From Nitrospirales bacterium (GTDB lineage Bacteria; Nitrospirota; Nitrospiria; Nitrospirales; UBA8639): DNA of 64,000 nt. Both the position numbers and the translations under genes were made by a program. Below the pieces are notes generated by a model. The model was not told the DNA's origin. It made no database searches and was given only the letters and a program-made list of their open reading frames with translations. Position 1 is the first letter of the stretch; each line of letters starts with the position of its first letter. This document shows positions 1 to 64,000 of this stretch, one piece after another. The stretch is from positions 1 through 64,000 of the forward strand of contig JAJDBQ010000195.1 of assembly GCA_029261255.1 (NCBI GenBank), given 5' to 3'.

Positions 1-141
1 GAGATGGTGATGCCGGGGGACAATGTGTCCTTTTCGGGGGAGTTGATTGCGCCAATCGCCATGGAGCAGGGAGTACGGTTTGCAGTGCGCGAGGGGGGTC
101 GGACCGTTGGGGCCGGCGTCGTGACGGAAATTGTCGAATAA
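1..141 (+). CDS. tuf: Elongation factor Tu, C-terminal fragment (cut by window edge)
   Basis: Frame 1 is open from the first base to TAA at 139-141 and encodes the last 46 residues of EF-Tu domain 3, with the family's typical stretch VMPGDNVSF and a tail ending [15 protein letters not shown]-Tu delivers aminoacyl-tRNA to the ribosome as a GTP complex. The 5' part lies outside the window. It sits 33 bases before rpsJ, the usual str-S10 junction. Confidence 0.95.
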
Positions 142-174
142 AAATTAATGGGTAAGGCGAAAGGGTAGGTTTTT

Positions 175-486
175 GTGGATCGAGACCGCAGAATTAGAAT
201 ACGTTTAAAGGGTTTTGACTATCGTGTTCTTGATCAATCCGTTAGGGAGATTGTGGATACGGTAAGACGTAGTGGAGCCCTGATAGCGGGCCCTGTACCT
301 TTGCCTACGAGAATAGAGAAGTTCACGGTAAATCGTGGAACGCATGTTGATAAGAAATCTCGTGAGCAGTTCGAGATTCGTACGCATAAGCGGTTGTTGG
401 ATATTATGGAGCCTACTCCTGAGACAATGGACGCTTTGATGAAATTGAATTTGGCAGCTGGCGTTGATGTTGAAATAAAGTTGTAA
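175..486 (+). CDS. rpsJ: 30S ribosomal protein S10
   Basis: This 103-residue protein has the S10 fold and family stretches such as [13 protein letters not shown] and [14 protein letters not shown], plus the HKRLLDI segment. S10 assembles into the 30S head and is also the NusE antitermination partner. The start is GTG at 175, preceded by AAGGGTAGG at 161-169. It is the first gene of the S10 block, between tuf and rplC. Confidence 0.97.
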
Positions 487-541
487 GCTATTTTCGCTAG
501 AATTTTATTTATTTGACAATTTTGTAGGTGTAAAACTCAAG

Positions 542-1159
542 ATGCTTAAGGGTTTGGTGGGTAAAAAAATAGGTATGCTTCAGGTCTTTGATGAGACAAG
601 GTGTCTTATTCCTGTCACGGCGATAGACGTAGGGCCCTGTGGAGTTGTTCAGGTTAAGGACGGGGGGCGGGATGGCTATGAGGCTGTTCAGATTGGATTT
701 CAGGAAATACCTGAACGAAAGCTCAACAAACCTAAGCTGGGTCATCTCAAAAAAGCCAATGCGCGAAACTGGAAGTACTTAAGGGAATTTCAGGCTGATG
801 GCAAGATGGAGTTGGGGGCATTGGTGACTGTGGACCTTTTCTCAAAAGGAGAAGAGGTTAATGTGCAGGGAGTGTCCAAAGGTAAGGGTTTTCAGGGTGT
901 GATGAAGCGTCATAATTATGCTGGTGGGCCTGCAACTCATGGGTCCATGTTTCATAGGGCTCCTGGTTCAATTGGGCAAGCTTCTTATCCATCAAGGGTC
1001 TTTAAAAATAAAACACTGCCTGGCCAAATGGGAAATAAGAAAATTACAGTAAAAGGTTTAAAGGTTTTCGATGTTAGAACTGAAGAAAATATTCTCCTTG
1101 TCTCTGGGTCAATTCCTGGTCCAATAGGCGGGCTAGTGATTATTAGGAAGGCTGGGTAA
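542..1159 (+). CDS. rplC: 50S ribosomal protein L3
   Basis: The 205-residue protein begins with GLVGKKIGMLQVFDE and has the L3 core GKGFQGVMKRHNYAGGPATHGS followed by the HRAPGSIGQ region that reaches toward the peptidyl transferase centre. L3 is an early 23S rRNA-binding assembly protein. Its length is normal, and it lies 9 bases before rplD. Confidence 0.97.
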   Translation: MLKGLVGKKIGMLQVFDETRCLIPVTAIDVGPCGVVQVKDGGRDGYEAVQIGFQEIPERKLNKPKLGHLKKANARNWKYLREFQADGKMELGALVTVDLFSKGEEVNVQGVSKGKGFQGVMKRHNYAGGPATHGSMFHRAPGSIGQASYPSRVFKNKTLPGQMGNKKITVKGLKVFDVRTEENILLVSGSIPGPIGGLVIIRKAG

Positions 1160-1168
1160 GGGTAGAGT

Positions 1169-1789
1169 ATGGAAACGTATCCAGTATATGGCGCCAGTGG
1201 TAAAAAGGTGGATTCCGTTCAGTTGAGCGAAGGCGTGTTTAATTCGCCCATTAATGAGCTACTTGTTCATCGAGCTGTGGTGATGCAGAGAGCATCAGAG
1301 CGACAGGGTACGGCTTCTACGAAGGGGCGTGGTGAGGTTCGAGGGTCAGGGAAGAAGCCTTGGAAACAGAAGCATACTGGTAGGGCAAGAGCAGGGTCTG
1401 CTGGATCTCCAATATGGAGGAGTGGTGGTACCGTTTTCGGTCCAAAGCCAAGATCGTATGCTTATTCATTGCCTAAGAAGGTGTACCGTGCTGCTATAAA
1501 AGCGACGTTGACGGATAAAGCTGTATCTGATGATCTGATGGTTGTTGATATTTCTTTACCAGAAATGAAGACCAGGGAGCTCGTCCGTTTTCTTTCTCAG
1601 ATTGGTGTAACTGGAAAAGCGTTGTTGGTGGTCGAGCAAACGCAGTCGGAGATAGTGCGGATAGGAAAGAATATTAAAAATGTAAAGGTTCTTCATGCTA
1701 AGGACCTTAATGTTTATGATTTATTGTGGTGTAACAAGCTGGTAGTCACTCGCGAGGAATTGCAGCAAATTCAGGAAGTTTGGGTGTAG
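1169..1789 (+). CDS. rplD: 50S ribosomal protein L4
   Basis: The 206-residue protein has the L4 loop with KGRGEVRGSGKKPWKQK and GRARAGSAGSPIWRSGG, which extends into the exit tunnel, and the C-terminal VVTREELQQIQEVW. L4 binds 23S rRNA and, in enterobacteria, represses its own operon; no such leader is evident here. One base separates it from rplW. Confidence 0.97.
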   Translation: METYPVYGASGKKVDSVQLSEGVFNSPINELLVHRAVVMQRASERQGTASTKGRGEVRGSGKKPWKQKHTGRARAGSAGSPIWRSGGTVFGPKPRSYAYSLPKKVYRAAIKATLTDKAVSDDLMVVDISLPEMKTRELVRFLSQIGVTGKALLVVEQTQSEIVRIGKNIKNVKVLHAKDLNVYDLLWCNKLVVTREELQQIQEVWV

Positions 1790-1790
1790 T

Positions 1791-2078
1791 ATGGATCCTT
1801 ATGATGTTTTAATTCGTCCTTTATTGACTGAAAAGATAACGACGATTCGTGAAATAAAGAATGCCGTGGCGTTTGCGGTTGATTTGAGAGCAACGCGGAT
1901 CGATATTCGTCGTGCGGTGGAGAAGGTTTTTAGTGTAAAGGTCGCCTCTGTGAATGTCATGAATGTTCGAGGTAAAAAGAAGAGGCAAGGTCGATATTTG
2001 GGGAAAAGATCTGATTGGCGCAAGGCCTTAGTTACTTTGAAGGCTGGCGAAAAAATAGAACTGTATGAAACTGCGTAA
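1791..2078 (+). CDS. rplW: 50S ribosomal protein L23
   Basis: The 95-residue protein has the L23 signature DVLIRPLLTEK near the start and the VRGKKKRQGRYLGKRSDWRK loop. L23 lies at the tunnel exit, where trigger factor and SRP dock. It begins right after the rplD stop, indicating tight coupling. Confidence 0.97.
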   Translation: MDPYDVLIRPLLTEKITTIREIKNAVAFAVDLRATRIDIRRAVEKVFSVKVASVNVMNVRGKKKRQGRYLGKRSDWRKALVTLKAGEKIELYETA

Positions 2079-2131
2079 ATGATTGTTTTTTTTTGTGAAT
2101 GTAGCGGTTTGTATCTGAAGGAACTTTTTCT

Positions 2132-2971
2132 ATGCCAATAAAAGTTTATAAGCCAACATCTCCAGGTCGACGTGGAATGACTGCTGTCATTAATGTCGGG
2201 TTGGCGCCTAACAAGCCTGAGAAGAGTTTGACTAAGACTATCTCGGCGACAGGTGGAAGAAATAATGCAGGACGTATAACTGTTCGTTTTAGAGGTGGTG
2301 GGCACAAGCGGCGGTACCGACAGATTGATTTCAAGAGAGATAAGGTTGGTGTGCCTGCAAGGGTTGCTACTATAGAATACGATCCTAATCGAACCGCACG
2401 TATTGCATTGTTGCATTATGCTGATGGAGAAAAAAGGTATATTTTAGCTCCTCAGGGTTTGGCGGTCGGTGATTCTGTGCAATCGGGTTCTCGGAGTGAC
2501 GTGAGGCCTGGTAATGCAATGCCTCTTATGGAAGTTCCCTTGGGTGTCGTCATACATAATATTGAATTAAAGCCGGGGAAGGGTGCGCAATTGGCAAGGA
2601 GTGCTGGCGTGTCAGCACAAGTTATGGGGCGAGATGCGGGATATGTTCAGCTAAGGTTAGCCTCTGGTGAAATGCGTAAAATCTTAGGAACATGCTTGGC
2701 AACAATTGGGCAAGTTGGAAATCAAGATCATGGAAATGTTTCAGTAGGAAAGGCGGGACGTTCTCGCTGGCTTGGTAAAAAGCCACATGTTCGTGGAGTA
2801 GTCATGAATCCTGTTGATCATCCTCACGGTGGCGGCGAAGGTAAGGCTGGTGCTGGTAACCCGCATCCTGTTTCTCCTTGGGGGCAGCCGGCGAAGGGAT
2901 TTAAGACACGCAAGCCAAGAAATCAAAGTTCACGCTATATTATTGCTAGTCGAAAGAAAAAATCCCGTTAG
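2132..2971 (+). CDS. rplB: 50S ribosomal protein L2
   Basis: The 279-residue L2 shows [14 protein letters not shown] at the N-terminus, the [18 protein letters not shown] segment and the diagnostic [14 protein letters not shown] stretch near residue 225, which contains the conserved histidine near the peptidyl transferase centre. L2 is required for subunit association and peptidyl transfer. An AAGGAAC Shine-Dalgarno lies just upstream. Confidence 0.97.
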
Positions 2972-2985
2972 ATTAGGGGGAGACG

Positions 2986-3273
2986 ATGCCTAGGTCAATT
3001 CATAAAGGACCATTTATTGATGAGCACCTTCTCAAGAAAGTTGAGAAGGCTCGTGATTCAGGAGAGTCAAAAGTTATTAAGACGTGGTCTCGTCGTTCAA
3101 CGGTAACTCCGGATATGATTGGTCTTACCTTTGCTGTCCACAATGGAAAAAAATTCATTCCAGTGTTCATCAGCGATAATATGGTAGGTCATAAATTGGG
3201 AGAATTTGCGCCGACGCGTTATTTCAGGGGCCATAGTGCGGCGCGGAGTGAAAAGGGTGTTGCTTTAAAGTAG
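2986..3273 (+). CDS. rpsS: 30S ribosomal protein S19
   Basis: The 95-residue S19 opens with [20 protein letters not shown] and keeps the [13 protein letters not shown] and [13 protein letters not shown] stretches. S19 pairs with S13 in the 30S head and contacts the A-site tRNA. It is preceded by a GGGGGAGA ribosome-binding site after rplB. Confidence 0.97.
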
Positions 3274-3327
3274 TCAATTGTATGTTGTGTATTCTAGTTT
3301 TTAGAAATTGAAAGAATAGAGCTTTAT

Positions 3328-3666
3328 ATGGGTGAAGCAAGAGCAATTTTGAGGCATGTCAGAATGACCCCGCGCAAAGCAAGGTTAGTCGTCGATATGG
3401 TGCGTGGGAGGAATGCTGCGGAAGCATTAGCTCTCCTGAAGTTTACTCCTAGGGCGGCCGCTAGGGTTGTTGAGCAGTTGCTTTCCTCAGCTGTTGCCAA
3501 TGCAGGGTTGAAGGAATTGGGTGAGCCGGAAGGATTGAGGGTATCAAAGGCGTTTGTCGATGGTGGCCCTGTTCTCAAAAGGTTTCAACCACGCGCAATG
3601 GGCAGGGCGAGCCCGATAAAAAAGCGAACAAGCCACATTACTATTGTAGTTAGTCCTGTTAATTAA
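3328..3666 (+). CDS. rplV: 50S ribosomal protein L22
   Basis: The 112-residue L22 has the family pattern [17 protein letters not shown] near residue 12 and the beta-hairpin segment [18 protein letters not shown] that lines the exit tunnel. It lies between rpsS and rpsC as in most bacteria. The 54-base gap before it is slightly longer than its neighbours'. Confidence 0.97.
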
Positions 3667-3716
3667 AGACGTATGATAACTATTCTTAGTTTGGGATAGT
3701 TGGGGGAGAGCGATTT

Positions 3717-4382
3717 ATGGGCCAGAAGACTCATCCTTATGGTTTTAGGCTAGGTTATACCAGGACGTGGCGATCACGATGGTATGCAAAGAAGGACTAC
3801 GCGAAACTCTTACATGAGGATTTGGCTATTAGGGGCTTAGTGAAGAAGCGACTCTATCATGCTGGGATTTCAAGCGTGGAAGTTGAGCGTTCAGGCAATC
3901 AATTGAAACTAATCATTAATACAGCTCGACCAGGTATTATTATTGGTCGAAAGGGTGCAGAGGTTGACAAGCTCAAGGCTTCTCTTGAAAAAGAGTATGG
4001 TAACGAAGTCTTTGTCACAGTGAAGGAAATAAAGAAGCCTGAAATGGATGCCCAGCTTGTGGCTGAAAATATTGCGACTCAGTTGGAGAAGCGTGTTTCT
4101 TTCCGTCGAGCCTTAAAGCGAAGTATGGCTTCGGCTACGCGGCTTGGTGCGTTGGGAATTAAGGTGATGTGTGCTGGGCGTTTGGGCGGTCATGAAATTG
4201 CCAGGACGGAGTGGTATCGCGAGGGTCGTGTTCCTCTTCATACTTTGCGGGCTGATGTGGAGTATGGTTTTGCGGAAGCCAAGACAGCAATGGGTCAAAT
4301 AGGAGTTAAGGCGTGGATTTATAAAGGTGACGCAAAGATTCCTTCGATGGAAAAATCTGAGCCGTCACTTGGATTTCTGTAA
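3717..4382 (+). CDS. rpsC: 30S ribosomal protein S3
   Basis: The 221-residue S3 begins [13 protein letters not shown], has a type II KH domain with the nucleic-acid-binding loop [13 protein letters not shown] around residue 80, and the conserved C-terminal [20 protein letters not shown]3 lines the mRNA entry tunnel and has helicase activity with S4. A GGGGGAGAG ribosome-binding site precedes the ATG. Confidence 0.97.
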
Positions 4383-4417
4383 TAATCGCTTAACTCAAAA
4401 CCGGAGAATAAAGACTA

Positions 4418-4840
4418 ATGCTAGCGCCGAAACGCACAAAGTTTCGTAAGGTACAAAAAGGTAGAATGCGAGGGAAGGCTTACCGTGGAGGTGAAGTCTC
4501 TCATGGTCTATATGGTCTTAAGGCGATGGAGCCTGGTAGGATCACGGCTAGGCAAATTGAGGCAGCTCGTATTGCTATGACGCGTTATGTGAAGCGTGGT
4601 GGTCGTATTTGGACGAGAATTTTTCCCGACAAGCCTATTACAAAGAAACCTGCTGAAGTCAGAATGGGTAAGGGTAAGGGCAACCCGGAGTATTGGGTCG
4701 CGGTAATAAAGCTCGGTAGGATCTTATTTGAGATGGATGATGTGACTAAGGACGTAGCGCAAGAAGCTTTTCGTTTAGCTGGTCACAAGCTTCCCATGGC
4801 AACAAAATTTGTTGTTCGTGGAGAAATACCAGTTCTATAG
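4418..4840 (+). CDS. rplP: 50S ribosomal protein L16
   Basis: The 140-residue L16 has [19 protein letters not shown], the [17 protein letters not shown] segment and [15 protein letters not shown]16 helps position A-site tRNA. It ends 16 bases before the most likely rpmC start. Confidence 0.97.
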
Positions 4841-4856
4841 TTCCAAGGGAATGATG

Positions 4857-5045
4857 ATGGAAATCGCAGAATTAAATAAATTAGAAAAAACTGAATTAGT
4901 AGAAAAGATTAGTCAATTAAAGCAAGAGCTTTTTCATTTTCGAAGCCAGTTAGCTATGGGTCGAATTGAAAACCCAATGCGTATTCGTGAGGCCAAGCGA
5001 AATATTGCCCGTGTTCATACTGTATTGCGACAAAAAAGCATTTGA
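4857..5045 (+). CDS. rpmC: 50S ribosomal protein L29
   Basis: Three ATG codons follow in a row at 4851, 4854 and 4857. I chose the third because AAGGGA at 4845-4850 is then correctly spaced; this gives a normal 62-residue L29. The protein is a helical hairpin with ELKQELFHFRSQLAMGRIEN-like spacing and the IREAKRNIARV motif. It binds near the tunnel exit next to L23. An upstream in-frame start would overlap rplP and is unlikely. Confidence 0.93.
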   Translation: MEIAELNKLEKTELVEKISQLKQELFHFRSQLAMGRIENPMRIREAKRNIARVHTVLRQKSI

Positions 5046-5078
5046 AGATTGTTGTTATTTCTGGAAAGTAATTAATTT

Positions 5079-5327
5079 ATGGCACAAGTAAGATCAGTCC
5101 CTCGCACACTAACGGGAAAAGTTGTAGGCAATAAAATGCAAAAAACCGTGGTTGTTGAGGTTGTTCGAATTAATCGGCATGCTTTGTATGGAAAAGTTCT
5201 TAGGCGTAAGACGAAAATGAAAGTGCATGACGAAAATGGCCAGTGCAAGATAGGCGACCAAGTGAAAATTGTCTACGGTCGTCCTATTAGTAAGGATAAA
5301 TCTTGGCGAGTGTCTGAAATTTGTTAA
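5079..5327 (+). CDS. rpsQ: 30S ribosomal protein S17
   Basis: The 82-residue S17 has the OB-fold signatures LTGKVVGNKMQKTVVVEV and the KVHDENGQCKIGDQVKI segment ending SKDKSWRVSEI. S17 is a primary 16S rRNA 5'-domain binder. Gene order and length are standard. Confidence 0.97.
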   Translation: MAQVRSVPRTLTGKVVGNKMQKTVVVEVVRINRHALYGKVLRRKTKMKVHDENGQCKIGDQVKIVYGRPISKDKSWRVSEIC

Positions 5328-5397
5328 ATGTTTCGTTCTGTATTGAAGATTTGCCCGCTATTCAGTTTTCTTTAGTTGTAGGATGGAAAGATAATTC

Positions 5398-5766
5398 ATG
5401 ATTCAAAATTATTCTTACCTTGATGTTGCAGATAATTCAGGTGCCAAAAGTGTAAGATGTTTTCACGTCTTAGGTGGTACGAGACGGCGATATGCGTCAT
5501 TAGGCGATTTGATCGTTGTGTCTGTTCGGGAAGCAATTCCTCGGGCGTCCGTTAAAAAGGGCGATGTGATGAAAGCCGTGATTGTGAGAACGAAAAAAGG
5601 ATCTCGACGTGCTGATGGTTCACACATTAAATTTGACAAGAATGCCTGTGTCTTAGTGGACGCTAAGGGTGACCCCGTTGGAACAAGAATTTTTGGTCCT
5701 GTTGCCAGAGAGTTACGTAAGAAGAAATATATGAAGATTATCTCTTTAGCCCCGGAAGTAATTTAG
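5398..5766 (+). CDS. rplN: 50S ribosomal protein L14
   Basis: The 122-residue L14 shows the barrel start [20 protein letters not shown] and the family motif [21 protein letters not shown]14 forms an intersubunit bridge and is the docking site of the silencing factor RsfS. It is followed 11 bases later by rplX. Confidence 0.97.
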
Positions 5767-5777
5767 GATAAACATCG

Positions 5778-6110
5778 ATGGGTGAAAAATTTAGAATAAA
5801 AAAAGGTGACATGGTTATGGTGATCGCGGGTAAAGAGCGCGGGAAGACCGGGAAGGTTTTGGAAGTGTTGACCAATGGTGGTCGTGTTACCGTTGAAAAG
5901 CTTAATATCGTGAAGCGCCATACAAAGCCAAATGCAAAGAATAAGCAAGGTGGTATTCTTGAACGAGAGGGTTCGATCGACATTTCTAATGTTATGGCGT
6001 ACTGCGAATCTATTCAGAAGCCATCACGTGTAAAGATGAAAGTATTTGATGATGGCCGAAAGGTCAGAGTTTATCAAAAGGCTCCAACTGAAGTATTGGA
6101 TAAAAGCTAA
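5778..6110 (+). CDS. rplX: 50S ribosomal protein L24
   Basis: The 110-residue L24 has the KOW motif [20 protein letters not shown] near the N-terminus, then [12 protein letters not shown] and [16 protein letters not shown]24 starts 50S assembly. Its TAA overlaps the rplE start by one base (TAATG). Confidence 0.97.
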
Positions 6111-6736
6111 TGAAGTCAAAAGCCTCAGCAAAGGATATAGATTCATCGAAAGAGAAGCAGACCCAATCGTCTGCAGTTAAGCCGTTGGATTATGCGCCGA
6201 GGCTTAAGGTCTTGTTCAAGGAAAAAGTTCTGCCTGTTATGCTCAAAGAGTTTGGTTACAAGAACCCAATGCAAGTGCCACGTGTTGAGCGTATAGTTTT
6301 AAATGTCGGGATGGGAGAAGCCGTTCAAAACGTAAAATTGTTGGAAAGTGCTGCAGCTGAACTTGAGCAGATTACTGGTCAAAAGCCCGTACTCACAAAA
6401 GCTAAAAAAGCTATAGCTGGATTTAAGTTAAGAGAAGGTGTGCCTATCGGAGTTAAGGTAACTTTGCGTGGTACTCAGATGCATGAGTTTATGGATAGAT
6501 TAATTGCTGTGGCATTGCCTCGTATTCGTGATTTTCGCGGAATATCCCCAAAAGGATTTGATGGACGCGGGAATTACACGTTAGGTTTGAAGGAACAATT
6601 GACTTTTCCTGAAATAAAATATGATGACATAGCCTCTATTCATGGCATGGATATAACATTTGTAACGACAGCCAAGCGGAACGACGAAGCAAAAGCTTTG
6701 TTGGCTCATTTAGGGATGCCTTTCCGCGCATCCTAA
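6110..6736 (+). CDS. rplE: 50S ribosomal protein L5 with an N-terminal extension
   Basis: L5 is recognised by [36 protein letters not shown] and [12 protein letters not shown]. At 208 residues it is longer than the roughly 180 residues usual in bacteria. The extra part is a lysine- and serine-rich, probably disordered N-terminal stretch of about 26 residues before the normal start region. The start overlaps the rplX stop, and no better start lies downstream before the conserved core. L5 binds 5S rRNA and bridges to the 30S head. Confidence 0.95.
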
Positions 6737-6755
6737 TAGAGGGAAAGGAGCGTTA

Positions 6756-6941
6756 GTGTCAAGGTTAGCTCTTAAGAATAAAGCGAAGCGAGAACCAAAA
6801 TTTCCTTGCCGTCAATATAATCGGTGCCCTTTGTGTGGGCGGGTGCGAGGTTTTTTGAGAAGGTTTCGTTTGTGTCGTATCTGTTTTCGTCTCCTGAGTT
6901 TACGAGGAGATATTCCTGGCGTAACGAAATCAAGTTGGTAG
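6756..6941 (+). CDS. rpsN: 30S ribosomal protein S14, zinc-binding short form
   Basis: The 61-residue protein is the short S14 type. It has CPLCGR and a CRICFR pair, which form a four-cysteine zinc site, followed by the ending [12 protein letters not shown]14 helps assemble the 30S head. The GTG start at 6756 is preceded by GGGAAAGGAG. The long cysteine-free paralogue made under zinc shortage is not in this window. Confidence 0.95.
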
Positions 6942-7006
6942 AGAAAACGTTTGAGAAGCGAGTAAGTTAGATATTTAACAAGATACTTTTAAGAAGGTTT
7001 TGAATT

Positions 7007-7411
7007 ATGTCGATGACTGATCCGATTGCGGATTTATTTGTTCGTATAAAAAATGCTGGAGGTCGTGGTCACGATTTAGTGAAGATGCCGGCATCACGAG
7101 TTAAGGGTGAAATCCTTAAGATATTTAAAAAAGAGGGATTTATTAAGGACTATCAGCCGATTACGACAGAAACTCACCCGACTTTGCAGGTAGCGCTGCG
7201 TTATGTACCAGGACGGCAAAAGCAGTCATTTATTACAGGCATAAAAAGAATTAGTAAACCAGGCTGCAGGGTGTATGCTGGGAAAAATGAGATTCCGAAA
7301 GTGATGAATGGTCTTGGTGTAGCCATCCTGACTACCGATCAAGGTTTGTTAACTGATGAGGAGTGCCGTGCCAAGCAAGTTGGTGGTGAAGTTTTATGCC
7401 ATGTCTGGTAG
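7007..7411 (+). CDS. rpsH: 30S ribosomal protein S8
   Basis: The 134-residue S8 begins MSMTDPIADLFVRIKNA and contains ISKPGCRVY and the C-terminal GLGVAILTTDQGLLTDEECR. S8 is a primary 16S rRNA central-domain binder and the spc-operon regulator in Escherichia coli. The GTGGEVLCHVW-like ending (GGEVLCHVW) is typical. Confidence 0.97.
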   Translation: MSMTDPIADLFVRIKNAGGRGHDLVKMPASRVKGEILKIFKKEGFIKDYQPITTETHPTLQVALRYVPGRQKQSFITGIKRISKPGCRVYAGKNEIPKVMNGLGVAILTTDQGLLTDEECRAKQVGGEVLCHVW

Positions 7412-7461
7412 GGTTATTTTAGGCTAGACTTACTAATTGTGCTAGAAATTATAGGATAATC

Positions 7462-8001
7462 ATGTCAAGGATTGGACTAAAGCCCATATCAATTCCAACA
7501 GGAGTTGAGGTTAAGGTAGATCATCCCCAAGTATCCGTAAAGGGTCCTTTGGGTGAGCTGAACTGGACGCTCTATCCAGGGATTCAGGCTCAAGTGGAAA
7601 ATGGCATAATTTCTCTTACTCGTGAAGCTGAATCAGCGAAGTTGAAGGCGATGCACGGTTTGACAAGAGCTGAGATTTCAAACCAGATCGTTGGGGTCAA
7701 AGAAGGTTACCAAAGATCACTCGAAGTGATGGGTGTAGGTTACCGAGCGCAAATACAAGGTGACGCATTGAGTTTTACACTTGGGTATGCTCATCCTGTC
7801 TCTCTTAAGGTTCCTCAAGGCGTTGAAGCTGCAGTAGATAAGCAAACATTGATTTCTCTTAAAGGAATTGACAAGCGCGTGGTTTCGCAGCTAGCGGCAC
7901 AAATCAGAGAGTTGAAGGTTCCTGATGTGTATAAGCATAAAGGTATTAAGTATGTTGGTGAAGTACTTCGGAAAAAAGCCGGCAAGGCTGGGAAAAAATA
8001 A
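7462..8001 (+). CDS. rplF: 50S ribosomal protein L6
   Basis: The 179-residue L6 starts MSRIGLKPISIPTGVEV, contains LEVMGVGYRAQIQG, and ends in the YKHKGIKYVGEVLRKKAGK segment that binds 23S rRNA near the factor-binding site. Gene order, length and spacing are standard. Confidence 0.97.
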   Translation: MSRIGLKPISIPTGVEVKVDHPQVSVKGPLGELNWTLYPGIQAQVENGIISLTREAESAKLKAMHGLTRAEISNQIVGVKEGYQRSLEVMGVGYRAQIQGDALSFTLGYAHPVSLKVPQGVEAAVDKQTLISLKGIDKRVVSQLAAQIRELKVPDVYKHKGIKYVGEVLRKKAGKAGKK

Positions 8002-8010
8002 GGTGTACTT

Positions 8011-8376
8011 GTGAATATTTCAGAGAAACGAAAAAGGCTAAGTAAGCGGAGTAGAAGAGTCCGTCTTCGCATAGTTGGTTTGTCTTCACGCCCTCGCTTA
8101 AGTGTGTTTCGTAGCAATGCTCATATTTATGCGCAGATAATTGATGATGTTGCTGGAAGAACGCTAGTTTCTGCTTCAACCTGTGATCCAGGATTGAGAG
8201 ATCGTATTAAGTCGAGTGGTAGCATTGAAGCTGCTAAGTTGGTTGGAGAAACTCTTGCTGAGCGTGCAAAGGCAATTCCTGTTGAATTAGTTGTTTTTGA
8301 CCGTGGTGGGAGATTGTTTCACGGTCGTGTAAAAGCCCTGGCTGACGCTGCGCGTTCTGCTGGATTAAAATTCTAA
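8011..8376 (+). CDS. rplR: 50S ribosomal protein L18
   Basis: The 121-residue L18 has a basic N-terminus, the [20 protein letters not shown] segment and [20 protein letters not shown]. With L5 it carries 5S rRNA. The GTG start at 8011 is 9 bases after rplF. Confidence 0.97.
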
Positions 8377-8420
8377 TGTTGCCTATTCCGAAAGTTTGAG
8401 GAAGGGAAGGATCCACGCTT

Positions 8421-8915
8421 GTGAGGGTCAATGTTGAAGCACTTAATTTGAAGGACAAGCCCGTGGTGATTAACCGCGTGGCCAAGGTCGTAAAAGGTGG
8501 GAAGCGGTTTTCTTTCTCTGCCCTTGTTGTGGTTGGTGATGGAGAAGGCTGGGTTGGTGTTGGGAAAGGGAAGGCTGCTGAAGTGCCATCTGCTATTGCT
8601 AAAGCCGTTGAGCATGCGAAAAAAAACCTCATACGAATTCCACTGAATTCGACTTCTATCCCCCATGAGGTGCATGGTCGTTTTGGTGGCGAACACATTT
8701 TATTGAAACCAGCTAAGCAAGGGACTGGGATAATTGCCGGTGGTGCTGTTCGTTCTTTGTTGGAAGTAGCAGGGGCTAAAAATGTTGTCGCTAAGACATT
8801 GGGAAGAGGTAACCCTTTTAATGCAGTGCGGGCGACAATTCAGGGCCTTCGGCAACTTAGGGACCCAAAAGAAGTTAGGGCCATGCGACAAGCCCCTATT
8901 GAAATTGACGAGTAA
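8421..8915 (+). CDS. rpsE: 30S ribosomal protein S5
   Basis: The 164-residue S5 has the dsRBD-like N-domain with VINRVAKVVKGGKRFSFSAL and GDGEGWVGVGKGKA, and the C-domain with GTGIIAGGAVRSLLEVAG. S5 acts in decoding fidelity and mRNA entry. The start is GTG at 8421 behind AGGAAGGGAAGG. Confidence 0.97.
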   Translation: MRVNVEALNLKDKPVVINRVAKVVKGGKRFSFSALVVVGDGEGWVGVGKGKAAEVPSAIAKAVEHAKKNLIRIPLNSTSIPHEVHGRFGGEHILLKPAKQGTGIIAGGAVRSLLEVAGAKNVVAKTLGRGNPFNAVRATIQGLRQLRDPKEVRAMRQAPIEIDE

Positions 8916-8951
8916 AACAATGTTGAAGAATTTGTGAGGTTAGAGTCGGAT

Positions 8952-9140
8952 ATGTCCACGCCATCTCAGTTGTCAATAAAGTTAAAACGGAGCCTAATCG
9001 GGCATCCAGTAAAGATGCGTCTTGTTCTTCGAGGTTTGGGATTGCGCAAAATTGGCCAAACCGTCTCGCGTCCAGATACTGCTCAAGTTCGTGGTTTAGT
9101 TAATAAAGTACGACATCTTATAGAGGTTTCCGGCTCATGA
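8952..9140 (+). CDS. rpmD: 50S ribosomal protein L30
   Basis: The core SQLSIKLKRSLIGHPVKM and VSRPDTAQVRGLVNKVRHL identify L30. The ATG at 8952 gives a normal 62-residue protein. A GTG at 8934 would add six residues and cannot be excluded. The TGA overlaps the rplO ATG, so the two genes are probably translationally coupled. Confidence 0.93.
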   Translation: MSTPSQLSIKLKRSLIGHPVKMRLVLRGLGLRKIGQTVSRPDTAQVRGLVNKVRHLIEVSGS

Positions 9141-9586
9141 AACTGCATGATTTACATCCGTTTCCTGGTTCTACGAAGAAAAAAAAGAGACTTGGCCGTG
9201 GGCCGGGTTCTGGTTTTGGGAAGACATCCGGTAAAGGGCATAAGGGGTTATTAGCTCGTGCTGGTCGCGCTAATATGGCCGGTTTTGAAGGAGGCCAGAT
9301 GCCTCTTGCTCGCCGTTTGCCAAAGCGGGGGTTTACGAATATTTTTCGAATTGAATATACTATTGTGAATATTCAAACGTTAGAAGCTCTAGAAAATGCT
9401 ACAGAATTCAATCCTGCCATTTTTAGAGAATTGGGCCTTTTAAAGGGCCGAAACTCTCGTGTTAAAATTCTTGGTGAAGGTGAAGTTAGTCGTCCACTCG
9501 TTATTGAAGCACATAAATTCAGTGAATCAGCTAAAAAGAAGATTGAGAGTGCAGGTGGGCAGGCTAAGGTGATCGGTCGTGCTTGA
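9137..9586 (+). CDS. rplO: 50S ribosomal protein L15
   Basis: The 149-residue L15 has the glycine- and lysine-rich N-terminus with [20 protein letters not shown], then [18 protein letters not shown], and a folded C-domain. It overlaps rpmD by four bases and secY by eight bases, as expected for a coupled operon. Confidence 0.97.
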
Positions 9587-10892
9587 ACGGCTTGTTACGA
9601 GCCTTCAAAACATCTTCAAAATACCAGAATTACGTAGTAGGGTACTTTTTACCCTAGCGATGTTGGCTGTTTACAGGATTGGAGCACATGTTCCGACACC
9701 GGGCATCAATAATGAAGAACTTTTTAAATTTCTCACCGAACGCGGTGGGGCCCTTATGGGTTTTCTGGATATTTTTTCCGGTGGAGCTTTATCAAGGCTA
9801 ACTATCTTTGCGTTGGGCATTATGCCCTATATCAGCGCTTCAATTATTCTGCAGCTTCTAACCGTTGTTGTCCCGCATCTCTCCAAATTAGCAAAAGAAG
9901 GTGAACGAGGCAGAAAAGCGATTATTCAATATACTCGTTATGGCACTATCGTCATTGCGTTTATTCAGGGATTTGGTATAGCTCTTGGCCTAGAAGGCAT
10001 GAATGACGGAGCTTTCGTGCTAGATCCTGGATGGGCCTTCAGATTTATGACGGTAATTACATTGGTTGCTGGCACAGCATTTCTTATGTGGCTGGGTGAG
10101 CAAATTACTGAGCGAGGTGTTGGAAATGGAATTTCGCTTATCATTTTTTCAGGAATCGTTGCCAGCTTGCCAGGAGCTATTGTCCAAACATTTGAATTAT
10201 ACAAAATAGGACAAATTAGCCTCATACTTTTGATTCTACTTGCTTTGGTGATGCTAGCAGTTATGGCGGCAATTGTATTTTTAGAAAGTGGTCGAAGAAA
10301 AATTGCGGTGCAATATGCCAAACGTGTCGTAGGGCGAAAAGTCTATGGCGGGCAAAATACTCATATACCACTGAAAATCAATACGGCTGGAGTTATCCCC
10401 CCAATTTTCGCATCATCCATCATTGCGTTCCCTGCAACAATTACGAGTTTCATCCAAGAGCCTTGGGTTCAATCTATAGGGGCACAATTGGCACCTGGTT
10501 CACTGTTGTATACATTCATCTATATTGGACTTATTATTTTCTTTTGCTTTTTTTACACAGCTGTCGTATTGAATCCAGTGGATATGGCGGACAATATGAA
10601 AAAATACGGCGGTTTTATTCCAGGTATTCGTCCTGGACAAAAGACTGCTGATTTTATATATAAAGTTTTAACCAGAATTACCTTTGCTGGAGCCATCTAC
10701 CTTGCAATTGTTTGTGTAATACCAGAATTGCTTATTTATAAGTTGAATATGCCATTTTATTTTGGTGGGACTTCATTGCTGATTGTGATTGGTGTGGGTC
10801 TTGATACAGCTCAGCAAATTGAGAATCATATGTTGATGCGAAATTATGACGGTTTTCTCGGGAAAGGTTCATTGAAAGGCCGAAACGGCTAG
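9579..10892 (+). CDS. secY: Protein translocase subunit SecY
   Basis: The 437-residue inner-membrane protein has ten hydrophobic segments. SecY hallmarks are [43 protein letters not shown], the loop [16 protein letters not shown] and [21 protein letters not shown]. It forms the Sec channel with SecE and SecG. The GTG start overlaps the end of rplO, and adk follows after 4 bases. Confidence 0.97.
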
Positions 10893-10896
10893 CCGT

Positions 10897-11553
10897 ATGC
10901 GAGTAATTTTTCTAGGACCTCCAGGAGTGGGAAAAGGTACCCAGGCTGACTTTATCGCCCAGAAGTATAGTATTCCTAAGTTGTCAACTGGGGATTTACT
11001 TCGCGAGAGTGTAGCGAATGAAACGGAGCTAGGGAAAGAAGCTAAGGGCTACATGAATCGAGGTGAGTTAGTCCCTGATGACGTTGTTGTTGGGCTTGTA
11101 GAAGAAAAGTTGTCTTCCCCTCAATGCAAGCAAGGCTTTCTTCTTGATGGATTCCCGCGAACAGAGGCTCAGGCTGATCAGCTATCACGCTATTTAGTTT
11201 CAACGGAGAAAGAATTGGATCGAGTGGTGTATTTTACCCTGTCTAAGGATGAGATTATCCGACGTATTAGTGGAAGACGAAGTTGTCCTGATTGCAAAGC
11301 TGTTTATCATCTCGAATCTGTTCCTCCACAAAAGGATGGGGTATGTGATGTTTGTGGTAAATCCCTGATACAACGAAATGATGATAAACCGGAAACAGTT
11401 GAATCACGCCTAGCTGTGTATCAGGAGCAGACGGCTCCATTAGTTGAGTATTATAAAACACGAAAAATTCTACTGGAGTTGGACGGAGCGGGGTTAGTTT
11501 CGGCCGTACAGGAGCGTTTAGTAGCTCTTTTGGATCAGCCAAGAGTAGAATGA
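10897..11553 (+). CDS. adk: Adenylate kinase (zinc-type LID)
   Basis: The 218-residue enzyme interconverts ATP + AMP and 2 ADP. The P-loop is GPPGVGKGT at residues 7-15, followed by STGDLLR and DGFPRTEAQ. The LID holds two CxxC pairs (SCPDCKAVYH and VCDVCGKSL), so it should bind structural zinc, as in Gram-positive and many other adenylate kinases but not in the E. coli enzyme. The TGA overlaps the map ATG. Confidence 0.97.
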   Translation: MRVIFLGPPGVGKGTQADFIAQKYSIPKLSTGDLLRESVANETELGKEAKGYMNRGELVPDDVVVGLVEEKLSSPQCKQGFLLDGFPRTEAQADQLSRYLVSTEKELDRVVYFTLSKDEIIRRISGRRSCPDCKAVYHLESVPPQKDGVCDVCGKSLIQRNDDKPETVESRLAVYQEQTAPLVEYYKTRKILLELDGAGLVSAVQERLVALLDQPRVE

Positions 11554-12302
11554 TAATTCTGAAAACTTCTGAAGAGATAGAATTGATATCTCGAGCTGGT
11601 AAAATTGTGGCAGAATGTCAAAAAATATTGATACAGGAACTCAAGCCAGGAATGACAACCTTGGACTTAGATGCATTAACAAATACCTGTATTCGTGACC
11701 TTGGTGGTATCCCAGCATTCAAGGGCTATAGGAATTTTCCAAAGAGCTTGTGTGCGTCTATCAATGAGGAAGTTGTTCATGGAATCCCGTCGAGGCGAGT
11801 GCTCAATGAAGGTGATATTATTGGGCTCGATGTTGGAGCGATCGTGGAGGGGTTTTATGGAGATGGTGCGGTGACTGTTTCTGTTGGAGAAATTAATCCA
11901 CCTATCCGTCAGTTGATAGATGTCACCCGTGATGCGTTGTCGAAGGGGCTGGAGAAAGCCGTTGTGGGGAATCGTTTATCAGATATTTCGTTCGCTATAC
12001 AATCGCATGTCGAACAACATGGATTTTCTGTTGTTCGTGACTTTGTCGGGCATGGCATTGGTCGACAATTGCATGAAGAGCCACAGGTTCCTAATTATGG
12101 GAAGCCTGGGCAAGGGCCTCGCTTGAAACCTGGGATGGCTCTTGCTATCGAACCCATGGTCAATATTGGAGGCGCTGGGGTGAAAGTCTTAGAAGATGGG
12201 TGGACAGCAGTCACAAGTGACGGTTCACTATCAGCACACTTTGAACATACGATCTCCATTGAGCCTGAGGGACCTCCGCGGGTTCTTACAGCTTGTGTGT
12301 AG
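11550..12302 (+). CDS. map: Methionine aminopeptidase, type I
   Basis: The 250-residue enzyme removes N-terminal methionine. The metal ligands are visible in GLDVGAIVEGFYGDGAV (two Asp), GHGIGRQLHEEPQVPN (His), AIEPMV (Glu) and the final SAHFEHTISI (Glu). It has no SH3-like zinc-finger extension. It follows adk with a four-base overlap, the usual secY-adk-map-infA order. Confidence 0.96.
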   Translation: MIILKTSEEIELISRAGKIVAECQKILIQELKPGMTTLDLDALTNTCIRDLGGIPAFKGYRNFPKSLCASINEEVVHGIPSRRVLNEGDIIGLDVGAIVEGFYGDGAVTVSVGEINPPIRQLIDVTRDALSKGLEKAVVGNRLSDISFAIQSHVEQHGFSVVRDFVGHGIGRQLHEEPQVPNYGKPGQGPRLKPGMALAIEPMVNIGGAGVKVLEDGWTAVTSDGSLSAHFEHTISIEPEGPPRVLTACV

Positions 12303-12326
12303 AGGAGAAGACTTGGTACCTTCCTG

Positions 12327-12545
12327 ATGGGAAAAGAAGATATTATTGAAGTGCAAGGGGCAGTGACGGAAACATTACCCAATGCGATGTTTCGAGTTCG
12401 CCTGGAAACTGGGCATAAGATATTGGCCCATATTTCAGGTAAGATGCGTATGCATTTCATCCGAATTTTACCAGGGGATAAGGTCACGGTTGAACTTTCC
12501 CCCTATGATCTGACGCGTGGACGGATTACTTATCGGTTTAAATAG
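12327..12545 (+). CDS. infA: Translation initiation factor IF-1
   Basis: The 72-residue OB-fold protein has [39 protein letters not shown] and the ending GRITYRFK, all close to the IF-1 consensus. It binds the 30S A site during initiation. Confidence 0.97.
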
Positions 12546-12556
12546 AGGGTGATATT

Positions 12557-12670
12557 GTGAAAGTGAAATCATCAGTCAAGCCAATTTGTGTTAAATGTAG
12601 TGTGATTCGCCGAAAAGGCGTCGTTCGAGTTTTGTGTTCAAACCCTCGACATAAACAGCGTCAAGGCTAA
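12557..12670 (+). CDS. rpmJ: 50S ribosomal protein L36, zinc-binding form
   Basis: A short ORF from GTG at 12557 to TAA at 12668-12670 encodes 37 residues beginning [20 protein letters not shown] and ending [11 protein letters not shown]. The pattern C-x2-C, C, H is the L36 zinc ribbon. It lies between infA and rpsM, its usual position. Confidence 0.96.
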
Positions 12671-12728
12671 CTAGGGTGTAGTTGGATAAGAAATTTCAAG
12701 CAGTGTCTTTAACGAAGGATAATAAGCA

Positions 12729-13100
12729 ATGGCCAGAATTGCGGGTGTAGAACTTCCTGTTGGAAAGCGAGTTGATGTCGGCTTGACGTATATTTATGGC
12801 ATTGGACCGGCTCGCTCAAAAGAAATCTTGCGTAAGATTGGCGTCTCTTTTGATACGAGGATCAGAGACTTACAGGAAGATGAAGTGGTGAAATTGCGGG
12901 AAACGATAGATCAGGACTATGACGTCGAAGGCGATCTCCGCAAAGAAATCACTATGAGTATTAAGCGATTAATGGATATTGGAACATATCGAGGGCTTCG
13001 ACATAGAAAGGGTCTCCCGGTTAGAGGGCAACGGACTAAAACGAATTCTAGGACCAGAAAAGGCCGTCGAGGTGCAATCGGTGGAAAATCAAAACGCTAA
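12729..13100 (+). CDS. rpsM: 30S ribosomal protein S13
   Basis: The 123-residue S13 has [26 protein letters not shown] and the C-terminal [19 protein letters not shown] segment that contacts P-site tRNA. It is first in the alpha block (rpsM-rpsK-rpsD-rpoA-rplQ). Confidence 0.97.
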
Positions 13101-13121
13101 ACCTGGCGAAAGGGACGGTTC

Positions 13122-13505
13122 ATGAGTGTCAAGAAGGGGAAGAAAAAGGAACGGAAAATCGTACAGGTTGGTATCGTTCATATTATGGCTTCTTTTAATA
13201 ATACGATTGTAACCATAACTGACTTGACTGGGGGAGCGGTTTCTTGGGCAAGCGCTGGCAGTCAAGGCTTTAAGGGGTCGAGAAAGAGTACACCGTTTGC
13301 TGCTACGCGTGCTGGTGAGGTTGCAGCAAAAAAGGCAATGGAACATGGATTAAGGCAGGTTGATGTGTATGTAAATGGGCCTGGTTCTGGGCGGGAAGCT
13401 GCGGTTCGAGCACTCCAGTCTGTCGGTTTGCGAGTGAACCTAATTCGTGATGTCACGCCTATACCTCATAATGGGTGTCGGCCTCCTAAGCGCCGAAGAG
13501 TGTAA
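13122..13505 (+). CDS. rpsK: 30S ribosomal protein S11
   Basis: The 127-residue S11 has [31 protein letters not shown] and the C-terminal [20 protein letters not shown], where the asparagine-glycine site is often isomerised in S11. S11 is part of the 30S platform. The order rpsM-rpsK-rpsD is standard. Confidence 0.97.
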
Positions 13506-13555
13506 AGTAGCTAGGTAAAATTTAAGTAGAATCTTGAGATAGGGGGAGAACGGTT

Positions 13556-14185
13556 ATGGCCAAATATACAGGGCCTGTATGTCGACTATGTCGACGAGAA
13601 GGTGTCAAGCTTTTCCTGAAAGGCACACGGTGCATGTCGGAGAAGTGTGCAATTGAACGCCGAAGCTATCCGCCTGGGCAACACGGACAGTCACGGCGAT
13701 CACGGCCTACCGAATATGGGACTCAGCTGAGAGAAAAACAAAAGCTCCGTCGTGTCTATGGAATGCAAGAGCGCCAATTTCTCAAGACATTTCATATAGC
13801 TGAACGCCGCGAAGGTGTGACAGGGGAACACTTATTAAGCCTTTTAGAGAGAAGACTGGATAACGTCGTGTATCGACTAGGTTTTGCTGCATCGCGAGGC
13901 CAGGCCAGGCAGTTGGTGAACCACGGACATTTATTAGTAAATGGGCGGAAGGCGACGATTCCCTCAATGACTATAAACGTCGGCGATTCAATCGAAGTCA
14001 AAGAGAAAAGTCGTCAACTTGTTCCGGTTCAGGCAGCTCTGGAAATAGCAGAGGGTCGAGGGGTCCCGAATTGGTTAGACATGGAACGCAATTTATTAAA
14101 GGGAACGGTTCAAGCTCTTCCCACCAAAGATGATATTGATGTGTTAGTGAATGAGCAAGTTGTAGTTGAATTGTATTCACGATAA
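13556..14185 (+). CDS. rpsD: 30S ribosomal protein S4, zinc-binding form
   Basis: The 209-residue S4 keeps four cysteines in the N-terminal 32 residues (CRLCRREG, then C-x4-C in RCMSEKC), the zinc-binding version. The S4 RNA-binding motif is [20 protein letters not shown] around residue 100. S4 starts 16S rRNA assembly, works in proofreading and is the alpha-operon regulator in E. coli. A GGGGGAGAACGG site precedes the ATG. Confidence 0.97.
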
Positions 14186-14241
14186 CGTTGATGGACAGGA
14201 TGGTTCATGATCTATAGAAACGATACAAGGGGTATGGGGCA

Positions 14242-15270
14242 ATGGCTACCGCCTTGGGATCAAGAAAGGGAGACGCGATCCTTATGATTACAAGCATGAA
14301 GGATTTCCAATTGCCCACAAAGCTGGAGTTGGAAAAAGAAACGGCTTCGGCAACGTATGGCAAATTTGTTGCTGAACCCTTTGAACGAGGGTTTGGGACG
14401 ACAATGGGTAGTGCTCTTCGTAGAGTTCTGCTTTCATCTCTCCCAGGCGCAGCTGTGACTTCTGTCAAGATTGAAGGCGTCTATCATGAATTTTCCACCA
14501 TTCCTGGGGTCACTGAAGATGTCACGATCCTGATTCTCAACATTAAGGGGATACGGTTACGGCTCTATTCAGATAAGGCGAAGGCTATTCACTTAACAAA
14601 AACAGGCCCTGGTGAAGTGAAAGCGGGTGACCTTGATGTAGATGCTGATGTCACCATTTTGAATCCAGATTTGCACATCGCTACATTAGACAAGGATGCG
14701 TCATTAAATATTGAGCTTATTGTGAAGCCTGGTCGAGGGTATGTTCCAGCTGAGCGAAATAAAGAAGAGGGACTGCCTATCGGAGTGATTCCAGTTGATT
14801 CGGTATTCTCTCCGATTAAACGCGTCAATTTTAGTGTTGAAAGCGCGCGTGTCGGGCGAATTACGGATTATGATAAATTGCTTCTTGAAGTCTGGACCGA
14901 TGACAGTATTACTCCCCAAGAAGCTGTGACTGCTGCCGGAAGTATTTTGCGAGATCATTTGGATATATGTTTACCATCAGATGATTCGGCCGAGCCGGTC
15001 CAGGAAGACAGCACTGACGAAGCCAATTTGCAAATTAACCAGCATTTGTTTCGCAGCGTGAATGAGCTAGAACTCTCGGTTCGTGCAGCCAATTGTTTGA
15101 AGAATGCTAATATTAAAAGTATTGGTGAATTAGTACAGCGAAGCGAAAATGAAATGTTGAAGACTAAGAATTTCGGGAAAAAGTCTTTGAATGAAATTAA
15201 AGAAGTCTTATTAGAGATGGGGTTGGAATTAGGGACTAAAGTTAGCGAAGTCACTGAATCCCATTCCTGA
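14242..15270 (+). CDS. rpoA: RNA polymerase alpha subunit
   Basis: The N-terminal domain shows [20 protein letters not shown], the dimerisation region. The C-terminal domain, from about residue 265, has [16 protein letters not shown] and [15 protein letters not shown], which binds UP-element DNA and activators. The 342-residue length uses the ATG at 14242, which has AAGGGG upstream. A second in-frame ATG at 14284 behind AAAGGGAG would give 328 residues, closer to E. coli (329). Either start is possible. Confidence 0.96.
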
Positions 15271-15293
15271 CTTGATACAAGGAGGGCGTCGTT

Positions 15294-15695
15294 GTGCGTC
15301 ATAGAAAACGTGGTAGACAATTAGGGCGAAATACAAAACATAGGCTCGCACTCTTTCGGAATTTAGCCACATCGTTAGTTGAGCATGAACGAATCGAAAC
15401 GACTGAAGCCAAAGCTAAAGAGTTGCGTGGAATTGCAGATAAACTCATTACACTCGGTAAAGAAGGAACTCTCCATGCCCGGAGAGGTGCGCTTCGTGTG
15501 TTACGCACAAAAGAGGCTGTATCCAAACTTTTTGATGATGTTGCCAAGAGGTTTTCGACTCGTCATGGTGGCTATACAAGAATCATTAAGACACGACAGC
15601 GACCTGGAGATGCGGCTAAATTAGTAGCAATTGAATTTGTTGAAGGCATTGCTGGAGATCAACAACTCACGACAACAGCAGATTCTCAAGAATAG
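15294..15695 (+). CDS. rplQ: 50S ribosomal protein L17
   Basis: The 133-residue L17 starts (GTG) with [20 protein letters not shown] and ends in the typical region [18 protein letters not shown]. It closes the alpha block, and a hairpin terminator follows about 80 bases later. An AAGGAGG site lies upstream of the start. Confidence 0.97.
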
Positions 15696-15776
15696 GAAAT
15701 TTTGAGTACCTTTCCTTCTGCTTTTCCTCTTTGTTTATTTCTTTTCTCTCCCTAAAATCACGTCTTCTACCTATCA

Positions 15777-15823
15777 GCGCAGGGCATTTATTTACTTGCA
15801 AAATGCCCTGTGCTATGATTTTT
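15777..15823 (+). terminator. Rho-independent-type terminator after rplQ
   Basis: Bases 15777-15789 pair with 15801-15813 in a 13-base stem with one G-U pair and an 11-base loop. A T-rich stretch follows, then a second run of T near 15830. It stands between the end of the ribosomal cluster and lptC and probably separates the two transcription units. Confidence 0.7.
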
Positions 15824-15872
15824 GCTGGGTTTTTGGCGCTCTGATCTTACTTGAAGGTGTCATCGAGAGCTG

Positions 15873-16451
15873 ATGAAAACCTACATCATTCGGAGTGTTC
15901 TTACGATATCAGTCATTGCGCTGACAGTTTTTGTTGCCCATCGAGTGATCACCCATATGCAAGCAAGAAGTGCAGCTACAGCTTCGGTCCCAACCAAGGA
16001 ACAGCAAGGAGCGGATGCCTGGATTCAAGGTTTTTCCTACCACCAAACGAGATCGGGTGCATCAAAATGGGTAGTCACGGCTGATCAAGCGAAAGTATTT
16101 GATGAGAAGCATACTGCCGAATTACAAGAGGTGAAGGTTCAGTTGTTTGATCAGGATTTCCAAAAAGAACAAATGCATATCGTGGCAGAAGAGGGTGTGA
16201 TGAATACGGAAAGCAACGATTTTGATTTAGTGAGCCAAGATAAGAAAACAATCATGACCTTCGAGGCTGGGTATCAAGTATTTTCTGACAGATTGACATG
16301 GAAGGAAGATGCGCGACAATTTCAGACGGAGGATTCAGTCGTGATTCTAGCTCAAGGGTTAGTCATAACAGGAACCGGTTTGATCGGAGATATTGAGAAA
16401 AAAGAATTTCAATTGCTTCATAATGTTCGTGCGGAGGTATCTTCACCATAA
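15873..16451 (+). CDS. lptC: LptC-like LPS export protein
   Basis: The 192-residue protein has one N-terminal membrane anchor (about residues 7-28) and a periplasmic beta-jellyroll-type domain. WIQGFSYHQTRSGASKW and AELQEVKVQLFDQD match the LptC pattern. LptC passes lipopolysaccharide from the LptB2FG transporter to LptA. Sequence conservation in this family is low, so the call rests partly on the lptC-lptA-lptB order. Confidence 0.85.
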   Translation: MKTYIIRSVLTISVIALTVFVAHRVITHMQARSAATASVPTKEQQGADAWIQGFSYHQTRSGASKWVVTADQAKVFDEKHTAELQEVKVQLFDQDFQKEQMHIVAEEGVMNTESNDFDLVSQDKKTIMTFEAGYQVFSDRLTWKEDARQFQTEDSVVILAQGLVITGTGLIGDIEKKEFQLLHNVRAEVSSP

Positions 16452-16456
16452 AACAT

Positions 16457-16972
16457 TTGCTGTGGGTCAACAGTCGTTGGTTGGTCATTTTTGGTGTTGT
16501 TGTCTGTTTTCCCATTCTAGGGTGGGGAGAAAGCCAAAAAACGGCAACCGTGATTACTTCGAATACGATGACGGCTAGCAGCCAGGCTAATAAGGCTGTA
16601 TTTCGTGAAAACGTGAAAATGGTACAAGAGGAGCTGGTCGTCTATTCCGATGTCATGATTGTGTATTTCAAGGAAAATGGCATCAACGGATCCTCTCCTA
16701 CTAGGCCATCTTCGCCAGAAAATTCCCAAAAAGAAATACGAGTGATTGAAGCGAAAGGCCATGTCAAGATTACCAAAGGTGAAAGCCGCGCAACATGTAC
16801 ACGTGCTCTGTATGACAAGAAAAATGAAAAGATCATTCTTTTAGGATCTCCGGTTGTATGGCAGGATGGTACACGTGTGAGTGGGCAGAAGATCACAATG
16901 TATCTCAAAGAAAATTGGAGTACTGTAGAAGGTGGCACTCGTGTCACGATTGAAGAGGCAGAAGTGAATTAG
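16457..16972 (+). CDS. lptA: LptA-like periplasmic LPS-binding protein
   Basis: This OstA/LptA-domain protein shows the repeated pattern TSNTMTASSQANKAVFRENV, VIEAKGHVKITKGE and GSPVVWQDGTRVSGQKITMY. LptA forms the periplasmic bridge for lipopolysaccharide. A signal peptide occupies about the first 25 residues. The coordinates use TTG at 16457. A better-placed start may be ATA at 16448, 9 bases after a perfect GGAGGT and overlapping the lptC stop, giving MKHLLW at the front. A serine- and proline-rich insert lies near residue 80. Confidence 0.85.
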   Translation: MLWVNSRWLVIFGVVVCFPILGWGESQKTATVITSNTMTASSQANKAVFRENVKMVQEELVVYSDVMIVYFKENGINGSSPTRPSSPENSQKEIRVIEAKGHVKITKGESRATCTRALYDKKNEKIILLGSPVVWQDGTRVSGQKITMYLKENWSTVEGGTRVTIEEAEVN

Positions 16973-17175
16973 CGTATACTTTCATCATTGCATGATACTT
17001 GAAAGCAATCCGAATGAGCGCGACGTGAATAGTTGTAAATATGTAGTGGATATAACATTGATCAAGAGTTTGACGTCAACACATCCGTATGTCGCATGAT
17101 AACTAGTTTTCCACGAAGTAAGTTTACTGCTTTTGGTGTCACGATAATGCAATCGGTTTGCGTCGTATCCAGACC

Positions 17176-17928
17176 ATGACGGAAGGTCAGGCACAGGTTC
17201 CCCAAAAAATTTCTGCGAAGAATCTTCAGAAGAGTTTCAAGGGCCGACAAGTTGTTCGGGGAGTGAGTGTTGAATTGTTGGGCGGAGAAATCGTAGGGCT
17301 GCTAGGTCCGAATGGTGCCGGAAAAACTACGATTTTTGATATGGTCGTGGGGCTTTGTCAGCCAGATCAAGGTGGTATTTTTCTTAATCAAGAGGAAATA
17401 ACTCACCTTCCGATGTATCAACGTGCAAGACGGGGTATTGGATATCTGCCTCAAGAAGCCTCAATCTTTCGTAGACTTTCAGTGGAGGACAATGTATTGG
17501 CTGTTCTCGAAACACTGAAGCTCTCAACCACTGACCGGAAAAATCGTTTAGATGTCTTGCTGGAAGAACTCAATCTTACCCGCCTTCGGACTCATGCCTC
17601 CTATACCCTATCAGGGGGAGAGCGGCGGCGGTTGGAAATTACTCGGGCATTAGCAACGAATCCAAACTTTCTTTTACTTGATGAGCCCTTTGCAGGCATT
17701 GATCCGATCGCAGTAGGGGATATTCAGGATATTTTGACCAACCTTACAAAGAAAAACATTGGTATTCTCATTACTGATCACAATGTGCAAGATACGCTTT
17801 CCATTACCGACCGAGCCTATATAATAAGTGAAGGTCTGATTTTGGAGAGTGGCACGCCAGAGTTGATTGTGAATAGTCCAAAGGCACGGGCTGTGTACTT
17901 GGGCGAACGTTTTAAAATGTCCCAATAA
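17176..17928 (+). CDS. lptB: LPS export ABC transporter ATPase LptB
   Basis: The 250-residue ABC ATPase has Walker A GPNGAGKTT, the Q-loop LPQEAS, signature LSGGERRRLEI, Walker B LLLDEPFAGIDP and the switch histidine in ITDHNV. The pattern and length are those of LptB, which powers LPS extraction with LptF and LptG (not in this window). I chose the ATG at 17176 over the in-frame TTG at 17158. A 200-base gap separates it from lptA. Confidence 0.93.
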   Translation: MTEGQAQVPQKISAKNLQKSFKGRQVVRGVSVELLGGEIVGLLGPNGAGKTTIFDMVVGLCQPDQGGIFLNQEEITHLPMYQRARRGIGYLPQEASIFRRLSVEDNVLAVLETLKLSTTDRKNRLDVLLEELNLTRLRTHASYTLSGGERRRLEITRALATNPNFLLLDEPFAGIDPIAVGDIQDILTNLTKKNIGILITDHNVQDTLSITDRAYIISEGLILESGTPELIVNSPKARAVYLGERFKMSQ

Positions 17929-17948
17929 CGTGAGATAAATTTACTCTT

Positions 17949-19466
17949 ATGGACCTTCGCTTAGATCTCCGTCTCTCGCAAAAGCTGGTGATGACGCCCC
18001 AGCTGCAACAAGCAATCAAATTGTTGCAATTATCACGATTGGAGCTGCAGCAAAACTTAGTGCAACAGTTGGTTGAAAACCCGCTCCTAGAAGATCAGGC
18101 CCTAGAATCACAGGAAGAAGAAACGACGAATACGGAAGAAGGGAATGAGCGAGTCAAGGAGGTTGAGGCCGATAGCGCCGGATCGACAGATGCTGAAGAG
18201 GCCCAACCAGCGATCAAGGAAAGTGAACCGCTGACATCTGAAGAGTGGGATAATATTTTAGGAAATGATTGGCGTCCAGCGCAACGTGATCAAATCGGGG
18301 CCGGAGATGAGGAGTTTCCTTCGTACGATCAGACCTTAACGAAACAGCCATCGCTTGAAGAACACCTAGATTGGCAACTCCGATTGTCGTCATTGGAAGG
18401 GGCTGACCGTGATATTGGGCGTCTGATTATTGGGAATTTAGATGAAGATGGTTATTTGCGAATCCCGCTGCCAGAGTTAGTCGAGGATGCTCACTGCTCT
18501 TCTGAGCAGCTGGAGTCCGTGCTTCGCCAGATACAGACGTTTGATCCACCAGGCGTCGCGGCGCACGATTTGGCAGAATGTTTACAGATTCAGCTCAAAC
18601 TTATTCAGTACGATGAGGCGGGCCTAGAAAAAAATCTTCCTTCTGAGGTTTCTATGGAAGTGGTGTCCGCGATCATCAATAATCATTTAGTCGATCTGCA
18701 AAAAAAACGGTATCAAGTTGTAGCAAAAACCTTGAGTGTGACGCTGGATGAGGTGTATGAGGCTGTACATGTGATTGAGGGATTAGAGCCTAAGCCTGGG
18801 CGGCCATTCTCAATCGACAGTAATTCCATCATTATCCCTGACGTCTATGTCGTCAAGTATGAGGGCGAATGGGTCGTGTTATTGAATGAAGATGGACTTC
18901 CTCGGTTGAGGATTAGTCCGTATTATCGACGCTTGCTCACATCCTCAGGTGAAGATGCGGGGACAACCAAAACCTATTTGGAAGAGAAACTCAAAGGCGC
19001 ACAATGGATTATTCGAAGCATTGATCAACGTAATAAAACCATCGTGAAAGTTGTGACGAGTTTGATAAAATTCCAAGAAGCGTTCCTCGAAAAAGGTATT
19101 CAGTATCTGCGCCCGTTGGTGTTGAAGCAGGTTGCTGAGGATGTTGGGATGCATGAGTCCACCATTAGTCGGGTGACGACCAATAAGTATGTCCATTGTC
19201 CTCAAGGAATATTGGAGCTGAAGTTCTTTTTTAATGCAGGGATTCAGCGTGCGGATAATCGTGGTGAGGATATGTCTTCTGTCACGGTGCGAGAGCTGAT
19301 CAGGGAAATGGTCGCTCAGGAAGAATCAGCCAACCCGTTAAAAGATCAAGAGATCGTTGCCAGACTCAAACAGAAAAATATATTGATTGCCCGTCGAACA
19401 GTCGCCAAGTATCGAGCTGAACTTCACATTGCCTCAGCCAGCCAGCGAAAACGTATTCCTATTTAA
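17949..19466 (+). CDS. rpoN: RNA polymerase sigma-54 factor
   Basis: The 505-residue protein has the glutamine-rich activator-interaction region (LVMTPQLQQAIKLLQLSRLE, residues 14-33), an acidic linker, the core-binding domain, and the C-terminal RpoN box ARRTVAKYRAEL that reads the -24 element. Sigma-54 directs nitrogen, pilus and other activator-dependent promoters. It lies 20 bases after lptB, the common lptB-rpoN order. The hpf gene that often follows is absent. Confidence 0.96.
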   Translation: MDLRLDLRLSQKLVMTPQLQQAIKLLQLSRLELQQNLVQQLVENPLLEDQALESQEEETTNTEEGNERVKEVEADSAGSTDAEEAQPAIKESEPLTSEEWDNILGNDWRPAQRDQIGAGDEEFPSYDQTLTKQPSLEEHLDWQLRLSSLEGADRDIGRLIIGNLDEDGYLRIPLPELVEDAHCSSEQLESVLRQIQTFDPPGVAAHDLAECLQIQLKLIQYDEAGLEKNLPSEVSMEVVSAIINNHLVDLQKKRYQVVAKTLSVTLDEVYEAVHVIEGLEPKPGRPFSIDSNSIIIPDVYVVKYEGEWVVLLNEDGLPRLRISPYYRRLLTSSGEDAGTTKTYLEEKLKGAQWIIRSIDQRNKTIVKVVTSLIKFQEAFLEKGIQYLRPLVLKQVAEDVGMHESTISRVTTNKYVHCPQGILELKFFFNAGIQRADNRGEDMSSVTVRELIREMVAQEESANPLKDQEIVARLKQKNILIARRTVAKYRAELHIASASQRKRIPI

Positions 19467-19602
19467 TTGCTGTCATAGGGTTTGCCTGAAGTTAGGTGGC
19501 AGATGAGATGAAGTTAAACTGAAAAATTTTGGTGCCTATTGTCCATCGTCTGCAGCCTGATTTAATTCGCGATCATTTCGCGTCGTTCTGGGGAGTGTTG
19601 TT

Positions 19603-20523
19603 ATGATCTCTGAGGTTTCACACAATCCAGTTGAAAGGGAGGCCGTACCACTCCAGTTTATGATGGTCACGGGGACATCAGGGTCTGGTAAAACCCAGGC
19701 CCTTAAGTGTTTAGAGGATTTAGGGTTTTTTTGTGTTGATAATCTTCCGCCAGCCCTCTTTCAAAAATTTACTGAACTGTGTACGCAGCCCGGCAAAGAT
19801 GTGCAGAAGGTCGCTTTGGGGATTGATATTCGCGAACGCGCATTTTTTGACGATTTGCTGAGTAATTTAGAAGGCTTACAAGAAAACGGCTGTCAGGTTG
19901 AACTGTTGTTTTTAGAAGCCAATGACGACATTTTAGTCAGACGGTTTTCTGAATCACGTCGTCCGCATCCTCTCCTGCCTCAACGGCCTGTCATTGAAGG
20001 GATTCAATTGGAGCGGGAGCGTTTACAGGGTCTCCGAAACCGAGCACATCGGATCTTAGATACGTCAGATTTTTCAGTCCATGATTTAAAAACCTGGATC
20101 ATTCAACATTATCATGGACGGACTGATGAGCAAACGCTAAAAATTAATCTCTTAAGTTTTGGCTATAAATTTGGAGTGCCAGTTGACGTCGATGTCATGT
20201 TTGATGTGCGATTCCTTCGTAATCCACATTTTGTCCAAGATCTTCAACCGTTGACTGGGGAACATGCTGACATTCAACAGTTTGTTCTGGGGAATAAAGA
20301 AGGGAAGGATTTTTTAGGGCATTTGCAAAACTTTTTTACATTTTTACTCCCGTTATTCGAACGAGAACAGCGGAGTTATTTGACCATTGCCTTTGGCTGC
20401 ACAGGAGGACGACATCGCTCAGTGGCTATGGCGTTGTACATGAAAGACATTTTTAAAACCTTAGGCTATGAGGTGAATGTGAGGCATCGAGAGATTCAAA
20501 AAGAGATCATTGAGCCCGTATAG
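19603..20523 (+). CDS. rapZ: RapZ-family RNase adapter / nucleotide-binding protein
   Basis: The 306-residue protein has Walker A GTSGSGKTQA near residue 25, an N-terminal P-loop kinase-like domain and the C-terminal RapZ motif FGCTGGRHRSVAMA near residue 265. In enterobacteria RapZ guides RNase E to GlmZ; elsewhere the role is less defined. It follows rpoN, a widespread neighbourhood. Confidence 0.93.
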   Translation: MISEVSHNPVEREAVPLQFMMVTGTSGSGKTQALKCLEDLGFFCVDNLPPALFQKFTELCTQPGKDVQKVALGIDIRERAFFDDLLSNLEGLQENGCQVELLFLEANDDILVRRFSESRRPHPLLPQRPVIEGIQLERERLQGLRNRAHRILDTSDFSVHDLKTWIIQHYHGRTDEQTLKINLLSFGYKFGVPVDVDVMFDVRFLRNPHFVQDLQPLTGEHADIQQFVLGNKEGKDFLGHLQNFFTFLLPLFEREQRSYLTIAFGCTGGRHRSVAMALYMKDIFKTLGYEVNVRHREIQKEIIEPV

Positions 20524-20813
20524 GGTTTCAATGTTGTTCAGATCATTGAGACTGATGAAATCTACATTCCTCTTATCGTCATTCCTTTTCCTGCCTGCTG
20601 ATTGACCTAACATCCTGTTCCGTCATTTTCGTACTTTCGTTTGCCTAATGAGAGGGCTCTACCCCTTTGATCTTCGGTGTAGATGGCTTTCCCTCGATGG
20701 AATTTCCATTTATTGCTAAAGCATAAATACGTAATACTCATATTGAGTAATGGCAGAAACCAAGGCAGTACAGATACAACTAGAGACAATGACGGAATGG
20801 AATTGAGGTTACG

Positions 20814-21878
20814 TTGAGCGCATATAACTGGCAACAAATTGTTCGTTCGACCAAGACAATGTTTGCCCATGCGTCAAGGGCTACGGGTGTTGATATCGGA
20901 ACGAGCTTGATGAAGACCGTTGTCCTTCAGGCAGACCACAATGGGTTATCCTTAGTCGATTTCTCACTTCAATCCGTTTGCCAGACCGATAATCCTGATG
21001 AACGATCTTATGCTGGACTGATCGAATCCCTACAAGAAAAAATCAAGATTCCTTTCGGTACGATGGGAACGTCCCTATCGGGATCATCTGTGTTTGTTAA
21101 ATCGATGACTCTTCCTGCCATGACGGAGAAGGATCTTCGGGAGCATCTTACTTTAGAACTCGACCGGTATATTGCATTTGATGTTGAGGATGTCTATTGG
21201 GATGTCTATCGTCAGAATTCGTATTCTCAGCTCACAGCAGAACAGGAACATGTTCTCGTTGTTGCCAAAAAGGAATGTGTTGAGCGACGTGTGGAAGCGT
21301 TTCGTCAAGATGGGATGACGCTCCGATTTGTTGATGTGGATGCCTTTGCCCTGGTTAATTTAGCGGTCCACAACTATGGGTATGAAGGATCATGGTTGCT
21401 AGCCCATATCGGGCCAACAGGTATGGTTATGGTGGTTATCGTTGAAGGTGAACCGGTGTGTATTCGAAAAGTCCCCTACGATGTCGAATGGTATGGAGAA
21501 TTTTTTGAGCAAATATTTATCCAGAAGACCTCATTGGAGCAGAGGGAACCGAGGAGGAATTTGGAAACCTCTGAGACACTTCTGCTAGAGAAATTTGTAC
21601 AAGAAATGCGTAAGCAAATTTGTGAAACCTGGGAATCGTTCTCGGATCGTGCAACACCTGTCAGTAGTAGGAGAATTTTACTGTCTGGTGGATATACTGC
21701 GGCGCCTGGCATAGCATCAATCTTGGCGCAATCCATTGGTTATGAAATTCAGCTGTTGGATCCCTTTCAGTCGATCACGATTCCTACTGGTATTCAACAA
21801 GATGTGTGTTTTCAGAATGCGTCGCCATTAATGGGTGTGGCTGTGGGTATGGCGCTGCGTGGTGCTAGATATGATTGA
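20814..21878 (+). CDS. pilM: Type IV pilus assembly protein PilM
   Basis: The 354-residue actin-like ATPase shows GVDIGTSLMKTVVL at the front (phosphate-1 loop), the SHS2-type middle, and a phosphate-2-like ILLSGGYTAAPGIASIL segment. PilM binds the cytoplasmic tail of PilN. The TTG start at 20814 has TGAGGT five bases upstream; an ATG at 20859 is the alternative. The stop overlaps the pilN start. Confidence 0.88.
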   Translation: MSAYNWQQIVRSTKTMFAHASRATGVDIGTSLMKTVVLQADHNGLSLVDFSLQSVCQTDNPDERSYAGLIESLQEKIKIPFGTMGTSLSGSSVFVKSMTLPAMTEKDLREHLTLELDRYIAFDVEDVYWDVYRQNSYSQLTAEQEHVLVVAKKECVERRVEAFRQDGMTLRFVDVDAFALVNLAVHNYGYEGSWLLAHIGPTGMVMVVIVEGEPVCIRKVPYDVEWYGEFFEQIFIQKTSLEQREPRRNLETSETLLLEKFVQEMRKQICETWESFSDRATPVSSRRILLSGGYTAAPGIASILAQSIGYEIQLLDPFQSITIPTGIQQDVCFQNASPLMGVAVGMALRGARYD

Positions 21879-22437
21879 AATTAATTTAGCTCGGGAACTT
21901 TTGAATTCTGCTAGGTCAGTAGGAAAATCCTCTCAAGGCTATGGATGGGTAGGTGTTGTTCTCTGTTTGGGGATTGCCGCGGCAAGTTGGTCGTGGACTC
22001 AGAGCAAACAGCAAGCATTAGAAGTTTTACTTCAAGAGAAAGATGTTCAAACACAATCTTTTGTTAAGCTTCAAGCGACATTGAATCGGCTAGAGCAGTA
22101 TCAGAAGCACAAGCAACTTCTTCGTCGTGCTGTTCAAGAAAGACATGTGCAAGAGTTGGGGAAAGAACAGCCTATGGTCTTATTGCAGGGGGTGAAGCGC
22201 AGTATCGATGGCCTTGGCATTTGGTTGGATCATGTTCAAATGGCTGATCAGGCTGTTGAAATCCGAGGGCAATCTTTCTCTCACCAGGAAATCGAAAAAT
22301 ACATCGATTCACTAGAGAATCATCAAGTGATTCGGTCGTTGCCAGTTGTTGAAATCCTCGATCAAGTCGATAGCGAAGGAGAGAAGGTCTTTTCTTTTGT
22401 GATTCGCTTTGTCTTGGAATCACAGGTGAAGGCATGA
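21871..22437 (+). CDS. pilN: Type IV pilus assembly protein PilN
   Basis: The ATG at 21871 overlaps the pilM stop and starts with the PilN signature MIEINLARELLNSARS, the cytoplasmic peptide that docks on PilM. One membrane helix follows (about residues 28-46), then a coiled coil and a small periplasmic domain. Length is 188 residues. The TGA overlaps the pilO ATG. Confidence 0.88.
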   Translation: MIEINLARELLNSARSVGKSSQGYGWVGVVLCLGIAAASWSWTQSKQQALEVLLQEKDVQTQSFVKLQATLNRLEQYQKHKQLLRRAVQERHVQELGKEQPMVLLQGVKRSIDGLGIWLDHVQMADQAVEIRGQSFSHQEIEKYIDSLENHQVIRSLPVVEILDQVDSEGEKVFSFVIRFVLESQVKA

Positions 22438-23027
22438 TTCAACAGTGGGGTCAAACGACGGCCTGGCAGCGGGTTGTTCTCTTCGGCGTCACGATGCTTC
22501 TGTTTGTCATGGGGATACAGACCTGGGTTTGGGATTCGCTGGATCAGTCAATCATCACGTTAGATCAAGACATTGCAGCGTTGACTGAAAAGAATCAGGA
22601 ATCAACGAAGAGCATCGCGGTGTTACACAATGTAGAGCAAGATGTCGTAGCCCTACGCGAACAATTGCCTCCTAGTTTTACACCAATGCCGAGGAGTGTT
22701 GGACCAAATGCTTTTCGAAAAGACGTTGTCAATATTGCAAAACGAACGGGAGTGGTCGTGCATCTTTGGAACCCTCAACAGACGTTTGTGAATGCTCCAG
22801 AGCCTGATTCTTCACTCGATATTGTCGTAAGAGTGGAGGGACGTTTTTATGACACGGTTCAATTCATTAATGATGTACTCAAATTGTCATGGGTGCAAAC
22901 GGTCAATCCAATGATGCTTGCCAGAAAACAAGACCATAGCGGTGATTCTATAGTAAAGACTGATTTGACAATCAAGGGTTTTGTGTCGAAAGAAATCCAA
23001 AAGATGGACGATTTGTTGAAAACATAA
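22434..23027 (+). CDS. pilO: Type IV pilus assembly protein PilO
   Basis: The 197-residue protein has a single N-terminal membrane helix (about residues 13-33), a coiled coil, and a periplasmic ferredoxin-like domain containing VRVEGRFYDTVQFINDVLKL, the usual PilO pattern. PilO pairs with PilN in the alignment complex. Position and overlap with pilN support the call. Confidence 0.85.
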   Translation: MIQQWGQTTAWQRVVLFGVTMLLFVMGIQTWVWDSLDQSIITLDQDIAALTEKNQESTKSIAVLHNVEQDVVALREQLPPSFTPMPRSVGPNAFRKDVVNIAKRTGVVVHLWNPQQTFVNAPEPDSSLDIVVRVEGRFYDTVQFINDVLKLSWVQTVNPMMLARKQDHSGDSIVKTDLTIKGFVSKEIQKMDDLLKT

Positions 23028-23054
23028 GTCCTTGTGTTTAGTTGAGCAGGATCA

Positions 23055-23627
23055 ATGCGAAGAAAATTTAAGAATAGAGTAAAAATTTCTGTTGAGTGCT
23101 CCATTGCAAAACATACCATGAGTGCTTTCTTCTCTCGAATTCTAGGAATCATCATCTGTAGTCTATTGGTTGTCCCGATGTCTGCAGGCGAAGTTTTGGC
23201 TATTTCAATACTTCTTGAGAATCCCGTGATTAATCCGGTTCAGAAAGCGCCGGCACTTGTTGATATTAGAGAACAGCGTGATCCTTTCAATCCGATTAAG
23301 AAGCCACGATCTATTCCATCTGCTTCAAAAAAATCGAAGACTCGATCACCAAAAATTTCTGCAAACTCAACTCATGAATATCCTCATTGGAAATTGTTGG
23401 GGATCATTCAAGGGCAGTATGGGCGTTTGGCTGTTATTCAGACGTTGTCCGGAGAACGAATTTTTGTCGAGCCAGGCCCACAACCTATCCGTGATGGATG
23501 GATTATTAAGACCATTAGCGAGGCCGAAGTTCATTTGGAGCATGCGTCTTCCGCATCTAGGGGAAAGAGTCGTTCACAGCCAAAGACCTTGATCCTTTCA
23601 TTTCCAACTATTGGGGAATCTTCCTAA
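23055..23627 (+). CDS. pilP: PilP-like type IV pilus protein
   Basis: The 190-residue protein has an N-terminal hydrophobic signal (about residues 22-50), a proline-rich linker with the PilP-type motif RDPFNPI, and a C-terminal beta domain (WKLLGIIQGQYGRLAVIQT). PilP normally links PilNO to the secretin PilQ. It follows pilO by 27 bases. No secretin gene follows; the next gene is aroC. Confidence 0.75.
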   Translation: MRRKFKNRVKISVECSIAKHTMSAFFSRILGIIICSLLVVPMSAGEVLAISILLENPVINPVQKAPALVDIREQRDPFNPIKKPRSIPSASKKSKTRSPKISANSTHEYPHWKLLGIIQGQYGRLAVIQTLSGERIFVEPGPQPIRDGWIIKTISEAEVHLEHASSASRGKSRSQPKTLILSFPTIGESS

Positions 23628-23745
23628 AAATTCCAGTTGAGAAAGACCAGAAAAACCTTCATAATCTCTCACTCCGTTTTTGTTCTACGCCATCAAAATT
23701 TAAATAAATTTAGGGGTTACTACTTACCAGGGATAGGGGTTTTGT

Positions 23746-24906
23746 ATGTTGAGATTTTTAAATGCGGGTGAATCCCACGGGAGAGGGCTAATGGCGGTAG
23801 TGGAGGGGGTGCCATCAGGGTTACCCGTTACAGCTGATGGTATCAACGCTGACCTTATCCGCAGACAAGGCGGGTATGGACGGGGCGGTCGTATGCGCAT
23901 TGAAAAAGATCGAATCGAATTTATGTGTGGTGTCCGAAAAGGACTGACATTAGGCAATCCGCTTGGCCTCATGATTTGGAATAAAGATTGGGAAAATTGG
24001 AAAGACATTATGGCGTCCGAGCCAGGACCACCTTCAACTGAGCGGGTCGTGACTCGCCCAAGGCCAGGTCATGCGGATTTAGTTGGGGCTATCAAGTACG
24101 GTCATCGTGATATTCGGAATGTGTTGGAGAAGGCCAGTGCGCGGGAAACGGCCATTCGTGTGGCGATTGGTGGGGTTGCCAAAGCGCTATTGGCACAATT
24201 TGATATGCAGGTCGTGAGTTATACGATGAACATTGGCGAGATCGCAGCACCCAGCCCGAGTGATCCTTTAGCAGCGTATCAAGAAGCGGAACAATCGGAT
24301 GTGCGATGTCATGATCCCGAAGCAGCGAAAAAGATGATTGAGTACATTCGTGGGGCCAAGCATAAGGGCGATTCGTTAGGAGGAATTTTTGAAGTTGTGG
24401 TGACGAATCCCCCCATTGGTTTGGGAACATATGCCCAATGGGATCGACGGTTAACGGCCCGTTTAGCCATGGCAGCCATGAGCATTCAAGCCATGAAGGG
24501 CGTGGAAATCGGCATGGGCTTTGAGTCGGCACGTCGATATGGTTCAGAAGTTCATGATGATATCTATTTCGATGAGGCGGCCGGACAATTTATTCGCAAG
24601 TCGAACAATGCGGGTGGGTTAGAAGGCGGAATTACGAATGGGCAATCTATTATCGTGCGTGTGGCCATGAAGCCGATTGCGACCTTATATACACCGAAAG
24701 ACAGTGTGGACATTGAGACCAAAGAGCCATTTAAGGCCACGGTTGAACGATCCGATATTTGTACCGTTCCAGCAGCTGGTGTGGTTGGTGAGGCGGTCAT
24801 TGCCTATGAAATGGCGAATGCCCTCATTGAAAAATTTGGAGGAGACACGTTGGATGAGATGAAGCGAAACTTTGAGGCCTATCAAGAGTATGTTCGCTCA
24901 TTTTAA
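23746..24906 (+). CDS. aroC: Chorismate synthase
   Basis: The 386-residue enzyme makes chorismate from EPSP using reduced FMN, the last step of the shikimate pathway. Signatures are NAGESHGRGLMAVVEGVPSG at the N-terminus, RRQGGYGRGGRM, the histidine region RPGHADLVGAIKYGHRDIRN and RASARET-like KASARETAIR. An inverted spacing of 118 bases separates it from pilP, so it may have its own promoter. Confidence 0.97.
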   Translation: MLRFLNAGESHGRGLMAVVEGVPSGLPVTADGINADLIRRQGGYGRGGRMRIEKDRIEFMCGVRKGLTLGNPLGLMIWNKDWENWKDIMASEPGPPSTERVVTRPRPGHADLVGAIKYGHRDIRNVLEKASARETAIRVAIGGVAKALLAQFDMQVVSYTMNIGEIAAPSPSDPLAAYQEAEQSDVRCHDPEAAKKMIEYIRGAKHKGDSLGGIFEVVVTNPPIGLGTYAQWDRRLTARLAMAAMSIQAMKGVEIGMGFESARRYGSEVHDDIYFDEAAGQFIRKSNNAGGLEGGITNGQSIIVRVAMKPIATLYTPKDSVDIETKEPFKATVERSDICTVPAAGVVGEAVIAYEMANALIEKFGGDTLDEMKRNFEAYQEYVRSF

Positions 24907-24975
24907 GATTTCGTGCATGTCCGTCTTCTGTTGCCTACCTGTTTTATTCATGACCCCTTGATGTGATTGTTGTTT

Positions 24976-26139
24976 ATGAGGATCGTTCCTGCCGTAAATA
25001 GCGTTCCGGTGATTTTAGCTGATCGAAGCTACGAGATTGTCATCCAATCAGGTATCTTGAAGAACATAGGCGATGTTCTTCAAGAGGTAGGGTGCTCTAG
25101 TCGCGTCGCGATTGTGACCAACCCGATTGTCAGAAAATTGTATGGGCGCGAGGTGCATCGAGCGTTAACTCAAGCTGGGTTTTCACCGTTCTTCATCATG
25201 ATTCCCGATGGAGAGCAGGCGAAGACCATGAAGTGGCTCGATAAAATTTTAGATGCTCTCGTCACGCAACGCATTGAGCGCAAGGATGTCGTCTTGGCCT
25301 TAGGTGGTGGAGTCACCGGAGATGTGGCAGGATTTGCGGCATCATCCTTTCTGCGAGGCATTCCTTTTGTTCAGGTGCCGACGACATTGGTCGCTCAAGT
25401 TGATTCAAGTGTCGGTGGGAAAACGGGAGTCAATCATAAACAAGGGAAGAACCTGATTGGAGCGTTTTATCAGCCACAAGTCGTGGTTGTTGATCCCCTC
25501 GTACTCAAAACCCTTCCGTCTCGGCAATGGATGGCGGGTCTCGCTGAGGTCATTAAGTACGGGATGATCGCTGACGAAGATTTTTTTGACTTCCTGGAAC
25601 AACATGTCGATGGACTACAAAATCAGTCTGGTGACGTGATTCCACATATCCTTAGGCGATGCTGTGAGATTAAAGCTGAGGTGGTTGCGAGTGATGAACG
25701 TGAATCTGGGAGGAGACGAATTTTAAACTATGGCCATACCGTTGGGCATGCCTTAGAAGCCTTCGGTCATTATAGGAAATGGATACATGGCGAAGCCGTG
25801 GGACTTGGCATGATTCAAGAAGCTTCGATGGCGCATTATCTCGGAATGTGTTCGAAAGAGGTTGTCGCACGTCAGGATGATCTCATTAAGAGAGTCGGAT
25901 TGCCGACAGCCCTTCCTGCGAAAATGGAGTTTCTCGATCTTTGGAACGCGATGCAACATGATAAAAAAGTTATAAATGGTGATATTCATTGTGTCTTGCC
26001 CACGCGAATTGGAGAGGTGCAGCTGGTCCCTTTAGTGCGTGAAACCATTCGGAAATGGTTTTCGCACCAACACGCATCTTCTGCCAAGTTTGCGAAGGTC
26101 GTAGGGAAATCTCCATCTCGGCCGGCAAAGAAAAAATAA
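24976..26139 (+). CDS. aroB: 3-dehydroquinate synthase
   Basis: The enzyme cyclises DAHP to 3-dehydroquinate with NAD and a divalent metal. It shows the NAD-binding GGGVTGDVAGFAAS, the VDSSVGGKTGVNH loop, the metal-ligand region GLAEVIKYGMI and RRILNYGHTVGHALE. I prefer ATG at 24976 to TTG at 24967. The C-terminal basic tail of about 15 residues is extra. The GAF-ANTAR gene starts two bases after its stop. Confidence 0.96.
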   Translation: MRIVPAVNSVPVILADRSYEIVIQSGILKNIGDVLQEVGCSSRVAIVTNPIVRKLYGREVHRALTQAGFSPFFIMIPDGEQAKTMKWLDKILDALVTQRIERKDVVLALGGGVTGDVAGFAASSFLRGIPFVQVPTTLVAQVDSSVGGKTGVNHKQGKNLIGAFYQPQVVVVDPLVLKTLPSRQWMAGLAEVIKYGMIADEDFFDFLEQHVDGLQNQSGDVIPHILRRCCEIKAEVVASDERESGRRRILNYGHTVGHALEAFGHYRKWIHGEAVGLGMIQEASMAHYLGMCSKEVVARQDDLIKRVGLPTALPAKMEFLDLWNAMQHDKKVINGDIHCVLPTRIGEVQLVPLVRETIRKWFSHQHASSAKFAKVVGKSPSRPAKKK

Positions 26140-26140
26140 C

Positions 26141-27394
26141 ATGGCACGCGCAAAACAATTAACCACGGAAGAGCTGAAACAGCAAGTTCGGGAACGGACT
26201 CGAGAAGTTCAACTTCTCCATCGGATCAGCGAATCCATTAGTGGGACGTTGGAGCAGGCTACTGTGTTGAAGCAAATAGTCGAAGTGGTTGTTGAGGTGA
26301 CAAAAGCCGATGCCTGTTTACTGTATTTGATTTCTGAAAATAAAGACGAACTGATTTTGCGAGCCTCAAAAAACCCACATCCTCGTCTGATTGGTCGGAT
26401 CTCCATAGGATTGGGAGAAGGTATAACCGGATGGGTTGCTCGTGAAAAAGTCCCTGTGGTCGTTCCTCGAAACGCGAGCGATGACGCACGGTTCAAGTTT
26501 TTTCATCGGTTGCCAGAAGATCGCTATCAAGCGTTTGTCTCGGTGCCCATCATGAGTAAAGGTGAAATTATTGGCGTCATTAATGTTCAACATAAGCGAT
26601 CAAAGAGGTATACCGAACAAACCCTCGCGTTATTGCTGACCATTGCGAATCAAGTGGGAGGCGCCATTGCGAATGCCAGGTTATATGATGACATGCGGGG
26701 AAAAGCTCGTCGCCTCGAAACACTGTCACAAGTATCGGAAATGGTGGCATCGGATCGATTGATTGAAGATGTGTTGCAATTGATTGTGACGGTCACTGCG
26801 CAATTAACAAGTTCCAAGATATGTTCGATTATGCTCGTTGACGAAAAATCTGGAGAACTTCGAATTACGGCGACTCAGAGTTTAAGCGATGCGTATCGGC
26901 GAAAGCCGCCATTAAAAGTTGGGCAGAGTATGAGTGGGAGGGCGGTGCAGGAGCAACGGCCAGTGTATGTGCCAGACGTTACGGCAGAAGGTGGGTATTT
27001 TTATCGAGATTTGGCGAAGAAAGAGGGGTTGCATTCGTTGTTATCCGTTCCTATGTTGATAAAGAATAATGTGATTGGGGTCATTAATGTCTATACCTCA
27101 TCGCATCATGTTTTTTCAGATGAGGAAATGAAGACTTTGCAAGCCATTGCCAATCAATCAGCTGTGGCTATTGAACATACTCGCCTGCTGGAAAAATCGT
27201 TTGAAATGCAAGAAGCCATGGAAGTTCGAAAACAGGTTGAGCGTGCCAAAGGCTTTCTCATGGCTTCAAAAGGTTTGTCTGAACCCGAGGCCTTTCGTCT
27301 CATGCAACGACAAAGTATGAATTTGAGGAAATCGATGCGTGAAATTGCTGATGCCATCATTTTGGCGGAAGAACTTCAGCAAGCAACTCAATAA
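26141..27394 (+). CDS. GAF-GAF-ANTAR transcription antitermination regulator
   Basis: The 417-residue protein starts with a short coiled coil (ELKQQVRERTREVQLLHRIS), then has two GAF sensor domains at about residues 30-180 and 200-345, each with the GEGITGWVA or GQSMSGRAV loop and the VPIMSKGEIIGVINV strand. The C-terminus (about 366-410) is an ANTAR RNA-binding domain: VERAKGFLMASKGLSEPEAF, then QRQSMNLRKSMREIADAI. ANTAR proteins bind paired hairpins with six-base loops and prevent terminator formation. Such hairpins lie immediately downstream, before nadE. The GAF ligand is unknown. It has no receiver domain, so control is probably by a small molecule or by a partner kinase. Confidence 0.9.
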   Translation: MARAKQLTTEELKQQVRERTREVQLLHRISESISGTLEQATVLKQIVEVVVEVTKADACLLYLISENKDELILRASKNPHPRLIGRISIGLGEGITGWVAREKVPVVVPRNASDDARFKFFHRLPEDRYQAFVSVPIMSKGEIIGVINVQHKRSKRYTEQTLALLLTIANQVGGAIANARLYDDMRGKARRLETLSQVSEMVASDRLIEDVLQLIVTVTAQLTSSKICSIMLVDEKSGELRITATQSLSDAYRRKPPLKVGQSMSGRAVQEQRPVYVPDVTAEGGYFYRDLAKKEGLHSLLSVPMLIKNNVIGVINVYTSSHHVFSDEEMKTLQAIANQSAVAIEHTRLLEKSFEMQEAMEVRKQVERAKGFLMASKGLSEPEAFRLMQRQSMNLRKSMREIADAIILAEELQQATQ

Positions 27395-27447
27395 CGTAAG
27401 CCATTCTGGATGCCGTATATGTGGAGGTTAGCGCGGCAGGGGGTAGT

Positions 27448-27476
27448 TTGAAGAGACGATCTGCCACGAGTATAAT
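27448..27476 (+). promoter_or_regulatory. Sigma-70-type promoter for the nadE leader
   Basis: TTGAAG at 27448-27453 and a perfect TATAAT at 27471-27476 are separated by 17 bases. Transcription would start near 27482-27484, just before the first leader hairpin, leaving a leader of about 90 bases. Confidence 0.7.
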
Positions 27477-27488
27477 CACTCAAATGGC

Positions 27489-27541
27489 CGACAATGATGT
27501 CGTCAGCTCACATAGATATTTGAGTAGGACAATGGCGTCCT
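27489..27541 (+). promoter_or_regulatory. ANTAR-type dual hexaloop antiterminator element
   Basis: Hairpin 1 is CGAC (27489-27492), loop AATGAT, GTCG (27499-27502). Hairpin 2 is AGGAC (27526-27530), loop AATGGC, GTCCT (27537-27541). Both loops have six bases with A at position 1 and G at position 4, the pattern known for EutV/NasR-type ANTAR targets. The 3' arm of hairpin 2 is also the 5' arm of the terminator, so forming one excludes the other. The linker is 23 bases. Confidence 0.75.
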
Positions 27542-27572
27542 CAGTTCCTTTCGGGACAGAGGACGTTTTTTT
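27536..27572 (+). terminator. Conditional terminator in the nadE leader
   Basis: Bases 27536-27548 pair with 27553-27565 around a TTTC loop; the 13-position stem has one A-A mismatch (27543/27558) and one T-G pair. Seven T residues (27566-27572) follow and run directly into the ATG at 27573. The GAGGA of the ribosome-binding site (27559-27563) is in the 3' arm, so the hairpin should also block translation. Confidence 0.85.
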
Positions 27573-29375
27573 ATGATGCGACTACGATTAGCCATGGTAC
27601 AGATGAATGCGGTCGTTGGTGATCTTGACGGGAATACTCGCGCGATTTGTCGAAGTATTCGAGAAGCCAAGAAAGCCAAAGCCGATGTCGTGGTATTCCC
27701 GGAGTTAGCTGTGTCGGGATATCCTCCTGAAGATCTTCTCCTCATGCCTCAATTTCTTCGTGATATTCAATGTATGGAAAAGCAGATTGCTAAGGCATCG
27801 ATTGGTTTGATGTCAGTGGTCGGCAGCGTTGGTCGTCATCAGAAATTTCCATTGAACGGCGCTCCTGTCCTTAAATCGAGTGACCCTTCAGATCGGCAAA
27901 AGCCGGTGAATGTGGCCTGGGTGTTCGCGCAAGGCCGATTAGTCGGGAGCTATGCCAAACACAAGTTACCCAATTATGGGGTGTTTGATGAGCAGCGGTA
28001 TTTTCAGGAAGGATCGGGCAATCCGATCGTGTGTTTAGGATCATTTCGAATTGGTATCAATATTTGTGAGGACATTTGGTTCGCCGATGGACCTGCCAAT
28101 ACGCAAGTGAAACATGGGAAAGCCCAGCTGATATTAAATCTCAATGCCTCTCCGTATCATGTTGGGAAAACACGCACTCGACAACGCATGTTGGCCACAC
28201 GAGCGAAAGAACATGGGGTGTTCGTGAGCTATACCAATATGGTTGGAGGGCAGGATGAATTAGTCTTTGATGGCAATAGTCTGATCTTCAACCCTCGAGG
28301 AGAACTCATTGCACGCGCAAAGGCGTTTGAGGAAGACCTCTTGCTCACCGATTTGCCTCTACCCAGCATGCCCAATAGGCAAGTTGATAAAATCTCAACG
28401 GTAACCCCCCTTCAAAAGAGACGAGGGATCTCTTTTATTCGCATTCCGTGGAGATCGATGCACTCAGAAATTGCATCCCCTCCAGTGGCAAGATCTTCAC
28501 CCCTCATGACTGAAACAGAGGCCATGTATCGGGCCTTGGTTTTAGGCGTCAGAGATTATACGAGGAAAAATGGGTTCTCTAAAGTTGTGGTGGGGATCAG
28601 TGGTGGAATTGATTCAGCCCTGACGGCTTTGATCGCTCGAGATGCGCTCGGTGCCTCCAGTGTTGTGGGTGTCATGATGCCATCTCCCTATACTTCTTCC
28701 GCCAGCAAAAAAGATTCAAACGCCTTAGCGAAGAACTTGGGCATTGAGCTCATGAATCTTTCCATTACCGCTCTTTTCAAAAGCTACCTCAAAGAATTGC
28801 GACCATTGTTTAAAGGGTGTCCTGTGGATGTCACCGAGGAGAATTTGCAAGCGAGGATTCGTGGGACACTTCTCATGGCCCTATCGAATAAATTTGGTTA
28901 TCTCGTCCTCACAACTGGGAATAAGAGCGAAATGAGTGTGGGATATGCCACGTTGTATGGAGATATGGCCGGTGGGTTTGCCGTGATCAAAGATATCCCC
29001 AAAATGCGTGTGTATCAGTTAGCTCGATGGAGGAGTGACAATCACCCTAGAGACTTTGACCCCATCCGTATTCCCGAGCGAATTCAGTCACGAGCCCCGT
29101 CGGCTGAACTTAAAGCAGAACAGACAGACCAAGATTCCTTGCCGCCATACTCCCAATTAGATGCAATCTTAGAAGCCTATGTCGAAGAGAACCATTCAAG
29201 AAAGACTATTGTAAAGTCTGGCTATCCGATGCAGGTTGTACACAAGGTGGTCCGGCTTGTTGATCGAAGTGAGTACAAGCGCCGTCAATCACCGATCGGA
29301 ATTAAGATAACAGCGAGGGCATTAGGAAAAGATCGACGAATGCCGATCACGAATCAATATTCTCCCAAGAAGTAA
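27573..29375 (+). CDS. nadE: Glutamine-dependent NAD(+) synthetase
   Basis: The 600-residue enzyme amidates nicotinic acid adenine dinucleotide to NAD using glutamine nitrogen and ATP. The N-terminal nitrilase-type glutaminase (residues 1-280) has FPELAVSGYPPEDLL (Glu), the YAKHKLPNYGVFDEQRYF lysine region and INICEDIWF (Cys). The C-terminal synthetase domain has the ATP loop GISGGIDSALTAL near residue 342. The ATG at 27573 lies at the end of a terminator U-tract, so expression is probably controlled by antitermination through the ANTAR protein encoded just upstream. glnD follows after 44 bases. Confidence 0.95.
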   Translation: MMRLRLAMVQMNAVVGDLDGNTRAICRSIREAKKAKADVVVFPELAVSGYPPEDLLLMPQFLRDIQCMEKQIAKASIGLMSVVGSVGRHQKFPLNGAPVLKSSDPSDRQKPVNVAWVFAQGRLVGSYAKHKLPNYGVFDEQRYFQEGSGNPIVCLGSFRIGINICEDIWFADGPANTQVKHGKAQLILNLNASPYHVGKTRTRQRMLATRAKEHGVFVSYTNMVGGQDELVFDGNSLIFNPRGELIARAKAFEEDLLLTDLPLPSMPNRQVDKISTVTPLQKRRGISFIRIPWRSMHSEIASPPVARSSPLMTETEAMYRALVLGVRDYTRKNGFSKVVVGISGGIDSALTALIARDALGASSVVGVMMPSPYTSSASKKDSNALAKNLGIELMNLSITALFKSYLKELRPLFKGCPVDVTEENLQARIRGTLLMALSNKFGYLVLTTGNKSEMSVGYATLYGDMAGGFAVIKDIPKMRVYQLARWRSDNHPRDFDPIRIPERIQSRAPSAELKAEQTDQDSLPPYSQLDAILEAYVEENHSRKTIVKSGYPMQVVHKVVRLVDRSEYKRRQSPIGIKITARALGKDRRMPITNQYSPKK

Positions 29376-29419
29376 AGTGTTGCGGAGCGAGTGCGAATGG
29401 ACAAGAGGCAGAACAACAG

Positions 29420-32122
29420 ATGAGCGCAGGTAATCACATTTCCTCTACACAATCTTCTGCCGTTGCTTCTCTGGGATTGCAGGAGCAACGGGAGGCGATG
29501 CATCAACGATTAAGGGAAGGGGCCACTGGGGGGGAAGTCGTCCAGGTCTTCTCTGATTTCATGGATGGTCTGTTGATTACTCGGTTTCGCGAAGTTATCC
29601 AAGAGGGGAATGCTGAGATACGAACGAGTTCTCAGCAATGTTGCTTAGTGGCGATGGGAGGATATGGTCGACGAGAATTAGCACCCTATTCAGATATCGA
29701 CGTGATGGTGCTTACCCAAGGCACTCAAGCGAAGATCGCCGATATCATTTCCAAGGGTGTCTTTCATCATTTGTGGGATTTGGGCTTTCAAGTGGGACAT
29801 AGTGTTCGATCCATTGAGGAGTGTCTTGAGATTGGAGAATCGGACCTTCCCGCCTGTACCTCTCTCATGGAGTCCAGATTTCTTGGAGGTAATGCTGCCG
29901 TTTTCCAAGAATTCATGAAAAAGTTTGAGAGGAAAATTCTCAAACGACAGGCCAAACAATTTGTGCTGGATAAGATTGAAGAACGGCAGCGGGAATATGC
30001 AAAATTCGGTGGAACAATATTTTTACTCGAACCAAATATTAAGAAAAGTAAGGGCGGCTTACGTGATGTGCATTTGATTCAATGGGTCGGTCACGTGCGT
30101 TTTGGGGCAGGAACTATTCAAGAGCTTGCCAATCGAGGCATCCTGGATTTTCAGGACTATCAAGTGCTTCAAGACGCGCAAGAATTTCTGTTGCGGCTCC
30201 GTGGTTTTCTGCATTTTGAGGCAAAAAGAGCCCAGGATATTCTCACCTTTGATGATCAAGTTCGTCTCGCAGAAATAGATGGTTTATCAGATCGTCCCAA
30301 TCTGTTGGCTGTTGAACAATTTATGCAGCAGTATTTTCTGCATACCACGGGATTGCACGATCGGTGTATTCGGTTTCTTGCTCACGCGGAGGAACAATCT
30401 TGGGCTGAGCGAATGCGGCGATGGTGGCCCAATGCGCTGTTGGAAGGCAATTTTCGAATAGAAGATCATCAACTCACAATTCCCTCAGAAAAATTCCATG
30501 GCATCCTAGAAAGCCCTGTTTTACTGCTGAAATTGTTTGATATTTCTCATGACCAGGCTGTGCCCGTAGATTCTAAAGTGTTGAATGAGCTATCACAATA
30601 TTTAGCCACGACCCCGAATGAACAATTTCATACCCAAGAAGTGAGTGAGCTTTTTCTCGGGATTCTCAATCGTCCAGGGCGAATTGCACAAACGTTAGAA
30701 GCCATGCATCAAGCCAGTCTGCTGGAAAAATTGGTGCCGGCCTTTGCTCGAGTGCGAGGGCTCATGCAGTTCAATCAGTATCATAAGTACACGGTGGATC
30801 AGCATAGCCTGTTAGCGGTGCACGAGGCAGAACGATTGCAAGAGGATCAAGGAATTGTTGGTGAGGTGTATCGACAGATTCAAGACAAGGACATTCTGCA
30901 TTTAGCGGTCTTATTGCACGATTTAGGAAAGGGGCGGCCTGGGGATCATAGTAAAATTGGACAGGAAATTGCGCATAAAATGGCGGATCGACTGGATTTA
31001 TCTCTGGAAGACCGAGAGGTGCTGGCCTACCTCGTGTTCCATCATTTAGTCATGTCGCATACTGCCTTTCGTCGAGATTTAAGCGATCCCAAAATTATTC
31101 TGGCCTTTGCCGAGAAAATGAAAACGGTGGACGTTCTCCAGAAAATGTTTATTCTGACTGTCGCGGATATTTCAGCAGTCGGGCCAGATGTGATGACCAA
31201 ATGGAAAGAATCATTATTAGGAGAACTCTATGCCCGAACTTACGAAGCAATGGTTGAGGGAGGGAAGGCGCCCAAGACTGAAAAAGTAGAAGTTGTCCTC
31301 CAGCCTGAGACTCGTAGAGCCCTGCTCGAATGTCTCACGACCCAGGGAAGCGAAATCCCGGAGATTGACTGGGCTTCGTGGGTTGACGGACAACTCTCTC
31401 AACTTCCCGATTCGTACATTGTTTCCACGCCCGTCGAGCAAATGGCTGCGCATCTCCTTGCTATCAGAAATCTACGTTCTCGGCCAACGTATGTTGAGGG
31501 GCGTTTCAATGGGGAATTGAGTATTTCGCAATATGTGCTCATCACTCGCGAGAAAGCTAGGCCCGGCCTCATCATGCAAGTGACTGGAGTCTTTGCCGCA
31601 TTAGGGCTTGACGTTTTGAATGCCCAGATTATGACCTTGAGTGATGGCACAGTGCTAGATGTGTTTTCTGTTAATGATGCTGACTGTGCTGAGCAGCCGT
31701 CGGGGTATCGATTACAAGAAGTCGCTCAAGAAATTCAGGCCGTTGTGCAAGAAGAGTCTTCGGTTGATCAAGTATTGGAACGACATCGCCGGATGAATTT
31801 TGGGCGACAGTTTCCCACTGGACGGCGCCCCACAGAAGTTTTCATTGATAATGAGGCCTCTGATTCCTATACCATCATTGATGTTTTTGCAGATGACAAA
31901 CCTGGGCTCTTATATGTGTTAGCGAAAACCTTGGTGGAGCTCGACCTCTCCATTCATATAGCCAGGATCGGTACTCGCTTAGATCAAGTCGTCGATGTGT
32001 TTTACGTAACAAATGCGCAGGGTGATAAAATTTCCTCTGAAGAAGTTCGGAAGGTAATTCAAGATGTTCTTCGTGCCTCTGTCGACAAATTCTTAGATGA
32101 AGAAGAATTGGCTTCTTCCTAA
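29420..32122 (+). CDS. glnD: [Protein-PII] uridylyltransferase / uridylyl-removing enzyme
   Basis: The 900-residue protein has the nucleotidyltransferase motif GGYGRRELAPYSDIDVM near residue 79, the GlnD linker domain, an HD hydrolase domain with LLHDLGKGRPGDHSK near residue 497, and two ACT domains near residues 706 and 817. It adds UMP to PII when nitrogen is scarce and removes it when glutamine is abundant. Being downstream of nadE, it may share the antitermination switch; the 44-base gap shows no terminator. Structural PII and glutamine synthetase genes are not in the window. Confidence 0.95.
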   Translation: MSAGNHISSTQSSAVASLGLQEQREAMHQRLREGATGGEVVQVFSDFMDGLLITRFREVIQEGNAEIRTSSQQCCLVAMGGYGRRELAPYSDIDVMVLTQGTQAKIADIISKGVFHHLWDLGFQVGHSVRSIEECLEIGESDLPACTSLMESRFLGGNAAVFQEFMKKFERKILKRQAKQFVLDKIEERQREYAKFGGTIFLLEPNIKKSKGGLRDVHLIQWVGHVRFGAGTIQELANRGILDFQDYQVLQDAQEFLLRLRGFLHFEAKRAQDILTFDDQVRLAEIDGLSDRPNLLAVEQFMQQYFLHTTGLHDRCIRFLAHAEEQSWAERMRRWWPNALLEGNFRIEDHQLTIPSEKFHGILESPVLLLKLFDISHDQAVPVDSKVLNELSQYLATTPNEQFHTQEVSELFLGILNRPGRIAQTLEAMHQASLLEKLVPAFARVRGLMQFNQYHKYTVDQHSLLAVHEAERLQEDQGIVGEVYRQIQDKDILHLAVLLHDLGKGRPGDHSKIGQEIAHKMADRLDLSLEDREVLAYLVFHHLVMSHTAFRRDLSDPKIILAFAEKMKTVDVLQKMFILTVADISAVGPDVMTKWKESLLGELYARTYEAMVEGGKAPKTEKVEVVLQPETRRALLECLTTQGSEIPEIDWASWVDGQLSQLPDSYIVSTPVEQMAAHLLAIRNLRSRPTYVEGRFNGELSISQYVLITREKARPGLIMQVTGVFAALGLDVLNAQIMTLSDGTVLDVFSVNDADCAEQPSGYRLQEVAQEIQAVVQEESSVDQVLERHRRMNFGRQFPTGRRPTEVFIDNEASDSYTIIDVFADDKPGLLYVLAKTLVELDLSIHIARIGTRLDQVVDVFYVTNAQGDKISSEEVRKVIQDVLRASVDKFLDEEELASS

Positions 32123-32213
32123 TTTCCTGAAATAGGGGTGTGTCGACGTCCCGCATTTTCAGTATCTCCCCTATCCTAGTTAAACCGTCTCTCAGAACAA
32201 TTCATAGTTATTT

Positions 32214-32900
32214 ATGTCTATGAAACTTGAGTCAGTTGTTCCGTTTGGGCGATCTTTTGATGAATATCAACTGATGTTCAATCTTGCCGGAGATGATTTA
32301 TCAAAAAACATTCTTGGAGTTGGGGATGGCCCTGCGAGCTTTAATGCAGAAATGCTGAAGCGAGGTCATCCTGTGACGTCACTGGATCCTCTATATGAGC
32401 TGTCGGGAAAAGAGATTGAACGGCAGTTTTATCGAGTTGTTGATGACGTCATTCAGCAAGTTAAGGCCACTTCCGAAAGTTGGGTGTGGGCGTACCACAA
32501 GTCACCTGACGATCTTCGGGAAAATCGAGAAAAAGCCCTAAGGACATTTGTGAAGGATTACGATTCAGGGAAACAGCAGGGCAGGTACAGAATTGGCGAG
32601 CTACCTAAGCTAGATGGAATAAAGGATGAATCATATGATTTGGCGATTTGTTCTCATTTTCTATTTCTCTACTCGGATCATTTTGATTGTGCATTTCATC
32701 AATCTGCAATTCATGAGATGCTGCGTGTTGCTTCCGAGATTAGGGTGTTTCCACTGTTGACGTTGAACGGGGAATATTCTCCGTATGTTGAACCGGTTAT
32801 CCAGGCGCTTCGAGCGAATGGGTTTGCCGCCGGTATTAAAAAAGTTGCCTATGAGTTGCAACGAGGTGGAAATGAGATGCTGTTGGCTAGGCACCCTTGA
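32214..32900 (+). CDS. SAM-dependent methyltransferase-like protein
   Basis: The 228-residue protein has a class I Rossmann glycine-rich loop (NILGVGDGPASFNAEM), an acidic strand end (VTSLDPLYEL) and a motif-4-like stretch YDLAICSHFLFLYSDHF. This suggests S-adenosylmethionine binding, but the substrate is unknown. It lies 91 bases after glnD on the same strand. The start may be ATG 32214 or 32220. Confidence 0.6.
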   Translation: MSMKLESVVPFGRSFDEYQLMFNLAGDDLSKNILGVGDGPASFNAEMLKRGHPVTSLDPLYELSGKEIERQFYRVVDDVIQQVKATSESWVWAYHKSPDDLRENREKALRTFVKDYDSGKQQGRYRIGELPKLDGIKDESYDLAICSHFLFLYSDHFDCAFHQSAIHEMLRVASEIRVFPLLTLNGEYSPYVEPVIQALRANGFAAGIKKVAYELQRGGNEMLLARHP

Positions 32901-33072
32901 TCTGTAGACTACTAAAGAGTCTAATGCTTGGAAAGCAGAAAGCCATTTTTCTTTAAGCTAGGGCGTTCCCGTGAAATTGGGAATTCACAAACCTTCCTGC
33001 CTTTCTCAATTCCCAACTTCAAGTGCATGACAAAAAATAAATCCATCTTCTAACGAACTCCTGTCTAAATTG
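32901..33072. other. Intergenic stretch with a long-loop inverted repeat
   Basis: TTGGGAATT at 32977-32985 pairs with AATTCCCAA at 33008-33016 across a 22-base loop. There is no strong T-run, so a terminator function is uncertain. It lies between the convergent methyltransferase gene and the - strand zinc-ribbon gene. I see no further gene here. Confidence 0.4.
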
Positions 33073-33240
33073 TTAACTGCTGAGTAGGTTCTTTTCCCTT
33101 CTTTTTGATTGTTTCGGAGCGATTCTTAACGGAGCTAAAGCTTGGGATGTGATGGCGATGCCGCAATCGTTGCACAACCAAAAGGCTCCAGTTGGAGCAA
33201 AAGTTGAGCTTTGGCAATGGGGGCAATGTGGGAATGACAT
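33073..33240 (-). CDS. Small zinc-ribbon protein (55 aa)
   Basis: Reading leftwards from ATG at 33240-33238 to TAA at 33075-33073 gives 55 residues beginning MSFPHCPHCQSSTFAPTGAF and containing CNDCG. Two CxxC pairs 15 residues apart form a likely zinc ribbon, followed by a basic tail. AAAGGAAG lies at good spacing upstream. It is the last - strand gene after the PIN-TRAM gene. Its function is unknown; a nucleic-acid or protein-binding role is possible. Confidence 0.6.
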   Translation of the reverse strand: MSFPHCPHCQSSTFAPTGAFWLCNDCGIAITSQALAPLRIAPKQSKRREKNLLSS

Positions 33241-33433
33241 ATTCGCTTCCTTTCTGTGAATACATGATGAAGTTTAAATGCTGCTTGATGTGACAAACAG
33301 GAGATCAGAGCAGAGCGAGGCTAAGATCCTCGTTTTGTTAGAGAGAATCAGAAGTCTTCTCCTTGGTTAGCTGAGACAATTCCTCTCATCATAAGTGAGC
33401 GAAAATCCTGAACGCGTGTTCTGCTCAACGCGT

Positions 33434-34615
33434 TCATTCTTGATTTCTTCCAGCCGTTTCTAAGGTCATGCTGACAGAGGCATCCTGTGAGTGCGATGAA
33501 CGTTTCGCTGGGGAAGAATCGACGGCAGGTCGAGGGAAAGCAAATACCATTCTTCCTGTATGTGTTTGCATGAATCGAGCGACCTCAACATCAATTGTCT
33601 CACCGACAAAATTCGCGCCGTGGTCAATGACGACGATGGTGCCATCATCCAAATGAGCAATGCCCTGTCCAAAGCCTTGACCTTCTTTTTGAATATAGAC
33701 ACGAATGCATTCACCTGGCAGAACCAATGGACGCAAGTGATAGGTTAACTCGTTGACATTCAATGTTTTTACGTCTTGAGCATTAGCTATTTTGGCTAAA
33801 TTCCAGTCGTTTGTGATGATCTTGGCTTTTCGTTCTTTGGCTATCGCAATGAGCTGATGGTCAACAGTCAAATCCGGTGCTTCTTGATCATCGATAACCA
33901 TAACGGTTGGCTGGGAAAGTTGTTGAAGATCTGAAACGATTGCAAGGCCACGCTTTCCCTTTGTGCGCTTTGCGAGATCATCAGAGTCTGCAATGAGGCA
34001 AATTTCTCGTAAGACGCATTTAGGGATAAGGAGGGGACCTTCTAAGAATCCGGTGGTGCAGAGATAGAGGATTCGTCCATCAATAATGGAGCTGGAATCG
34101 AGTAATGCTTCAACGGAATTCGTTTTCATTTCTAGACTATTGTGAGAAAGCGGAGAATCATCAGAGGTATCTACCCTGCAGAGACTTGGCTCTGTCTGAG
34201 AAACATACAGCCCCATGGTTAACCCAAGGTATGGAAAAAAAATGAGGCTAGAAACGATGACCCAAGGATGGAGTGAAGGGATTCCTGGTAAGCCGATGTG
34301 CCAAGCCAAAATGACAAGACATGTTCCAATCATTCCGATCATGAGACCCAAGCTCCCACCAAAGATGGCTGATCGAGAGCATGCAGCTAGTCGGGATTCT
34401 AGCCATAGAGCGGAGCACCCAAGGACTAATCCAGCAATGCCTCCTAGCTCGATGCGAAGCCAATCTGGAGTGGAAGAGGTCGAGCCCACATAGAGTCCAA
34501 TGATGCTACAGACGATTAAGTACAAGATTCTTGAAGTTGTCAGAAAGGGATAGGCTCCCATTGGAGCCTTACGTAGGAACAAGTCTGTCACGATGCCGAT
34601 TCTCCGATCGTTCAA
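33434..34615 (-). CDS. Membrane PIN-TRAM domain protein (YacL-like)
   Basis: The 393-residue protein has about four N-terminal membrane helices (residues 25-150), then a PIN nuclease-like domain starting LLDSSSIIDGRILYL with the later acidic ITNDWNLAKIA, and a C-terminal TRAM domain (LVLPGECIRVYIQKEGQGFG to VIDHGANFVGETIDVEVAR). This is the layout of the YacL family, a probable membrane-bound RNase. The TTG start at 34615 lies two bases after the previous gene's stop. An ATG at 34561 behind AAGG is an alternative that keeps all domains. Confidence 0.85.
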   Translation of the reverse strand: MNDRRIGIVTDLFLRKAPMGAYPFLTTSRILYLIVCSIIGLYVGSTSSTPDWLRIELGGIAGLVLGCSALWLESRLAACSRSAIFGGSLGLMIGMIGTCLVILAWHIGLPGIPSLHPWVIVSSLIFFPYLGLTMGLYVSQTEPSLCRVDTSDDSPLSHNSLEMKTNSVEALLDSSSIIDGRILYLCTTGFLEGPLLIPKCVLREICLIADSDDLAKRTKGKRGLAIVSDLQQLSQPTVMVIDDQEAPDLTVDHQLIAIAKERKAKIITNDWNLAKIANAQDVKTLNVNELTYHLRPLVLPGECIRVYIQKEGQGFGQGIAHLDDGTIVVIDHGANFVGETIDVEVARFMQTHTGRMVFAFPRPAVDSSPAKRSSHSQDASVSMTLETAGRNQE

Positions 34616-34617
34616 TC

Positions 34618-35157
34618 CTATGCCGTGATTGTGATTGCTGTTTGAGAGTCCGCTGACTGAAGAAGGGTTCGATGAGAATTTCTGTTCGATCTTGCAGGCT
34701 GTTCTGCCGAATTCTGTACGAATTCACTTTGAATGATGTCTAAAACAGAGGATATCCCTTTAAGAGAAAGATCATGAATAAGTCGAAATTGCAATCGTGT
34801 GTCTTGATCAAAAATGAGGGTTTCACAACGATTGGGTCGGAGTGATCTTGCTAGATGAAGCGATTTTTTAAGGCGATTGATGGGGTCGATAAAAAATGGA
34901 ATGCCAAAATCTTGCGGCGGACGACCCCAGTCTTGTCCGAGTGGGTGATCGTTGGAAACCAAGATGACTAAGGCTGAGCCAGATTGCTTGAATTCTTGAG
35001 CTTGTGCCTCAAGAAACCACGCATCGGTCTCTTTCAAGTCTGATAGACAACAAAGAGCAAATTGAGACTTCTGTAAATTGTAGAATGGAAGAAAGCTAAA
35101 TTGATTATTGAATAAACACGGGACACGGAGAGTTGGGGCCTTCATTCCTATCTTCAT
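34618..35157 (-). CDS. Redoxin-like (peroxiredoxin-fold) protein without the usual catalytic cysteine
   Basis: The 179-residue protein starts IGMKAPTLRVPCLF and has a strand-and-loop pattern of the AhpC/TSA fold: LKETDAWFLEAQAQEFKQSG, ALVILVSNDHPLGQDWG, then FGIPFFIDPINRLKKSL and a following TLIFDQDTRLQFRLIHDL strand. The PxxxTxxC peroxidatic motif is missing; only a CC pair at about residues 36-37 remains near that site. It probably is a degenerate or non-peroxidase member. AAGGAG precedes the ATG. It is coupled to the PIN-TRAM gene. Confidence 0.5.
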   Translation of the reverse strand: MKIGMKAPTLRVPCLFNNQFSFLPFYNLQKSQFALCCLSDLKETDAWFLEAQAQEFKQSGSALVILVSNDHPLGQDWGRPPQDFGIPFFIDPINRLKKSLHLARSLRPNRCETLIFDQDTRLQFRLIHDLSLKGISSVLDIIQSEFVQNSAEQPARSNRNSHRTLLQSADSQTAITITA

Positions 35158-35256
35158 AGCGTATGCTCCTTATGACGTTGTGAGAATGGTGCCTGTGGTG
35201 CCATCGGCATCTGTAGCGAGAAGCAAGGTCGTCTATCAAAATATCAACGATCATTT

Positions 35257-35496
35257 TTACCAAGGACCAACAGGGAGGTATTGGGTTGCGCCACAGTTCA
35301 CACATCGCATCACAGAACCGGAAAAACAAATCCCAACGACATGTTCATGAATGAACAAACCTGAACACTTTGCACATGATCCCGTTGTGGTTTGGTGATC
35401 TTGATTCGATTTGAGCGAAATATCTTTGACGCCTGCGCGAGATGATGCCTGGGTATTTGAACGTGATGTCCTGGTTGATTTTGTTGCTTTTGGCAT
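35257..35496 (-). CDS. Small zinc-ribbon protein (79 aa)
   Basis: From ATG at 35496 the protein has a basic, serine- and threonine-rich N-terminus (MPKATKSTRTSRSNTQASSR), then a four-cysteine module CAKCSGLF and CVNCGATQYL, about 26 residues apart. AAAGGA lies upstream at suitable spacing; an upstream in-frame TTG at 35523 is less likely. It follows the Com-like gene by 34 bases. Function is unknown. Confidence 0.6.
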   Translation of the reverse strand: MPKATKSTRTSRSNTQASSRAGVKDISLKSNQDHQTTTGSCAKCSGLFIHEHVVGICFSGSVMRCVNCGATQYLPVGPW

Positions 35497-35530
35497 GAAG
35501 AAATTCCTTTGTCTCTTTATCAATTAAGCT

Positions 35531-35728
35531 CTATTCGCATTCAGAAGAAGACAATGATTTTTTTGAAAATGTCCAGGTTCGTTTACATCGAGGACATCGT
35601 ATTTCAATGCCCTTGGGGGTTTGTTTCGCGATTAAGCGCCCGCAATGACAGCGCAAATCAGTATCGACTAACGGTGTTGACTCTGAGTGAGTAGCGTCTA
35701 TGGATTGCGATGAATGTGAAGGCGGCAT
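35531..35728 (-). CDS. Com-like zinc-finger protein (65 aa)
   Basis: The core LRCHCGRLIAKQTPKGIEIR followed by CPRCKRTW matches the Mu Com family pattern (C-x-C, then CPRCKR). Mu Com binds mRNA to allow mom translation, but chromosomal members have no known job. I use ATG at 35728, which has AAAGGAAATGA upstream. A longer reading frame from 35794 would run over the Fur-like site at 35749-35767. No phage genes are nearby. Confidence 0.65.
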   Translation of the reverse strand: MPPSHSSQSIDATHSESTPLVDTDLRCHCGRLIAKQTPKGIEIRCPRCKRTWTFSKKSLSSSECE

Positions 35729-35748
35729 TTCATTTCCTTTTTGGTTTT

Positions 35749-35767
35749 GATTTCTATTATCATTATC
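35749..35767 (-). promoter_or_regulatory. Fur-box-like operator before the Com-like gene
   Basis: On the - strand this reads GATAATGATAATAGAAATC. It contains the tandem GATAAT-GATAAT half and matches the 19-base Fur consensus at 14 positions. It lies about 20 bases upstream of the Com-like start. Confidence 0.55.
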
Positions 35768-35905
35768 AATACCAGTGTCGCGAGGTATTGTCAATGTATG
35801 TGCATGCGCAAAAGAAGGAAAAAAAATGCTGAAAGGAGAGACTCTAGGAAATTTTGTGTTGTTGTCTTTAGACGGTAGGAAAGATTGTTAGCCTGAAAAT
35901 ACGTA

Positions 35906-35928
35906 GGTCCTGCCACAAGGGCAGGACC
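35906..35928 (-). terminator. Probable terminator after the di-haem oxidoreductase gene
   Basis: A nine-base perfect stem (35906-35914 with 35920-35928, GGTCCTGCC arms) has a five-base loop. Leftwards the - strand continues TACGTATTTTCAGG. It is located 60 bases after the stop of the gene at 35989. Confidence 0.5.
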
Positions 35929-35988
35929 GACATGTTAGTACTCTCCAATGTGATGAAATGGTGAAATCAGGCAATCATGCAGCGAGAA

Positions 35989-37584
35989 TCATTCCTCTTT
36001 TTCTATTTTAAAAAGGATCAGATTTTCTAAAAAATCTAAGAGGTGCTGTTGACGCAAGAGAGGGAGTTCTTGGAATCTTTGCCGAGAGTTCTGTCCTTCT
36101 CCTCCATGAGCAAGAATTGCTTCTGTGAGGGTGGAGGCTCTGCCATCATGGAGATAGGGTCCGGTCGAGCCGACTCCCCAGAGTTCTTTGGTCAGCCATA
36201 TGGAGTGACCAGTACCAATTTCATCAATAGGTTCTGCGACGTCAGAACCTAAGTCATGGCGTCTGAGATCGCTATAAAGTCTGATGATTGCTCTCCCTCG
36301 ATGATCTCGTTGGAACGAACCGAGTCGAAATTCACGTCCAGCTTTATCTTGTACGATATTGTCTGGCTGATCCCGGGTCAGATCAAACGAGACTGGAAGA
36401 GTTGGATCAACCAACTCATCAATAGGATGAAGTCCACTGGGAAATATCTCATCTCTGTAGTGAGCATTGACGCTGGGTTCACGAAATATAGGATCCTTAA
36501 TCCTGAGCGAGGGCGTGTGACAGGATGTACATCCAACTTGATGAAAGATACGCTTTCCGCGTCGAATCGATTGTCGATCAAAATCAGACAGAGGTTCAAG
36601 GATTCCCAATCGTGCTAACTCGATTTTTGTGGTTGGACGAGGTTGAGCCGCAAGATAGATGGCAAGAGCCGTCTGATCTCCGATCGTCATTTCATTGGTG
36701 ATTCCGTCAAAATCTCCATCTTCATCTCTTCCGACCAATTCGACGGCTTGCATGCCAAGTTCGTTGTGTGATGCTCCGCGATTGAAATCTCGTAGTGTCG
36801 TATTATGGCCCTTCCACTGGAAGGGTTTAAGGACGAGATCTTCATCGACGCCCTTGATCTGTTCTGTGTGAACTTCGTATCGGCATGGGATTGCGTGCGT
36901 CGGTCGTATGGTAAGAGAACCAAATTCAACTCCCTTTGCCTTCAGGGTTCGTATTTGTGTTTTTTGTGTGCGACAAGCTTGTTGGATCGTGCGGTCACGA
37001 ATGGCGTGAAGTCGTTCAGTCATTTCTTCAGCTAGACGTTGAATGGCTCCAGCACCAAATAGGTGAGGAGTATTCCGTTGAATCATAGTGGCCATAGTAC
37101 CGCTATGAAGTGGGTCTCGATGCACATTTGAATTGATCTGTCCTGCTCCGTCATCAAAGGGTAGATTGTGGCAGGCATTGCAAGATTGAGCATTTGGGCC
37201 GGTTTCCCGTTTTGGTACGTGGTCAGCCCATTCTCCGTAGTTTGAGAGATCTGCCCGCGGTATCCGAGTAAATCGTTGATGCTCTCCGACATTCGCTCCT
37301 ACGCCATCAAGGGTATTGAACGTTGTTTCGAAGAGTTCATCCCCGAGTTCAAAGGCCAGTTCAAAAGCTTGATGATGTTGGCCCGAGAGGATGAGTTCAT
37401 AAAACTCTTGTTGATGAGCATGCTCTGCGTTCGCTTGATCAAGTTGGTTGTAACTGGTGCCATCTGTCTCAGCGCCGAATACCAAGAGGGTTGGTATTGA
37501 AAGAAATAAGATGAAGATTGCAAGTTGTATCAGGAGCGAACTCACTCGTATGTGGCTACCTTGCTTATCGTGTTTTGAAATCAT
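35989..37584 (-). CDS. Di-haem c-type oxidoreductase (DHOR / 'thiol oxidoreductase' family)
   Basis: The 531-residue exported protein has an N-terminal hydrophobic signal (about residues 15-37), then two haem c motifs, CNACH near residue 135 and CTSCH near 351. The region GPYLHDGRASTLTEAILAHGGEG is the typical C-terminal MauG/DHOR signature. The family uses two c haems for periplasmic oxidation chemistry or electron transfer. AGAGGAAC precedes the ATG. It lies 110 bases downstream of the HmuS/CobN-like gene and could supply electrons to it; that is inference. Confidence 0.85.
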   Translation of the reverse strand: MISKHDKQGSHIRVSSLLIQLAIFILFLSIPTLLVFGAETDGTSYNQLDQANAEHAHQQEFYELILSGQHHQAFELAFELGDELFETTFNTLDGVGANVGEHQRFTRIPRADLSNYGEWADHVPKRETGPNAQSCNACHNLPFDDGAGQINSNVHRDPLHSGTMATMIQRNTPHLFGAGAIQRLAEEMTERLHAIRDRTIQQACRTQKTQIRTLKAKGVEFGSLTIRPTHAIPCRYEVHTEQIKGVDEDLVLKPFQWKGHNTTLRDFNRGASHNELGMQAVELVGRDEDGDFDGITNEMTIGDQTALAIYLAAQPRPTTKIELARLGILEPLSDFDRQSIRRGKRIFHQVGCTSCHTPSLRIKDPIFREPSVNAHYRDEIFPSGLHPIDELVDPTLPVSFDLTRDQPDNIVQDKAGREFRLGSFQRDHRGRAIIRLYSDLRRHDLGSDVAEPIDEIGTGHSIWLTKELWGVGSTGPYLHDGRASTLTEAILAHGGEGQNSRQRFQELPLLRQQHLLDFLENLILFKIEKEE

Positions 37585-37694
37585 AAGAAAAGTTCCTCTA
37601 GAAAAGGTTAGTTCTGTCTATAAGGAGTAATGGAAATCATGAGAATGCTACCCGCGCCTTTCTTTCACAAAGAGAGTCACAGGTAGAAGTCTTT

Positions 37695-40600
37695 CTACGT
37701 TGCACTCAGTCTTTCCGGAGACGACCACGTTTTGGTGATGGCTGAAAACTGCTGAGATTCTGAGCGTATAGTAAGTTGATACATGACCCCCGCACCAAAG
37801 AACACAATAATGAGTAATGCCAAGTACCAGGGATCATCGTTTTCTGTGCTCTCCATGGGTTGGACTTTTTCTAACATTTGCCCTTCAACTGTTTGCGTGG
37901 GCTGAGCCACTTCTGTCGGCGATGCCGGCACTTGACTGGATGATGGCTGTGCCACGGCAGGCAGTGCGCCCAGCCCATAGCCTTGAGACAGATTTTCCAG
38001 ATATTCCTTGAATTGTTCATTCGCCGTATAGACATCATGGGCTTTGGCGAGTTCGAGGTAGGTTTGGGCGAGTTCTTCCTTCACAAGATCTGAGGCTTCC
38101 CAATAGCCTTTACGAATGGCTTCAAGCATCCGTTCAGTCATTTGTGCGAGCGCTTCGGGATTATGGGTTTCAAACCATTCCTTCATTTGTAAATCATAGA
38201 TGTCCTTCACATAGACATCGTGAAAGCCTTGCCATTGATCATCGCGGATGCTGTCAGGGTCGACCACTTGCCAACCCCAAAAATTGTTAACGGTATCAAG
38301 GACGGCCAATGTGCCGGAATACCCCTCTTCTTGCATTTCCTCTATCCATTTTGGATGAAAATAACGAGCACGAAGTTCGGTTGCGATAAATTCACTCAGT
38401 GGCGCGACGTTAAGGTTATCCTTATCGCGTAAATCGGAGATGAACATCTCAGGGCTTTCACCATCAAGGTTTCGGACGGCAAGAGAAATTCCTCCGAAAT
38501 ATTGAAACGGATCGTCGCTGGTCATCATGCCATAGAGGTTAGAGGACCGAGAAAACAAGACGGCATCTGTCCCCGATAAGTTCATTGCATAGAGGTCAAT
38601 GTTCGAAAGTTTTTTGCCCCATGTTTTCTCGTCGGATCCGTAAAAATACCCCATACGATCTAAATACATCTTGGCGAGTTTGTCGTCTGTTTCCCAGGTG
38701 TCTGAGGCGAGACTTGCCACCTCAAGTCCGGTGCCATACTCACCGTTCTCATTCGAAAAAAAACGGATCGTCGAGAGTGCGCTGGCTTCATCCTGCGCCA
38801 GCCCTTCATTCAAAAGGTCTTGTTCGATGGATTGCGCATGTTGTGCGATGAAATTATCTTTGCCTTTGAGTTCGACGATTTTTTGAACAGCCTTCGAGAT
38901 GAGCATCATCACGTTTGGAAAGGCATCGCGATAGAGACCAGTTGGTGAAGCAATAACATCAACTCGTGGGCGCTGTAGTTCGCTGTAGGGAATAATTTCA
39001 GTGTCGGTGACTTTGCCTTGTTCATTCCAAACCGGTTTGACACCCATGGCATGGAGGATCTGGGCTTCTAACACTCCGAAATGTCGCATCGTTTCGATTG
39101 ACCAGAGATTAAATGTAACCTTTTCTGGATATCGTCCATGTTTGGCATAGAAGGTCGCGAGCATGTTCTCCATAAGTTCTTTGCCAGCCTCGTACGCGGC
39201 TTTGGTCGGAATCTTTGATGGATCGAATCCGTACAAGTTGCGTCCCGTTGGAAGCGAGTCAGGATTATTAATGGGGCCACCACCGGCTGAGGTTGAAATA
39301 TATTTACCTTCAAGCGCGCCAATGATCGCCTGAATTTCCTGCTGATTTTTCAAATTGGCAAAGTGCGTGCGACCATCGATAAGCAGCGTCCGAAGTTCTG
39401 AATGTGCTTTCTGAGGGATGGCTTGTTGCCTCACAATAAAGGTGTCTACGAGTCGATACTCAATGGTCCTCATCAATGGATCGTCTTGCTCTGTTGTTAG
39501 TCGGGTATTGGGTGAAGTGGTTGATGTAAGCTCTGATGGTGTTTGAAGCAAGTCTGCACCATGGTTTTGTGCGAGTTCCACAAAGCGAGATCCCAGCATT
39601 TGTAGCATGGTGGATGTGAGGTGATGTGGTGCAAATGACTGCCCAAACGAATGAAGGCCCAGGGGCTGATTTTGCTGAGCCATGGCATGGAGATGGTCAT
39701 GTAACTCAGGTAAAAACTCGACAAATTTATTCGAAATATCATCTTCGTTCCATCCAAGGTCTTTGTGGATGTTCTTCTGAATCGTGAGGTCAATAATCTG
39801 TTCTTTCGTGTGAGCTTTGACACTGCCTTGTTCTATCTCGTCATGTTGGTTCATGAGTTCATCGATCTCAGCTAATTCACGATAGAGCCCCGCTTTTCTG
39901 AAGGGTGGAGTCAGATGGCTGATGACCATGGCACGTCCCCGGCGTTTGGTCTGCATGGCTTCACCAACATTATCCACGATGAAAGGATAGATAATCGGAA
40001 TGTCGCTGATTGGTAAGTAGCCGTCATCATACGCTGAGAGTCCGCGTTCTTTGCCTGGAAGCCATTCTTGTGTGCCGTGTGTCCCCAAGTGCACGATAGC
40101 ATCGGCACGGAATTGTTGATGAGTGTACAAATAGGTGGCTAAGTAATTGTGACTCACAGGAGTGTTTTGACTGTGATAAATCTCTTGTTCGCGATCCTTG
40201 TTGTTGCCTCGTGGCGGCTGAGGGAGGATTAACAAGTTCCCCAGTTGGAGGCGGGGAATAATAAACTGCTTCTGACCATCAATTTCATAGACCGTAAAAC
40301 TGTCTTGTGGTTTCCCCCAGCGTGATTCAATTTCTGTCCGAATCGTTTGAGGGAGCGTGTCGTACCAGGCGGTATAGGTTGAGAGTGGAAGAAGTCCTCC
40401 AAGGTTGTGCTCAAGCATTTGGGTATAGGGTTCATTGCGGTAGAAGGGGCGAAGCATTAACGGGATGGATTCGACAAACGTGTCTTCCGTTGCCTGGTTT
40501 ATCTGGTAGCCGGCTTTGATGAGGGCTGCTGAGATGTTTTCTAGACTCTCAGGAATATTCAGGAAGGAGGCACTGGCATTTTTTTCTCCCGGAGGATAGT

Positions 40601-41813
40601 TGTAAAACATGATAGCCACTTGTTTGTCTGGATTGGGCGTATGTTTCAATTTGGCGAGACGAAACACCTTGTTCATGAGCGCCTTCAATTGATAATCGAT
40701 CGAAACGGCCTGTTTTGTTTTTTGAGCAACCGCTGCGACGACCATGGGATCGATTGCCCCCGCGATTTCTGCATAGGTCAAAAAGAAGGGAATCGCCATG
40801 GCCGGAATGCCGGCAGTATCCTCTTCCCATTTCGTTTGATCGCCGTTGGAATAGGGGAGTGCCTGAATAATTGGCACCCCAAGCTTTTCAAATTCTGTTT
40901 TTCTGGCACTGGCCCAATGGAGGATGCGCGTATTGATGATGACATCAGCCACGGTTTCTCCGTCCAGTTGTAGGAGTGGCGTATAGTCGGGGGCCCCTCT
41001 TGGGCTGGCCACGAAATAGAAAGGAATAGCTCGTCCTCCACGTTGTTCTATATGCTGAATAAATTCATCGACAAGATGTGTTTGATTTGAGGCAATGGCT
41101 TCTTTCGTCATGGCGATGCCGACGGTCGCATTCGTCTTGCGGGCATCCGCTCCGATCCACGTCAAGTATTCATCCAATGAGGCGAACACCGTCTGCTCAT
41201 ATTTTGGGTGGTAAATGCCTACTTTTGGGAAAATAATGGGTGGATCAACTGCGCGTTGCCGACTCTGTTCAAAGAAGTTTGCTTCGAGATAGGCTAGCAT
41301 CCGACGGAAGTTTTTTGTTCCGCCATTATCGTAATACTCATACAGACGTGTGCCCTGTTCGTCAGAGACCCCTTGCCGAAGCGCTGTGGGTTTCATGAGT
41401 TTGATAGGAAGAAAGCTTTTATCTTGATGGGTTTTCACGATGTTTGAAAATTTGGCATAGGAGAGCTCGGCTTCGTGGCCGCTCACGGAATCAAAGATTA
41501 CAAATTGATATGGTGCGATAACACTAGACAAGGCGTCTCCATCTTTCAAACTTTCGAGGAGTTTGTAGTCAATGCGGATAGAAGTGTCTTGAGCCAGTTG
41601 CTGTAGTTCCATCAGCTTGGCTTCCGAGACGTGATTGGTCGCCAATATCAACAGTGAATGTTTTGTGTCACTGGATGGATAGAGCTGTGCTCCACGAACA
41701 GTGTTGTTGGTGTCAAAAACGAGGTGTAAGAGTAAAAGACTAAAGAACAGCCCGAGCCAAAATGTACGTCTTGCCACTGAAGTTGTACATGGCGTTGTCT
41801 TAAAATGTTTCAT
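37695..41813 (-). CDS. Exported HmuS/CobN-like chelatase-family protein
   Basis: The 1372-residue protein belongs to the CobN/magnesium-chelatase H family: it has IVHLGTHGTQEWLPGKERGL near residue 575, VDVIASPTGLYRDAFPNV and FGVLEAQILHAMGVKPVWN. Unlike cytoplasmic CobN it starts with a signal peptide (about residues 1-42) and ends with one membrane helix (about 1326-1346) and a short cytoplasmic tail, so the bulk should be periplasmic. No CobS or CobT gene is near. Instead an ExbB-like gene and DUF2149 lie upstream, as in hmu haem loci of Bacteroidota, where HmuS is implicated in removing metal from haem. GGAGGA precedes the ATG. Generic annotation as cobaltochelatase CobN is probably misleading. 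Confidence 0.85.
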   Translation of the reverse strand: MKHFKTTPCTTSVARRTFWLGLFFSLLLLHLVFDTNNTVRGAQLYPSSDTKHSLLILATNHVSEAKLMELQQLAQDTSIRIDYKLLESLKDGDALSSVIAPYQFVIFDSVSGHEAELSYAKFSNIVKTHQDKSFLPIKLMKPTALRQGVSDEQGTRLYEYYDNGGTKNFRRMLAYLEANFFEQSRQRAVDPPIIFPKVGIYHPKYEQTVFASLDEYLTWIGADARKTNATVGIAMTKEAIASNQTHLVDEFIQHIEQRGGRAIPFYFVASPRGAPDYTPLLQLDGETVADVIINTRILHWASARKTEFEKLGVPIIQALPYSNGDQTKWEEDTAGIPAMAIPFFLTYAEIAGAIDPMVVAAVAQKTKQAVSIDYQLKALMNKVFRLAKLKHTPNPDKQVAIMFYNYPPGEKNASASFLNIPESLENISAALIKAGYQINQATEDTFVESIPLMLRPFYRNEPYTQMLEHNLGGLLPLSTYTAWYDTLPQTIRTEIESRWGKPQDSFTVYEIDGQKQFIIPRLQLGNLLILPQPPRGNNKDREQEIYHSQNTPVSHNYLATYLYTHQQFRADAIVHLGTHGTQEWLPGKERGLSAYDDGYLPISDIPIIYPFIVDNVGEAMQTKRRGRAMVISHLTPPFRKAGLYRELAEIDELMNQHDEIEQGSVKAHTKEQIIDLTIQKNIHKDLGWNEDDISNKFVEFLPELHDHLHAMAQQNQPLGLHSFGQSFAPHHLTSTMLQMLGSRFVELAQNHGADLLQTPSELTSTTSPNTRLTTEQDDPLMRTIEYRLVDTFIVRQQAIPQKAHSELRTLLIDGRTHFANLKNQQEIQAIIGALEGKYISTSAGGGPINNPDSLPTGRNLYGFDPSKIPTKAAYEAGKELMENMLATFYAKHGRYPEKVTFNLWSIETMRHFGVLEAQILHAMGVKPVWNEQGKVTDTEIIPYSELQRPRVDVIASPTGLYRDAFPNVMMLISKAVQKIVELKGKDNFIAQHAQSIEQDLLNEGLAQDEASALSTIRFFSNENGEYGTGLEVASLASDTWETDDKLAKMYLDRMGYFYGSDEKTWGKKLSNIDLYAMNLSGTDAVLFSRSSNLYGMMTSDDPFQYFGGISLAVRNLDGESPEMFISDLRDKDNLNVAPLSEFIATELRARYFHPKWIEEMQEEGYSGTLAVLDTVNNFWGWQVVDPDSIRDDQWQGFHDVYVKDIYDLQMKEWFETHNPEALAQMTERMLEAIRKGYWEASDLVKEELAQTYLELAKAHDVYTANEQFKEYLENLSQGYGLGALPAVAQPSSSQVPASPTEVAQPTQTVEGQMLEKVQPMESTENDDPWYLALLIIVFFGAGVMYQLTIRSESQQFSAITKTWSSPERLSAT

Positions 41814-41943
41814 GATCTATATCCTCCGCATGATTCTAGAAAATATGATGACGAGTCCCGTTTGTTGGAAAAAAGTGAAACGTAAAAGTGGAGACATCCG
41901 CGTTTACCACAGAGGTCGTTACTTCTCACGTTTCATGAGTGTC

Positions 41944-42261
41944 TCATTCGCTTTCGTCATCTGGGACATAAATGAGCGAACCATCTTTTAGTCGATACGC
42001 GGTTCCGGCACGACTGCCTTCGCCCTGTCCAATGGTTCCTGTCGTTTTGTGATGTTCGATCTTTTCGCCTTTTTTGGTAATGATTTCCATGGTGTCTTTA
42101 CCTGGATCCTTGATGATGGTCATATCCTCGCTAAAAAATGGATTGAGCGGGTTCTGCGCAATGGCAATTAAGAGGGCCGCAATGATGACTAAGAAGACAT
42201 CAACCATGTTGCCGACAGAGAGAATCGGATTAGTGGATTCATCTTCTTCCAGGAGTTTCAT
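41944..42261 (-). CDS. DUF2149 protein, ExbD-like
   Basis: The 105-residue protein has one N-terminal membrane helix (about residues 18-36) and a small periplasmic domain ending in acidic residues. The helix begins VGNMVDVFLVIIAALLI, which resembles the ExbD helix of this window (VIPLVDVMLVLLVIVL), with the charged Asp in the same place. DUF2149 is usually found beside an ExbB-like protein and a CobN-like protein. Its ATG overlaps the stop of the ExbB-like gene. Confidence 0.85.
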   Translation of the reverse strand: MKLLEEDESTNPILSVGNMVDVFLVIIAALLIAIAQNPLNPFFSEDMTIIKDPGKDTMEIITKKGEKIEHHKTTGTIGQGEGSRAGTAYRLKDGSLIYVPDDESE

Positions 42262-42803
42262 GTGAGGCCTCGAGCTTTTTGAATGTGCTGAATATCAGTG
42301 AGTTCGGAGGCGAGCCACCGTTTCTGTACGGTCGCGAGGCAGAACATAATCGATGCTGCGACCAATCCAAAGATCACTGCCGCGAATGCGACGATTAGAC
42401 TTTCGCTGATTCCTTGTACGTTGCCGTCAGCTAAGGATTTAAGCGCGGGGCCCATAGGAATCATCGTCCCGACGAGTCCTAGCATCGGGGCGATACGGGT
42501 GATGATGCGAGCAGCCTCCAGTTCTTTTAACGCGAGAAGGTCTAAGGCATCAGTTGTGGTGGATGGTTGTTGTTGGAATTGATTGAAGAGACGATACCCT
42601 TTTAGAGTGATCGAATCAGAGCCACCATCCAGTAATGCACGAATGGTCTCTTGGTATTGAGGAAGATATTTTCTGCGTTGAAACCATTGCCCCGAAAAAG
42701 TCCCTAAGGCAAAAAATGCATACACAAAGAGTATTCCGAGAAGAAATAACACAGGAGTCAGGAAGAGATTAGAAACTTGATACATGACGTTTTCTATATG
42801 CAC
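42258..42803 (-). CDS. MotA/TolQ/ExbB-family proton channel protein (HmuU-like)
   Basis: The 181-residue membrane protein has three helices: about residues 15-37, then a pair from 105 to 165 around RIAPMLGLVGTMIPMGPAL and VAFAAVIFGLVAASIMFCLA. These are the ExbB/TolQ core segments. It should form a proton channel with DUF2149 and energise the HmuS/CobN-like protein. The start could be the first ATG or the Met seven residues later. It is the first gene of a coupled trio (ExbB-like, DUF2149, chelatase). Confidence 0.88.
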   Translation of the reverse strand: MHIENVMYQVSNLFLTPVLFLLGILFVYAFFALGTFSGQWFQRRKYLPQYQETIRALLDGGSDSITLKGYRLFNQFQQQPSTTTDALDLLALKELEAARIITRIAPMLGLVGTMIPMGPALKSLADGNVQGISESLIVAFAAVIFGLVAASIMFCLATVQKRWLASELTDIQHIQKARGLT

Positions 42804-43032
42804 GGGTAGAGCCTTTCAGTTGGCGATCAGATTCTTGAACGTGAACGAACTGACCTCGACACAAGATCTACGAAGATCTAGCGTTCCGAAGAGAATCTGA
42901 TTGTGTAGGACACAATGTCGAGCGAGTGTTGACATGAGACCTGATTCATGACAATGCGAGGAGAGACACCAATAGATTCCCTGACGAATCTGCCAATTGC
43001 AGAACGATGAATGGGTTGAGTGTCCTGGAATG

Positions 43033-43338
43033 TCAATGAATCAACAGGATAGGAAGGGGCGGACCACGAATGGGAAAGGTTGGCTGGTGAAATGTCTCAC
43101 AGGACGATTGAGTAGGCGCAGAAAAATGAATGAAGATCCAATTGGGCGTAACGGACGGGAGACATGTTGGTAATCCAACCGATGATTTGACTTGCCAGAA
43201 CCAAGGGCAGGAATGAGAGGAGTCCAGGGTGTCGGGTGTAATTTTGGCGTGGGCGAGTCCAAAGGGAAATGCCAACGAGCTGACAAGGATATACAATCCT
43301 AAGAGAGTGAACGTCAGAATATGAGAGGCTCGTTTCAT
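43033..43338 (-). CDS. Small exported hypothetical protein with an RGPP tail
   Basis: The 101-residue protein has a clear signal peptide (MKRASHILTFTLLGLYILVS to the AHA cleavage site at about residue 30), a short cysteine-containing middle and the ending FPIRGPPLPILLIH. Similar R-G/A-P-P endings occur in small secreted proteins of TonB and metal loci (DUF2946-like), but I cannot assign a family securely. No strong ribosome-binding site is seen. The flanking 42804-43032 and 43339-43554 hold no other gene that I can support. Confidence 0.45.
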   Translation of the reverse strand: MKRASHILTFTLLGLYILVSSLAFPFGLAHAKITPDTLDSSHSCPWFWQVKSSVGLPTCLPSVTPNWIFIHFSAPTQSSCETFHQPTFPIRGPPLPILLIH

Positions 43339-43554
43339 AGAACGTGATTCAGATCAGTGGTTTGGATACGCATTACCAATAGAAAACAACCTAAAGAAGG
43401 TTTATACAAGGACTTCTATGGTTTGGGAATGTTGAAAATCCAGAAGAAGATGTTCAGTATTTGGAATCTGACTGCATCGTTTTAGGCACAATGAACTAAG
43501 GATTCGGCTTGTTGGATCACAGAGTCTTTACGGAATGTCATATCCCTCAACGTG

Positions 43555-44005
43555 TCATATTCCCGGTTTCTCTTTAGTCAGGGTTAACGTTTCGATAGCT
43601 AAATGTTTTTGCTCGAAACGACTGCTATACGTAAATGTGACATATTCGCCATCCGGCATTCCTTGTAGGGTGGCGGTTTCGTTGGTGGATTGAAGTGTCC
43701 GCTCTTTCACGGAACCAAGCTGGTTTCGTATGGCTTGTAAGCCTGCAATCCATTGGTCTTGGGGAGTGCATGCCCTTAACCACGGTGCGCTTGTCTCCCA
43801 GCTTTTGGAATACTTTTTCTCATCAATGAGCTGTAGCCAAGGAGAAGCTGTGTTGTGGGAATTTGTGAGGTGCGTCGAATCTTGGTAGGTGAGAGAGCCT
43901 CGCCCTTTTGAAGTTGCAAGACACTCCGTGAAGCAAGAATCCTCCTAACAATATCAGGATGAGACTAAAGACATGACAGTCGTTGAATCTATAACGTGTC
44001 TTCAT
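43555..44005 (-). pseudogene. DUF4019 lipoprotein-like gene with a frameshift
   Basis: The 5' part (ATG at 44005) encodes MKTRYRFNDCHVFSLILILL followed by GGFLLHGVSC, a lipoprotein-type signal, but this frame stops at 43823. A second - strand frame, open from about 43945 to TGA at 43555, encodes the DUF4019 body: SPWLQLIDEKKYSKSWETSA, DQWIAGLQAIRNQLGSV and GMPDGEYVTFTYSSRFEQKH. The total span is 451 bases, so removing one base would restore a normal protein of about 149 residues. It is either a real frameshift mutation or a sequencing error. The 5' end overlaps the preceding gene by 17 bases. Confidence 0.7.
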
Positions 44006-44480
44006 CCTTGGCCTGTTCATGGTTGCTAGGGTTAATTTCTTGAATGACTAGTTGTCGATTCTCTGATTGGGATTCCCTCAAGACGAAATATCGTTCCATG
44101 AGTCTTAACGCCAGTGGATCGATCGAAGGGGCTTGACAGTGCTCATGGAGGATTTCGTTGACATGACTGAGACAACAGGTCCGAAACCTCCATTTGCGAA
44201 TCGGAAAAATCTCGTAATGATCAGCAGTCAAATTGGACGGAGTGAGGATCGATAGCCGTAAGATAGGATGCCACAGCTGTAAGTGGAGAAAGCCGTGTCT
44301 TGCAAAATATCCATATTTAATATCTTGTCGAGAAAAAATACGTACATGCCAGTCATTAATCCATCCAACGCGACATCGTTCTCGAGGATCATGTGGAGGA
44401 GGGGGCCATTCTGCTTGATAATTTTGAAGAAGCATTTTGATCATCAGGGGCTTTCTTTTTCTTTCTGAACGACGGCTCAT
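43989..44480 (-). CDS. Hypothetical protein in the iron operon
   Basis: I do not recognise this protein of about 163 residues. It is basic and rich in His, Arg and Trp, with CRVGWINDWHVRIFSRQDIK, GYFARHGFLHLQLWHP and a central CC pair (FRTCCLSHVNEILHEHC). No signal or membrane helix is visible. I set the start at ATG 44480; the first in-frame ATG (44501) is inside a 14-base-pair hairpin. It lies between the PepSY gene and the DUF4019 gene on the same strand. Confidence 0.5.
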   Translation of the reverse strand: MSRRSERKRKPLMIKMLLQNYQAEWPPPPHDPRERCRVGWINDWHVRIFSRQDIKYGYFARHGFLHLQLWHPILRLSILTPSNLTADHYEIFPIRKWRFRTCCLSHVNEILHEHCQAPSIDPLALRLMERYFVLRESQSENRQLVIQEINPSNHEQAKDEDTL

Positions 44481-44485
44481 GTTGG

Positions 44486-44522
44486 CCATCTCTCTCATCA
44501 TGAAACTAGATGAGAGAGATGG
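44486..44522 (-). repeat. Perfect 14-bp hairpin between PepSY and the next gene
   Basis: Bases 44486-44499 and 44509-44522 are exact reverse complements with a nine-base loop. The 3' arm on the - strand holds GAGAGAGATGG, the likely ribosome-binding region for the downstream gene. No T-run follows, so translation control or mRNA processing fits better than termination. Confidence 0.6.
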
Positions 44523-44537
44523 GATTCTTTCTAGGCA

Positions 44538-45014
44538 TCAGTCGATGAGGTTATGGTTTTTTTGTGACTGGTTTTTCTGTTGAGGTGTCTTTTTTTGTGC
44601 TGGATCTACGATCTGCTCAGATTTAGTATCTGATGCGCCAGTCTGAATCGCCTTGCCTGTTTGTTCTTCTGTGTCTTTCTGGGCATGAAGACCAATCAGT
44701 TCACCGCGCTCTCCATCCACGTGGACTTCATGAAGTGCCCCATCCGCACTGACAATTTCCACTTCCCACATGAGGGGACCATGTTCTTTCTCGAGTTCAG
44801 CTTTGAGCACAGTCCCAGGTTGTGCTTTTGAAGCCGTTAGTATCGCCTGTTTTATTGTAATTTTGGCCTGTTGGGCCATCGACGCTTTGACTGCATGGAC
44901 ATCCTTCGCGGCCGAATCTGCAGAGGCAATGCCTAAGGCAATAATCAACGTTCCAAAAATTCCTATGAGGGAAATAACTAAATGTTGGCACTGACGATTC
45001 AATACGTGGTGCAT
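44538..45014 (-). CDS. PepSY-domain exported protein
   Basis: From ATG at 45014 (AAGGGG upstream) the 158-residue protein has a signal segment (LVISLIGIFGTLIIALGIAS) and a PepSY domain: KITIKQAILTASKAQPGTVL, then MWEVEIVSADGALHEVHVDG and GERGELIG. The C-terminus is Gln- and Lys-rich. PepSY proteins are periplasmic and occur often in iron loci. An upstream in-frame start at 45095 has no ribosome-binding site and is unlikely. Confidence 0.8.
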   Translation of the reverse strand: MHHVLNRQCQHLVISLIGIFGTLIIALGIASADSAAKDVHAVKASMAQQAKITIKQAILTASKAQPGTVLKAELEKEHGPLMWEVEIVSADGALHEVHVDGERGELIGLHAQKDTEEQTGKAIQTGASDTKSEQIVDPAQKKTPQQKNQSQKNHNLID

Positions 45015-45159
45015 GGTGAAACCCCTTGTGGTGAAAAATGAGTAATAGGGTGCGGCGAAACATGGTGCGGATGGATACATTAAAATTCCATACATCGTAG
45101 GTTAGAGTTCGGTGTGGTAAATACCTTGATCAAATGGGGAGTGATCTCCTGGGCGCTGT

Positions 45160-45531
45160 CTATTTCACTTCAATCTCAATGTGATCCCAATCAACGATCA
45201 GCTCTGGTTCATACGTTGACACTTTCACTCGAATTTCATGCTTCCCAGGTGGCACATCGTTGAAGGCATGTTTGATATGACGTTGATAGAGACCATCAAG
45301 AAAGATATCAACAGAATCTTCTGATAACCCCGATTTCAATTGATAGATGAGATCAAACGTTGGTGCGACGGTCTCTCCATCTTTGGGTGCAATAATCGTA
45401 ATCAGAGGACTTCGTAATTCAGCCAAGGCAGACGGTAACTTTGGAAATATGGCCAAGAGAATAAAGATGATCAGCAGAATATGAACAAGAAAGAAGGTTG
45501 TGTCTGCATTCATATCGAGATGCTTTCTCAT
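45160..45531 (-). CDS. Membrane-anchored hypothetical protein, first gene after the Fur box
   Basis: From ATG at 45531 (AAGGATTAC upstream) the protein has one membrane helix (FFLVHILLIIFILLAIFPKL) and an Ig-like beta domain: PLITIIAPKDGETVAPTFDL, GLSEDSVDIFLDGLYQRHIK, and VPPGKHEIRVKV. The pattern resembles small periplasmic Ig-like or DUF4399-type domains, but no function can be given. An ATG at 45558 would add nine residues. It starts about 85 bases downstream of a strong Fur box. Confidence 0.65.
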   Translation of the reverse strand: MRKHLDMNADTTFFLVHILLIIFILLAIFPKLPSALAELRSPLITIIAPKDGETVAPTFDLIYQLKSGLSEDSVDIFLDGLYQRHIKHAFNDVPPGKHEIRVKVSTYEPELIVDWDHIEIEVK

Positions 45532-45614
45532 GTAATCCTTGGAAGCGAGAAGTCTCATTTGAAGTTATTGCTCGCGATGTGTCTGAGTATCCTTGCAATT
45601 CCATATATGAAAAA

Positions 45615-45633
45615 GATTATGACAATCATTATC
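45615..45633 (-). promoter_or_regulatory. Fur box (17 of 19 consensus positions)
   Basis: GATTATGACAATCATTATC matches the Fur consensus GATAATGATAATCATTATC except at positions 4 and 9. It lies between the stop of the gene at 45732 and the start of the gene at 45531, so it probably represses the - strand operon that leads to the ExbB-like, DUF2149 and HmuS/CobN-like genes. Confidence 0.8.
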
Positions 45634-45731
45634 AATTGTAAGGTTATATGAACTCCCACTTCCATGTTCTAAGGCAAGAAATGCATGTTCGAATCAGGGG
45701 AAAGTCTTAATAAAGGAGGGCGGAAGCTACG

Positions 45732-48700
45732 TTACGATGCTTTAGGATTACCCGTAGCATTCATCCATGTGATGACCTCTACCAAGTTACTTTGCGCATC
45801 TTTGTGGTTAGGTACGAGACGGAGAACCACTTGGTAATGAGTTGCGGCTTGTCGATAGTCACCGAGCATCGCGAAACTATTGGCTAGGTTGAAGTGGCCA
45901 TCTGAAGATCGGGGATCTATTTGAATTACCTGCTGAAATAGACTGGCCGACTTTGAGTAGTTTCCCATTCGGTATTGGGTCAGCCCGAGATTAAAAACGA
46001 CCCTGTCACGTTCAGGCCAATCGGGGAATTTTTCTAACACTTGCGTGTACCAATTTGAGGCTTCTCGATCATGCGCTTGTTGTGAATACAAGAGCCCAAG
46101 GTCAAAGAACACATTTGGGTTGGTCGTGCTGACCAACAGCGATTTATTGAGCCAACGCTCGGCTTCTTTGAGGTTGCCGTCCAGCAGGAAGGCTCGACCT
46201 CTCGATGCCCAAAGAGGCTCCAGGAACGTTTGAATTTGATAGTTGGTGCGGTTGTGTTGCCAGGCTTGCGTATAAAACGCTTCAGCATGTTCATCGTGTC
46301 CTCGGGTGCGTGCAACAATACCTTGGAGGAGTAGGTTTGCGGCTTGAGACACATGAGAGAGTCGAACCTGCTGCTCTTCAGATGATACAGATTGTTCTTG
46401 AATGACATCGGAAATCGGGCGAAGCATTGATCGTAGGGCGTCAAGGGTTGTGGCAGCCAGGGCTGTAGTATTGAGTGTGGTGAACGACAAGGGTGCTGAA
46501 TATTCGATCAAACGATTGTCATCAGTATTCAGAGGGGCGTCAGATATCCAATCCTCAAGAGGAGTCCCGTGCGTGATAAAGCGACCTAAGAAGTCATAGG
46601 AATCCGTGCCTAAGCTGGCGATGCCACCGAGGACATCGCTTTCCTCAAATCGATGTGAGTAATTCCAGAAGTCTACAGTAAGTGGCTCGAGACCGCCTAA
46701 GATGAGTAAATAGCCGCCATGCAACCAAAGAGATGTATGAGGAAACACCGTTTGAAATGTATGGATAAGGACACGAAGATCCTCAATTCCGAGTTGATTA
46801 ATCGTAATCCATTGTCCAATCATGCCTCCGATCGCTAAGCGTTCCCGGCATTGCTGATAATGTTCAACTGTATATAAGCTGCCAACGCCACTTTGATACG
46901 GGAAAAAGAGTTCTTGAACAATCAGATCAAAGCGTTGGCGCGAAAGTTTCATAAAGTTTCGTCCGTCTTGTTGCACGACGCGGGTTTTCGGATTTGAGAG
47001 AATTCCGTGATTTTCTTGATCGAACAATGCAGCGGCTTCAATAATCCCGTCTGAAATTTCCACGATCGTGAGTTGTTCAACTTCAGATCGTAGATTTGAT
47101 GCGGCGGCGATTCCTGTTCCCAACCCAATGGTTAAGACTCTTCTTGGATATGGGTGTAGGAGCAAAGGAAGGTAGCCTTGGAGACGTTGGACACGAATGT
47201 CTTCCTCGCCACTTCCCCCCTCTTGCCGGAGACGGCTAGTGAGCAGCGTGCGCTCACCTGTTTCACGATTCGTAAACACTTCGACCACACCTGAAGCCTC
47301 TTCTCGTTGGAAAAGCACTTCTTGAGATGCACCGGCAGCTCGCTGGCGAAATGTGAGATCGCCATTTATTCCTATCCATAGCAGACTTCCAAGAAGAACA
47401 ACCCAGATCCCCATCGTTGCCATTGAGCGCGCTTGTGATTGTCCAGATGATTGTGTCTTGGCTGACAACGAGAATGGCATAGATGAGAAAATCATCCAGA
47501 GAACCACCAAGCCCAGCCCAGACAACATGATGAGGCTGACTGTTAGTCCGACCCATGGAATGAGGATGAACGACGTGATGAGGACTCCAACAACGGATCC
47601 ACCATTATGCCAGGCATAGAGTCGAGCGAGAGGAGAGACAGGGGCTGCGGTAGATTGTCCGGAGCTTGCTGACAAGGATTGGACGGATGCTGAGGGATTG
47701 GCGAGCAATGTTAATTCGCACAGACAGCAGAATGACAGTCCATATCCAATGGCCGGGACGCCCAGCACACTGAACGTCAGTGTCCCACTAGCCAGAAAAA
47801 AACGAAGAGATGAGGATCCTATCCATGCTTGCATCCAGTTGGACTGATGAAGCAATTGATCAAACGAAGCGGCGATATTTCCAGCGAATGCGATCAGGGT
47901 CATTTGGGATCCAACGGCACTCAAAAATCCAAAAGTGAGTAATACGACTGGAGAACAATAACGACGTGCGCAGAGATAGACGAGCGACCCTAATGCCATG
48001 GCTAATAATACCACCGCAAACAGAAGGCCTTCCGAGTAGGCAGTGACATTGATCACGAGCCAGATAAATTGAGCGCCAACAATTTCCAAACCTAGGATAA
48101 GGAATCCAATCACGCTGCCTATGGCCAATATCATGCGCACAGGATAGTCGGTGGCGACGCGAGAGTTCTCGGGTTTCCGTGATGGTGTTCTTTTCTGGGT
48201 GGTCTGAGATCGTGGGTGAGTTGGTGGCAAGAATTCATCATGTGCATAACGGATTCCCATCAGATATGCCACACTCGCCATCACAAGGTTCATGGTTCCC
48301 AAGAACAAGGAGGTTGCAAACAGACCCCAGGTAGGGATTATGAGAAGAGAAGCTAGAGCACCAGCTGCCGAGGCGAGCACTCCGACGTAATACACGCGAC
48401 CTGGCCGTTGTTCAGAATGTTTGGAGGCCAGTGCGGTCGATAAACCAGCTAGCAGGGGAAATCCTGTTCCCAAGAGCGAGGTGATCGGAAGAAGCAGGAG
48501 GGCGGTGAAGATGCTTCGAATCAGCGTATGGTGAATGCCATCAGTTTCTGGAGCGATGGAGATATAGACTGAGTCGATAAAGTGGAGAAAAAAAGGAAAC
48601 GCGATGCCCAGAATACCTATCCCTGCTTGTATTAGGGCGAAACCATTGAGCGAAGATTTGATGTTGTGAAGAAAGAACGACGTTCCGCGTTTCATGACAT

Positions 48701-48956
48701 AGGCTAGGGCAAAGCTGCCAATGCCCAGCCCGGCCATGAAGGTTGAAAGAACAACGGAAAATGCAGGGGCGGTCATGCCAAGTGTGGCGGTCAAGTATTT
48801 GATCCACACCACTTCATAGGTAAGACCGATAAAGGAATGCAGGGCATAACAAATTAGGAGGAAAATAGTCGAGTGAGATGACGAGGCCAGCGGAAGCTGG
48901 CCTCGTATCGAAGGAGAGTTAGGCTGTCCTGATTGGTCCGTAGAGAATGCGCGCAC
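45732..48956 (-). CDS. Fused membrane transporter-like / spermidine-synthase-like / TPR protein
   Basis: The 1074-residue protein has about 12 or more membrane helices in residues 30-570, beginning SFIGLTYEVVWIKYLTATLG, a pattern of spermidine-synthase-associated membrane proteins. A Rossmann methyltransferase/spermidine-synthase-like domain follows near residue 605 (VLTIGLGTGIAAASNLRSEV, VQQDGRNFMKLSRQRFDLIV). The C-terminal 200 residues are TPR repeats (NPNVFFDLGLLYSQQAHDRE, DGHFNLANSFAMLGDYRQAA). The function is unknown, since canonical decarboxy-SAM residues cannot be judged by eye. The GTG start is five bases after the TonB receptor stop, so it is in that operon. Confidence 0.75.
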   Translation of the reverse strand: MRAFSTDQSGQPNSPSIRGQLPLASSSHSTIFLLICYALHSFIGLTYEVVWIKYLTATLGMTAPAFSVVLSTFMAGLGIGSFALAYVMKRGTSFFLHNIKSSLNGFALIQAGIGILGIAFPFFLHFIDSVYISIAPETDGIHHTLIRSIFTALLLLPITSLLGTGFPLLAGLSTALASKHSEQRPGRVYYVGVLASAAGALASLLIIPTWGLFATSLFLGTMNLVMASVAYLMGIRYAHDEFLPPTHPRSQTTQKRTPSRKPENSRVATDYPVRMILAIGSVIGFLILGLEIVGAQFIWLVINVTAYSEGLLFAVVLLAMALGSLVYLCARRYCSPVVLLTFGFLSAVGSQMTLIAFAGNIAASFDQLLHQSNWMQAWIGSSSLRFFLASGTLTFSVLGVPAIGYGLSFCCLCELTLLANPSASVQSLSASSGQSTAAPVSPLARLYAWHNGGSVVGVLITSFILIPWVGLTVSLIMLSGLGLVVLWMIFSSMPFSLSAKTQSSGQSQARSMATMGIWVVLLGSLLWIGINGDLTFRQRAAGASQEVLFQREEASGVVEVFTNRETGERTLLTSRLRQEGGSGEEDIRVQRLQGYLPLLLHPYPRRVLTIGLGTGIAAASNLRSEVEQLTIVEISDGIIEAAALFDQENHGILSNPKTRVVQQDGRNFMKLSRQRFDLIVQELFFPYQSGVGSLYTVEHYQQCRERLAIGGMIGQWITINQLGIEDLRVLIHTFQTVFPHTSLWLHGGYLLILGGLEPLTVDFWNYSHRFEESDVLGGIASLGTDSYDFLGRFITHGTPLEDWISDAPLNTDDNRLIEYSAPLSFTTLNTTALAATTLDALRSMLRPISDVIQEQSVSSEEQQVRLSHVSQAANLLLQGIVARTRGHDEHAEAFYTQAWQHNRTNYQIQTFLEPLWASRGRAFLLDGNLKEAERWLNKSLLVSTTNPNVFFDLGLLYSQQAHDREASNWYTQVLEKFPDWPERDRVVFNLGLTQYRMGNYSKSASLFQQVIQIDPRSSDGHFNLANSFAMLGDYRQAATHYQVVLRLVPNHKDAQSNLVEVITWMNATGNPKAS
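48881..48906 (-). repeat. Perfect 11-bp hairpin at the start of the fused transporter gene
   Basis: ACGAGGCCAGC (48881-48891) and GCTGGCCTCGT (48896-48906) form a stem with a four-base loop. It lies 60 bases after the receptor stop and inside codons 17-25 of the next reading frame. There is no T-run on either side. It could be an attenuator or mRNA stabiliser. Confidence 0.5.
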
Positions 48957-48961
48957 GGATG

Positions 48962-51046
48962 TTAAGGGAGGGCGACAGTGTAAGCCAGCGAAACCTTTGG
49001 ATTGATGCCGGCTTCTGGAAGATTCGATAAATGGCGTCGATATTTGAGATCAGTAAGGTTGTCAATGCCTGCATTGAGACGAAGGCCATGTAACCAAGGA
49101 ATCCCGAGATTTCCGAAAAATGATCGTGGCGGTTCCATCGCCAGATACATATCGAAAAGAGCATAGCCACCTGTCTTTTCTGTGCCTCCACCATCGGGCA
49201 CTCGATTTTGATCGCCGGTTATTTGGGTGCGTCCGCCGACAGTCAGTCCCCAGGAGGGATGGTAGTAGTCGATGCCCAGAAGACCACGTATGGCAGGGAT
49301 TTGGGTTAGCGGCTCTTTTTCTTTCAGATCCTTCCCCCGTGTATACGTAAAGTTTCCACGGACGGTGATATTGTCGGTGGGTAGCCATGTGACTTCGCTT
49401 TCAAATCCTTGTAGAAGTGCTCTGGTGACGTTCACTGGCATGAACTCAAGTTGAAATGTCATGAAATTAAAGTTGACATCTTGATCAATGAAATCGCGCA
49501 CCTTGTTGCGGAAATACGCGCCTTTCCAGACCAGTTGATCATTGTCGGATAAGACCCGAGGCAGCACAACGCGAACCCCGGCATCGATATTTCGGCTTTT
49601 TTCTGGTTTCAGGTCAGGGTTTGGGAGAAAGACTGATCCGGGAAAATGAGTGCCAGATACAAAGAGATCGTCAAAGCCTGGCTGCCGGAAGCCATGAGCA
49701 TAGTTGGCCGTCAGATAGAGAAAGTCTGTGGCTTTGACGACTGTTCCGATCTTGGGGTTGACTCGATTTGCAGTCCTTTTTGATTGACCTGGTGTTGTCT
49801 TTTCCCACCGATCCCATCGCAGCCCTGGGATCAGCACAATGCGATCATCAAACAGCGTGATTTCGTCTTGAATATAGAGTCCATAGACATCGGAGTCGGC
49901 TTTGGGGAAAAACAGTCGGGCGCCAACTGATCGGTTTCCACGGCTTTCTTGATTATTCGTATAAAATTCCGTGCCTATGGTAAGAATGTGGTGGTGGGTT
50001 TTAGGATCACCGAAGTTCATGGAATTGCGAAGGTCAAAACCAGTGGTATCAAAATTAATATCATCTCTCGTGCTGTTTGATAACTGCCGTTCTGTGATAT
50101 CGAGTGTATTGTGATAGACAAACCCGTTCAAGTTAAGATAGGGGTTATCGGGATTATTGTGGGTGTACCCAAGTCGATAGTTAAACTGGCGATTTTTTCG
50201 ATCAGACAGGCTTGCGGCAGATGTCGGGTTCGTATTCGAGTTAAACGGAACTCCAGCCGCTTGACGGGTGACGTGAACAGAAAATTCCGCTTCGTCGTGG
50301 GCTGTGGGTTTCCACACGATTTTCCCCAGCCCAGCTGAATTATCTTGTCCAGAGTTGGGTAAGTCGCCAAACCCATCTCCAATGCGAATGTCATCTGCGC
50401 CTCGAAGTAGGCCGTAGGCCATGACTTCGAAATGCTCTCCAAGGCGACCGGCTATCGCAGTACTTGTTAGGAGTTCGTCACTTGCCCCTTGATATCCAAA
50501 TTTCTGAGAAACTGCAAATTGTCCATTTGGTCCGAGATAGTCTGATGGATCTTTCGTCTCCATCGCCACGACCCCACCAATGGCTTGGCTGCCGTACAGT
50601 GCCGAGCCTGGCCCGCGTATGATTTCTACCCGTTTTAAAAGATCCACATCAATAAAGGTGCGGCCTTTATGGCCAGACTGAAAATTCAGTCGTTGTCCGT
50701 CAATTAAGGTAAGAACCCGAGCTCCGGAAAGTCCTCGAATGTTTGGATTTTCACCCATTTGCCGAGGTCCGTCACCGCTAGAAATGCCAGGTTCATAGCG
50801 AAGCACGTCATCTAAGCTCTGAGCTTGCCGTTGTTGGAAGTATTCTTGTTCGATCACACTCACTTCCCCAGGCGTCGCGATGGGGTCTCGTGCAGTTTTC
50901 GTGGCACTGATCGTCACCTGTTGGAGTTTGAATGTTGGTTTTGTCGGTGATGAAATAGTTTTTTCGTCAGCTGAAAAAGCCCCAGAGATATTCATCAGCG
51001 AAATGAGTAACAGGGGTACTAGCAATGCAGCGTATCGTTGGATCAT
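48962..51046 (-). CDS. TonB-dependent outer-membrane receptor, haem-type
   Basis: The 694-residue receptor has a signal peptide, a plug domain with DDVLRYEPGISSGDG, NIRGLSGARVLTLIDGQR and RVEIIRGPGSALYGSQAIGG, and a 22-strand barrel. Near residue 460 it has FRQPGFDDLF, then a His at about 472 (SGTHF) and NPDL near 481. This is the FRAP/YRAP-His-NPDL layout of haem receptors such as HmuR and HemR, although the box here is FRQP. I use ATG at 51046 because AAGGAG lies just upstream; the ATG at 51067 precedes that site. It probably imports haem or a related tetrapyrrole. Confidence 0.85.
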   Translation of the reverse strand: MIQRYAALLVPLLLISLMNISGAFSADEKTISSPTKPTFKLQQVTISATKTARDPIATPGEVSVIEQEYFQQRQAQSLDDVLRYEPGISSGDGPRQMGENPNIRGLSGARVLTLIDGQRLNFQSGHKGRTFIDVDLLKRVEIIRGPGSALYGSQAIGGVVAMETKDPSDYLGPNGQFAVSQKFGYQGASDELLTSTAIAGRLGEHFEVMAYGLLRGADDIRIGDGFGDLPNSGQDNSAGLGKIVWKPTAHDEAEFSVHVTRQAAGVPFNSNTNPTSAASLSDRKNRQFNYRLGYTHNNPDNPYLNLNGFVYHNTLDITERQLSNSTRDDINFDTTGFDLRNSMNFGDPKTHHHILTIGTEFYTNNQESRGNRSVGARLFFPKADSDVYGLYIQDEITLFDDRIVLIPGLRWDRWEKTTPGQSKRTANRVNPKIGTVVKATDFLYLTANYAHGFRQPGFDDLFVSGTHFPGSVFLPNPDLKPEKSRNIDAGVRVVLPRVLSDNDQLVWKGAYFRNKVRDFIDQDVNFNFMTFQLEFMPVNVTRALLQGFESEVTWLPTDNITVRGNFTYTRGKDLKEKEPLTQIPAIRGLLGIDYYHPSWGLTVGGRTQITGDQNRVPDGGGTEKTGGYALFDMYLAMEPPRSFFGNLGIPWLHGLRLNAGIDNLTDLKYRRHLSNLPEAGINPKVSLAYTVALP

Positions 51047-51170
51047 TCGTCGCTCCTTATGATGCAATATGAATGGAGAAGTCGTGATGTGTATGTATGT
51101 GGAAAGGAAAGCCGCACTCGTTTATCACCAGAAACTCTTACCGACGGTCCAACGCGTTAGATGAAAATAG

Positions 51171-51187
51171 TTATCAGAATCAGATAA
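51171..51187 (-). promoter_or_regulatory. Possible Fur-like operator of the haem receptor gene
   Basis: TTATC-N7-GATAA forms inverted arms about 125 bases upstream of the receptor start. It only loosely matches the Fur consensus (an overlapping 19-base alignment gives about 12 matches). I rate it a weak candidate. Confidence 0.3.
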
Positions 51188-51386
51188 GAAATACTGGAAA
51201 GGCATAGTAAAAGAGAATGTCCAATTTCCCGAAACTCATGCGGAAAAACCGGAAAATAAAAAATGAGGGCGAAGAGCTAAATTCAAATGGAGAAAAAGGG
51301 GCAGGCAGTAGACTGCTGAGTAACAGAAGATGGCGATTTCGTTTTTCCAATGAGAATGAGCATGGTGGATTTTAGGCGACTGTTTC

Positions 51387-51524
51387 TCAAGGCAACAAGA
51401 CTGGACATATCCAAATTCCAATCAGCATGACCGCGACGAAGAGCAGTGAAAGCGTGAGGCTAATTGCAACAGGAGTCTCTCCTTCAATGATGAACTGTGA
51501 TGTCTTCATGATTGGTGATGCCAT
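51387..51524 (-). CDS. Possible small membrane protein (45 aa)
   Basis: An ORF from ATG at 51524 to TGA at 51389-51387 encodes a short polar N-terminus (MASPIMKTSQFIIEGETPVA) and one strong membrane helix (SLTLSLLFVAVMLIGIWICP). There is no clear ribosome-binding site. Small single-helix proteins are common near transport genes, but this could be a chance ORF. Confidence 0.3.
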   Translation of the reverse strand: MASPIMKTSQFIIEGETPVAISLTLSLLFVAVMLIGIWICPVLLP

Positions 51525-51658
51525 TTTCACAAGTGACAATAGTTGGTTTCCAACTGCGTCCTGTCGATGGGGTTGACGGGCTGAGTTCGGATATCGACAT
51601 CACGATAGGTCTTTGCTCATCCTGAAAAGAAAAGATCTTTTGTTTGCCTTGGAAAAGT

Positions 51659-51689
51659 GTCAGAGCGCTCCTAGGAGGAGCGCTCTGAC
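51659..51689. repeat. Perfect 14-bp inverted repeat
   Basis: GTCAGAGCGCTCCT (51659-51672) and AGGAGCGCTCTGAC (51676-51689) are exact reverse complements with a three-base spacer. Leftwards the - strand continues ACACTTTTCC, a weak T-run. No gene ends nearby on either strand, so it may be a decayed terminator, an RNA element or a protein-binding site. Confidence 0.5.
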
Positions 51690-52338
51690 CAGGAGGAGAG
51701 CAAGAGGGACGAACTCTTGCCCTCGGCTGACATTGGTTGCAATGTGTTCCGAGACTCTGTGGGTCTGCTCATCCTATGAACAAATCGATGGCGGGTAGAA
51801 TAAGGAGGAGATATGAAGTGACTATGTCTTTTTATGAATTTGAAATGCATGAACATCATTCCAAAAATACCATTGCTGGATGCTTGGTGGAATGCTCATT
51901 TTCTTGAAAAATATGTGCAAAGAATGGAACAGCAAGATAGAGCGAATTATTTTGTGCCTAGAATGATTTCCAAATCTATAGCTGTGAGTTTCGCTCTCGA
52001 AAAGGGTTTGATTCCCTGATCCCCGCCGGGCAAGACTTTGCCGCCTTCAGATCACCTGGTTTCCTCACTCCTACCTTAATGGCGTTTTTATTTTCACGCT
52101 ATCTTTTCCACGTCCAGTATTCTCTACAAGCCAGATCATCTCAATTTTTCCTGGAATACAACATCCTCAATAAGGAATCTGAGCATTCTTTCACACTGAA
52201 GTGATTGTCTAAAATCCTCTCAGTATTTTGTAGCATGTTCTTTCTGTTAGCCCTTACCCCCGTAGGTATTGACCAAAATTTATTTTTAATAAAAACCTCA
52301 TTCATTTATTCATTTCTTAGCGGAAGGTATCAAGAAAA

Positions 52339-54864
52339 ATGACTATGCTGCAGTTGGGAGATAAGAAGACGGTTGACTATGCGTATCGTGTTTTATTGAA
52401 TCTGATCGTTGTGGTTGTTTCAAATTTTACGGTATTTGGAGTAAGCCTGGCGAGTGAACCTATGAGGTCAATACCTGGGTCCCAGCATGCCTCAAGGACT
52501 GTCCCCGTTACCGATAATATATTAAAAAAGTTTCGAATTGCTCCTGGCCCACTGACGTCAGCGTTAACAACGTTTACAAAAGAAAGCGGAATCCCACTGG
52601 AGTACGATTCAGTGTTAATTGAGGGACGGAAAACGCAGGGTTTGGCAGGAAGTTTTTCTGCAGATGACGCCTTACATCGCTTGTTAGATGGCACCGGTCT
52701 CTCGCGCCAACCGAATCAAGTTGGCTTGATACGTGTCGTGCAAAACTCAGATGAAGCGCTTGGTGGTGAAAGAGAAAATCTAGAAACTCGTTCAATGAAT
52801 GAACGGGATGTTCAGTCACGGACTATCCGGAAGGTCAAATTGTCAGAAGTGGTTGTGCGAGAGAATCGGGAAACGCAGTTTGTGGCAGAGGATGCACAGT
52901 CGGCGACCAAGACGAACACGCCACTCATTGAAACACCGCAATCGATTACGGTGATTACTCGCAATCGGATCGTGAAACAAGAAATCGACTCAATGGCAGA
53001 GGCGTTGAGGTATACCGCAGGTGTCCAATCCGACACATTCGGGTATGAGCCACGGTTTACATGGCTTCGGTTTCGCGGGTTCGATTCCACAACAGACGGA
53101 ATTTTTAAAGATGGCTTGAAGCTGCGAAACCCGGGTTTTGCGATCAGTGTCAATTTGGAACCGTATGGTGCTGAGCAGGTTGATGTATTGCGTGGCCCTG
53201 GCTCCTTTCTCTACGGGCAAGGGAGTCCCGGGGGGTTGTTGAATTATATTTCGAAACGCCCGACGCGAAAATCTCTCCGTGAGGTACAGTTTTTGGCCGG
53301 AAATTTTCAACGTTACGAGGGGCGTCTGGACTTTGGAGGACGACTGTTCGATAGCGACGCGGTGACGTTTCGTTTGACAGGTCTCGTTCGAGAAAGCGGG
53401 ACGCAAGTCGATCGCGTTCCAAACGATCGGGTCTATCTGGCGCCTGCACTCACGTATCATGTCACCCCAAACACTCGTATCACGTTTTTTGCCGACTTTC
53501 AAAAGGACGAATTGGGATCATCTCAGGCCTTGCCTGCAGAGGGAACCGTTCGTTTCAACCCAAACGGTAGGATTCCCGCTTCTCGGTTTACGGCCATTCG
53601 AGATATCGAGAAGCAAAACAGGACGGAATGGTCGAGTGGGTATGAATTGCACCATGCATTTTCGGAACATTGGAGGGTGCTGCAAAAGTTCCGATACAAT
53701 TCAATGAAGCTCGATGGGTTTGGCATTTTTAGCTCCGCGTTTGGAGCGGACAAGAGGACAGTCTCTCGCGGGGCGTTTGGTTCTGTGGGAAGTTTGGACG
53801 CCATTTCCGTGGACAATCAAGTCCATGGGTATTTTTCGACGGGTCCGTTGACGCATACCTTACTTGCGGGTTTAGACTTCCAACGAATAACGGTCGATTT
53901 AACTCAGACATTTGGGGCAGCTTCTGACATCGATATTTTCAATCGCGATGATTTTGGGGGTTCGATTACCGCTCCACCTCCAGTTTTTCTGGATGAAGAG
54001 ACGACTCAATGGCAGTTGGGTACATATCTGCAGGATCAAATCAAAATCTTTGAAAAAATAATTGTCACGGTGGGGGGGCGTTATGATTGGGCAAAGGATG
54101 ATACCAAGAATATTTTGACTCGAAACCGGCAGAAGCAAAAAGATCAAAAGGCCACCACACGGTTGGCTTTGAGCTATCTGTTTGACATCGGCCTCGCCCC
54201 ATATGTCAGTTATTCCACCTTCTTTCTCCCTTCGATTGGTGTTAATCCTTCAGGCGATGAATTTAAGCCTGAAAAGGGCCGTCAGTATGAGGCGGGGATC
54301 AAATATCAACCTCCGGGTTCTCGCAGTCTCTTGGCCATTGCGATATTTGATCTTACCAGGGAAAATTTTATTCAAACGGACCCTGCGTCGTTTCTGTCGG
54401 CGCAGAGGGGGGAGGCTCGGTCCCGCGGTGTAGAACTCGAAGCAATCCTCAGCTTTGATTTGGGTGTGGATGTGATTGCGAATTTTACCGTTCTGGAGAA
54501 TGAAATCCAGAAGACGGTCATTCCTACCGAAAAAGGCAAGCGTCTCACTCAGACTCCCGCGCAATTTGGATCTGTTTGGATTAACTATACCGTACCTGAA
54601 GGCCCGGCTAAGGGGTTCATGGTCGGCGGTGGTGCACGGTATACAGGCTATACCTATTCTGATGCGGCTAACACGTTTAGGGTTCCCAGTTTTGTCGTGG
54701 GCGACGCCGTCGTGGCCTATACTTGGGATCGTTTTCGCTTTGCCGTGAATGTGACGAATATTCTTGATCATGAACAGTTCTCCTGTTTTTCCCGAGGCGC
54801 CACGAACTTTTGTAACTATGGCCAACGCCGGAGTGTTGTTGGAAGTCTCACCACTCGGTGGTAG
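52339..54864 (+). CDS. TonB-dependent siderophore receptor with STN signalling domain (FpvA/FecA type)
   Basis: The 841-residue receptor has an N-terminal signal, then an STN domain at about residues 64-125 (FRIAPGPLTSALTTFTKESG), a plug starting TPQSITVITRNRIVKQE with DVLRGPGSFLYGQGSPGG, and a barrel ending in aromatic W (SLTTRW). ETPQSITVITR is typical of ferric-siderophore receptors. STN normally signals to a FecR-type anti-sigma factor, but no fecI or fecR gene is near. Iron enters the periplasm with energy from TonB-ExbBD, encoded 3 kb downstream. It is followed after 9 bases by the PepSY membrane gene. Confidence 0.9.
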   Translation: MTMLQLGDKKTVDYAYRVLLNLIVVVVSNFTVFGVSLASEPMRSIPGSQHASRTVPVTDNILKKFRIAPGPLTSALTTFTKESGIPLEYDSVLIEGRKTQGLAGSFSADDALHRLLDGTGLSRQPNQVGLIRVVQNSDEALGGERENLETRSMNERDVQSRTIRKVKLSEVVVRENRETQFVAEDAQSATKTNTPLIETPQSITVITRNRIVKQEIDSMAEALRYTAGVQSDTFGYEPRFTWLRFRGFDSTTDGIFKDGLKLRNPGFAISVNLEPYGAEQVDVLRGPGSFLYGQGSPGGLLNYISKRPTRKSLREVQFLAGNFQRYEGRLDFGGRLFDSDAVTFRLTGLVRESGTQVDRVPNDRVYLAPALTYHVTPNTRITFFADFQKDELGSSQALPAEGTVRFNPNGRIPASRFTAIRDIEKQNRTEWSSGYELHHAFSEHWRVLQKFRYNSMKLDGFGIFSSAFGADKRTVSRGAFGSVGSLDAISVDNQVHGYFSTGPLTHTLLAGLDFQRITVDLTQTFGAASDIDIFNRDDFGGSITAPPPVFLDEETTQWQLGTYLQDQIKIFEKIIVTVGGRYDWAKDDTKNILTRNRQKQKDQKATTRLALSYLFDIGLAPYVSYSTFFLPSIGVNPSGDEFKPEKGRQYEAGIKYQPPGSRSLLAIAIFDLTRENFIQTDPASFLSAQRGEARSRGVELEAILSFDLGVDVIANFTVLENEIQKTVIPTEKGKRLTQTPAQFGSVWINYTVPEGPAKGFMVGGGARYTGYTYSDAANTFRVPSFVVGDAVVAYTWDRFRFAVNVTNILDHEQFSCFSRGATNFCNYGQRRSVVGSLTTRW

Positions 54865-54873
54865 TCGGGAACG

Positions 54874-56067
54874 ATGGCCACAAGAAACGTACAACATATG
54901 ACTCCACGTGCAATCAAGGGTTGGTATCTTGTTCACAAGTGGACGAGCCTGGTGTGTACGATTTTTTTGTTGTTGCTGTGTGTGACAGGATTGCCTCTAA
55001 TTTTTTATCACGAAATCGATCACCTGATCGGGAATGCTATTGAGCCACCAGAGTTGCCAGGAGTCACTGCCCGAGCCGATCTTGACGCGATCGTGGAAAC
55101 GGCCAAGGCACGGCGACCGAATGAAGTCGTGCAGCTTCTCGTGAACGATGAGGACGATCCTGTCTGGTGGGTGCGTTTTGGTGAGACGGCAGCGGCAGAA
55201 GAGGTCTCGACCTTATCCATGTTCGATGCGCGCACTGGAGCATTTTTGCATGACTATCCTGTCAACCAAGGTGTCATGCCGATCTTGTGGCGTCTGCATG
55301 TCGATATGTTCGCAGGATTGCCAGGGTCGTTGTTTTTAGGAGCGATGGGGCTCGTGTTTCTCGCCGCCATCATCTCGGGTGTGGTGCTTTATGCGCCGTT
55401 TATGCGAAAGCTGCCATTTGGCTCCATCCGTTGGGAACGGTCACCACGCACACGATGGTTAGATCTGCATAATTTACTTGGAATTGTGACGGTCATGTGG
55501 GCCTTGGTGGTTGGTGTAACGGGGTCAATCAATACTCTAGCGAATCCAATATTTCAGCAATGGCAGGCAACAGAACTGGCAGAGATGATTGCGGCGAATC
55601 AAGGTCTGTCATCGGATCCGGTACAAGGATCTGTTGCTCAAGCCATCCAAGCGGCTCAATCAGTTGACCCGGATTGGGAACTGTTCTTTTTGGCGTTTCC
55701 TGGCAATCCGTTTGCTGGATCTCATCACTATACGGCTTTCATGCGTGGGGAAACGCCATTGACCTCAAAGCTTCTCAAGCCGGTGCTGATTGATGCGCAA
55801 ACGGGGCAGGTGGCCGATTCGCGTGACCTGCCCTGGTATGTCACAGCCCTGTTGCTGTCTCAACCGTTGCATTTCGGTGATTACGGTGGCTTGCCGCTTA
55901 AAATTATTTGGGCGTTCCTCGATATCATCACCATCATCGTCCTTGGCAGTGGTCTGTATCTATGGAAGAAGAAAAGCGCTGCTTCAATTGAAGACCGGGT
56001 CTCATCAGCGATGGAACAAGAGGACGTATTCGGCTTGTCAGCTTCATCACGAGAATCAATCCTATGA
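54874..56067 (+). CDS. PepSY-associated transmembrane protein (iron-uptake type)
   Basis: The 397-residue inner-membrane protein has the N-terminal helix pattern IKGWYLVHKWTSLVCTIFLL, a periplasmic PepSY domain, helices near residues 150-172 and 197-220, and a last helix near 345-370 ending in KKK. The family (PiuB/FoxB-like) is tied to siderophore use, often as a periplasmic reductase of ferric siderophores. Conserved His residues occur in the helices (LHVDMFAG, LDLHNLLG, LHFGDYGGLP). The TGA overlaps the next small gene's ATG. Confidence 0.88.
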   Translation: MATRNVQHMTPRAIKGWYLVHKWTSLVCTIFLLLLCVTGLPLIFYHEIDHLIGNAIEPPELPGVTARADLDAIVETAKARRPNEVVQLLVNDEDDPVWWVRFGETAAAEEVSTLSMFDARTGAFLHDYPVNQGVMPILWRLHVDMFAGLPGSLFLGAMGLVFLAAIISGVVLYAPFMRKLPFGSIRWERSPRTRWLDLHNLLGIVTVMWALVVGVTGSINTLANPIFQQWQATELAEMIAANQGLSSDPVQGSVAQAIQAAQSVDPDWELFFLAFPGNPFAGSHHYTAFMRGETPLTSKLLKPVLIDAQTGQVADSRDLPWYVTALLLSQPLHFGDYGGLPLKIIWAFLDIITIIVLGSGLYLWKKKSAASIEDRVSSAMEQEDVFGLSASSRESIL

Positions 56068-56240
56068 TTCCCACGTTGAGCCGCCGTCAAATCTGGTTCA
56101 TGCCTGTTGCGTTGCTGCTGCTCAGTACGATGGGCTTGCTTTTTGCGCTACTCGGAGATGCGTGGTGGGATGTCATGTCGTGGGGAACATTAGGCTACGC
56201 CGTCTTCGTCATCCTCTGGTATGTCCTGAAATCCCCTTAA
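56064..56240 (+). CDS. Small two-helix membrane protein (58 aa)
   Basis: An ORF from ATG at 56064, overlapping the PepSY gene stop by four bases, to TAA at 56238-56240 encodes 58 residues. It has two hydrophobic segments (WFMPVALLLLSTMGLLFALL and GTLGYAVFVILWYVL) separated by GDAWWDV. Small proteins of this form often follow PepSY membrane proteins in siderophore loci; the function is unknown. Coupled translation supports it being real. Confidence 0.7.
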   Translation: MIPTLSRRQIWFMPVALLLLSTMGLLFALLGDAWWDVMSWGTLGYAVFVILWYVLKSP

Positions 56241-56256
56241 TCTCCTATCAACAATC

Positions 56257-56748
56257 TCAATGCTTCTTTTGGTGACCATGCCCCTTCCCGTGCAGCGCCT
56301 TTTTAAACAATTGGTTGTCAAATAATACGCGTTGTTCTGGTGTCAACATCTTCCGCATGTTCACCTTAAACGTGTATTTCTTTTGCAGTTTTTCTTTCTT
56401 TAATTCCAAAATTTCATCGATTTTTTTGTTGATCGCATTCTGATCGATAGTCTCTTGGGTCACTAACGTGGCCAATTCCACTTTCTTGACGGTTACCTGC
56501 GCCACCAAAAGAGCTTTGGTTTTGTTAAATTCGAGACGCATCTTTTCGGCAGTGCCCTGTTGTTCTTTGTTCAGTGAGGACATCCAACAGGACGCTTCGT
56601 GCTTCCTTTTCCCATGAACTTTTTCCTTGTATTGAGGTTTGGTTGCATGGTGTCCCTCTTTCTCGTGTCCCGTTTGAGCGAGGGCCGATGCATGGAATGG
56701 CAAGAGGAACATGGTGAAAACCAGAATCCAATAATGTGTTTTTTGCAC
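56257..56748 (-). CDS. Spy/CpxP-like periplasmic protein
   Basis: The 163-residue protein has a signal peptide (WILVFTMFLLPFHASALA), a His- and Lys-rich segment, then a helical domain with LNKEQQGTAEKMRLEFNKTK and KMLTPEQRVLFDNQLFKKAL, the LTxxQ pattern of the Spy/CpxP and heavy-metal-sensor families. The C-terminus is HGKGHGHQKKH and may bind metal. The GTG start at 56748 has AAGGAGG upstream. It is convergent with the PepSY pair. Confidence 0.75.
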   Translation of the reverse strand: MQKTHYWILVFTMFLLPFHASALAQTGHEKEGHHATKPQYKEKVHGKRKHEASCWMSSLNKEQQGTAEKMRLEFNKTKALLVAQVTVKKVELATLVTQETIDQNAINKKIDEILELKKEKLQKKYTFKVNMRKMLTPEQRVLFDNQLFKKALHGKGHGHQKKH

Positions 56749-56904
56749 AATCTACCTCCTTGTGTGTGAGCAGTGAGAAATTGAATTTGAAGGATGAGAA
56801 GCCAAGCATGCACGTTGGCCTCAAGTTGTTAATCTTAAGATCTCCGTGAATCGTCATAAGGCTATCAGTGACACCCGGAGGGTGTACATGTTCAATTGCC
56901 AGAT

Positions 56905-57232
56905 CAAGGCGAGTGTTTTTTCTGTGAGGAAATGTTCTATAAATATAACTCAAGGTCTCGAACGTTCCCAGCACGATCAGAGCCACAGATGTGCTCAGTG
57001 CGAGGAGCGTATACGGGATGCCACCGACCTTCGAGGCATGTAATGGGTAGACTTTTTCGATGAGCCGGATGACGAACTCATGTTGTCGAGCATCGATAGT
57101 TTGAGGCACGTCTCCGGTATAGGGATTGAGTAGGATAAACGAGCGGCCGTAAGGATGCCATTCTTCTGGTATCTGTTTTCGAAAGGGCATGACTGCATTC
57201 TCTTGCTTTGGTTGAAGATGATAGACCAGTTA
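56905..57232 (-). pseudogene. Remnant of a PepSY-associated membrane protein
   Basis: The frame around 57190-56905 (- strand) encodes EEWHPYGRSFILLNPYTGDV, then EKVYPLHASKVGGIPYTLLA and a hydrophobic helix, which is the C-terminal third of a PepSY membrane protein. Homology begins slightly upstream (VYHLQPKQENAV), with a stop at about 57235. After the helix the frame loses similarity and runs into the Spy-like gene without the family's normal ending. The 5' two thirds are missing. Confidence 0.65.
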
Positions 57233-57503
57233 CCCTTCCAGTAATGTCTTCTCGACTGTCTGCAAAAGATTGGTCCATGGCTGGATCGTTATGAAGTCTT
57301 ATCTGCGCTTTCTCTAAGCTTTTTGAACAGACAATCGCCATGCCTCTAGCATTGTCCGTGAATGATCCTCCTCCGGCGACCAGGTACCCGTTGTTGAGGA
57401 GGCTGTCCACATATTCTGCATGGTGAAGCAACGGTTGTTCATTAAGGGACCGATTTTTCTTCCATCGTGTCCCTGGGCGATAAATGATCACATAATTCTT
57501 CAT
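57228..57503 (-). pseudogene. YciI-like gene with a damaged 3' end
   Basis: From ATG at 57503 it encodes MKNYVIIYRPGTRWKKNRSL, HAEYVDSLLNNGYLVAGGG and GMAIVCSKSLEKAQIRLHND, the YCII ferredoxin-like fold. After DPAMDQSF the frame no longer matches and continues 60 residues over the PepSY remnant. Another frame ends sensibly as QTVEKTLLEG then TAA, so a frameshift near 57260 is likely. There is no good ribosome-binding site. The original role cannot be inferred. Confidence 0.5.
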
Positions 57504-57578
57504 GTGAATCTTAATAAGACAAACCTTCCGCCTTGTCGTTGTGTGAGTGACGAGAGCACTATTGGGCCATGCAGACTA

Positions 57579-57953
57579 TCATTGCCGTTCGACAGCCAAG
57601 CTGATTTGCTGAAATCCTTCTCCTTTCACCTCATCGACGACATCGACAAATTGTTCAAGTTGAATGACACGATCAGCGCGCACGACAACGAGTGACTTTC
57701 GGGAGAACTCTTTAAGCTGAGTGATCAAGTTAGTGCGGGAGAGTTGTTGGTCATTGAGAAACAGCGTGCCTTTAGCCGTTAAGGTGATGCGAATGGGTTC
57801 ATCCGGTTGAGCTGTTGCTTCGCTGGCCTTGGCCAAATCGACTGGAATCTGGCCAGTTGTGATAAATGTTGCTGTGGTTAAGACGATGACCAATAGCACC
57901 AACATCACATCGACGAGGGGGATCACGTTAATTTGATTGAGTTCATGATCCAT
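57579..57953 (-). CDS. exbD: Biopolymer transport protein ExbD
   Basis: The 124-residue protein has INVIPLVDVMLVLLVIVL, the ExbD membrane helix with its essential Asp near residue 16, and a periplasmic domain with VVVRADRVIQLEQFVDVVDE. It forms the proton-powered motor with ExbB for TonB. The start overlaps the exbB stop by 11 bases. Confidence 0.93.
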   Translation of the reverse strand: MDHELNQINVIPLVDVMLVLLVIVLTTATFITTGQIPVDLAKASEATAQPDEPIRITLTAKGTLFLNDQQLSRTNLITQLKEFSRKSLVVVRADRVIQLEQFVDVVDEVKGEGFQQISLAVERQ

Positions 57954-58368
57954 GGATGGCCTGATGTTCTGTGAGTAATTCTGTCACTCGACGTCGTAAG
58001 GCATTGTTCATGACCACACACGGAATGGCGACAAGTAATCCAACCGCGGTGGCTTTCAACGCCAAGCTTAAGCCCACCATAATCGTGCTCACTGAAATGG
58101 TCTTCGCAGTTCCCATGTTTTGAAATGTGAGCATGATGCCTAACACGGTGCCGAGTAAGCCGATATAGGGGGCGTTGGCCGCGACGGTTCCAATGATCAC
58201 TAACCGTTTGGTCAATGAAATTTCCAGTCGTTGCCGACTAGGAAACTGAGCAATGTTGAGACGTCGATAAAAAATCCATCGTTCTGTGGCCACAGCAAAT
58301 GCCCAAATACTAAGCACCACTAGCAATCCAATGATTCCGTAGTCGATGAGGGCTTCTAATGATTTCAT
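57943..58368 (-). CDS. exbB: Biopolymer transport protein ExbB (short form)
   Basis: The 141-residue protein has three helices and the ExbB signature NAPYIGLLGTVLGIMLTF with LSLALKATAVGLLVAIP. It is the short Helicobacter-type ExbB that lacks the long N-terminal part. It is a different stator from the ExbB-like/DUF2149 pair of the HmuS locus. Confidence 0.93.
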   Translation of the reverse strand: MKSLEALIDYGIIGLLVVLSIWAFAVATERWIFYRRLNIAQFPSRQRLEISLTKRLVIIGTVAANAPYIGLLGTVLGIMLTFQNMGTAKTISVSTIMVGLSLALKATAVGLLVAIPCVVMNNALRRRVTELLTEHQAIHGS

Positions 58369-58382
58369 GATAGTGGTCCTGA

Positions 58383-58847
58383 CTAAGGCGTTTTTGTCTG
58401 AGATTGCTTGCTTGCTTGCTGTTCGCCCCTGGTGAGCACGATCGTTCGAAGCTCTTGAACCGGTACCTTGATTTCACCAAAATCAGATTCCCCAACGAGA
58501 CTCACTTCTTGAGCCAATGGGAATTCCCCGCTTTTCCCGTTTTGTAACGAGATATTCAATGCGGCTTGTCCTTTACTAGGATGGTCAGGTTTGATTTGTA
58601 TTTGTTTGATATCCTCAAATTTGACATTCATCGTGGCTGCTCCGCGTTTGACGGGAACATACGTGATTTCGTGTGGCACAAACGTCGTGTCGTCGATTTT
58701 ATCTTCCCAGTATAGGCGGGCCTTCGAGAGCGTGATTTCAACTCCGCTGGCATCCGTGGTTTTGGCTTTAAACGAAGATTCAGCAGCGAAGGCTGTATTG
58801 AATCCGAAGCATCCGATTAATCCAATAAAAAGAATTCGAGTGAGCAT
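58383..58847 (-). CDS. Exported hypothetical protein in the ton operon
   Basis: From ATG at 58847 (AAGGAC upstream) the 154-residue protein has a signal peptide (MLTRILFIGLIGCFGFNTAF) and a beta-rich domain with ITYVPVKRGAATMNVKFEDI and SLVGESDFGEIKVPVQELR. A Gln- and Lys-rich tail follows. I do not recognise a family. It sits between tonB and exbB, 14 bases before exbB, so it may assist TonB function or receptor energisation. Confidence 0.65.
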   Translation of the reverse strand: MLTRILFIGLIGCFGFNTAFAAESSFKAKTTDASGVEITLSKARLYWEDKIDDTTFVPHEITYVPVKRGAATMNVKFEDIKQIQIKPDHPSKGQAALNISLQNGKSGEFPLAQEVSLVGESDFGEIKVPVQELRTIVLTRGEQQASKQSQTKTP

Positions 58848-58994
58848 TGAAATAGTCCTTTCATCACAATAAATAAAAATCAGTGAACGAAAATTGAGTT
58901 TCTCTTGTTCCATACCTATTCAGCCGAGCTATTCATGTTGGTTTTCCTGAAACATCTGCTTGGTTTCGTATACACAAAATGGTTCGACTATGGG

Positions 58995-60152
58995 TCACCG
59001 TGTTAGTTCGAATGCCACTGGAATTTCAATCGGTGTGCCTCCAATCGACATGGGCGGCTTGAGAGTAGAAATACTCTGAACCGCTTTCAGGGCTGCTTCG
59101 TCGAGAATAGTATGCCCTGAGGGCTCAGCGATTTTAAGTAACGTTAATTTTCCAGCATGCGAGAGAGCAAATGAGATGGTCGTTGTCCCCTGATAGCCTA
59201 GCCGTTTAGCTCTGCGTGGATATTCTCGGGATTTCTCTATTTTCTCACGAAGGAGTTTGAGGAACGTGAGAACCTCCTTTGATAACCCTTTCGATATTTG
59301 GCTGTTGTCAGAGTGCCGTTTCTGCCGAGATTGCATGGCTTCACGAGAGATCGATGCGAGTTTCGTGCGATGGTGAAGCTTCTGCGTTATTTGACGTTTA
59401 GGTGCTCCTGCGAAGATTGCTGGTTGCTTCGCAACTGGCGAGACTCGTTGTTTAACGACGGATGTGTCTTGTTGTGGTCTGTGAGATCGGGGCATCGATG
59501 ATTCGGAACGTTGCTGGATTTTTCCTGACGTAGGTTCTGTTTTTCTGCTGCTTGGAGCAGAATGAGTTACAGCCGTAGCTGAGATGACTTGAGGTTGAGC
59601 AAATTTGACCGTCCGTATTTCTGCTTTTCGGTTGAGATGTTGTTTCTTGAGGAGTGGGGTTGTCTCGGCCATAACCCGTGTTGTTGAAATTGCCTGGCGT
59701 GTCAGTGTCGCTTGAATGTGTGTAACTCGTTTTGGCAACGATCGCGGAGATGGAACTGAGTGGCTGAGCATGGCTTGTGTGGGGACATGATTATTTACTG
59801 GTTGAGGCGCGGGCCGAGTGACGGCAGCCGTCTGATAGACAGACGGCTGCCGCTGTTGGATGCGACGTTGTTGGACGAGATGTCGCTTCGGCTGAGGACG
59901 TGAAACGGTCGAACGGGTGGTGGGTTGTTGTGAATGTTTGACCGTCTGCGCGTGCTCGGATAGCTCAGGAGAAGGCCCAGGAGGCACCAAGGAGACCTTC
60001 CATGGCAAACGTTCCGACGCTGGGGTTGGTGTGACCTGAGTCAGAAATGTGAACGTCCCCAGAATTAAGAGGCCATGAAAGATGAGTGATCCTCCCCATG
60101 TGAGGATCGACACTGAAGACTCTCGGTCATGAAACAAGGTGATTGTCCTCAT
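58995..60152 (-). CDS. tonB: TonB energy-transducing protein
   Basis: The 385-residue protein has one N-terminal helix (VSILTWGGSLIFHGLLILG), a very long Pro-, Gln- and Arg-rich spacer (residues 40-290) and the C-terminal TonB domain: REYPRRAKRLGYQGTTTISF, KIAEPSGHTILDEAALKAV. It is longer than E. coli TonB (about 240 residues) because of the spacer, which fits a wide periplasm. It leads the tonB-hypothetical-exbB-exbD operon. Confidence 0.92.
   Translation of the reverse strand: MRTITLFHDRESSVSILTWGGSLIFHGLLILGTFTFLTQVTPTPASERLPWKVSLVPPGPSPELSEHAQTVKHSQQPTTRSTVSRPQPKRHLVQQRRIQQRQPSVYQTAAVTRPAPQPVNNHVPTQAMLSHSVPSPRSLPKRVTHIQATLTRQAISTTRVMAETTPLLKKQHLNRKAEIRTVKFAQPQVISATAVTHSAPSSRKTEPTSGKIQQRSESSMPRSHRPQQDTSVVKQRVSPVAKQPAIFAGAPKRQITQKLHHRTKLASISREAMQSRQKRHSDNSQISKGLSKEVLTFLKLLREKIEKSREYPRRAKRLGYQGTTTISFALSHAGKLTLLKIAEPSGHTILDEAALKAVQSISTLKPPMSIGGTPIEIPVAFELTR
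59822..59852. repeat. Perfect 13-bp inverted repeat inside tonB
   Basis: CGGCAGCCGTCTG (59822-59834) and CAGACGGCTGCCG (59840-59852) are exact reverse complements with an ATAGA spacer. It lies in the part coding for the spacer of TonB, where amino-acid constraint is low. Confidence 0.55.
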
Positions 60153-60167
60153 TGAAAGAAAACTGGT

Positions 60168-60181
60168 AATGATGCATCATT
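60168..60181 (-). promoter_or_regulatory. Palindromic, possibly Fur-related operator before tonB
   Basis: AATGATGCATCATT is a perfect 14-base palindrome 16 bases upstream of the tonB start codon. Its left part TAATGAT resembles a Fur half-site, but the arms are spaced differently from the 19-base consensus. Confidence 0.35.
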
Positions 60182-60428
60182 CTTTGTCGAAATATTTTTG
60201 AGATCGACAATCAAAATCATAAAGTAGCTTACCAATGAGGATGCTGTTTCCCACATGTCTAGAATCCGGAAAAACATGTTGAACTTCTTGGTCGAGTTAA
60301 GAGCAGTAGATGTGAGTGGGTTGATTACGAGGATGTGCACTTATGAAGGACGGATCTAAAAAGAGGCTTGCTGTGAAGATGTCGGAGGTAGAGATTCATC
60401 CCGTGTTATTTGCGGATCTGAAGAAAAT

Positions 60429-60457
60429 GACCGGAACTCAATGGCTTGAGTCCCGGT
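60429..60457 (-). terminator. Hairpin after the bacterioferritin remnant
   Basis: GACCGG-A-ACTCAA pairs with TTGAGT-C-CCGGTC (one A-C mismatch) around a short loop. On the - strand ATTTTCTT follows. It lies 19 bases after the remnant's stop and looks like its original terminator. Confidence 0.55.
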
Positions 60458-60475
60458 CTAGACTGGCGGAGTGTT

Positions 60476-60860
60476 TCAACTCTCTTTTTTAATCTGTTCG
60501 CTTAGGTAATTCCCCAATCGAACCTGTTTAATCGTTTCGAGTTGTGTCTCAATCCAGTTGATATGTTCGTCCTCATCTTAAGCCATAGCTTCCAACATAC
60601 CACGGGTGGTGAAGTCTCCAACTTTGGTGCAGTGCTGTATACTTTCAGTAAGGAGTTTGATCATACTTTTCTCTTGTTTTAAGTCAGACTTCAACTGTTC
60701 TGGAACCATCTCCCGTATTTTCACCGTGCCGAATTGCTCCATGTTGGGGGCACCTTCAAGATACAGAATGTGTTCAATGATTTCGTTGTAGCATTCATCT
60801 CGCTAAAACTTCGTTTACGCACAGTATGTTCGAACCTCATGTTGATTGAGATAGTGTCTA
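60476..60860 (-). pseudogene. bfr: Bacterioferritin pseudogene
   Basis: The - strand frame ending at TGA 60478-60476 encodes NEIIEHILYLEGAPNMEQFG, VPEQLKSDLKQEKSMIKLLT, VGDFTTRGMLEAMA, then a TAA stop at 60580-60578, then DEDEHINWIETQLETIKQV. These are the last three helices of bacterioferritin, with the ferroxidase Glu-x-x-His preserved in DEDEHI. The internal TAA probably replaced GAA. Upstream, another stop and loss of the first helix and the haem Met region show a deletion; a bit of the N-terminus (EKVFRHYLN) survives near 60860. It is not translatable as a functional ferritin. Confidence 0.8.
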
Positions 60861-61185
60861 AATACTTTTTCAGAATATGAAATTCTGGTTCGTGTCTGAA
60901 TGAACGATCGTGGTTGTTTCGAGGGTAAGCAAGGTTCTGCTGCGGTTTTGGCAGAGCTCAAGTAGTCTGTCTTGATGGAGCAATGAGAAGAAAAATGTGA
61001 GTTTGAATCAACGTGAACGTGAATGTGAAGTGAATCAGGCCCAAGTCAAAGAAGGTACTGTTGGTTTGGTCCTACAGAAAAGTCTTTATTTTGATTTCAT
61101 GCATCCTCCAGCAGGTGAGGGATTACCGTGTAGATTATTACTGATCTTAGATTACTCATGTCGTGTTGTCGGATAGAAGGAGTAT
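60861..61185. other. Gene-free stretch with a short GTGAA repeat
   Basis: Nothing coding can be supported. Around 61014-61035 there is a short degenerate repeat of GTGAA units (GTGAAC, GTGAAT, GTGAA, GTGAA). The rest shows no clear hairpin or operator. It is the downstream region of the AraC regulator gene. Confidence 0.4.
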
Positions 61186-61764
61186 TTACGCGAGTATGTG
61201 GGGAGCCGACTTGATATCAGAGAAGACGGACGAATGACTAGCGTCATGTTGATGTGATTCAAGGAATTTGTTTCTAAATTGTCTAGGAGAAAAGCCTGTG
61301 CCTTTTTTGAAGAAGTGACTGAATGCAAATTGATCTTGAAAGCCGAGGACATCTGCGATTTGAGTCAGACTTAACGTTTCATCTTCTAATAGATGTTTGG
61401 CTTTTTCAATTCGTACTCGTTTCAGATAGACAGAAAATGGTTCACCCATTTGATTTCGAAAGAATTCTGAGCAGTACTTTTCAGAGTAGCCAAGAAATGC
61501 TGACAAATCTTTGAGGGTGATCCCATGACGGAGATTACAGAGGATGAAATCATGGATTCGCCTCGGAAGAGAGTTGCCGACTGTATCCGGCGTGAAGGTG
61601 TGAATCAGAAGCTCCTCGAACGCCCTATGCACTATGGCTTGTAATTCGTTTGTGTGTCGTTCTTGACTCATACGCAGAAACCATTTTTCGGTGTACACAC
61701 GGAGTCCTTGCGTGAGATCCTGTTCGAGGCCAATTTGAGAGGCTGTGAATTCCTGTACTTCCAT
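61186..61764 (-). CDS. AraC-family transcription regulator
   Basis: The 192-residue protein has a short N-terminal part (about 85 residues) and a C-terminal AraC DNA-binding domain with two helix-turn-helix motifs: ITLKDLSAFLGYSEKYCSEF and LSLTQIADVLGFQDQFAFSH followed by FFKKGTGFSPRQFRNKF. The N-terminus is too short for the usual cupin sensor. AAGGAG-type sequence (AGGAGATGA) lies before the ATG. It may control the cytochrome gene upstream on the same strand or the iron genes; this is inference. Confidence 0.88.
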   Translation of the reverse strand: MEVQEFTASQIGLEQDLTQGLRVYTEKWFLRMSQERHTNELQAIVHRAFEELLIHTFTPDTVGNSLPRRIHDFILCNLRHGITLKDLSAFLGYSEKYCSEFFRNQMGEPFSVYLKRVRIEKAKHLLEDETLSLTQIADVLGFQDQFAFSHFFKKGTGFSPRQFRNKFLESHQHDASHSSVFSDIKSAPHILA

Positions 61765-61882
61765 AATTCATCTCCTTTGTATCATGCTGTCTCGCGGTTC
61801 TATGACTGATGTATCAATAAGCATTAAGGGTCGAGTGATATAGATACGTCACGGTTGATTCTTGATCTGATCTTGAACAAAA

Positions 61883-61914
61883 AGAGCCCAAGGTGAATGA
61901 TCACCTTGGGCTCT
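61883..61914 (-). terminator. Strong terminator after the cytochrome c peroxidase-like gene
   Basis: AGAGCCCAAGGTGA (61883-61896) and TCACCTTGGGCTCT (61901-61914) are a perfect 14-base stem with a four-base loop. On the - strand TTTTTGTTC overlaps the end of the stem. It lies 120 bases after the stop at 62034. Confidence 0.85.
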
Positions 61915-62033
61915 GGGTGTGAATCCCTCGGGCCGCTCGTTCAACTAAAAGCGATTAGACTCTGTGAATAGCGTTCTGAGACATTGTGTTTCTACACTCT
62001 TTCACTCGTCTCTTTGCTTAAAGATTCCATCGT

Positions 62034-63800
62034 TTAGTTATAATCTTCGTTTAAAGATTGTAAGAATAACACCAATGGCGGAATGTCTTGTTCCGTCAAG
62101 CCAATCTTCTCCAGTTCTCGGTCTGCATTCCGTAGTTCCCCGTTTCGTGCGAGCTTTGAGCTATTCATATCTCCTCGAATCACGTCTGCCAACGTATCAG
62201 CTTGTCCTGTGTGATTATACGGCGCGGAATGTCCGAGGTCGCGCAGGCCTGGAGTCTTAAATTTGGCAATTGTGTGTTGTAGGAGATGTATTGGGTGACA
62301 CCCTCGGAAATGTTTTCTGCCTTGGAATTGATCTTTAAGGGCATCCTGGCACAAACTTCGCCAGATTCGTTGCTGTGGTTTAGGAAAATCAAAATTCAGG
62401 AAAATATTCCAGAGCCCTAGATCCGTGAGCTGTGGCTTGTCTGTGGTTGGGATCGCACGGAAAGGTTCTTCTGCGTGAGGATGATTTTCTGTCGCAGGTA
62501 AAAAATCGTTGTGGTTGAACACGCGTTGCCAAAATCGAGGGATTTCGAGTCGTGCAAATGAGCCAGGCCCGTGAATGTGATCATACTCCTCTTGGGCGAC
62601 CCCATTATTGTGAAACTTAAAGTCTGTGAAATTCGGAGCCGCGTGGCATGCGATACAGTTTCCAATTTTGCCTTGCGCGAGATCACTTGGTCTGAGTGCA
62701 CGTTTTTTTTGCTTGAAAAATATTTTCAGACCTTGTAACTCGCCTTTGTCGAAGACAAATGGTTGGTCATGGAATTCGAATGCACCATTGTCTGAATTAG
62801 GATTTTGGGAAACAAATTGCAATTGACCACGTCTTTCAAGTCTTTTGATCTTTCGCAAGAGGCGTTGACTGTATTTGATGTCCGATTGCCATCTTTTTGG
62901 TTGTCTGGGTAGTCGATTCTTTTCAAGAAATACATCATACGGCGAAAGATTGAAATTTCCGTTGTCATTCCTTGAGAACGCTAAGTCTTCGGTGTACGCC
63001 GCAATGAGCTGAGCGACGGCTTGGAAGATTTCTTTATCCGTCGCATTGGCCACGTCGACTTGAAATTCTGCTGGAAGGACAAAACCCTCTGGAAGAGTTG
63101 GATCTGTCCCTGTGAGAAGTCTGGTATAGGATAGTGCTTCGAATTCTGATGCCAAGGCACCTTCCCCGTTGTCCTCTCGTACAACTTTGGCAACATGGGC
63201 GATCGCCGCGTCGCGTTCGCCTGGGATCCAACCGTAGTTTCGGCCGGATAATGTGCCTTCAACTAAATCTTCGAGTGTTTTAAATTCTCCATCGAAATGC
63301 TGTAGGAAATTTCTCCGTGGAAGCGAGGCATTCACTAGGGCCGGGGAGTTGCGTACGGTGACGGTCTTGCCATCCTCACGCGCCGGCACTGGGCTGCGTC
63401 GAGAGAAATCAGAATAGGTGCGCATGCCATATCCCTGAAGTGGATCTTCTACGCCTAATTCATCAACAAAATGGCAACTCCGACAATTCATCGATAGACC
63501 GCTGAAGGGATGTTCAGCTGATTGCGCTTGCCAGTTCACAGCTTCATTAAGAACGGAATCTCCCTCAGTTAACGGATCGTTGACAGCTTTTCCGCCATCT
63601 AAAAAGACCTTAAAAAATTGCGCAAAACGTGTTTCCAGAAATAAGCGTTCACCGTTGGTGATTTCTGCTGGGTCGGCTTCCTCTTCCGCTTCTTGGGCGA
63701 AGACCAATGCTGAAGACCCGACGAGTGTTAATGTCGTTGTTAATAAGAAGACGAGGAATAATCGGGGAAGCAAGGAATAGGACGTGTTGTAAAGCTTCAT
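62034..63800 (-). CDS. Di-haem cytochrome c peroxidase-like protein (MauG family)
   Basis: From ATG at 63800 (GAGG upstream) the 588-residue protein has a signal peptide (LLPRLFLVFLLTTTLTLVGS to VFA), then haem motifs CRSCH near residue 104 and CIACH near 380, and the C-terminal segment LGHSAPYNHTGQADTLADVI typical of CCP/MauG proteins. A third cysteine-histidine pair (FRGCHPIH) lacks a CxxCH layout. It is longer than classical CcpA (about 330 residues). It may reduce peroxide or oxidise a partner in the periplasm. An upstream in-frame start at 63890 adds a poor leader and is unlikely. Confidence 0.85.
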   Translation of the reverse strand: MKLYNTSYSLLPRLFLVFLLTTTLTLVGSSALVFAQEAEEEADPAEITNGERLFLETRFAQFFKVFLDGGKAVNDPLTEGDSVLNEAVNWQAQSAEHPFSGLSMNCRSCHFVDELGVEDPLQGYGMRTYSDFSRRSPVPAREDGKTVTVRNSPALVNASLPRRNFLQHFDGEFKTLEDLVEGTLSGRNYGWIPGERDAAIAHVAKVVREDNGEGALASEFEALSYTRLLTGTDPTLPEGFVLPAEFQVDVANATDKEIFQAVAQLIAAYTEDLAFSRNDNGNFNLSPYDVFLEKNRLPRQPKRWQSDIKYSQRLLRKIKRLERRGQLQFVSQNPNSDNGAFEFHDQPFVFDKGELQGLKIFFKQKKRALRPSDLAQGKIGNCIACHAAPNFTDFKFHNNGVAQEEYDHIHGPGSFARLEIPRFWQRVFNHNDFLPATENHPHAEEPFRAIPTTDKPQLTDLGLWNIFLNFDFPKPQQRIWRSLCQDALKDQFQGRKHFRGCHPIHLLQHTIAKFKTPGLRDLGHSAPYNHTGQADTLADVIRGDMNSSKLARNGELRNADRELEKIGLTEQDIPPLVLFLQSLNEDYN

Positions 63801-63910
63801 GGGAAACCTCATAAAAAATAATGAATAACGTATTGAGAGAAACCATCTTCTGCTTCTACAAAATAAATGGACTGTGTCTCGTTGTCTCACTACTCATGTG
63901 TGAGTGGGGC

Positions 63911-63980
63911 GGCGAGGGGTACAGGAGGAGACCCAACCCCTCGCCTTCATGAGGATGGATGGGACAGATCCACCCTCATG
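63911..63980. repeat. Two tandem hairpins at the window end
   Basis: GGCGAGGGGT (63911-63920) pairs with ACCCCTCGCC (63936-63945). A second stem pairs 63948-63960 with 63968-63980 (CATGAGG and CCTCATG ends, one mismatch). They lie upstream of the peroxidase-like gene, probably in the 3' region of a gene outside the window or in the 5' leader. No T-run is visible. Confidence 0.5.
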
Positions 63981-64000
63981 CACAACCAATAAAACAGATT

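Follow-up and report, generated by a model that had tools for sequence, protein, structure and literature searches.

The closest described relatives of the locus presented here are the antitermination systems of the EutV, NasR and AmiR type. In these systems, two hairpins with six-base loops, each bearing A at position 1 (A1) and G at position 4 (G4), precede nitrogen-related genes under an ANTAR regulator, and the second hairpin overlaps an intrinsic terminator (available text of PMC3369931, PMC8934654 and PMC7496416). Nitrogen regulons under ANTAR control are also known (Ramesh et al. 2012). Many ANTAR leaders were found there in one organism, as in Desulfotomaculum and Pelobacter, and across organisms the matches precede PII, ammonium, urea, nitrite transporter and glutamine genes. 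According to the available text of that study, no GAF-type ANTAR sensor had been characterized by then; its main text does not contain the words "Nitrospira", "NAD" or "glnD".

A related connection exists at the protein level. In the PII control of NadE, glutamine-dependent NAD synthesis is tied to nitrogen state by a protein contact on the enzyme, and PII-nadE gene islands have been reported, Nitrospirae included. The available main text does not mention "ANTAR" (PMC7196632).

The present locus lies in a window of 64,000 nucleotides, the whole stretch of DNA that was analysed, from a member of the order Nitrospirales. This order includes nitrite oxidisers. A preliminary description of the window had claimed a promoter, two A1/G4 hexaloop hairpins and an overlapping terminator in front of nadE-glnD, and direct reading of the sequence finds this layout in place:

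26141..27394, + strand: GAF-GAF-ANTAR protein, predicted one-component RNA-binding antiterminator (417 aa; Pfam matches)
27448..27476, + strand: sigma-70-type promoter TTGAAG-17-TATAAT, read directly (TTGAAG 27448-27453, TATAAT 27471-27476, 17-base spacer)
27489..27502, + strand: P1 hairpin CGAC/AATGAT/GTCG, hexaloop with A1 and G4, read directly; covariation in chosen leaders
27526..27541, + strand: P2 hairpin AGGAC/AATGGC/GTCCT, hexaloop with A1 and G4, predicted antiterminator arm, read directly
27536..27572, + strand: intrinsic terminator (stem 27536-27565, seven T 27566-27572), its 5' arm being the 3' arm of P2
27573..29375, + strand: nadE, glutamine-dependent NAD synthase, predicted target gene (ATG at 27573; NF010588 above cut-off)
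29420..32122, + strand: glnD, PII uridylyltransferase, predicted target gene (TIGR01693 above cut-off)

NadE is taken to be glutamine-dependent because the NAD synthase carries an amidase (CN_hydrolase) domain. In contrast to the EutV, NasR and AmiR systems, the sensor here consists of two GAF domains in the same protein, with no receiver or NIT domain. The target nadE-glnD is also different, and some P2 loops in relatives begin with G (G1) or have seven bases.

The preferred reading, to which a probability of roughly 0.87 is given, is that the leader serves as a cis-acting attenuator responding to an ANTAR protein. Through it, the adjacent GAF-GAF-ANTAR protein would antiterminate nadE-glnD, and the protein would act in trans on other nitrogen leaders. 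In the default state, transcription from the promoter at 27448-27476 would end at the terminator ahead of nadE. Under nitrogen shortage, the active protein, probably a dimer, would bind the RNA, with each ANTAR domain gripping one hexaloop hairpin (P1 or P2). P2, when held, would withhold its 3' arm from the terminator, and RNA polymerase would continue into nadE-glnD. The same protein would work in trans on like leaders before bbp2-amt-PII-amt (ammonium), nirC-nirA (nitrite), urtA (urea) and an ABC transporter with cynS. In this way, glutamine-dependent NAD synthesis and the uridylylation of PII would move up or down with nitrogen assimilation.

The leader of the window folds better than its shuffled versions (z = -3.79; none of 200 shuffles was equally good). 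Its terminator has a computed energy of -19.1 kcal/mol, compared with -6.1 kcal/mol for P2. Termination is the expected default, since the terminator is much stronger than P2 alone. Within the genus, 17 of 20 leaders carry the promoter pattern TTGAA(C/G) followed 15-18 bases later by TATAAT. A comparison of the window with Rfam gave no match at the gathering score; at a lax threshold the best match was PyrR, with 17.7 bits of the 54 needed. A longer closing stem around P1 in the fold of the window was rejected as not conserved, with 39.6% of cells paired and two of six slid versions pairing more.

The second hairpin is the more constant of the two. A pattern for P2 is found in 105 of 108 elements, with a six-base loop in 85 and a seven-base loop in 20. 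All 85 six-base loops have G4, while position 1 is A in 68 and G in 16. The P2 stem is almost invariant, so that its covariation cannot be tested. The 5' arm and the loop are likewise almost invariant, and the terminator mostly does not need them.

P1 is found in 75 of the 108 elements (A1 in 63, G4 in 71). Its covariation score in 24 aligned leaders was reached by none of 500 shuffles, a test that flatters P1 since these leaders were picked from 41 for a visible P1. One of the seven pairs of P1 in this alignment is unpaired in 13 of the 24. A second test asked for an A1/G4 hexaloop hairpin of at least 5 bp upstream of P2. Of the 108 elements, 100 entered this test, eight being dropped for want of a P2 pattern or for having fewer than 30 bases before P2. 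Such a hairpin occurs in 41 of 63 elements away from nadE (shuffled mean 1.2, maximum 5) and in 11 of 37 nadE leaders (shuffled mean 0.6, maximum 3). This test is less selected than the covariation test, yet its elements came from a model that includes P1. The window's own P1, with 4 bp, falls below the limit. Among 35 nadE leaders of the same family, P1 is unrecognisable as a hexaloop with A or G at position 1 and G at position 4 in 10 and amounts to no more than 3 bp in a further 13; in L024, L032 and L036 it was judged by eye from other stretches. Where P1 has at least 4 bp, 12 of 15 nadE leaders and 54 of 56 others have their two loops 35-48 bases apart. For EutV, a 20-base extension between the hairpins is reported to abolish activity (available text of PMC8934654).

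The gene upstream of the leader encodes a GAF-GAF-ANTAR protein, as had been described, and its ANTAR domain is matched by Pfam with E=4.7e-20. The residues aligned with the RNA contacts of EutV are R363, K364, R368, K370, E381, F385, Q389, M393, N394, R396 and S398. Seven of the 11 are identical to EutV, two are conservative replacements (K147R, Y164F) and two are changed (R168Q, R177S). Ten of the 11 positions are invariant across all 55 orthologues of the order, the window protein included.

The first GAF domain offers a possible link to nitrogen. In sequence comparison with solved structures, its top matches are the GAF domains of PEP-protein phosphotransferases, 3ci6 and 3trc, which we take to be EI-Ntr (PtsP); 3e0y, whose function is unnamed, ranks between them and nlh1 comes next. 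The GAF domain of EI-Ntr is reported to bind glutamine (available text of PMC4848567). The first GAF domain of the present protein may bind glutamine or a related metabolite. In EI-Ntr, however, the domain governs a phosphotransfer enzyme and not an RNA-binding domain.

Gene and element are inherited together. Across 196 genomes of the order Nitrospirales, an RNA match is present in 135 of 138 genomes with the ANTAR gene, compared with 4 of 58 without it (Fisher p = 1.4e-39, with species counted as independent). The order-wide search used stricter filters and 20 scored candidates per genome, and weak elements may remain in ANTAR-less genomes. A deeper search, applied to seven of the 196 genomes, matched the nadE locus weakly in two of the three ANTAR genomes without an RNA match; in the third, G105, it too detected no element. 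In 11 ANTAR-less genomes examined, aroB directly abuts nadE, and both the ANTAR gene and the leader are absent.

The leader had been expected to persist where the ANTAR gene is kept. This holds widely, both in the RNA matches above and in 45 of 50 ANTAR-carrying relatives with the element before nadE, G040 being left unscored. It fails in four: the nadE leader of G035 is degenerate, and in G037, G057 and G058 nadE lies 7-108 bases past the ANTAR gene with no leader between. Thus, nadE is not always a target.

The element also precedes other nitrogen genes. In the own genome and in relatives it stands before bbp2-amt-PII-amt, and in relatives before nirC-nirA, a sigma-54 activator, an ABC transporter with cynS, and urtA operons. 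All 50 carriers have one ANTAR match per genome, and the trans leaders therefore have no other ANTAR candidate; in the larger genome set, G149 and G170 hold two matches each. The own genome, in an assembly 88% complete, has a single PF03861 match, the gene at 26141..27394. These patterns in the genomes suggest that nadE-glnD is probably one target of a nitrogen regulon under a single ANTAR protein. The control of nadE-glnD proposed earlier is supported, though its scope was drawn too small. The element's placement ahead of genes for ammonium, nitrite and urea speaks strongly for the proposed link between NAD supply and nitrogen state.

Other explanations share part of this evidence. The element sits directly after the ANTAR gene, and a plain terminator could simply end an aroB-ANTAR transcript, unregulated, with the hexaloops arising by chance. 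This would by itself explain why the P2 3' arm is conserved, but not why the 5' arm and loop are nearly invariant; with the element also found in front of other nitrogen operons and following the presence of the ANTAR gene, such a terminator is very improbable. Use of the leaders by a different RNA-binding factor is similarly improbable. The RNA binding of the adjacent protein is a prediction, and G095 and G145 keep one element each without an ANTAR gene (G095 has a remnant of it). The hexaloop signature, the co-occurrence, the conserved contact residues and the one ANTAR gene per genome in 50 carriers nevertheless point to the adjacent protein.

A third possibility is that the ANTAR protein binds the hairpins and acts mainly on translation. 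Formation of P2 would free a GAGG that lies in the terminator's 3' arm, or the bound protein would hide it. This GAGG, conserved in the family, is the only ribosome-site-like sequence seen before nadE, and actinobacterial ANTAR RNAs often overlap ribosome sites (available text of PMC8164766). The distance from it to the two candidate ATGs in the window is long, however, at 10 and 13 bases, and in the amt operon of the own genome a sequence resembling a ribosome site stands apart, well past the T run. The T run itself is strong and conserved, which argues for transcription, and control mainly by translation seems unlikely. Antitermination by the adjacent protein remains the preferred reading.

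The literature searched contains no ANTAR switch on nadE-glnD, as the preliminary description had supposed, and no GAF-GAF ANTAR regulator; no paper was found on ANTAR control in the order Nitrospirales. For the NAD-nitrogen link, the contact of PII with NadE was already known at the protein level (available text of PMC7196632). Alongside that contact, NAD synthesis would come under transcriptional control as part of a nitrogen regulon. More tentatively, and at less than even odds, the GAF-GAF-ANTAR protein may act as the principal regulator of nitrogen in a large part of the Nitrospirales, sensing glutamine or a related metabolite via its first, EI-Ntr-like GAF domain and setting nitrogen assimilation jointly with NAD synthesis by releasing terminators. 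Some lineages would have discarded this RNA-based control, leaders included. A regulon of one protein and many leaders is directly testable and offers a GAF-type ANTAR sensor for study; genomes without both gene and leaders form a natural control.

Several candidates were set aside. A third match in the own genome (G000:C161, E=0.64) and a fourth (E=9.6) were left uncounted. No claim is made for nirC-nirA as an own-genome target, the NirA match being just 35% identical in the 88% complete assembly. The gene before urtA had been taken by eye for a porin; none of the four such proteins compared with Pfam gave a match, and it was left unnamed. The element listing left aside six weak matches (E 0.106-0.756), and G040:C204 was read apart. 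Five of the 73 listed elements precede unnamed genes: two in tandem in G058:C8, and those in G055:C15, in G028:C1 and before a small ORF in G037. Behind this small ORF, bbp2-amt comes next.

The leader before nadE in the window has the anatomy of an ANTAR antitermination switch. A preliminary description had placed a promoter, two hexaloop hairpins and an overlapping terminator here, with a GAF-GAF-ANTAR regulator gene directly upstream. All of these RNA features can be read in the sequence, and the protein domains are found in the upstream open reading frame.

Regulator gene and leader features in the window
26141-27394: ANTAR-protein gene upstream of the leader, with two GAF domains followed by a C-terminal ANTAR domain
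27448-27453 and 27471-27476: promoter, TTGAAG and TATAAT with a 17-base spacer, read from sequence
27489-27502: P1 hairpin, loop AATGAT
27526-27541: P2 hairpin, loop AATGGC
27536-27572: terminator sharing the 3' arm of P2, its seven final T directly before the ATG at 27573

The genes downstream encode glutamine-dependent NAD synthase and then GlnD; a 228-residue frame after glnD (32214-32900) has no Pfam match. The leader RNA folds better than 200 of 200 shuffles. Because the predicted terminator (-19.1 kcal/mol) is stronger than P2 (-6.1 kcal/mol), termination is the expected default. The sole ribosome-site-like sequence seen before nadE is a GAGG within the terminator 3' arm (27559-27565); formation of the terminator may therefore mask the start of translation as well.

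The leader is mostly conserved where relatives keep the ANTAR gene, as the preliminary description had expected. The gene gives a single match in each of 50 carriers among 59 genomes of the order, and, counted from gene junctions, the leader precedes nadE in 45 of them: 35/36 in the window's own family (f1), 8/8 in f2 and 2/6 in f3 (G053 and G055). In G032, G034 and G053 nadE is separate from the ANTAR gene and the leader still stands before nadE. The exceptions are G037, G057 and G058, with no leader in the 7-108 bases between ANTAR gene and nadE; G035, whose degenerate leader was counted as missing; and G040, unjudged as its nadE lies outside the stretches taken.

Within the leader, the promoter motif is conserved in 17 of 20 leaders from the window's genus. 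P1 is recognisable as an A/G1-G4 hexaloop in 25 of 35 f1 leaders (24 by script, one by eye), 13 of these with only 3 bp, and is unrecognisable as such in the other 10. Among 24 chosen leaders, P1 shows both-side changes at 4/7 pair positions; P2 varies too little for a covariation test, and the terminator alignment is 97.6% paired with little covariation. The f2 gaps between ANTAR gene and nadE (L043-L050) show by eye a succession of two terminator-like hairpins, with a hexaloop-like hairpin overlapping each of them, a possible two-step attenuator. Several have a third hairpin ahead of both (TAGCAC-N6-GTGCTA type), and many have G at loop position 1.

Gene and RNA also tend to be inherited together and, probably, lost together. 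Across the order 196 genomes were compared, with E <= 0.01 as the limit for an RNA match: 138 have the ANTAR gene, 139 an RNA match, 135 both and 54 neither (Fisher p = 1.4e-39, related species being treated as independent). Three have the gene alone (G045, G054, G105) and four the RNA alone (G095, G145, G159, G174). When these seven were searched more deeply, G045 (E=0.0018) and G054 (E=0.09) showed weak matches at nadE and G105 no element; assembly completeness is 89% for G159 and 87% for G174. Between aroB and nadE, G095 keeps an ANTAR-gene remnant covering residues 11-60 alone (L228:3817-3954), probably a recent loss. A search for nadE in 16 ANTAR-less genomes located it in 15. Eleven ANTAR-less genomes of genus g12 (L213-L223) have nadE immediately after aroB, gene and leader both being absent from the junction; this is best read as a loss, since other g12 members retain the gene. 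One of the eleven, G145, retains an element elsewhere. Three ANTAR-less f4 genomes have nadE without a leader among different neighbours.

A pattern search located P2 in 105 of 108 elements, with six-base loops in 85 and seven-base loops in 20. All 85 six-base loops have G4; 68 have A1 and 16 G1, the latter ending in A in 15 of 16. The seven-base loops of L083, L109, L124 and similar elements before nirC or the sigma-54 activator (AATGAAC, AATGGGC, AATTGGC) fall outside the published six-base rule. In the protein, 10 of 11 positions aligned with the RNA contacts of EutV, as taken from part of PMC8934654, are identical across 55/55 sequences of the order, while N, D or T occupies the eleventh. 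At two of the ten invariant positions the residue is a non-conservative replacement relative to EutV (Q for R168, S for R177).

A search model built from the nadE leaders finds further elements, and the surroundings of 73 were fetched. Targets were named by Pfam and NCBIfam on representatives, the remaining genes being assigned to those by tblastn.

Positions of the 73 further elements
28: before a BBP2-kind porin; followed by amt in 26, while in the remaining two the stretch ends
17, in 14 genomes: before nirC; nirA after it in 17/17, cynS too in some
9: before a sigma-54 activator; nirC after it within the stretch in 5
6, as tandem pairs in three genomes: before an ABC transporter binding protein (matching only broad or below-cut-off families), with cynS
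3: before nadE
3: before an unnamed protein, urtA next
4 (a tandem pair in G058:C8 and one each in G055:C15 and G028): before genes that could not be named
1, in G037: before a small frame, then bbp2-amt
2: at contig ends

One more, in G040, precedes an unnamed protein and urtA. The window's own genome has a second target, G000:C208:11618-11720, before bbp2-amt-PII-amt. Three f3 genomes (L207-L209) have the order aroB-ANTAR-leader-nadE-amt, with PII next in L207; thus nadE can head a nitrogen operon. This candidate regulon is the strongest ground for linking the switch to nitrogen. Two tandem leaders precede one transporter operon in L085, L094, L099, L112, L113 and L116. The good elements of L089 (G058:C8) and L100 (G055:C15) stand before proteins without a Pfam match, possible additional targets.

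Outside the order, relatives of the protein (41-54% identity) occur in Acidobacteria, Omnitrophota and others (L160-L188). No nadE was seen within 3 kb of the ANTAR gene in 29 such loci; three have nitrogen neighbours, namely amt-PII-glnA (L160), nirA (L162) and amt (L166). In Omnitrophota and Acidobacteria, weak elements adjoin the gene at L186:2728-2857 (E 0.0003), L161:1918-2024 (0.007) and L162:3005-3103 (0.085); those of L186 and L161 are upstream of the gene and may reflect self-regulation. Family f16 belongs to the same phylum as the window; the six genomes read, out of its 15, have aroB-ANTAR without nadE, and two further genomes of the same class likewise lack nadE there. The link to nadE thus seems particular to this order.

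The kind of switch is already known. Both the dual-hairpin rule and nitrogen regulons under ANTAR control were described by Ramesh et al. 2012 (PMC3369931), by whose account no GAF-type ANTAR protein was then characterised. What appears new is the target, nadE-glnD, and the GAF-GAF sensor arrangement, since the main text of that paper (its tables apart) contains none of 'Nitrospira', 'NAD' and 'glnD', and PII control of NadE, with PII-nadE islands including Nitrospirae, is described without ANTAR in the part of PMC7196632 consulted.

The sensor domains offer a candidate signal. Among solved structures, the first GAF domain best matches those of PEP-protein phosphotransferases (3ci6, E=5e-24), which we take to be EI-Ntr/PtsP. 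Its best NCBIfam matches, far below cut-off, are the PEP-protein phosphotransferase kind and NifA. Since glutamine binding is reported for the EI-Ntr GAF domain (PMC4848567, seen in part), glutamine is by analogy a good first guess as ligand, no more.

Follow-up and report, generated by a model that had tools for sequence, protein, structure and literature searches.

The window, the 64,000-nucleotide stretch of Nitrospirales DNA analysed here, encodes a CobN-family protein beside an ExbB-like channel subunit and a DUF2149 protein. HmuS has been established as a haem de-chelatase, and the data below frame a definite and cheap test of the question raised by this locus, namely whether the stator is a partner of the chelatase or of the receptor.

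Organization of the locus

The first-pass annotation had described a CobN/HmuS-like protein with a signal peptide and a C-terminal anchor, next to a stator in place of CobS/CobT. Open reading frames and Pfam matches confirmed all three genes at 37695-42803 (-), and hydropathy revealed both helices (Table 1). The ExbB-like and DUF2149 reading frames share four bases (ATGA). An AlphaFold model of residues 43-1242 of the CobN-like protein (pLDDT 77) was matched over the whole length by both CobN (7c6o) and HmuS (9d26). A twin-arginine signal (ARRTFW) was considered in this protein and dropped; the relative L038 (84% identity) has a single Arg at that place. Scanning the window for Rfam families and tRNAs gave no matches.

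No cobS-, cobT-, chlI- or chlD-like genes were found in the 22 kb scanned around the trio. A CobN-type ChlI/ChlD motor was not found in a family search of the whole genome (MAG 88% complete) either; the best TIGR02442 match reached 42 bits, and a Nitrospirota genome used as a positive control scored 775 bits.

Table 1. Features of the window discussed in the text
Feature	Position	Strand	Evidence
CobN-family protein (P0001), exported and C-terminally anchored, 1372 aa	37695..41813	-	Pfam PF02514 (CobN-Mg_chel), 1062 bits, residues 158-1242
N-terminal hydrophobic helix/signal of CobN-like protein, residues ~17-35	41709..41765	-	hydropathy
C-terminal transmembrane helix of CobN-like protein, residues ~1331-1349, then cytoplasmic tail	37767..37823	-	predicted, hydropathy
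Box VEGQML, residues 1309-1314 of CobN-like protein, within an otherwise variable Pro/Ala-rich linker	37872..37889	-	sequence conservation
HLGTHG active-site motif, His579 = HmuS His538	40074..40091	-	sequence comparison
RSSNLYGMMTSDDPFQYFGG loop: Arg1089; Asp1101 vs HmuS His1209; Gln1104 vs HmuS Glu1212	38490..38549	-	sequence comparison
His299, in the loop holding HmuS haem ligand His254	40917..40919	-	present in 9/9 window-clade members
DUF2149 protein, 105 aa, ExbD/TolR-like second stator subunit	41944..42261	-	Pfam PF09919, 106 bits (cut-off 27)
Asp21 of DUF2149 membrane helix, candidate proton carrier	42199..42201	-	acid in 45/45 sequences (44 Asp, 1 Glu)
ExbB/TolQ/MotA-like channel subunit, 181 aa	42258..42803	-	Pfam PF01618 (MotA_ExbB), 40.6 bits (cut-off 22.9); hhalign 94.5% to canonical ExbB
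Small accessory genes 43033, 43989, 44538 (PepSY) and 45160, between Fur-type site and stator	43033..45558	-	gene annotation
Fur-box-like site, 17/19 to GATAATGATAATCATTATC	45615..45633	-	upstream of gene 45160-45558, first of the stator/CobN gene run
TonB-dependent haemin-type receptor	48962..51067	-	NCBIfam TIGR01785, 445 bits (cut-off 317); in L038 at 84% identity
Di-haem oxidoreductase/peroxidase-like protein, directly downstream	35989..37584	-	Pfam DHOR, 76 bits; kept in L038

Association of the stator pair with anchored CobN proteins

The survey of this association covered 72,556 plasmids and the genomes of 396 Nitrospirota and 399 Pseudomonadota. DUF2149 genes adjoined both ExbB-like and CobN-family genes at 41 of the 44 independently found DUF2149 loci (13/14 in Nitrospirota, 18/19 in Pseudomonadota, and 10/11 on plasmids), and the trio has the same gene order in L038 as in the window; on these two counts, the arrangement is far beyond chance. 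Of the three exceptions, one lay at a contig end, one was a degraded remnant, and one was an orphan pair with CobN elsewhere in the same genome. A solitary anchored CobN at L044 shares its genome with an orphan ExbB/DUF2149 pair (L167).

Among C-terminally anchored CobN proteins, the pair was adjacent in 41/43, a count biased towards seeing the pair by the retrieval of most loci via DUF2149, and an AAA+/VWA motor of their own was present in 0/43. Unanchored CobN proteins had the pair in 0/18 and a ChlI/ChlD/CobS/CobT-type motor in 16/18. The C-terminal helix of CobN-like proteins thus tracks the presence of the stator pair. In genome G072, one anchored and one unanchored CobN (L101, L116) each lie beside their own partner. 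A cobS/cobT pair occurring together with the anchored paralogue, which the first-pass annotation had named as an observation that would speak against its proposal, was absent from 42 of the 43 anchored loci; at the remaining one, Cupriavidus L122, such a motor co-occurs with the anchored CobN and is accounted for by a second, unanchored CobN. On two Cupriavidus replicons, an anchored CobN is encoded and DUF2149 is not, which counts against the stator-driven enzyme favoured below.

The phylogeny proposed in the first-pass annotation parted anchored from unanchored CobN by one branch (SH-aLRT 99) and left the window protein outside the HmuS clade. Since the anchored group is a single clade, the association may reflect one historical event rather than many. 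For its members, "cobaltochelatase CobN" is a misleading database name. The trio occurred regardless of its apparent neighbourhood, whether haem (HmuY), nickel (NikR; hydrogenase hyp genes), or corrinoid (bzaF/cobT; CbiA).

The main alternative is that the ExbB-like/DUF2149 pair serves solely to energise the neighbouring TonB-dependent receptor, with TonB encoded elsewhere and the CobN-like protein independent. Such a role has been published for HmuU/HmuV of B. theta (PMC12583661; PMC10100974) and for PA1924 of P. aeruginosa (PMC4542158; PMC9431628). Moreover, a receptor is present at most loci, five Nitrospirota clusters (L103, L104, L107-L109) contain a TonB gene and no separate ExbBD nearby, and the chemistry of HmuS proceeds without a stator. 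However, DUF2149 follows anchored CobN and not receptors, which are everywhere, whereas DUF2149 is rare. At L048 the trio lacks any receptor in 21 kb, and separate canonical exbB/exbD/tonB genes are present at L049 and, at 57579-60152, in the window. The control genome of Methanosarcina acetivorans, an archaeon without an outer membrane, has matches to all three families, a result that concerns presence and not adjacency. The receptor role would also leave unexplained the C-terminal helix that always accompanies the pair and the box preceding it, and we judge this alternative unlikely.

Stator subunits and the juxtamembrane box

The membrane acid of DUF2149 is invariant, as in ExbD. In an hhalign profile comparison of the two families, the membrane segment alone was aligned, with a probability of 5%, and full DUF2149-ExbD homology is therefore not claimed; the sequences suggest a weak relation. 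The two sub-cut-off DUF2149 matches in Nitrospirota were ExbD by sequence, and an AlphaFold model of DUF2149 built from 16 sequences had a pLDDT of 59, too low for fold comparison. Of the two pore threonines of ExbB, the first is kept and the second is missing in the window clade.

A box, VxGxx(M/L), precedes the C-terminal helix in 20/25 anchored members (2.3 in shuffles) and in 11/18 of an independent set (1.0 in shuffles), giving 31/43 in total. The clade from cobalamin loci lacks it, and in HmuS it is weak. Its position is comparable to that of the ExbD-binding D-box of TonB (PMC10907165). No SHLS-type motif with His was found in the window helix, LALLIIVFFGAGVMYQLTI, which has no His. The tracking of the stator by the C-terminal helix and the box conserved in many members strengthen the first-pass proposal of a coupling role for that helix.

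Active site and position relative to HmuS

The HmuS system (hmuYRSTUV operon of B. thetaiotaomicron and P. gingivalis; PDB 9d26) shares with the window the CobN/ChlH fold, export and a C-terminal anchor, a catalytic His in HxGTHG, ExbB-like (HmuU) and DUF2149 (HmuV) neighbours, a TonB receptor, and iron regulation. The same neighbours were seen at the HmuS loci L051, L052, and L054, as the first-pass annotation had stated for Bacteroidota. The His of the HmuS motif HFG(T/A)HG is essential (PMC12583661), and Arg1089 of the window protein is common to all anchored members. His299 is aligned with HmuS His254 in the phmmer alignment and offset from it in the multiple alignment.

The designation "HmuS-like" was nevertheless upheld in architecture and neighbours only, and not in the residues that define HmuS. 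In place of the HmuS motif LSLDHxxEFMGG, intact in L051, L052, L054, and L165, the window protein has TSDDPFQYFGG, in which Asp1101 replaces the second active-site His. The Met-rich insertion of HmuS domain IV is missing (96 aa with 3 Met in the window; Prevotella L052 has 247 aa, 31 of them Met), and no Met stands at the likely, though insecurely placed, position of HmuS Met79. On the tree, the window clade lies apart from the Bacteroidota HmuS proteins (L051/L052/L054/L165), with long branches and a support of 100. An identity of the window protein with HmuS is ruled out by the motifs (Asp1101, the missing insertion) and the separate clade. The window also differs from the HmuS system in lacking HmuT and HmuY and in its Nitrospirota host, in which no FeoB was found.

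Haem and iron context

The Fur-box-like site scored 17, as against a maximum of 15 in 100 simulated windows, and a 16/19 site is found at the corresponding position in L038. Searches of the window for Zur and NikR boxes yielded nothing convincing. HmuY genes adjoin relatives at L043, L044, and L166. The Fur box, the haemin-type receptor, and these HmuY genes together point to haem iron as the target. Three of the four accessory genes were matched in order in L038 by blastp, an unmatched ORF lying at the place of 45160. The di-haem oxidoreductase/peroxidase-like protein is a possible periplasmic redox partner.

The pair might instead be part of an inner-membrane importer of haem or of freed metal or porphyrin, in which case the CobN-like protein would chaperone haem in the periplasm or act as its feeder; such a transport role has been suggested for P. 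gingivalis HmuTUV (PMC13227078). Transporter-like genes (DUF2162, NicO/UreH-like, HmuT) are often in the cluster, and no FeoB was found in the window genome or in relatives. However, the window locus keeps the trio though it has no HmuT, DUF2162, or UreH-like gene, and no solute channel is known in the ExbB/TolQ/MotA class; this reading is quite improbable.

Least probable, and hardly to be expected, is that the machine works as described and the window protein has a different iron tetrapyrrole or a metallophore complex, rather than haem b, as its substrate, or inserts metal: the replacement of HmuS His1209/Glu1212 by Asp1101/Gln1104, the absent Met79, the NCBIfam label, which is still CobN, and relatives in zinc (Zur, from the literature), nickel, and corrinoid loci would fit it, whereas the haemin-type receptor, the Fur-type site, the hmuY genes beside relatives, the lack of cobalamin genes among annotated window neighbours, and the lack of any known energy source for periplasmic metal insertion apart from the stator speak against it.

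Proposed mechanism and its implications

The trio is best explained by a stator-driven demetallase, which we consider probable with modest confidence; the coupling is what we infer. The CobN-like protein would be a periplasmic, inner-membrane-anchored chelatase-family enzyme with its own proton-driven stator, formed by an ExbB-like ring and the ExbD-like DUF2149 protein. This stator would stand where CobS/CobT or ChlI/ChlD AAA+ motors serve cytoplasmic CobN/ChlH. In the window, the system would function in haem-iron acquisition under the control of iron (Fur): haem entering via the receptor would be taken by the CobN-like protein and its iron removed, not inserted. Protons conducted by the stator would act physically through the box and the C-terminal helix, and the energy-using step would be the resetting of the enzyme (loading, opening, or product release), allowing repeated turnover.

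HmuS without both membrane helices and without the stator yields some PPIX, which counts against the stator-driven enzyme, and stops after 1-2 turnovers, which counts for it (PMC12583661). Thus, the stator cannot be required for bond breaking itself. Further observations count against the stator-driven demetallase: membrane fractions of lysed cells were active with NADH, and a published survey with a 30% identity threshold lists many Bacteroidota in which HmuT/U/V were found and HmuS was not (PMC10100974). The lack or weakness of the box in some clades, the missing second pore threonine of the window clade, the absence of Met79 and of the second catalytic His, and the failure to find a FeoB also weigh against it.

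The same pairing in several phyla suggests removal of metal from rings outside the cytoplasm on the membrane proton gradient. A broad class of periplasmic anchored CobN-like enzymes may exist in bacteria and methanogens, each working on its own ExbB/DUF2149 proton stator via the C-terminal helix and box and removing iron, zinc, nickel, or cobalt from tetrapyrroles or metallophores; this second energy system of the chelatase superfamily is a tentative generalization, plausible and still somewhat short of probable. It would unite loci that studies and annotations have treated separately, namely gut-bacterial haem loci, the PA1922-1925 zinc-starvation operon, and nickel/hydrogenase and cobamide loci. 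To our knowledge, no ExbB-family stator has yet been shown to drive a metal-handling enzyme. If true, the proposal would widen the known range of processes powered by these stators beyond outer-membrane processes or motility.

Comparison with other known systems

In the class I chelatases CobN-CobST and ChlH-ChlID, homology of the large subunit to the window protein extends over the full length, but these enzymes are cytoplasmic, insert metal by means of an ATP-driven AAA+/VWA motor, and lack the C-terminal helix. In ExbBD-TonB and TolQR-TolA, a proton-driven 5:2-type stator moves a partner that has one helix and a periplasmic box, an arrangement also proposed for the window. In the window, by contrast, a C-terminally anchored enzyme without the SHLS motif would be the partner, and the periplasmic part of DUF2149 is weakly related to ExbD. 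BtuS1/BtuS2 of Bacteroides fragilis are likewise predicted periplasmic anchored CobN-like proteins and are needed for growth on haem iron, although the mutants still released PPIX (PMC6460266). The P. aeruginosa genes PA1922-PA1925 (receptor, CobN-like, "ExbD", DUF2149) form the same gene set, the CobN-like protein being named by the same kind of annotation; this likeness is one of gene set, and the operon is under zinc-starvation (Zur) control, whereas the window has a Fur-type site.

Organization of the window locus

The window derives from a Nitrospirota MAG of 251 contigs with 88% completeness. The ExbB-like, DUF2149, and CobN-family genes recognized in the first-pass annotation were confirmed in the middle of a gene run on the minus strand, which leads from a haemin-type receptor gene to a di-haem oxidoreductase-like gene. 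The same order of receptor, ExbB-like/DUF2149 pair (hereafter, the stator), CobN-like, and di-haem genes was observed in the relative G031 (MAG OFTM51; loci L038 and L042).

Features of the window locus and its surroundings
Feature	Position	Strand	Remarks
Second iron-uptake-type cluster	52339-60152		STN-type TonB receptor; membrane protein similar to PepSY-type ferric reductases; genes for canonical ExbB, ExbD, and TonB
TonB-dependent haemin-type receptor	48962-51067	-	TIGR01785, 445 bits (cut-off 317)
Membrane protein, 1074 aa, spermidine-synthase-like with TPR repeats	45732-48956		Between haemin receptor and remaining run; kept in L038 (61% identity)
Fur-box-like site, 17/19	45615-45633		Upstream of gene beginning stator/CobN run
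ExbB-like gene	42258-42803	-	Middle of gene run
DUF2149 gene	41944-42261	-	Overlaps ExbB-like gene by ATGA
CobN-family gene, 1372 aa	37695-41813	-	GGAGG precedes start
Di-haem oxidoreductase/peroxidase-like gene	35989-37584	-	After CobN-like gene, end of run; kept in L038

Association of DUF2149 with anchored CobN proteins

DUF2149 was searched for in three collections, namely 396 Nitrospirota genomes, 399 Pseudomonadota genomes, and plasmids. In the Nitrospirota, 14 matches passed the curated cut-off, and 13 of them had CobN on the same contig within about 3.5 kb; the fourteenth was located at a contig end, with a CobN fragment on another contig of the same genome. The Pseudomonadota contained 19 DUF2149 loci, of which 18 included an ExbB-like gene and a CobN gene with a C-terminal helix in the same cluster; the remaining locus, L167, was a pair without CobN, and its genome was the sole one whose anchored CobN (L044) stood without the pair. 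CobN was close by in 10 of the 11 matching plasmid records, the other holding a degraded form fused to a truncated receptor gene. Thus, DUF2149 stood beside CobN in 41/44 cases across the collections.

The reverse view was based on 61 CobN-family proteins and their surroundings. Proteins with the C-terminal helix (anchored) had the stator genes close by in 41 of 43 cases and in none a motor of their own, which bears out the earlier claim that the neighbours are a stator and not CobS/CobT. The pair was found beside none of the 18 unanchored proteins, and 16 of these had adjacent motor genes of the ChlI/ChlD or CobS/CobT type; in Sinorhizobium and Thiodictyon, no adjacent motor genes were found within the examined stretch. 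Genome G072 encodes one CobN of each kind (L101, L116), each beside a partner of its own. Two anchored CobNs lacked the pair: L044, explained by the orphan pair L167 in the same genome, and Cupriavidus L122. The latter is an exception to the rule: it directly precedes cobW and another CobN, which is unanchored and accompanied by CobS/T-type genes, and DUF2149 was not found on that replicon, to which the search was confined. Many of the loci were reached by way of DUF2149, and the counts are non-independent owing to relatedness.

On trees of 42 and 60 proteins, all anchored CobNs were placed on one side of a single branch (SH-aLRT 99); therefore, the change of partner may have happened once and been kept through great divergence.

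Several unusual members were also observed. The window's own genome contains a second anchored CobN (G000:C45, L037) with its own pair, beside a TonB-dependent receptor; it is full in relatives (L039-L041), where it stands beside CbiA. This type carries the active-site motif HLGRHS instead of HxGTHG and forms a separate clade also represented in Pseudomonadota (L174-L178). The anchored CobN at L169:10219-14169, which has the pair, possesses a degenerate active site (MLDHPMSAAFLGG, no HxGTHG) and is possibly non-catalytic. In five Nitrospirota genomes of one genus (G105, G124, G127, G211, and G236), the CobN-family gene is split into two frames of about 800 and 500 aa; in G127 (L119), the sole locus of the five examined, ChlI/ChlD-type genes are adjacent.

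Properties of the CobN-like protein

Hydropathy prediction gave a hydrophobic N-terminal helix and, some 1330 residues further on, a single C-terminal helix, which basic residues follow in most members. According to the positive-inside rule, the tail is predicted to be cytoplasmic and the large domain periplasmic. Work in E. coli supported an inner-membrane position exposed to the periplasm for HmuS of P. gingivalis, a homologue (PMC13227078).

The AlphaFold model (residues 43-1242, pLDDT 77) matched CobN 7c6o (E 9e-66) and HmuS 9d26 (E 4e-64) over the whole length with low overall TM-scores of about 0.45; the last domain fitted CobN 9fpc at 2.0 A. Comparison with the defining features of HmuS (PMC12583661) upheld the initial description as HmuS-like only for the architecture, the setting, and the catalytic HxGTHG. 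Asp1101 and Gln1104 stand in place of His1209 and Glu1212, the window protein lacks the Met-rich insertion, and the tree sets it apart from HmuS, so that its identity with HmuS was ruled out. The anchored members of the window, L038, L043, and L046 scored above the cut-off of NCBIfam NF004644 ("cobaltochelatase CobN" equivalog); thus, automatic annotation misnames them.

A linker, often Pro/Ala-rich, joins the folded part of anchored CobNs to the C-terminal helix. Roughly 15 to 35 residues ahead of the helix, many members carry a box, [VILK]xGx(x)[MLI], which is QTVEGQMLEKVQP in the window protein. It was detected in 20/25 members, against a mean of 2.3 and a maximum of 8 in shuffled linkers, and in 11/18 further proteins (shuffled mean 1.0, maximum 6), was missing in the cobalamin-locus clade, and was weak or absent in HmuS-type members. 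The box resembles in size and place the TonB D-box ISVTMVT, which binds the ExbD dimer (PMC10907165) and has the TolA counterpart IDAVMVD (PMC12215075). It is a possible coupling element and, by analogy, would bind DUF2149. The C-terminal helix has no His like that in the SHLS motif of TonB/TolA; therefore, the CobN-like protein does not belong to the TonB family, even if driven like its members.

Stator subunits

Pfam and hhalign (94.5% against canonical ExbB) place the ExbB-like protein in the MotA/TolQ/ExbB family. The first of two pore threonines is kept in nearly all members, and the second in many; the window clade has Val at the second site. The single membrane helix of DUF2149 follows the pattern N-[LMFI]-[VILFM]-D/E, whose acid is present in 45/45 sequences and corresponds in position to the Asp that carries protons in ExbD (xPLVDVMLVLL). 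Homology with ExbD is suggested: the hhalign alignment covers the helix only, the two sub-cut-off DUF2149 matches among the 396 genomes, covering most of the profile, were ExbD by sequence, and weak ExbD-profile matches were enriched for DUF2149. The structure predicted for DUF2149 was of insufficient quality for use.

Proposed energy coupling

These genomic patterns lend moderate support to a stator-driven action of the CobN-like protein. The energy would be spent on loading or on releasing the product, and not on iron removal, since HmuS without helices or stator makes PPIX, with only 1-2 turnovers (PMC12583661). The main alternative is the published reading that the ExbB-like HmuU and the DUF2149 protein HmuV serve the outer-membrane receptor (PMC12583661, PMC10100974), with which stator-free PPIX formation, limited as it is, also agrees, as do five Nitrospirota loci holding tonB without exbBD of their own. 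However, DUF2149 tracks anchored CobN, separate canonical exbB, exbD, and tonB genes are present in the window and L049, and the trio occurs in L048 without a receptor nearby. In addition, matches to all three families occur in Methanosarcina acetivorans, which lacks an outer membrane, and HmuV homologues were reported from Methanomicrobia (PMC10100974). HmuU and HmuV have also been assigned, with HmuT, to haem import (PMC13227078). A published survey that counted Bacteroidota having HmuT/U/V and no HmuS applied a threshold of 30% identity (PMC10100974), which divergent anchored CobNs could fail to reach.

No published statement that the pair drives a chelatase was found in a literature search with subscription papers and preprints largely outside its scope. 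HmuS is the one characterized kind of member of the anchored class, from which the window protein differs as a variant; the new part is the idea, supported genome-wide, of energy coupling throughout the class.

Putative substrate

The Fur-box-like site of the window outscored the best of 100 simulated windows (15), and in L038 this position is likewise occupied by 16/19 sites. Within the nine-member window clade (the window protein, L038, L043, L044, L045, L162-L164, and L166), an HmuY haemophore gene was found in L043 (79.5 bits) and L044 (38.9 bits; Pfam HmuY, cut-off 27), with a homologue in L166. All nine members have a neck-loop His at the place of the HmuS haem ligand His254, the exact alignment being uncertain. 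Together with the haemin-type receptor, these features indicate that the window version most likely serves haem iron. Bacteroides fragilis needs FeoB; no FeoB was found in the window genome or in three relatives of 98-100% completeness, so released iron would need another route.

Other clades have as neighbours NikR (L047), hydrogenase genes (L050), cobamide genes (L049), and CbiA (L039-L041, L174-L178), and a P. aeruginosa operon of related genes is zinc-controlled (PMC4542158, PMC9431628). Thus, the anchored-CobN machine looks metal-independent. The di-haem oxidoreductase/peroxidase-like product of the window could provide the periplasmic source of electrons that is missing for the reduction of haem.
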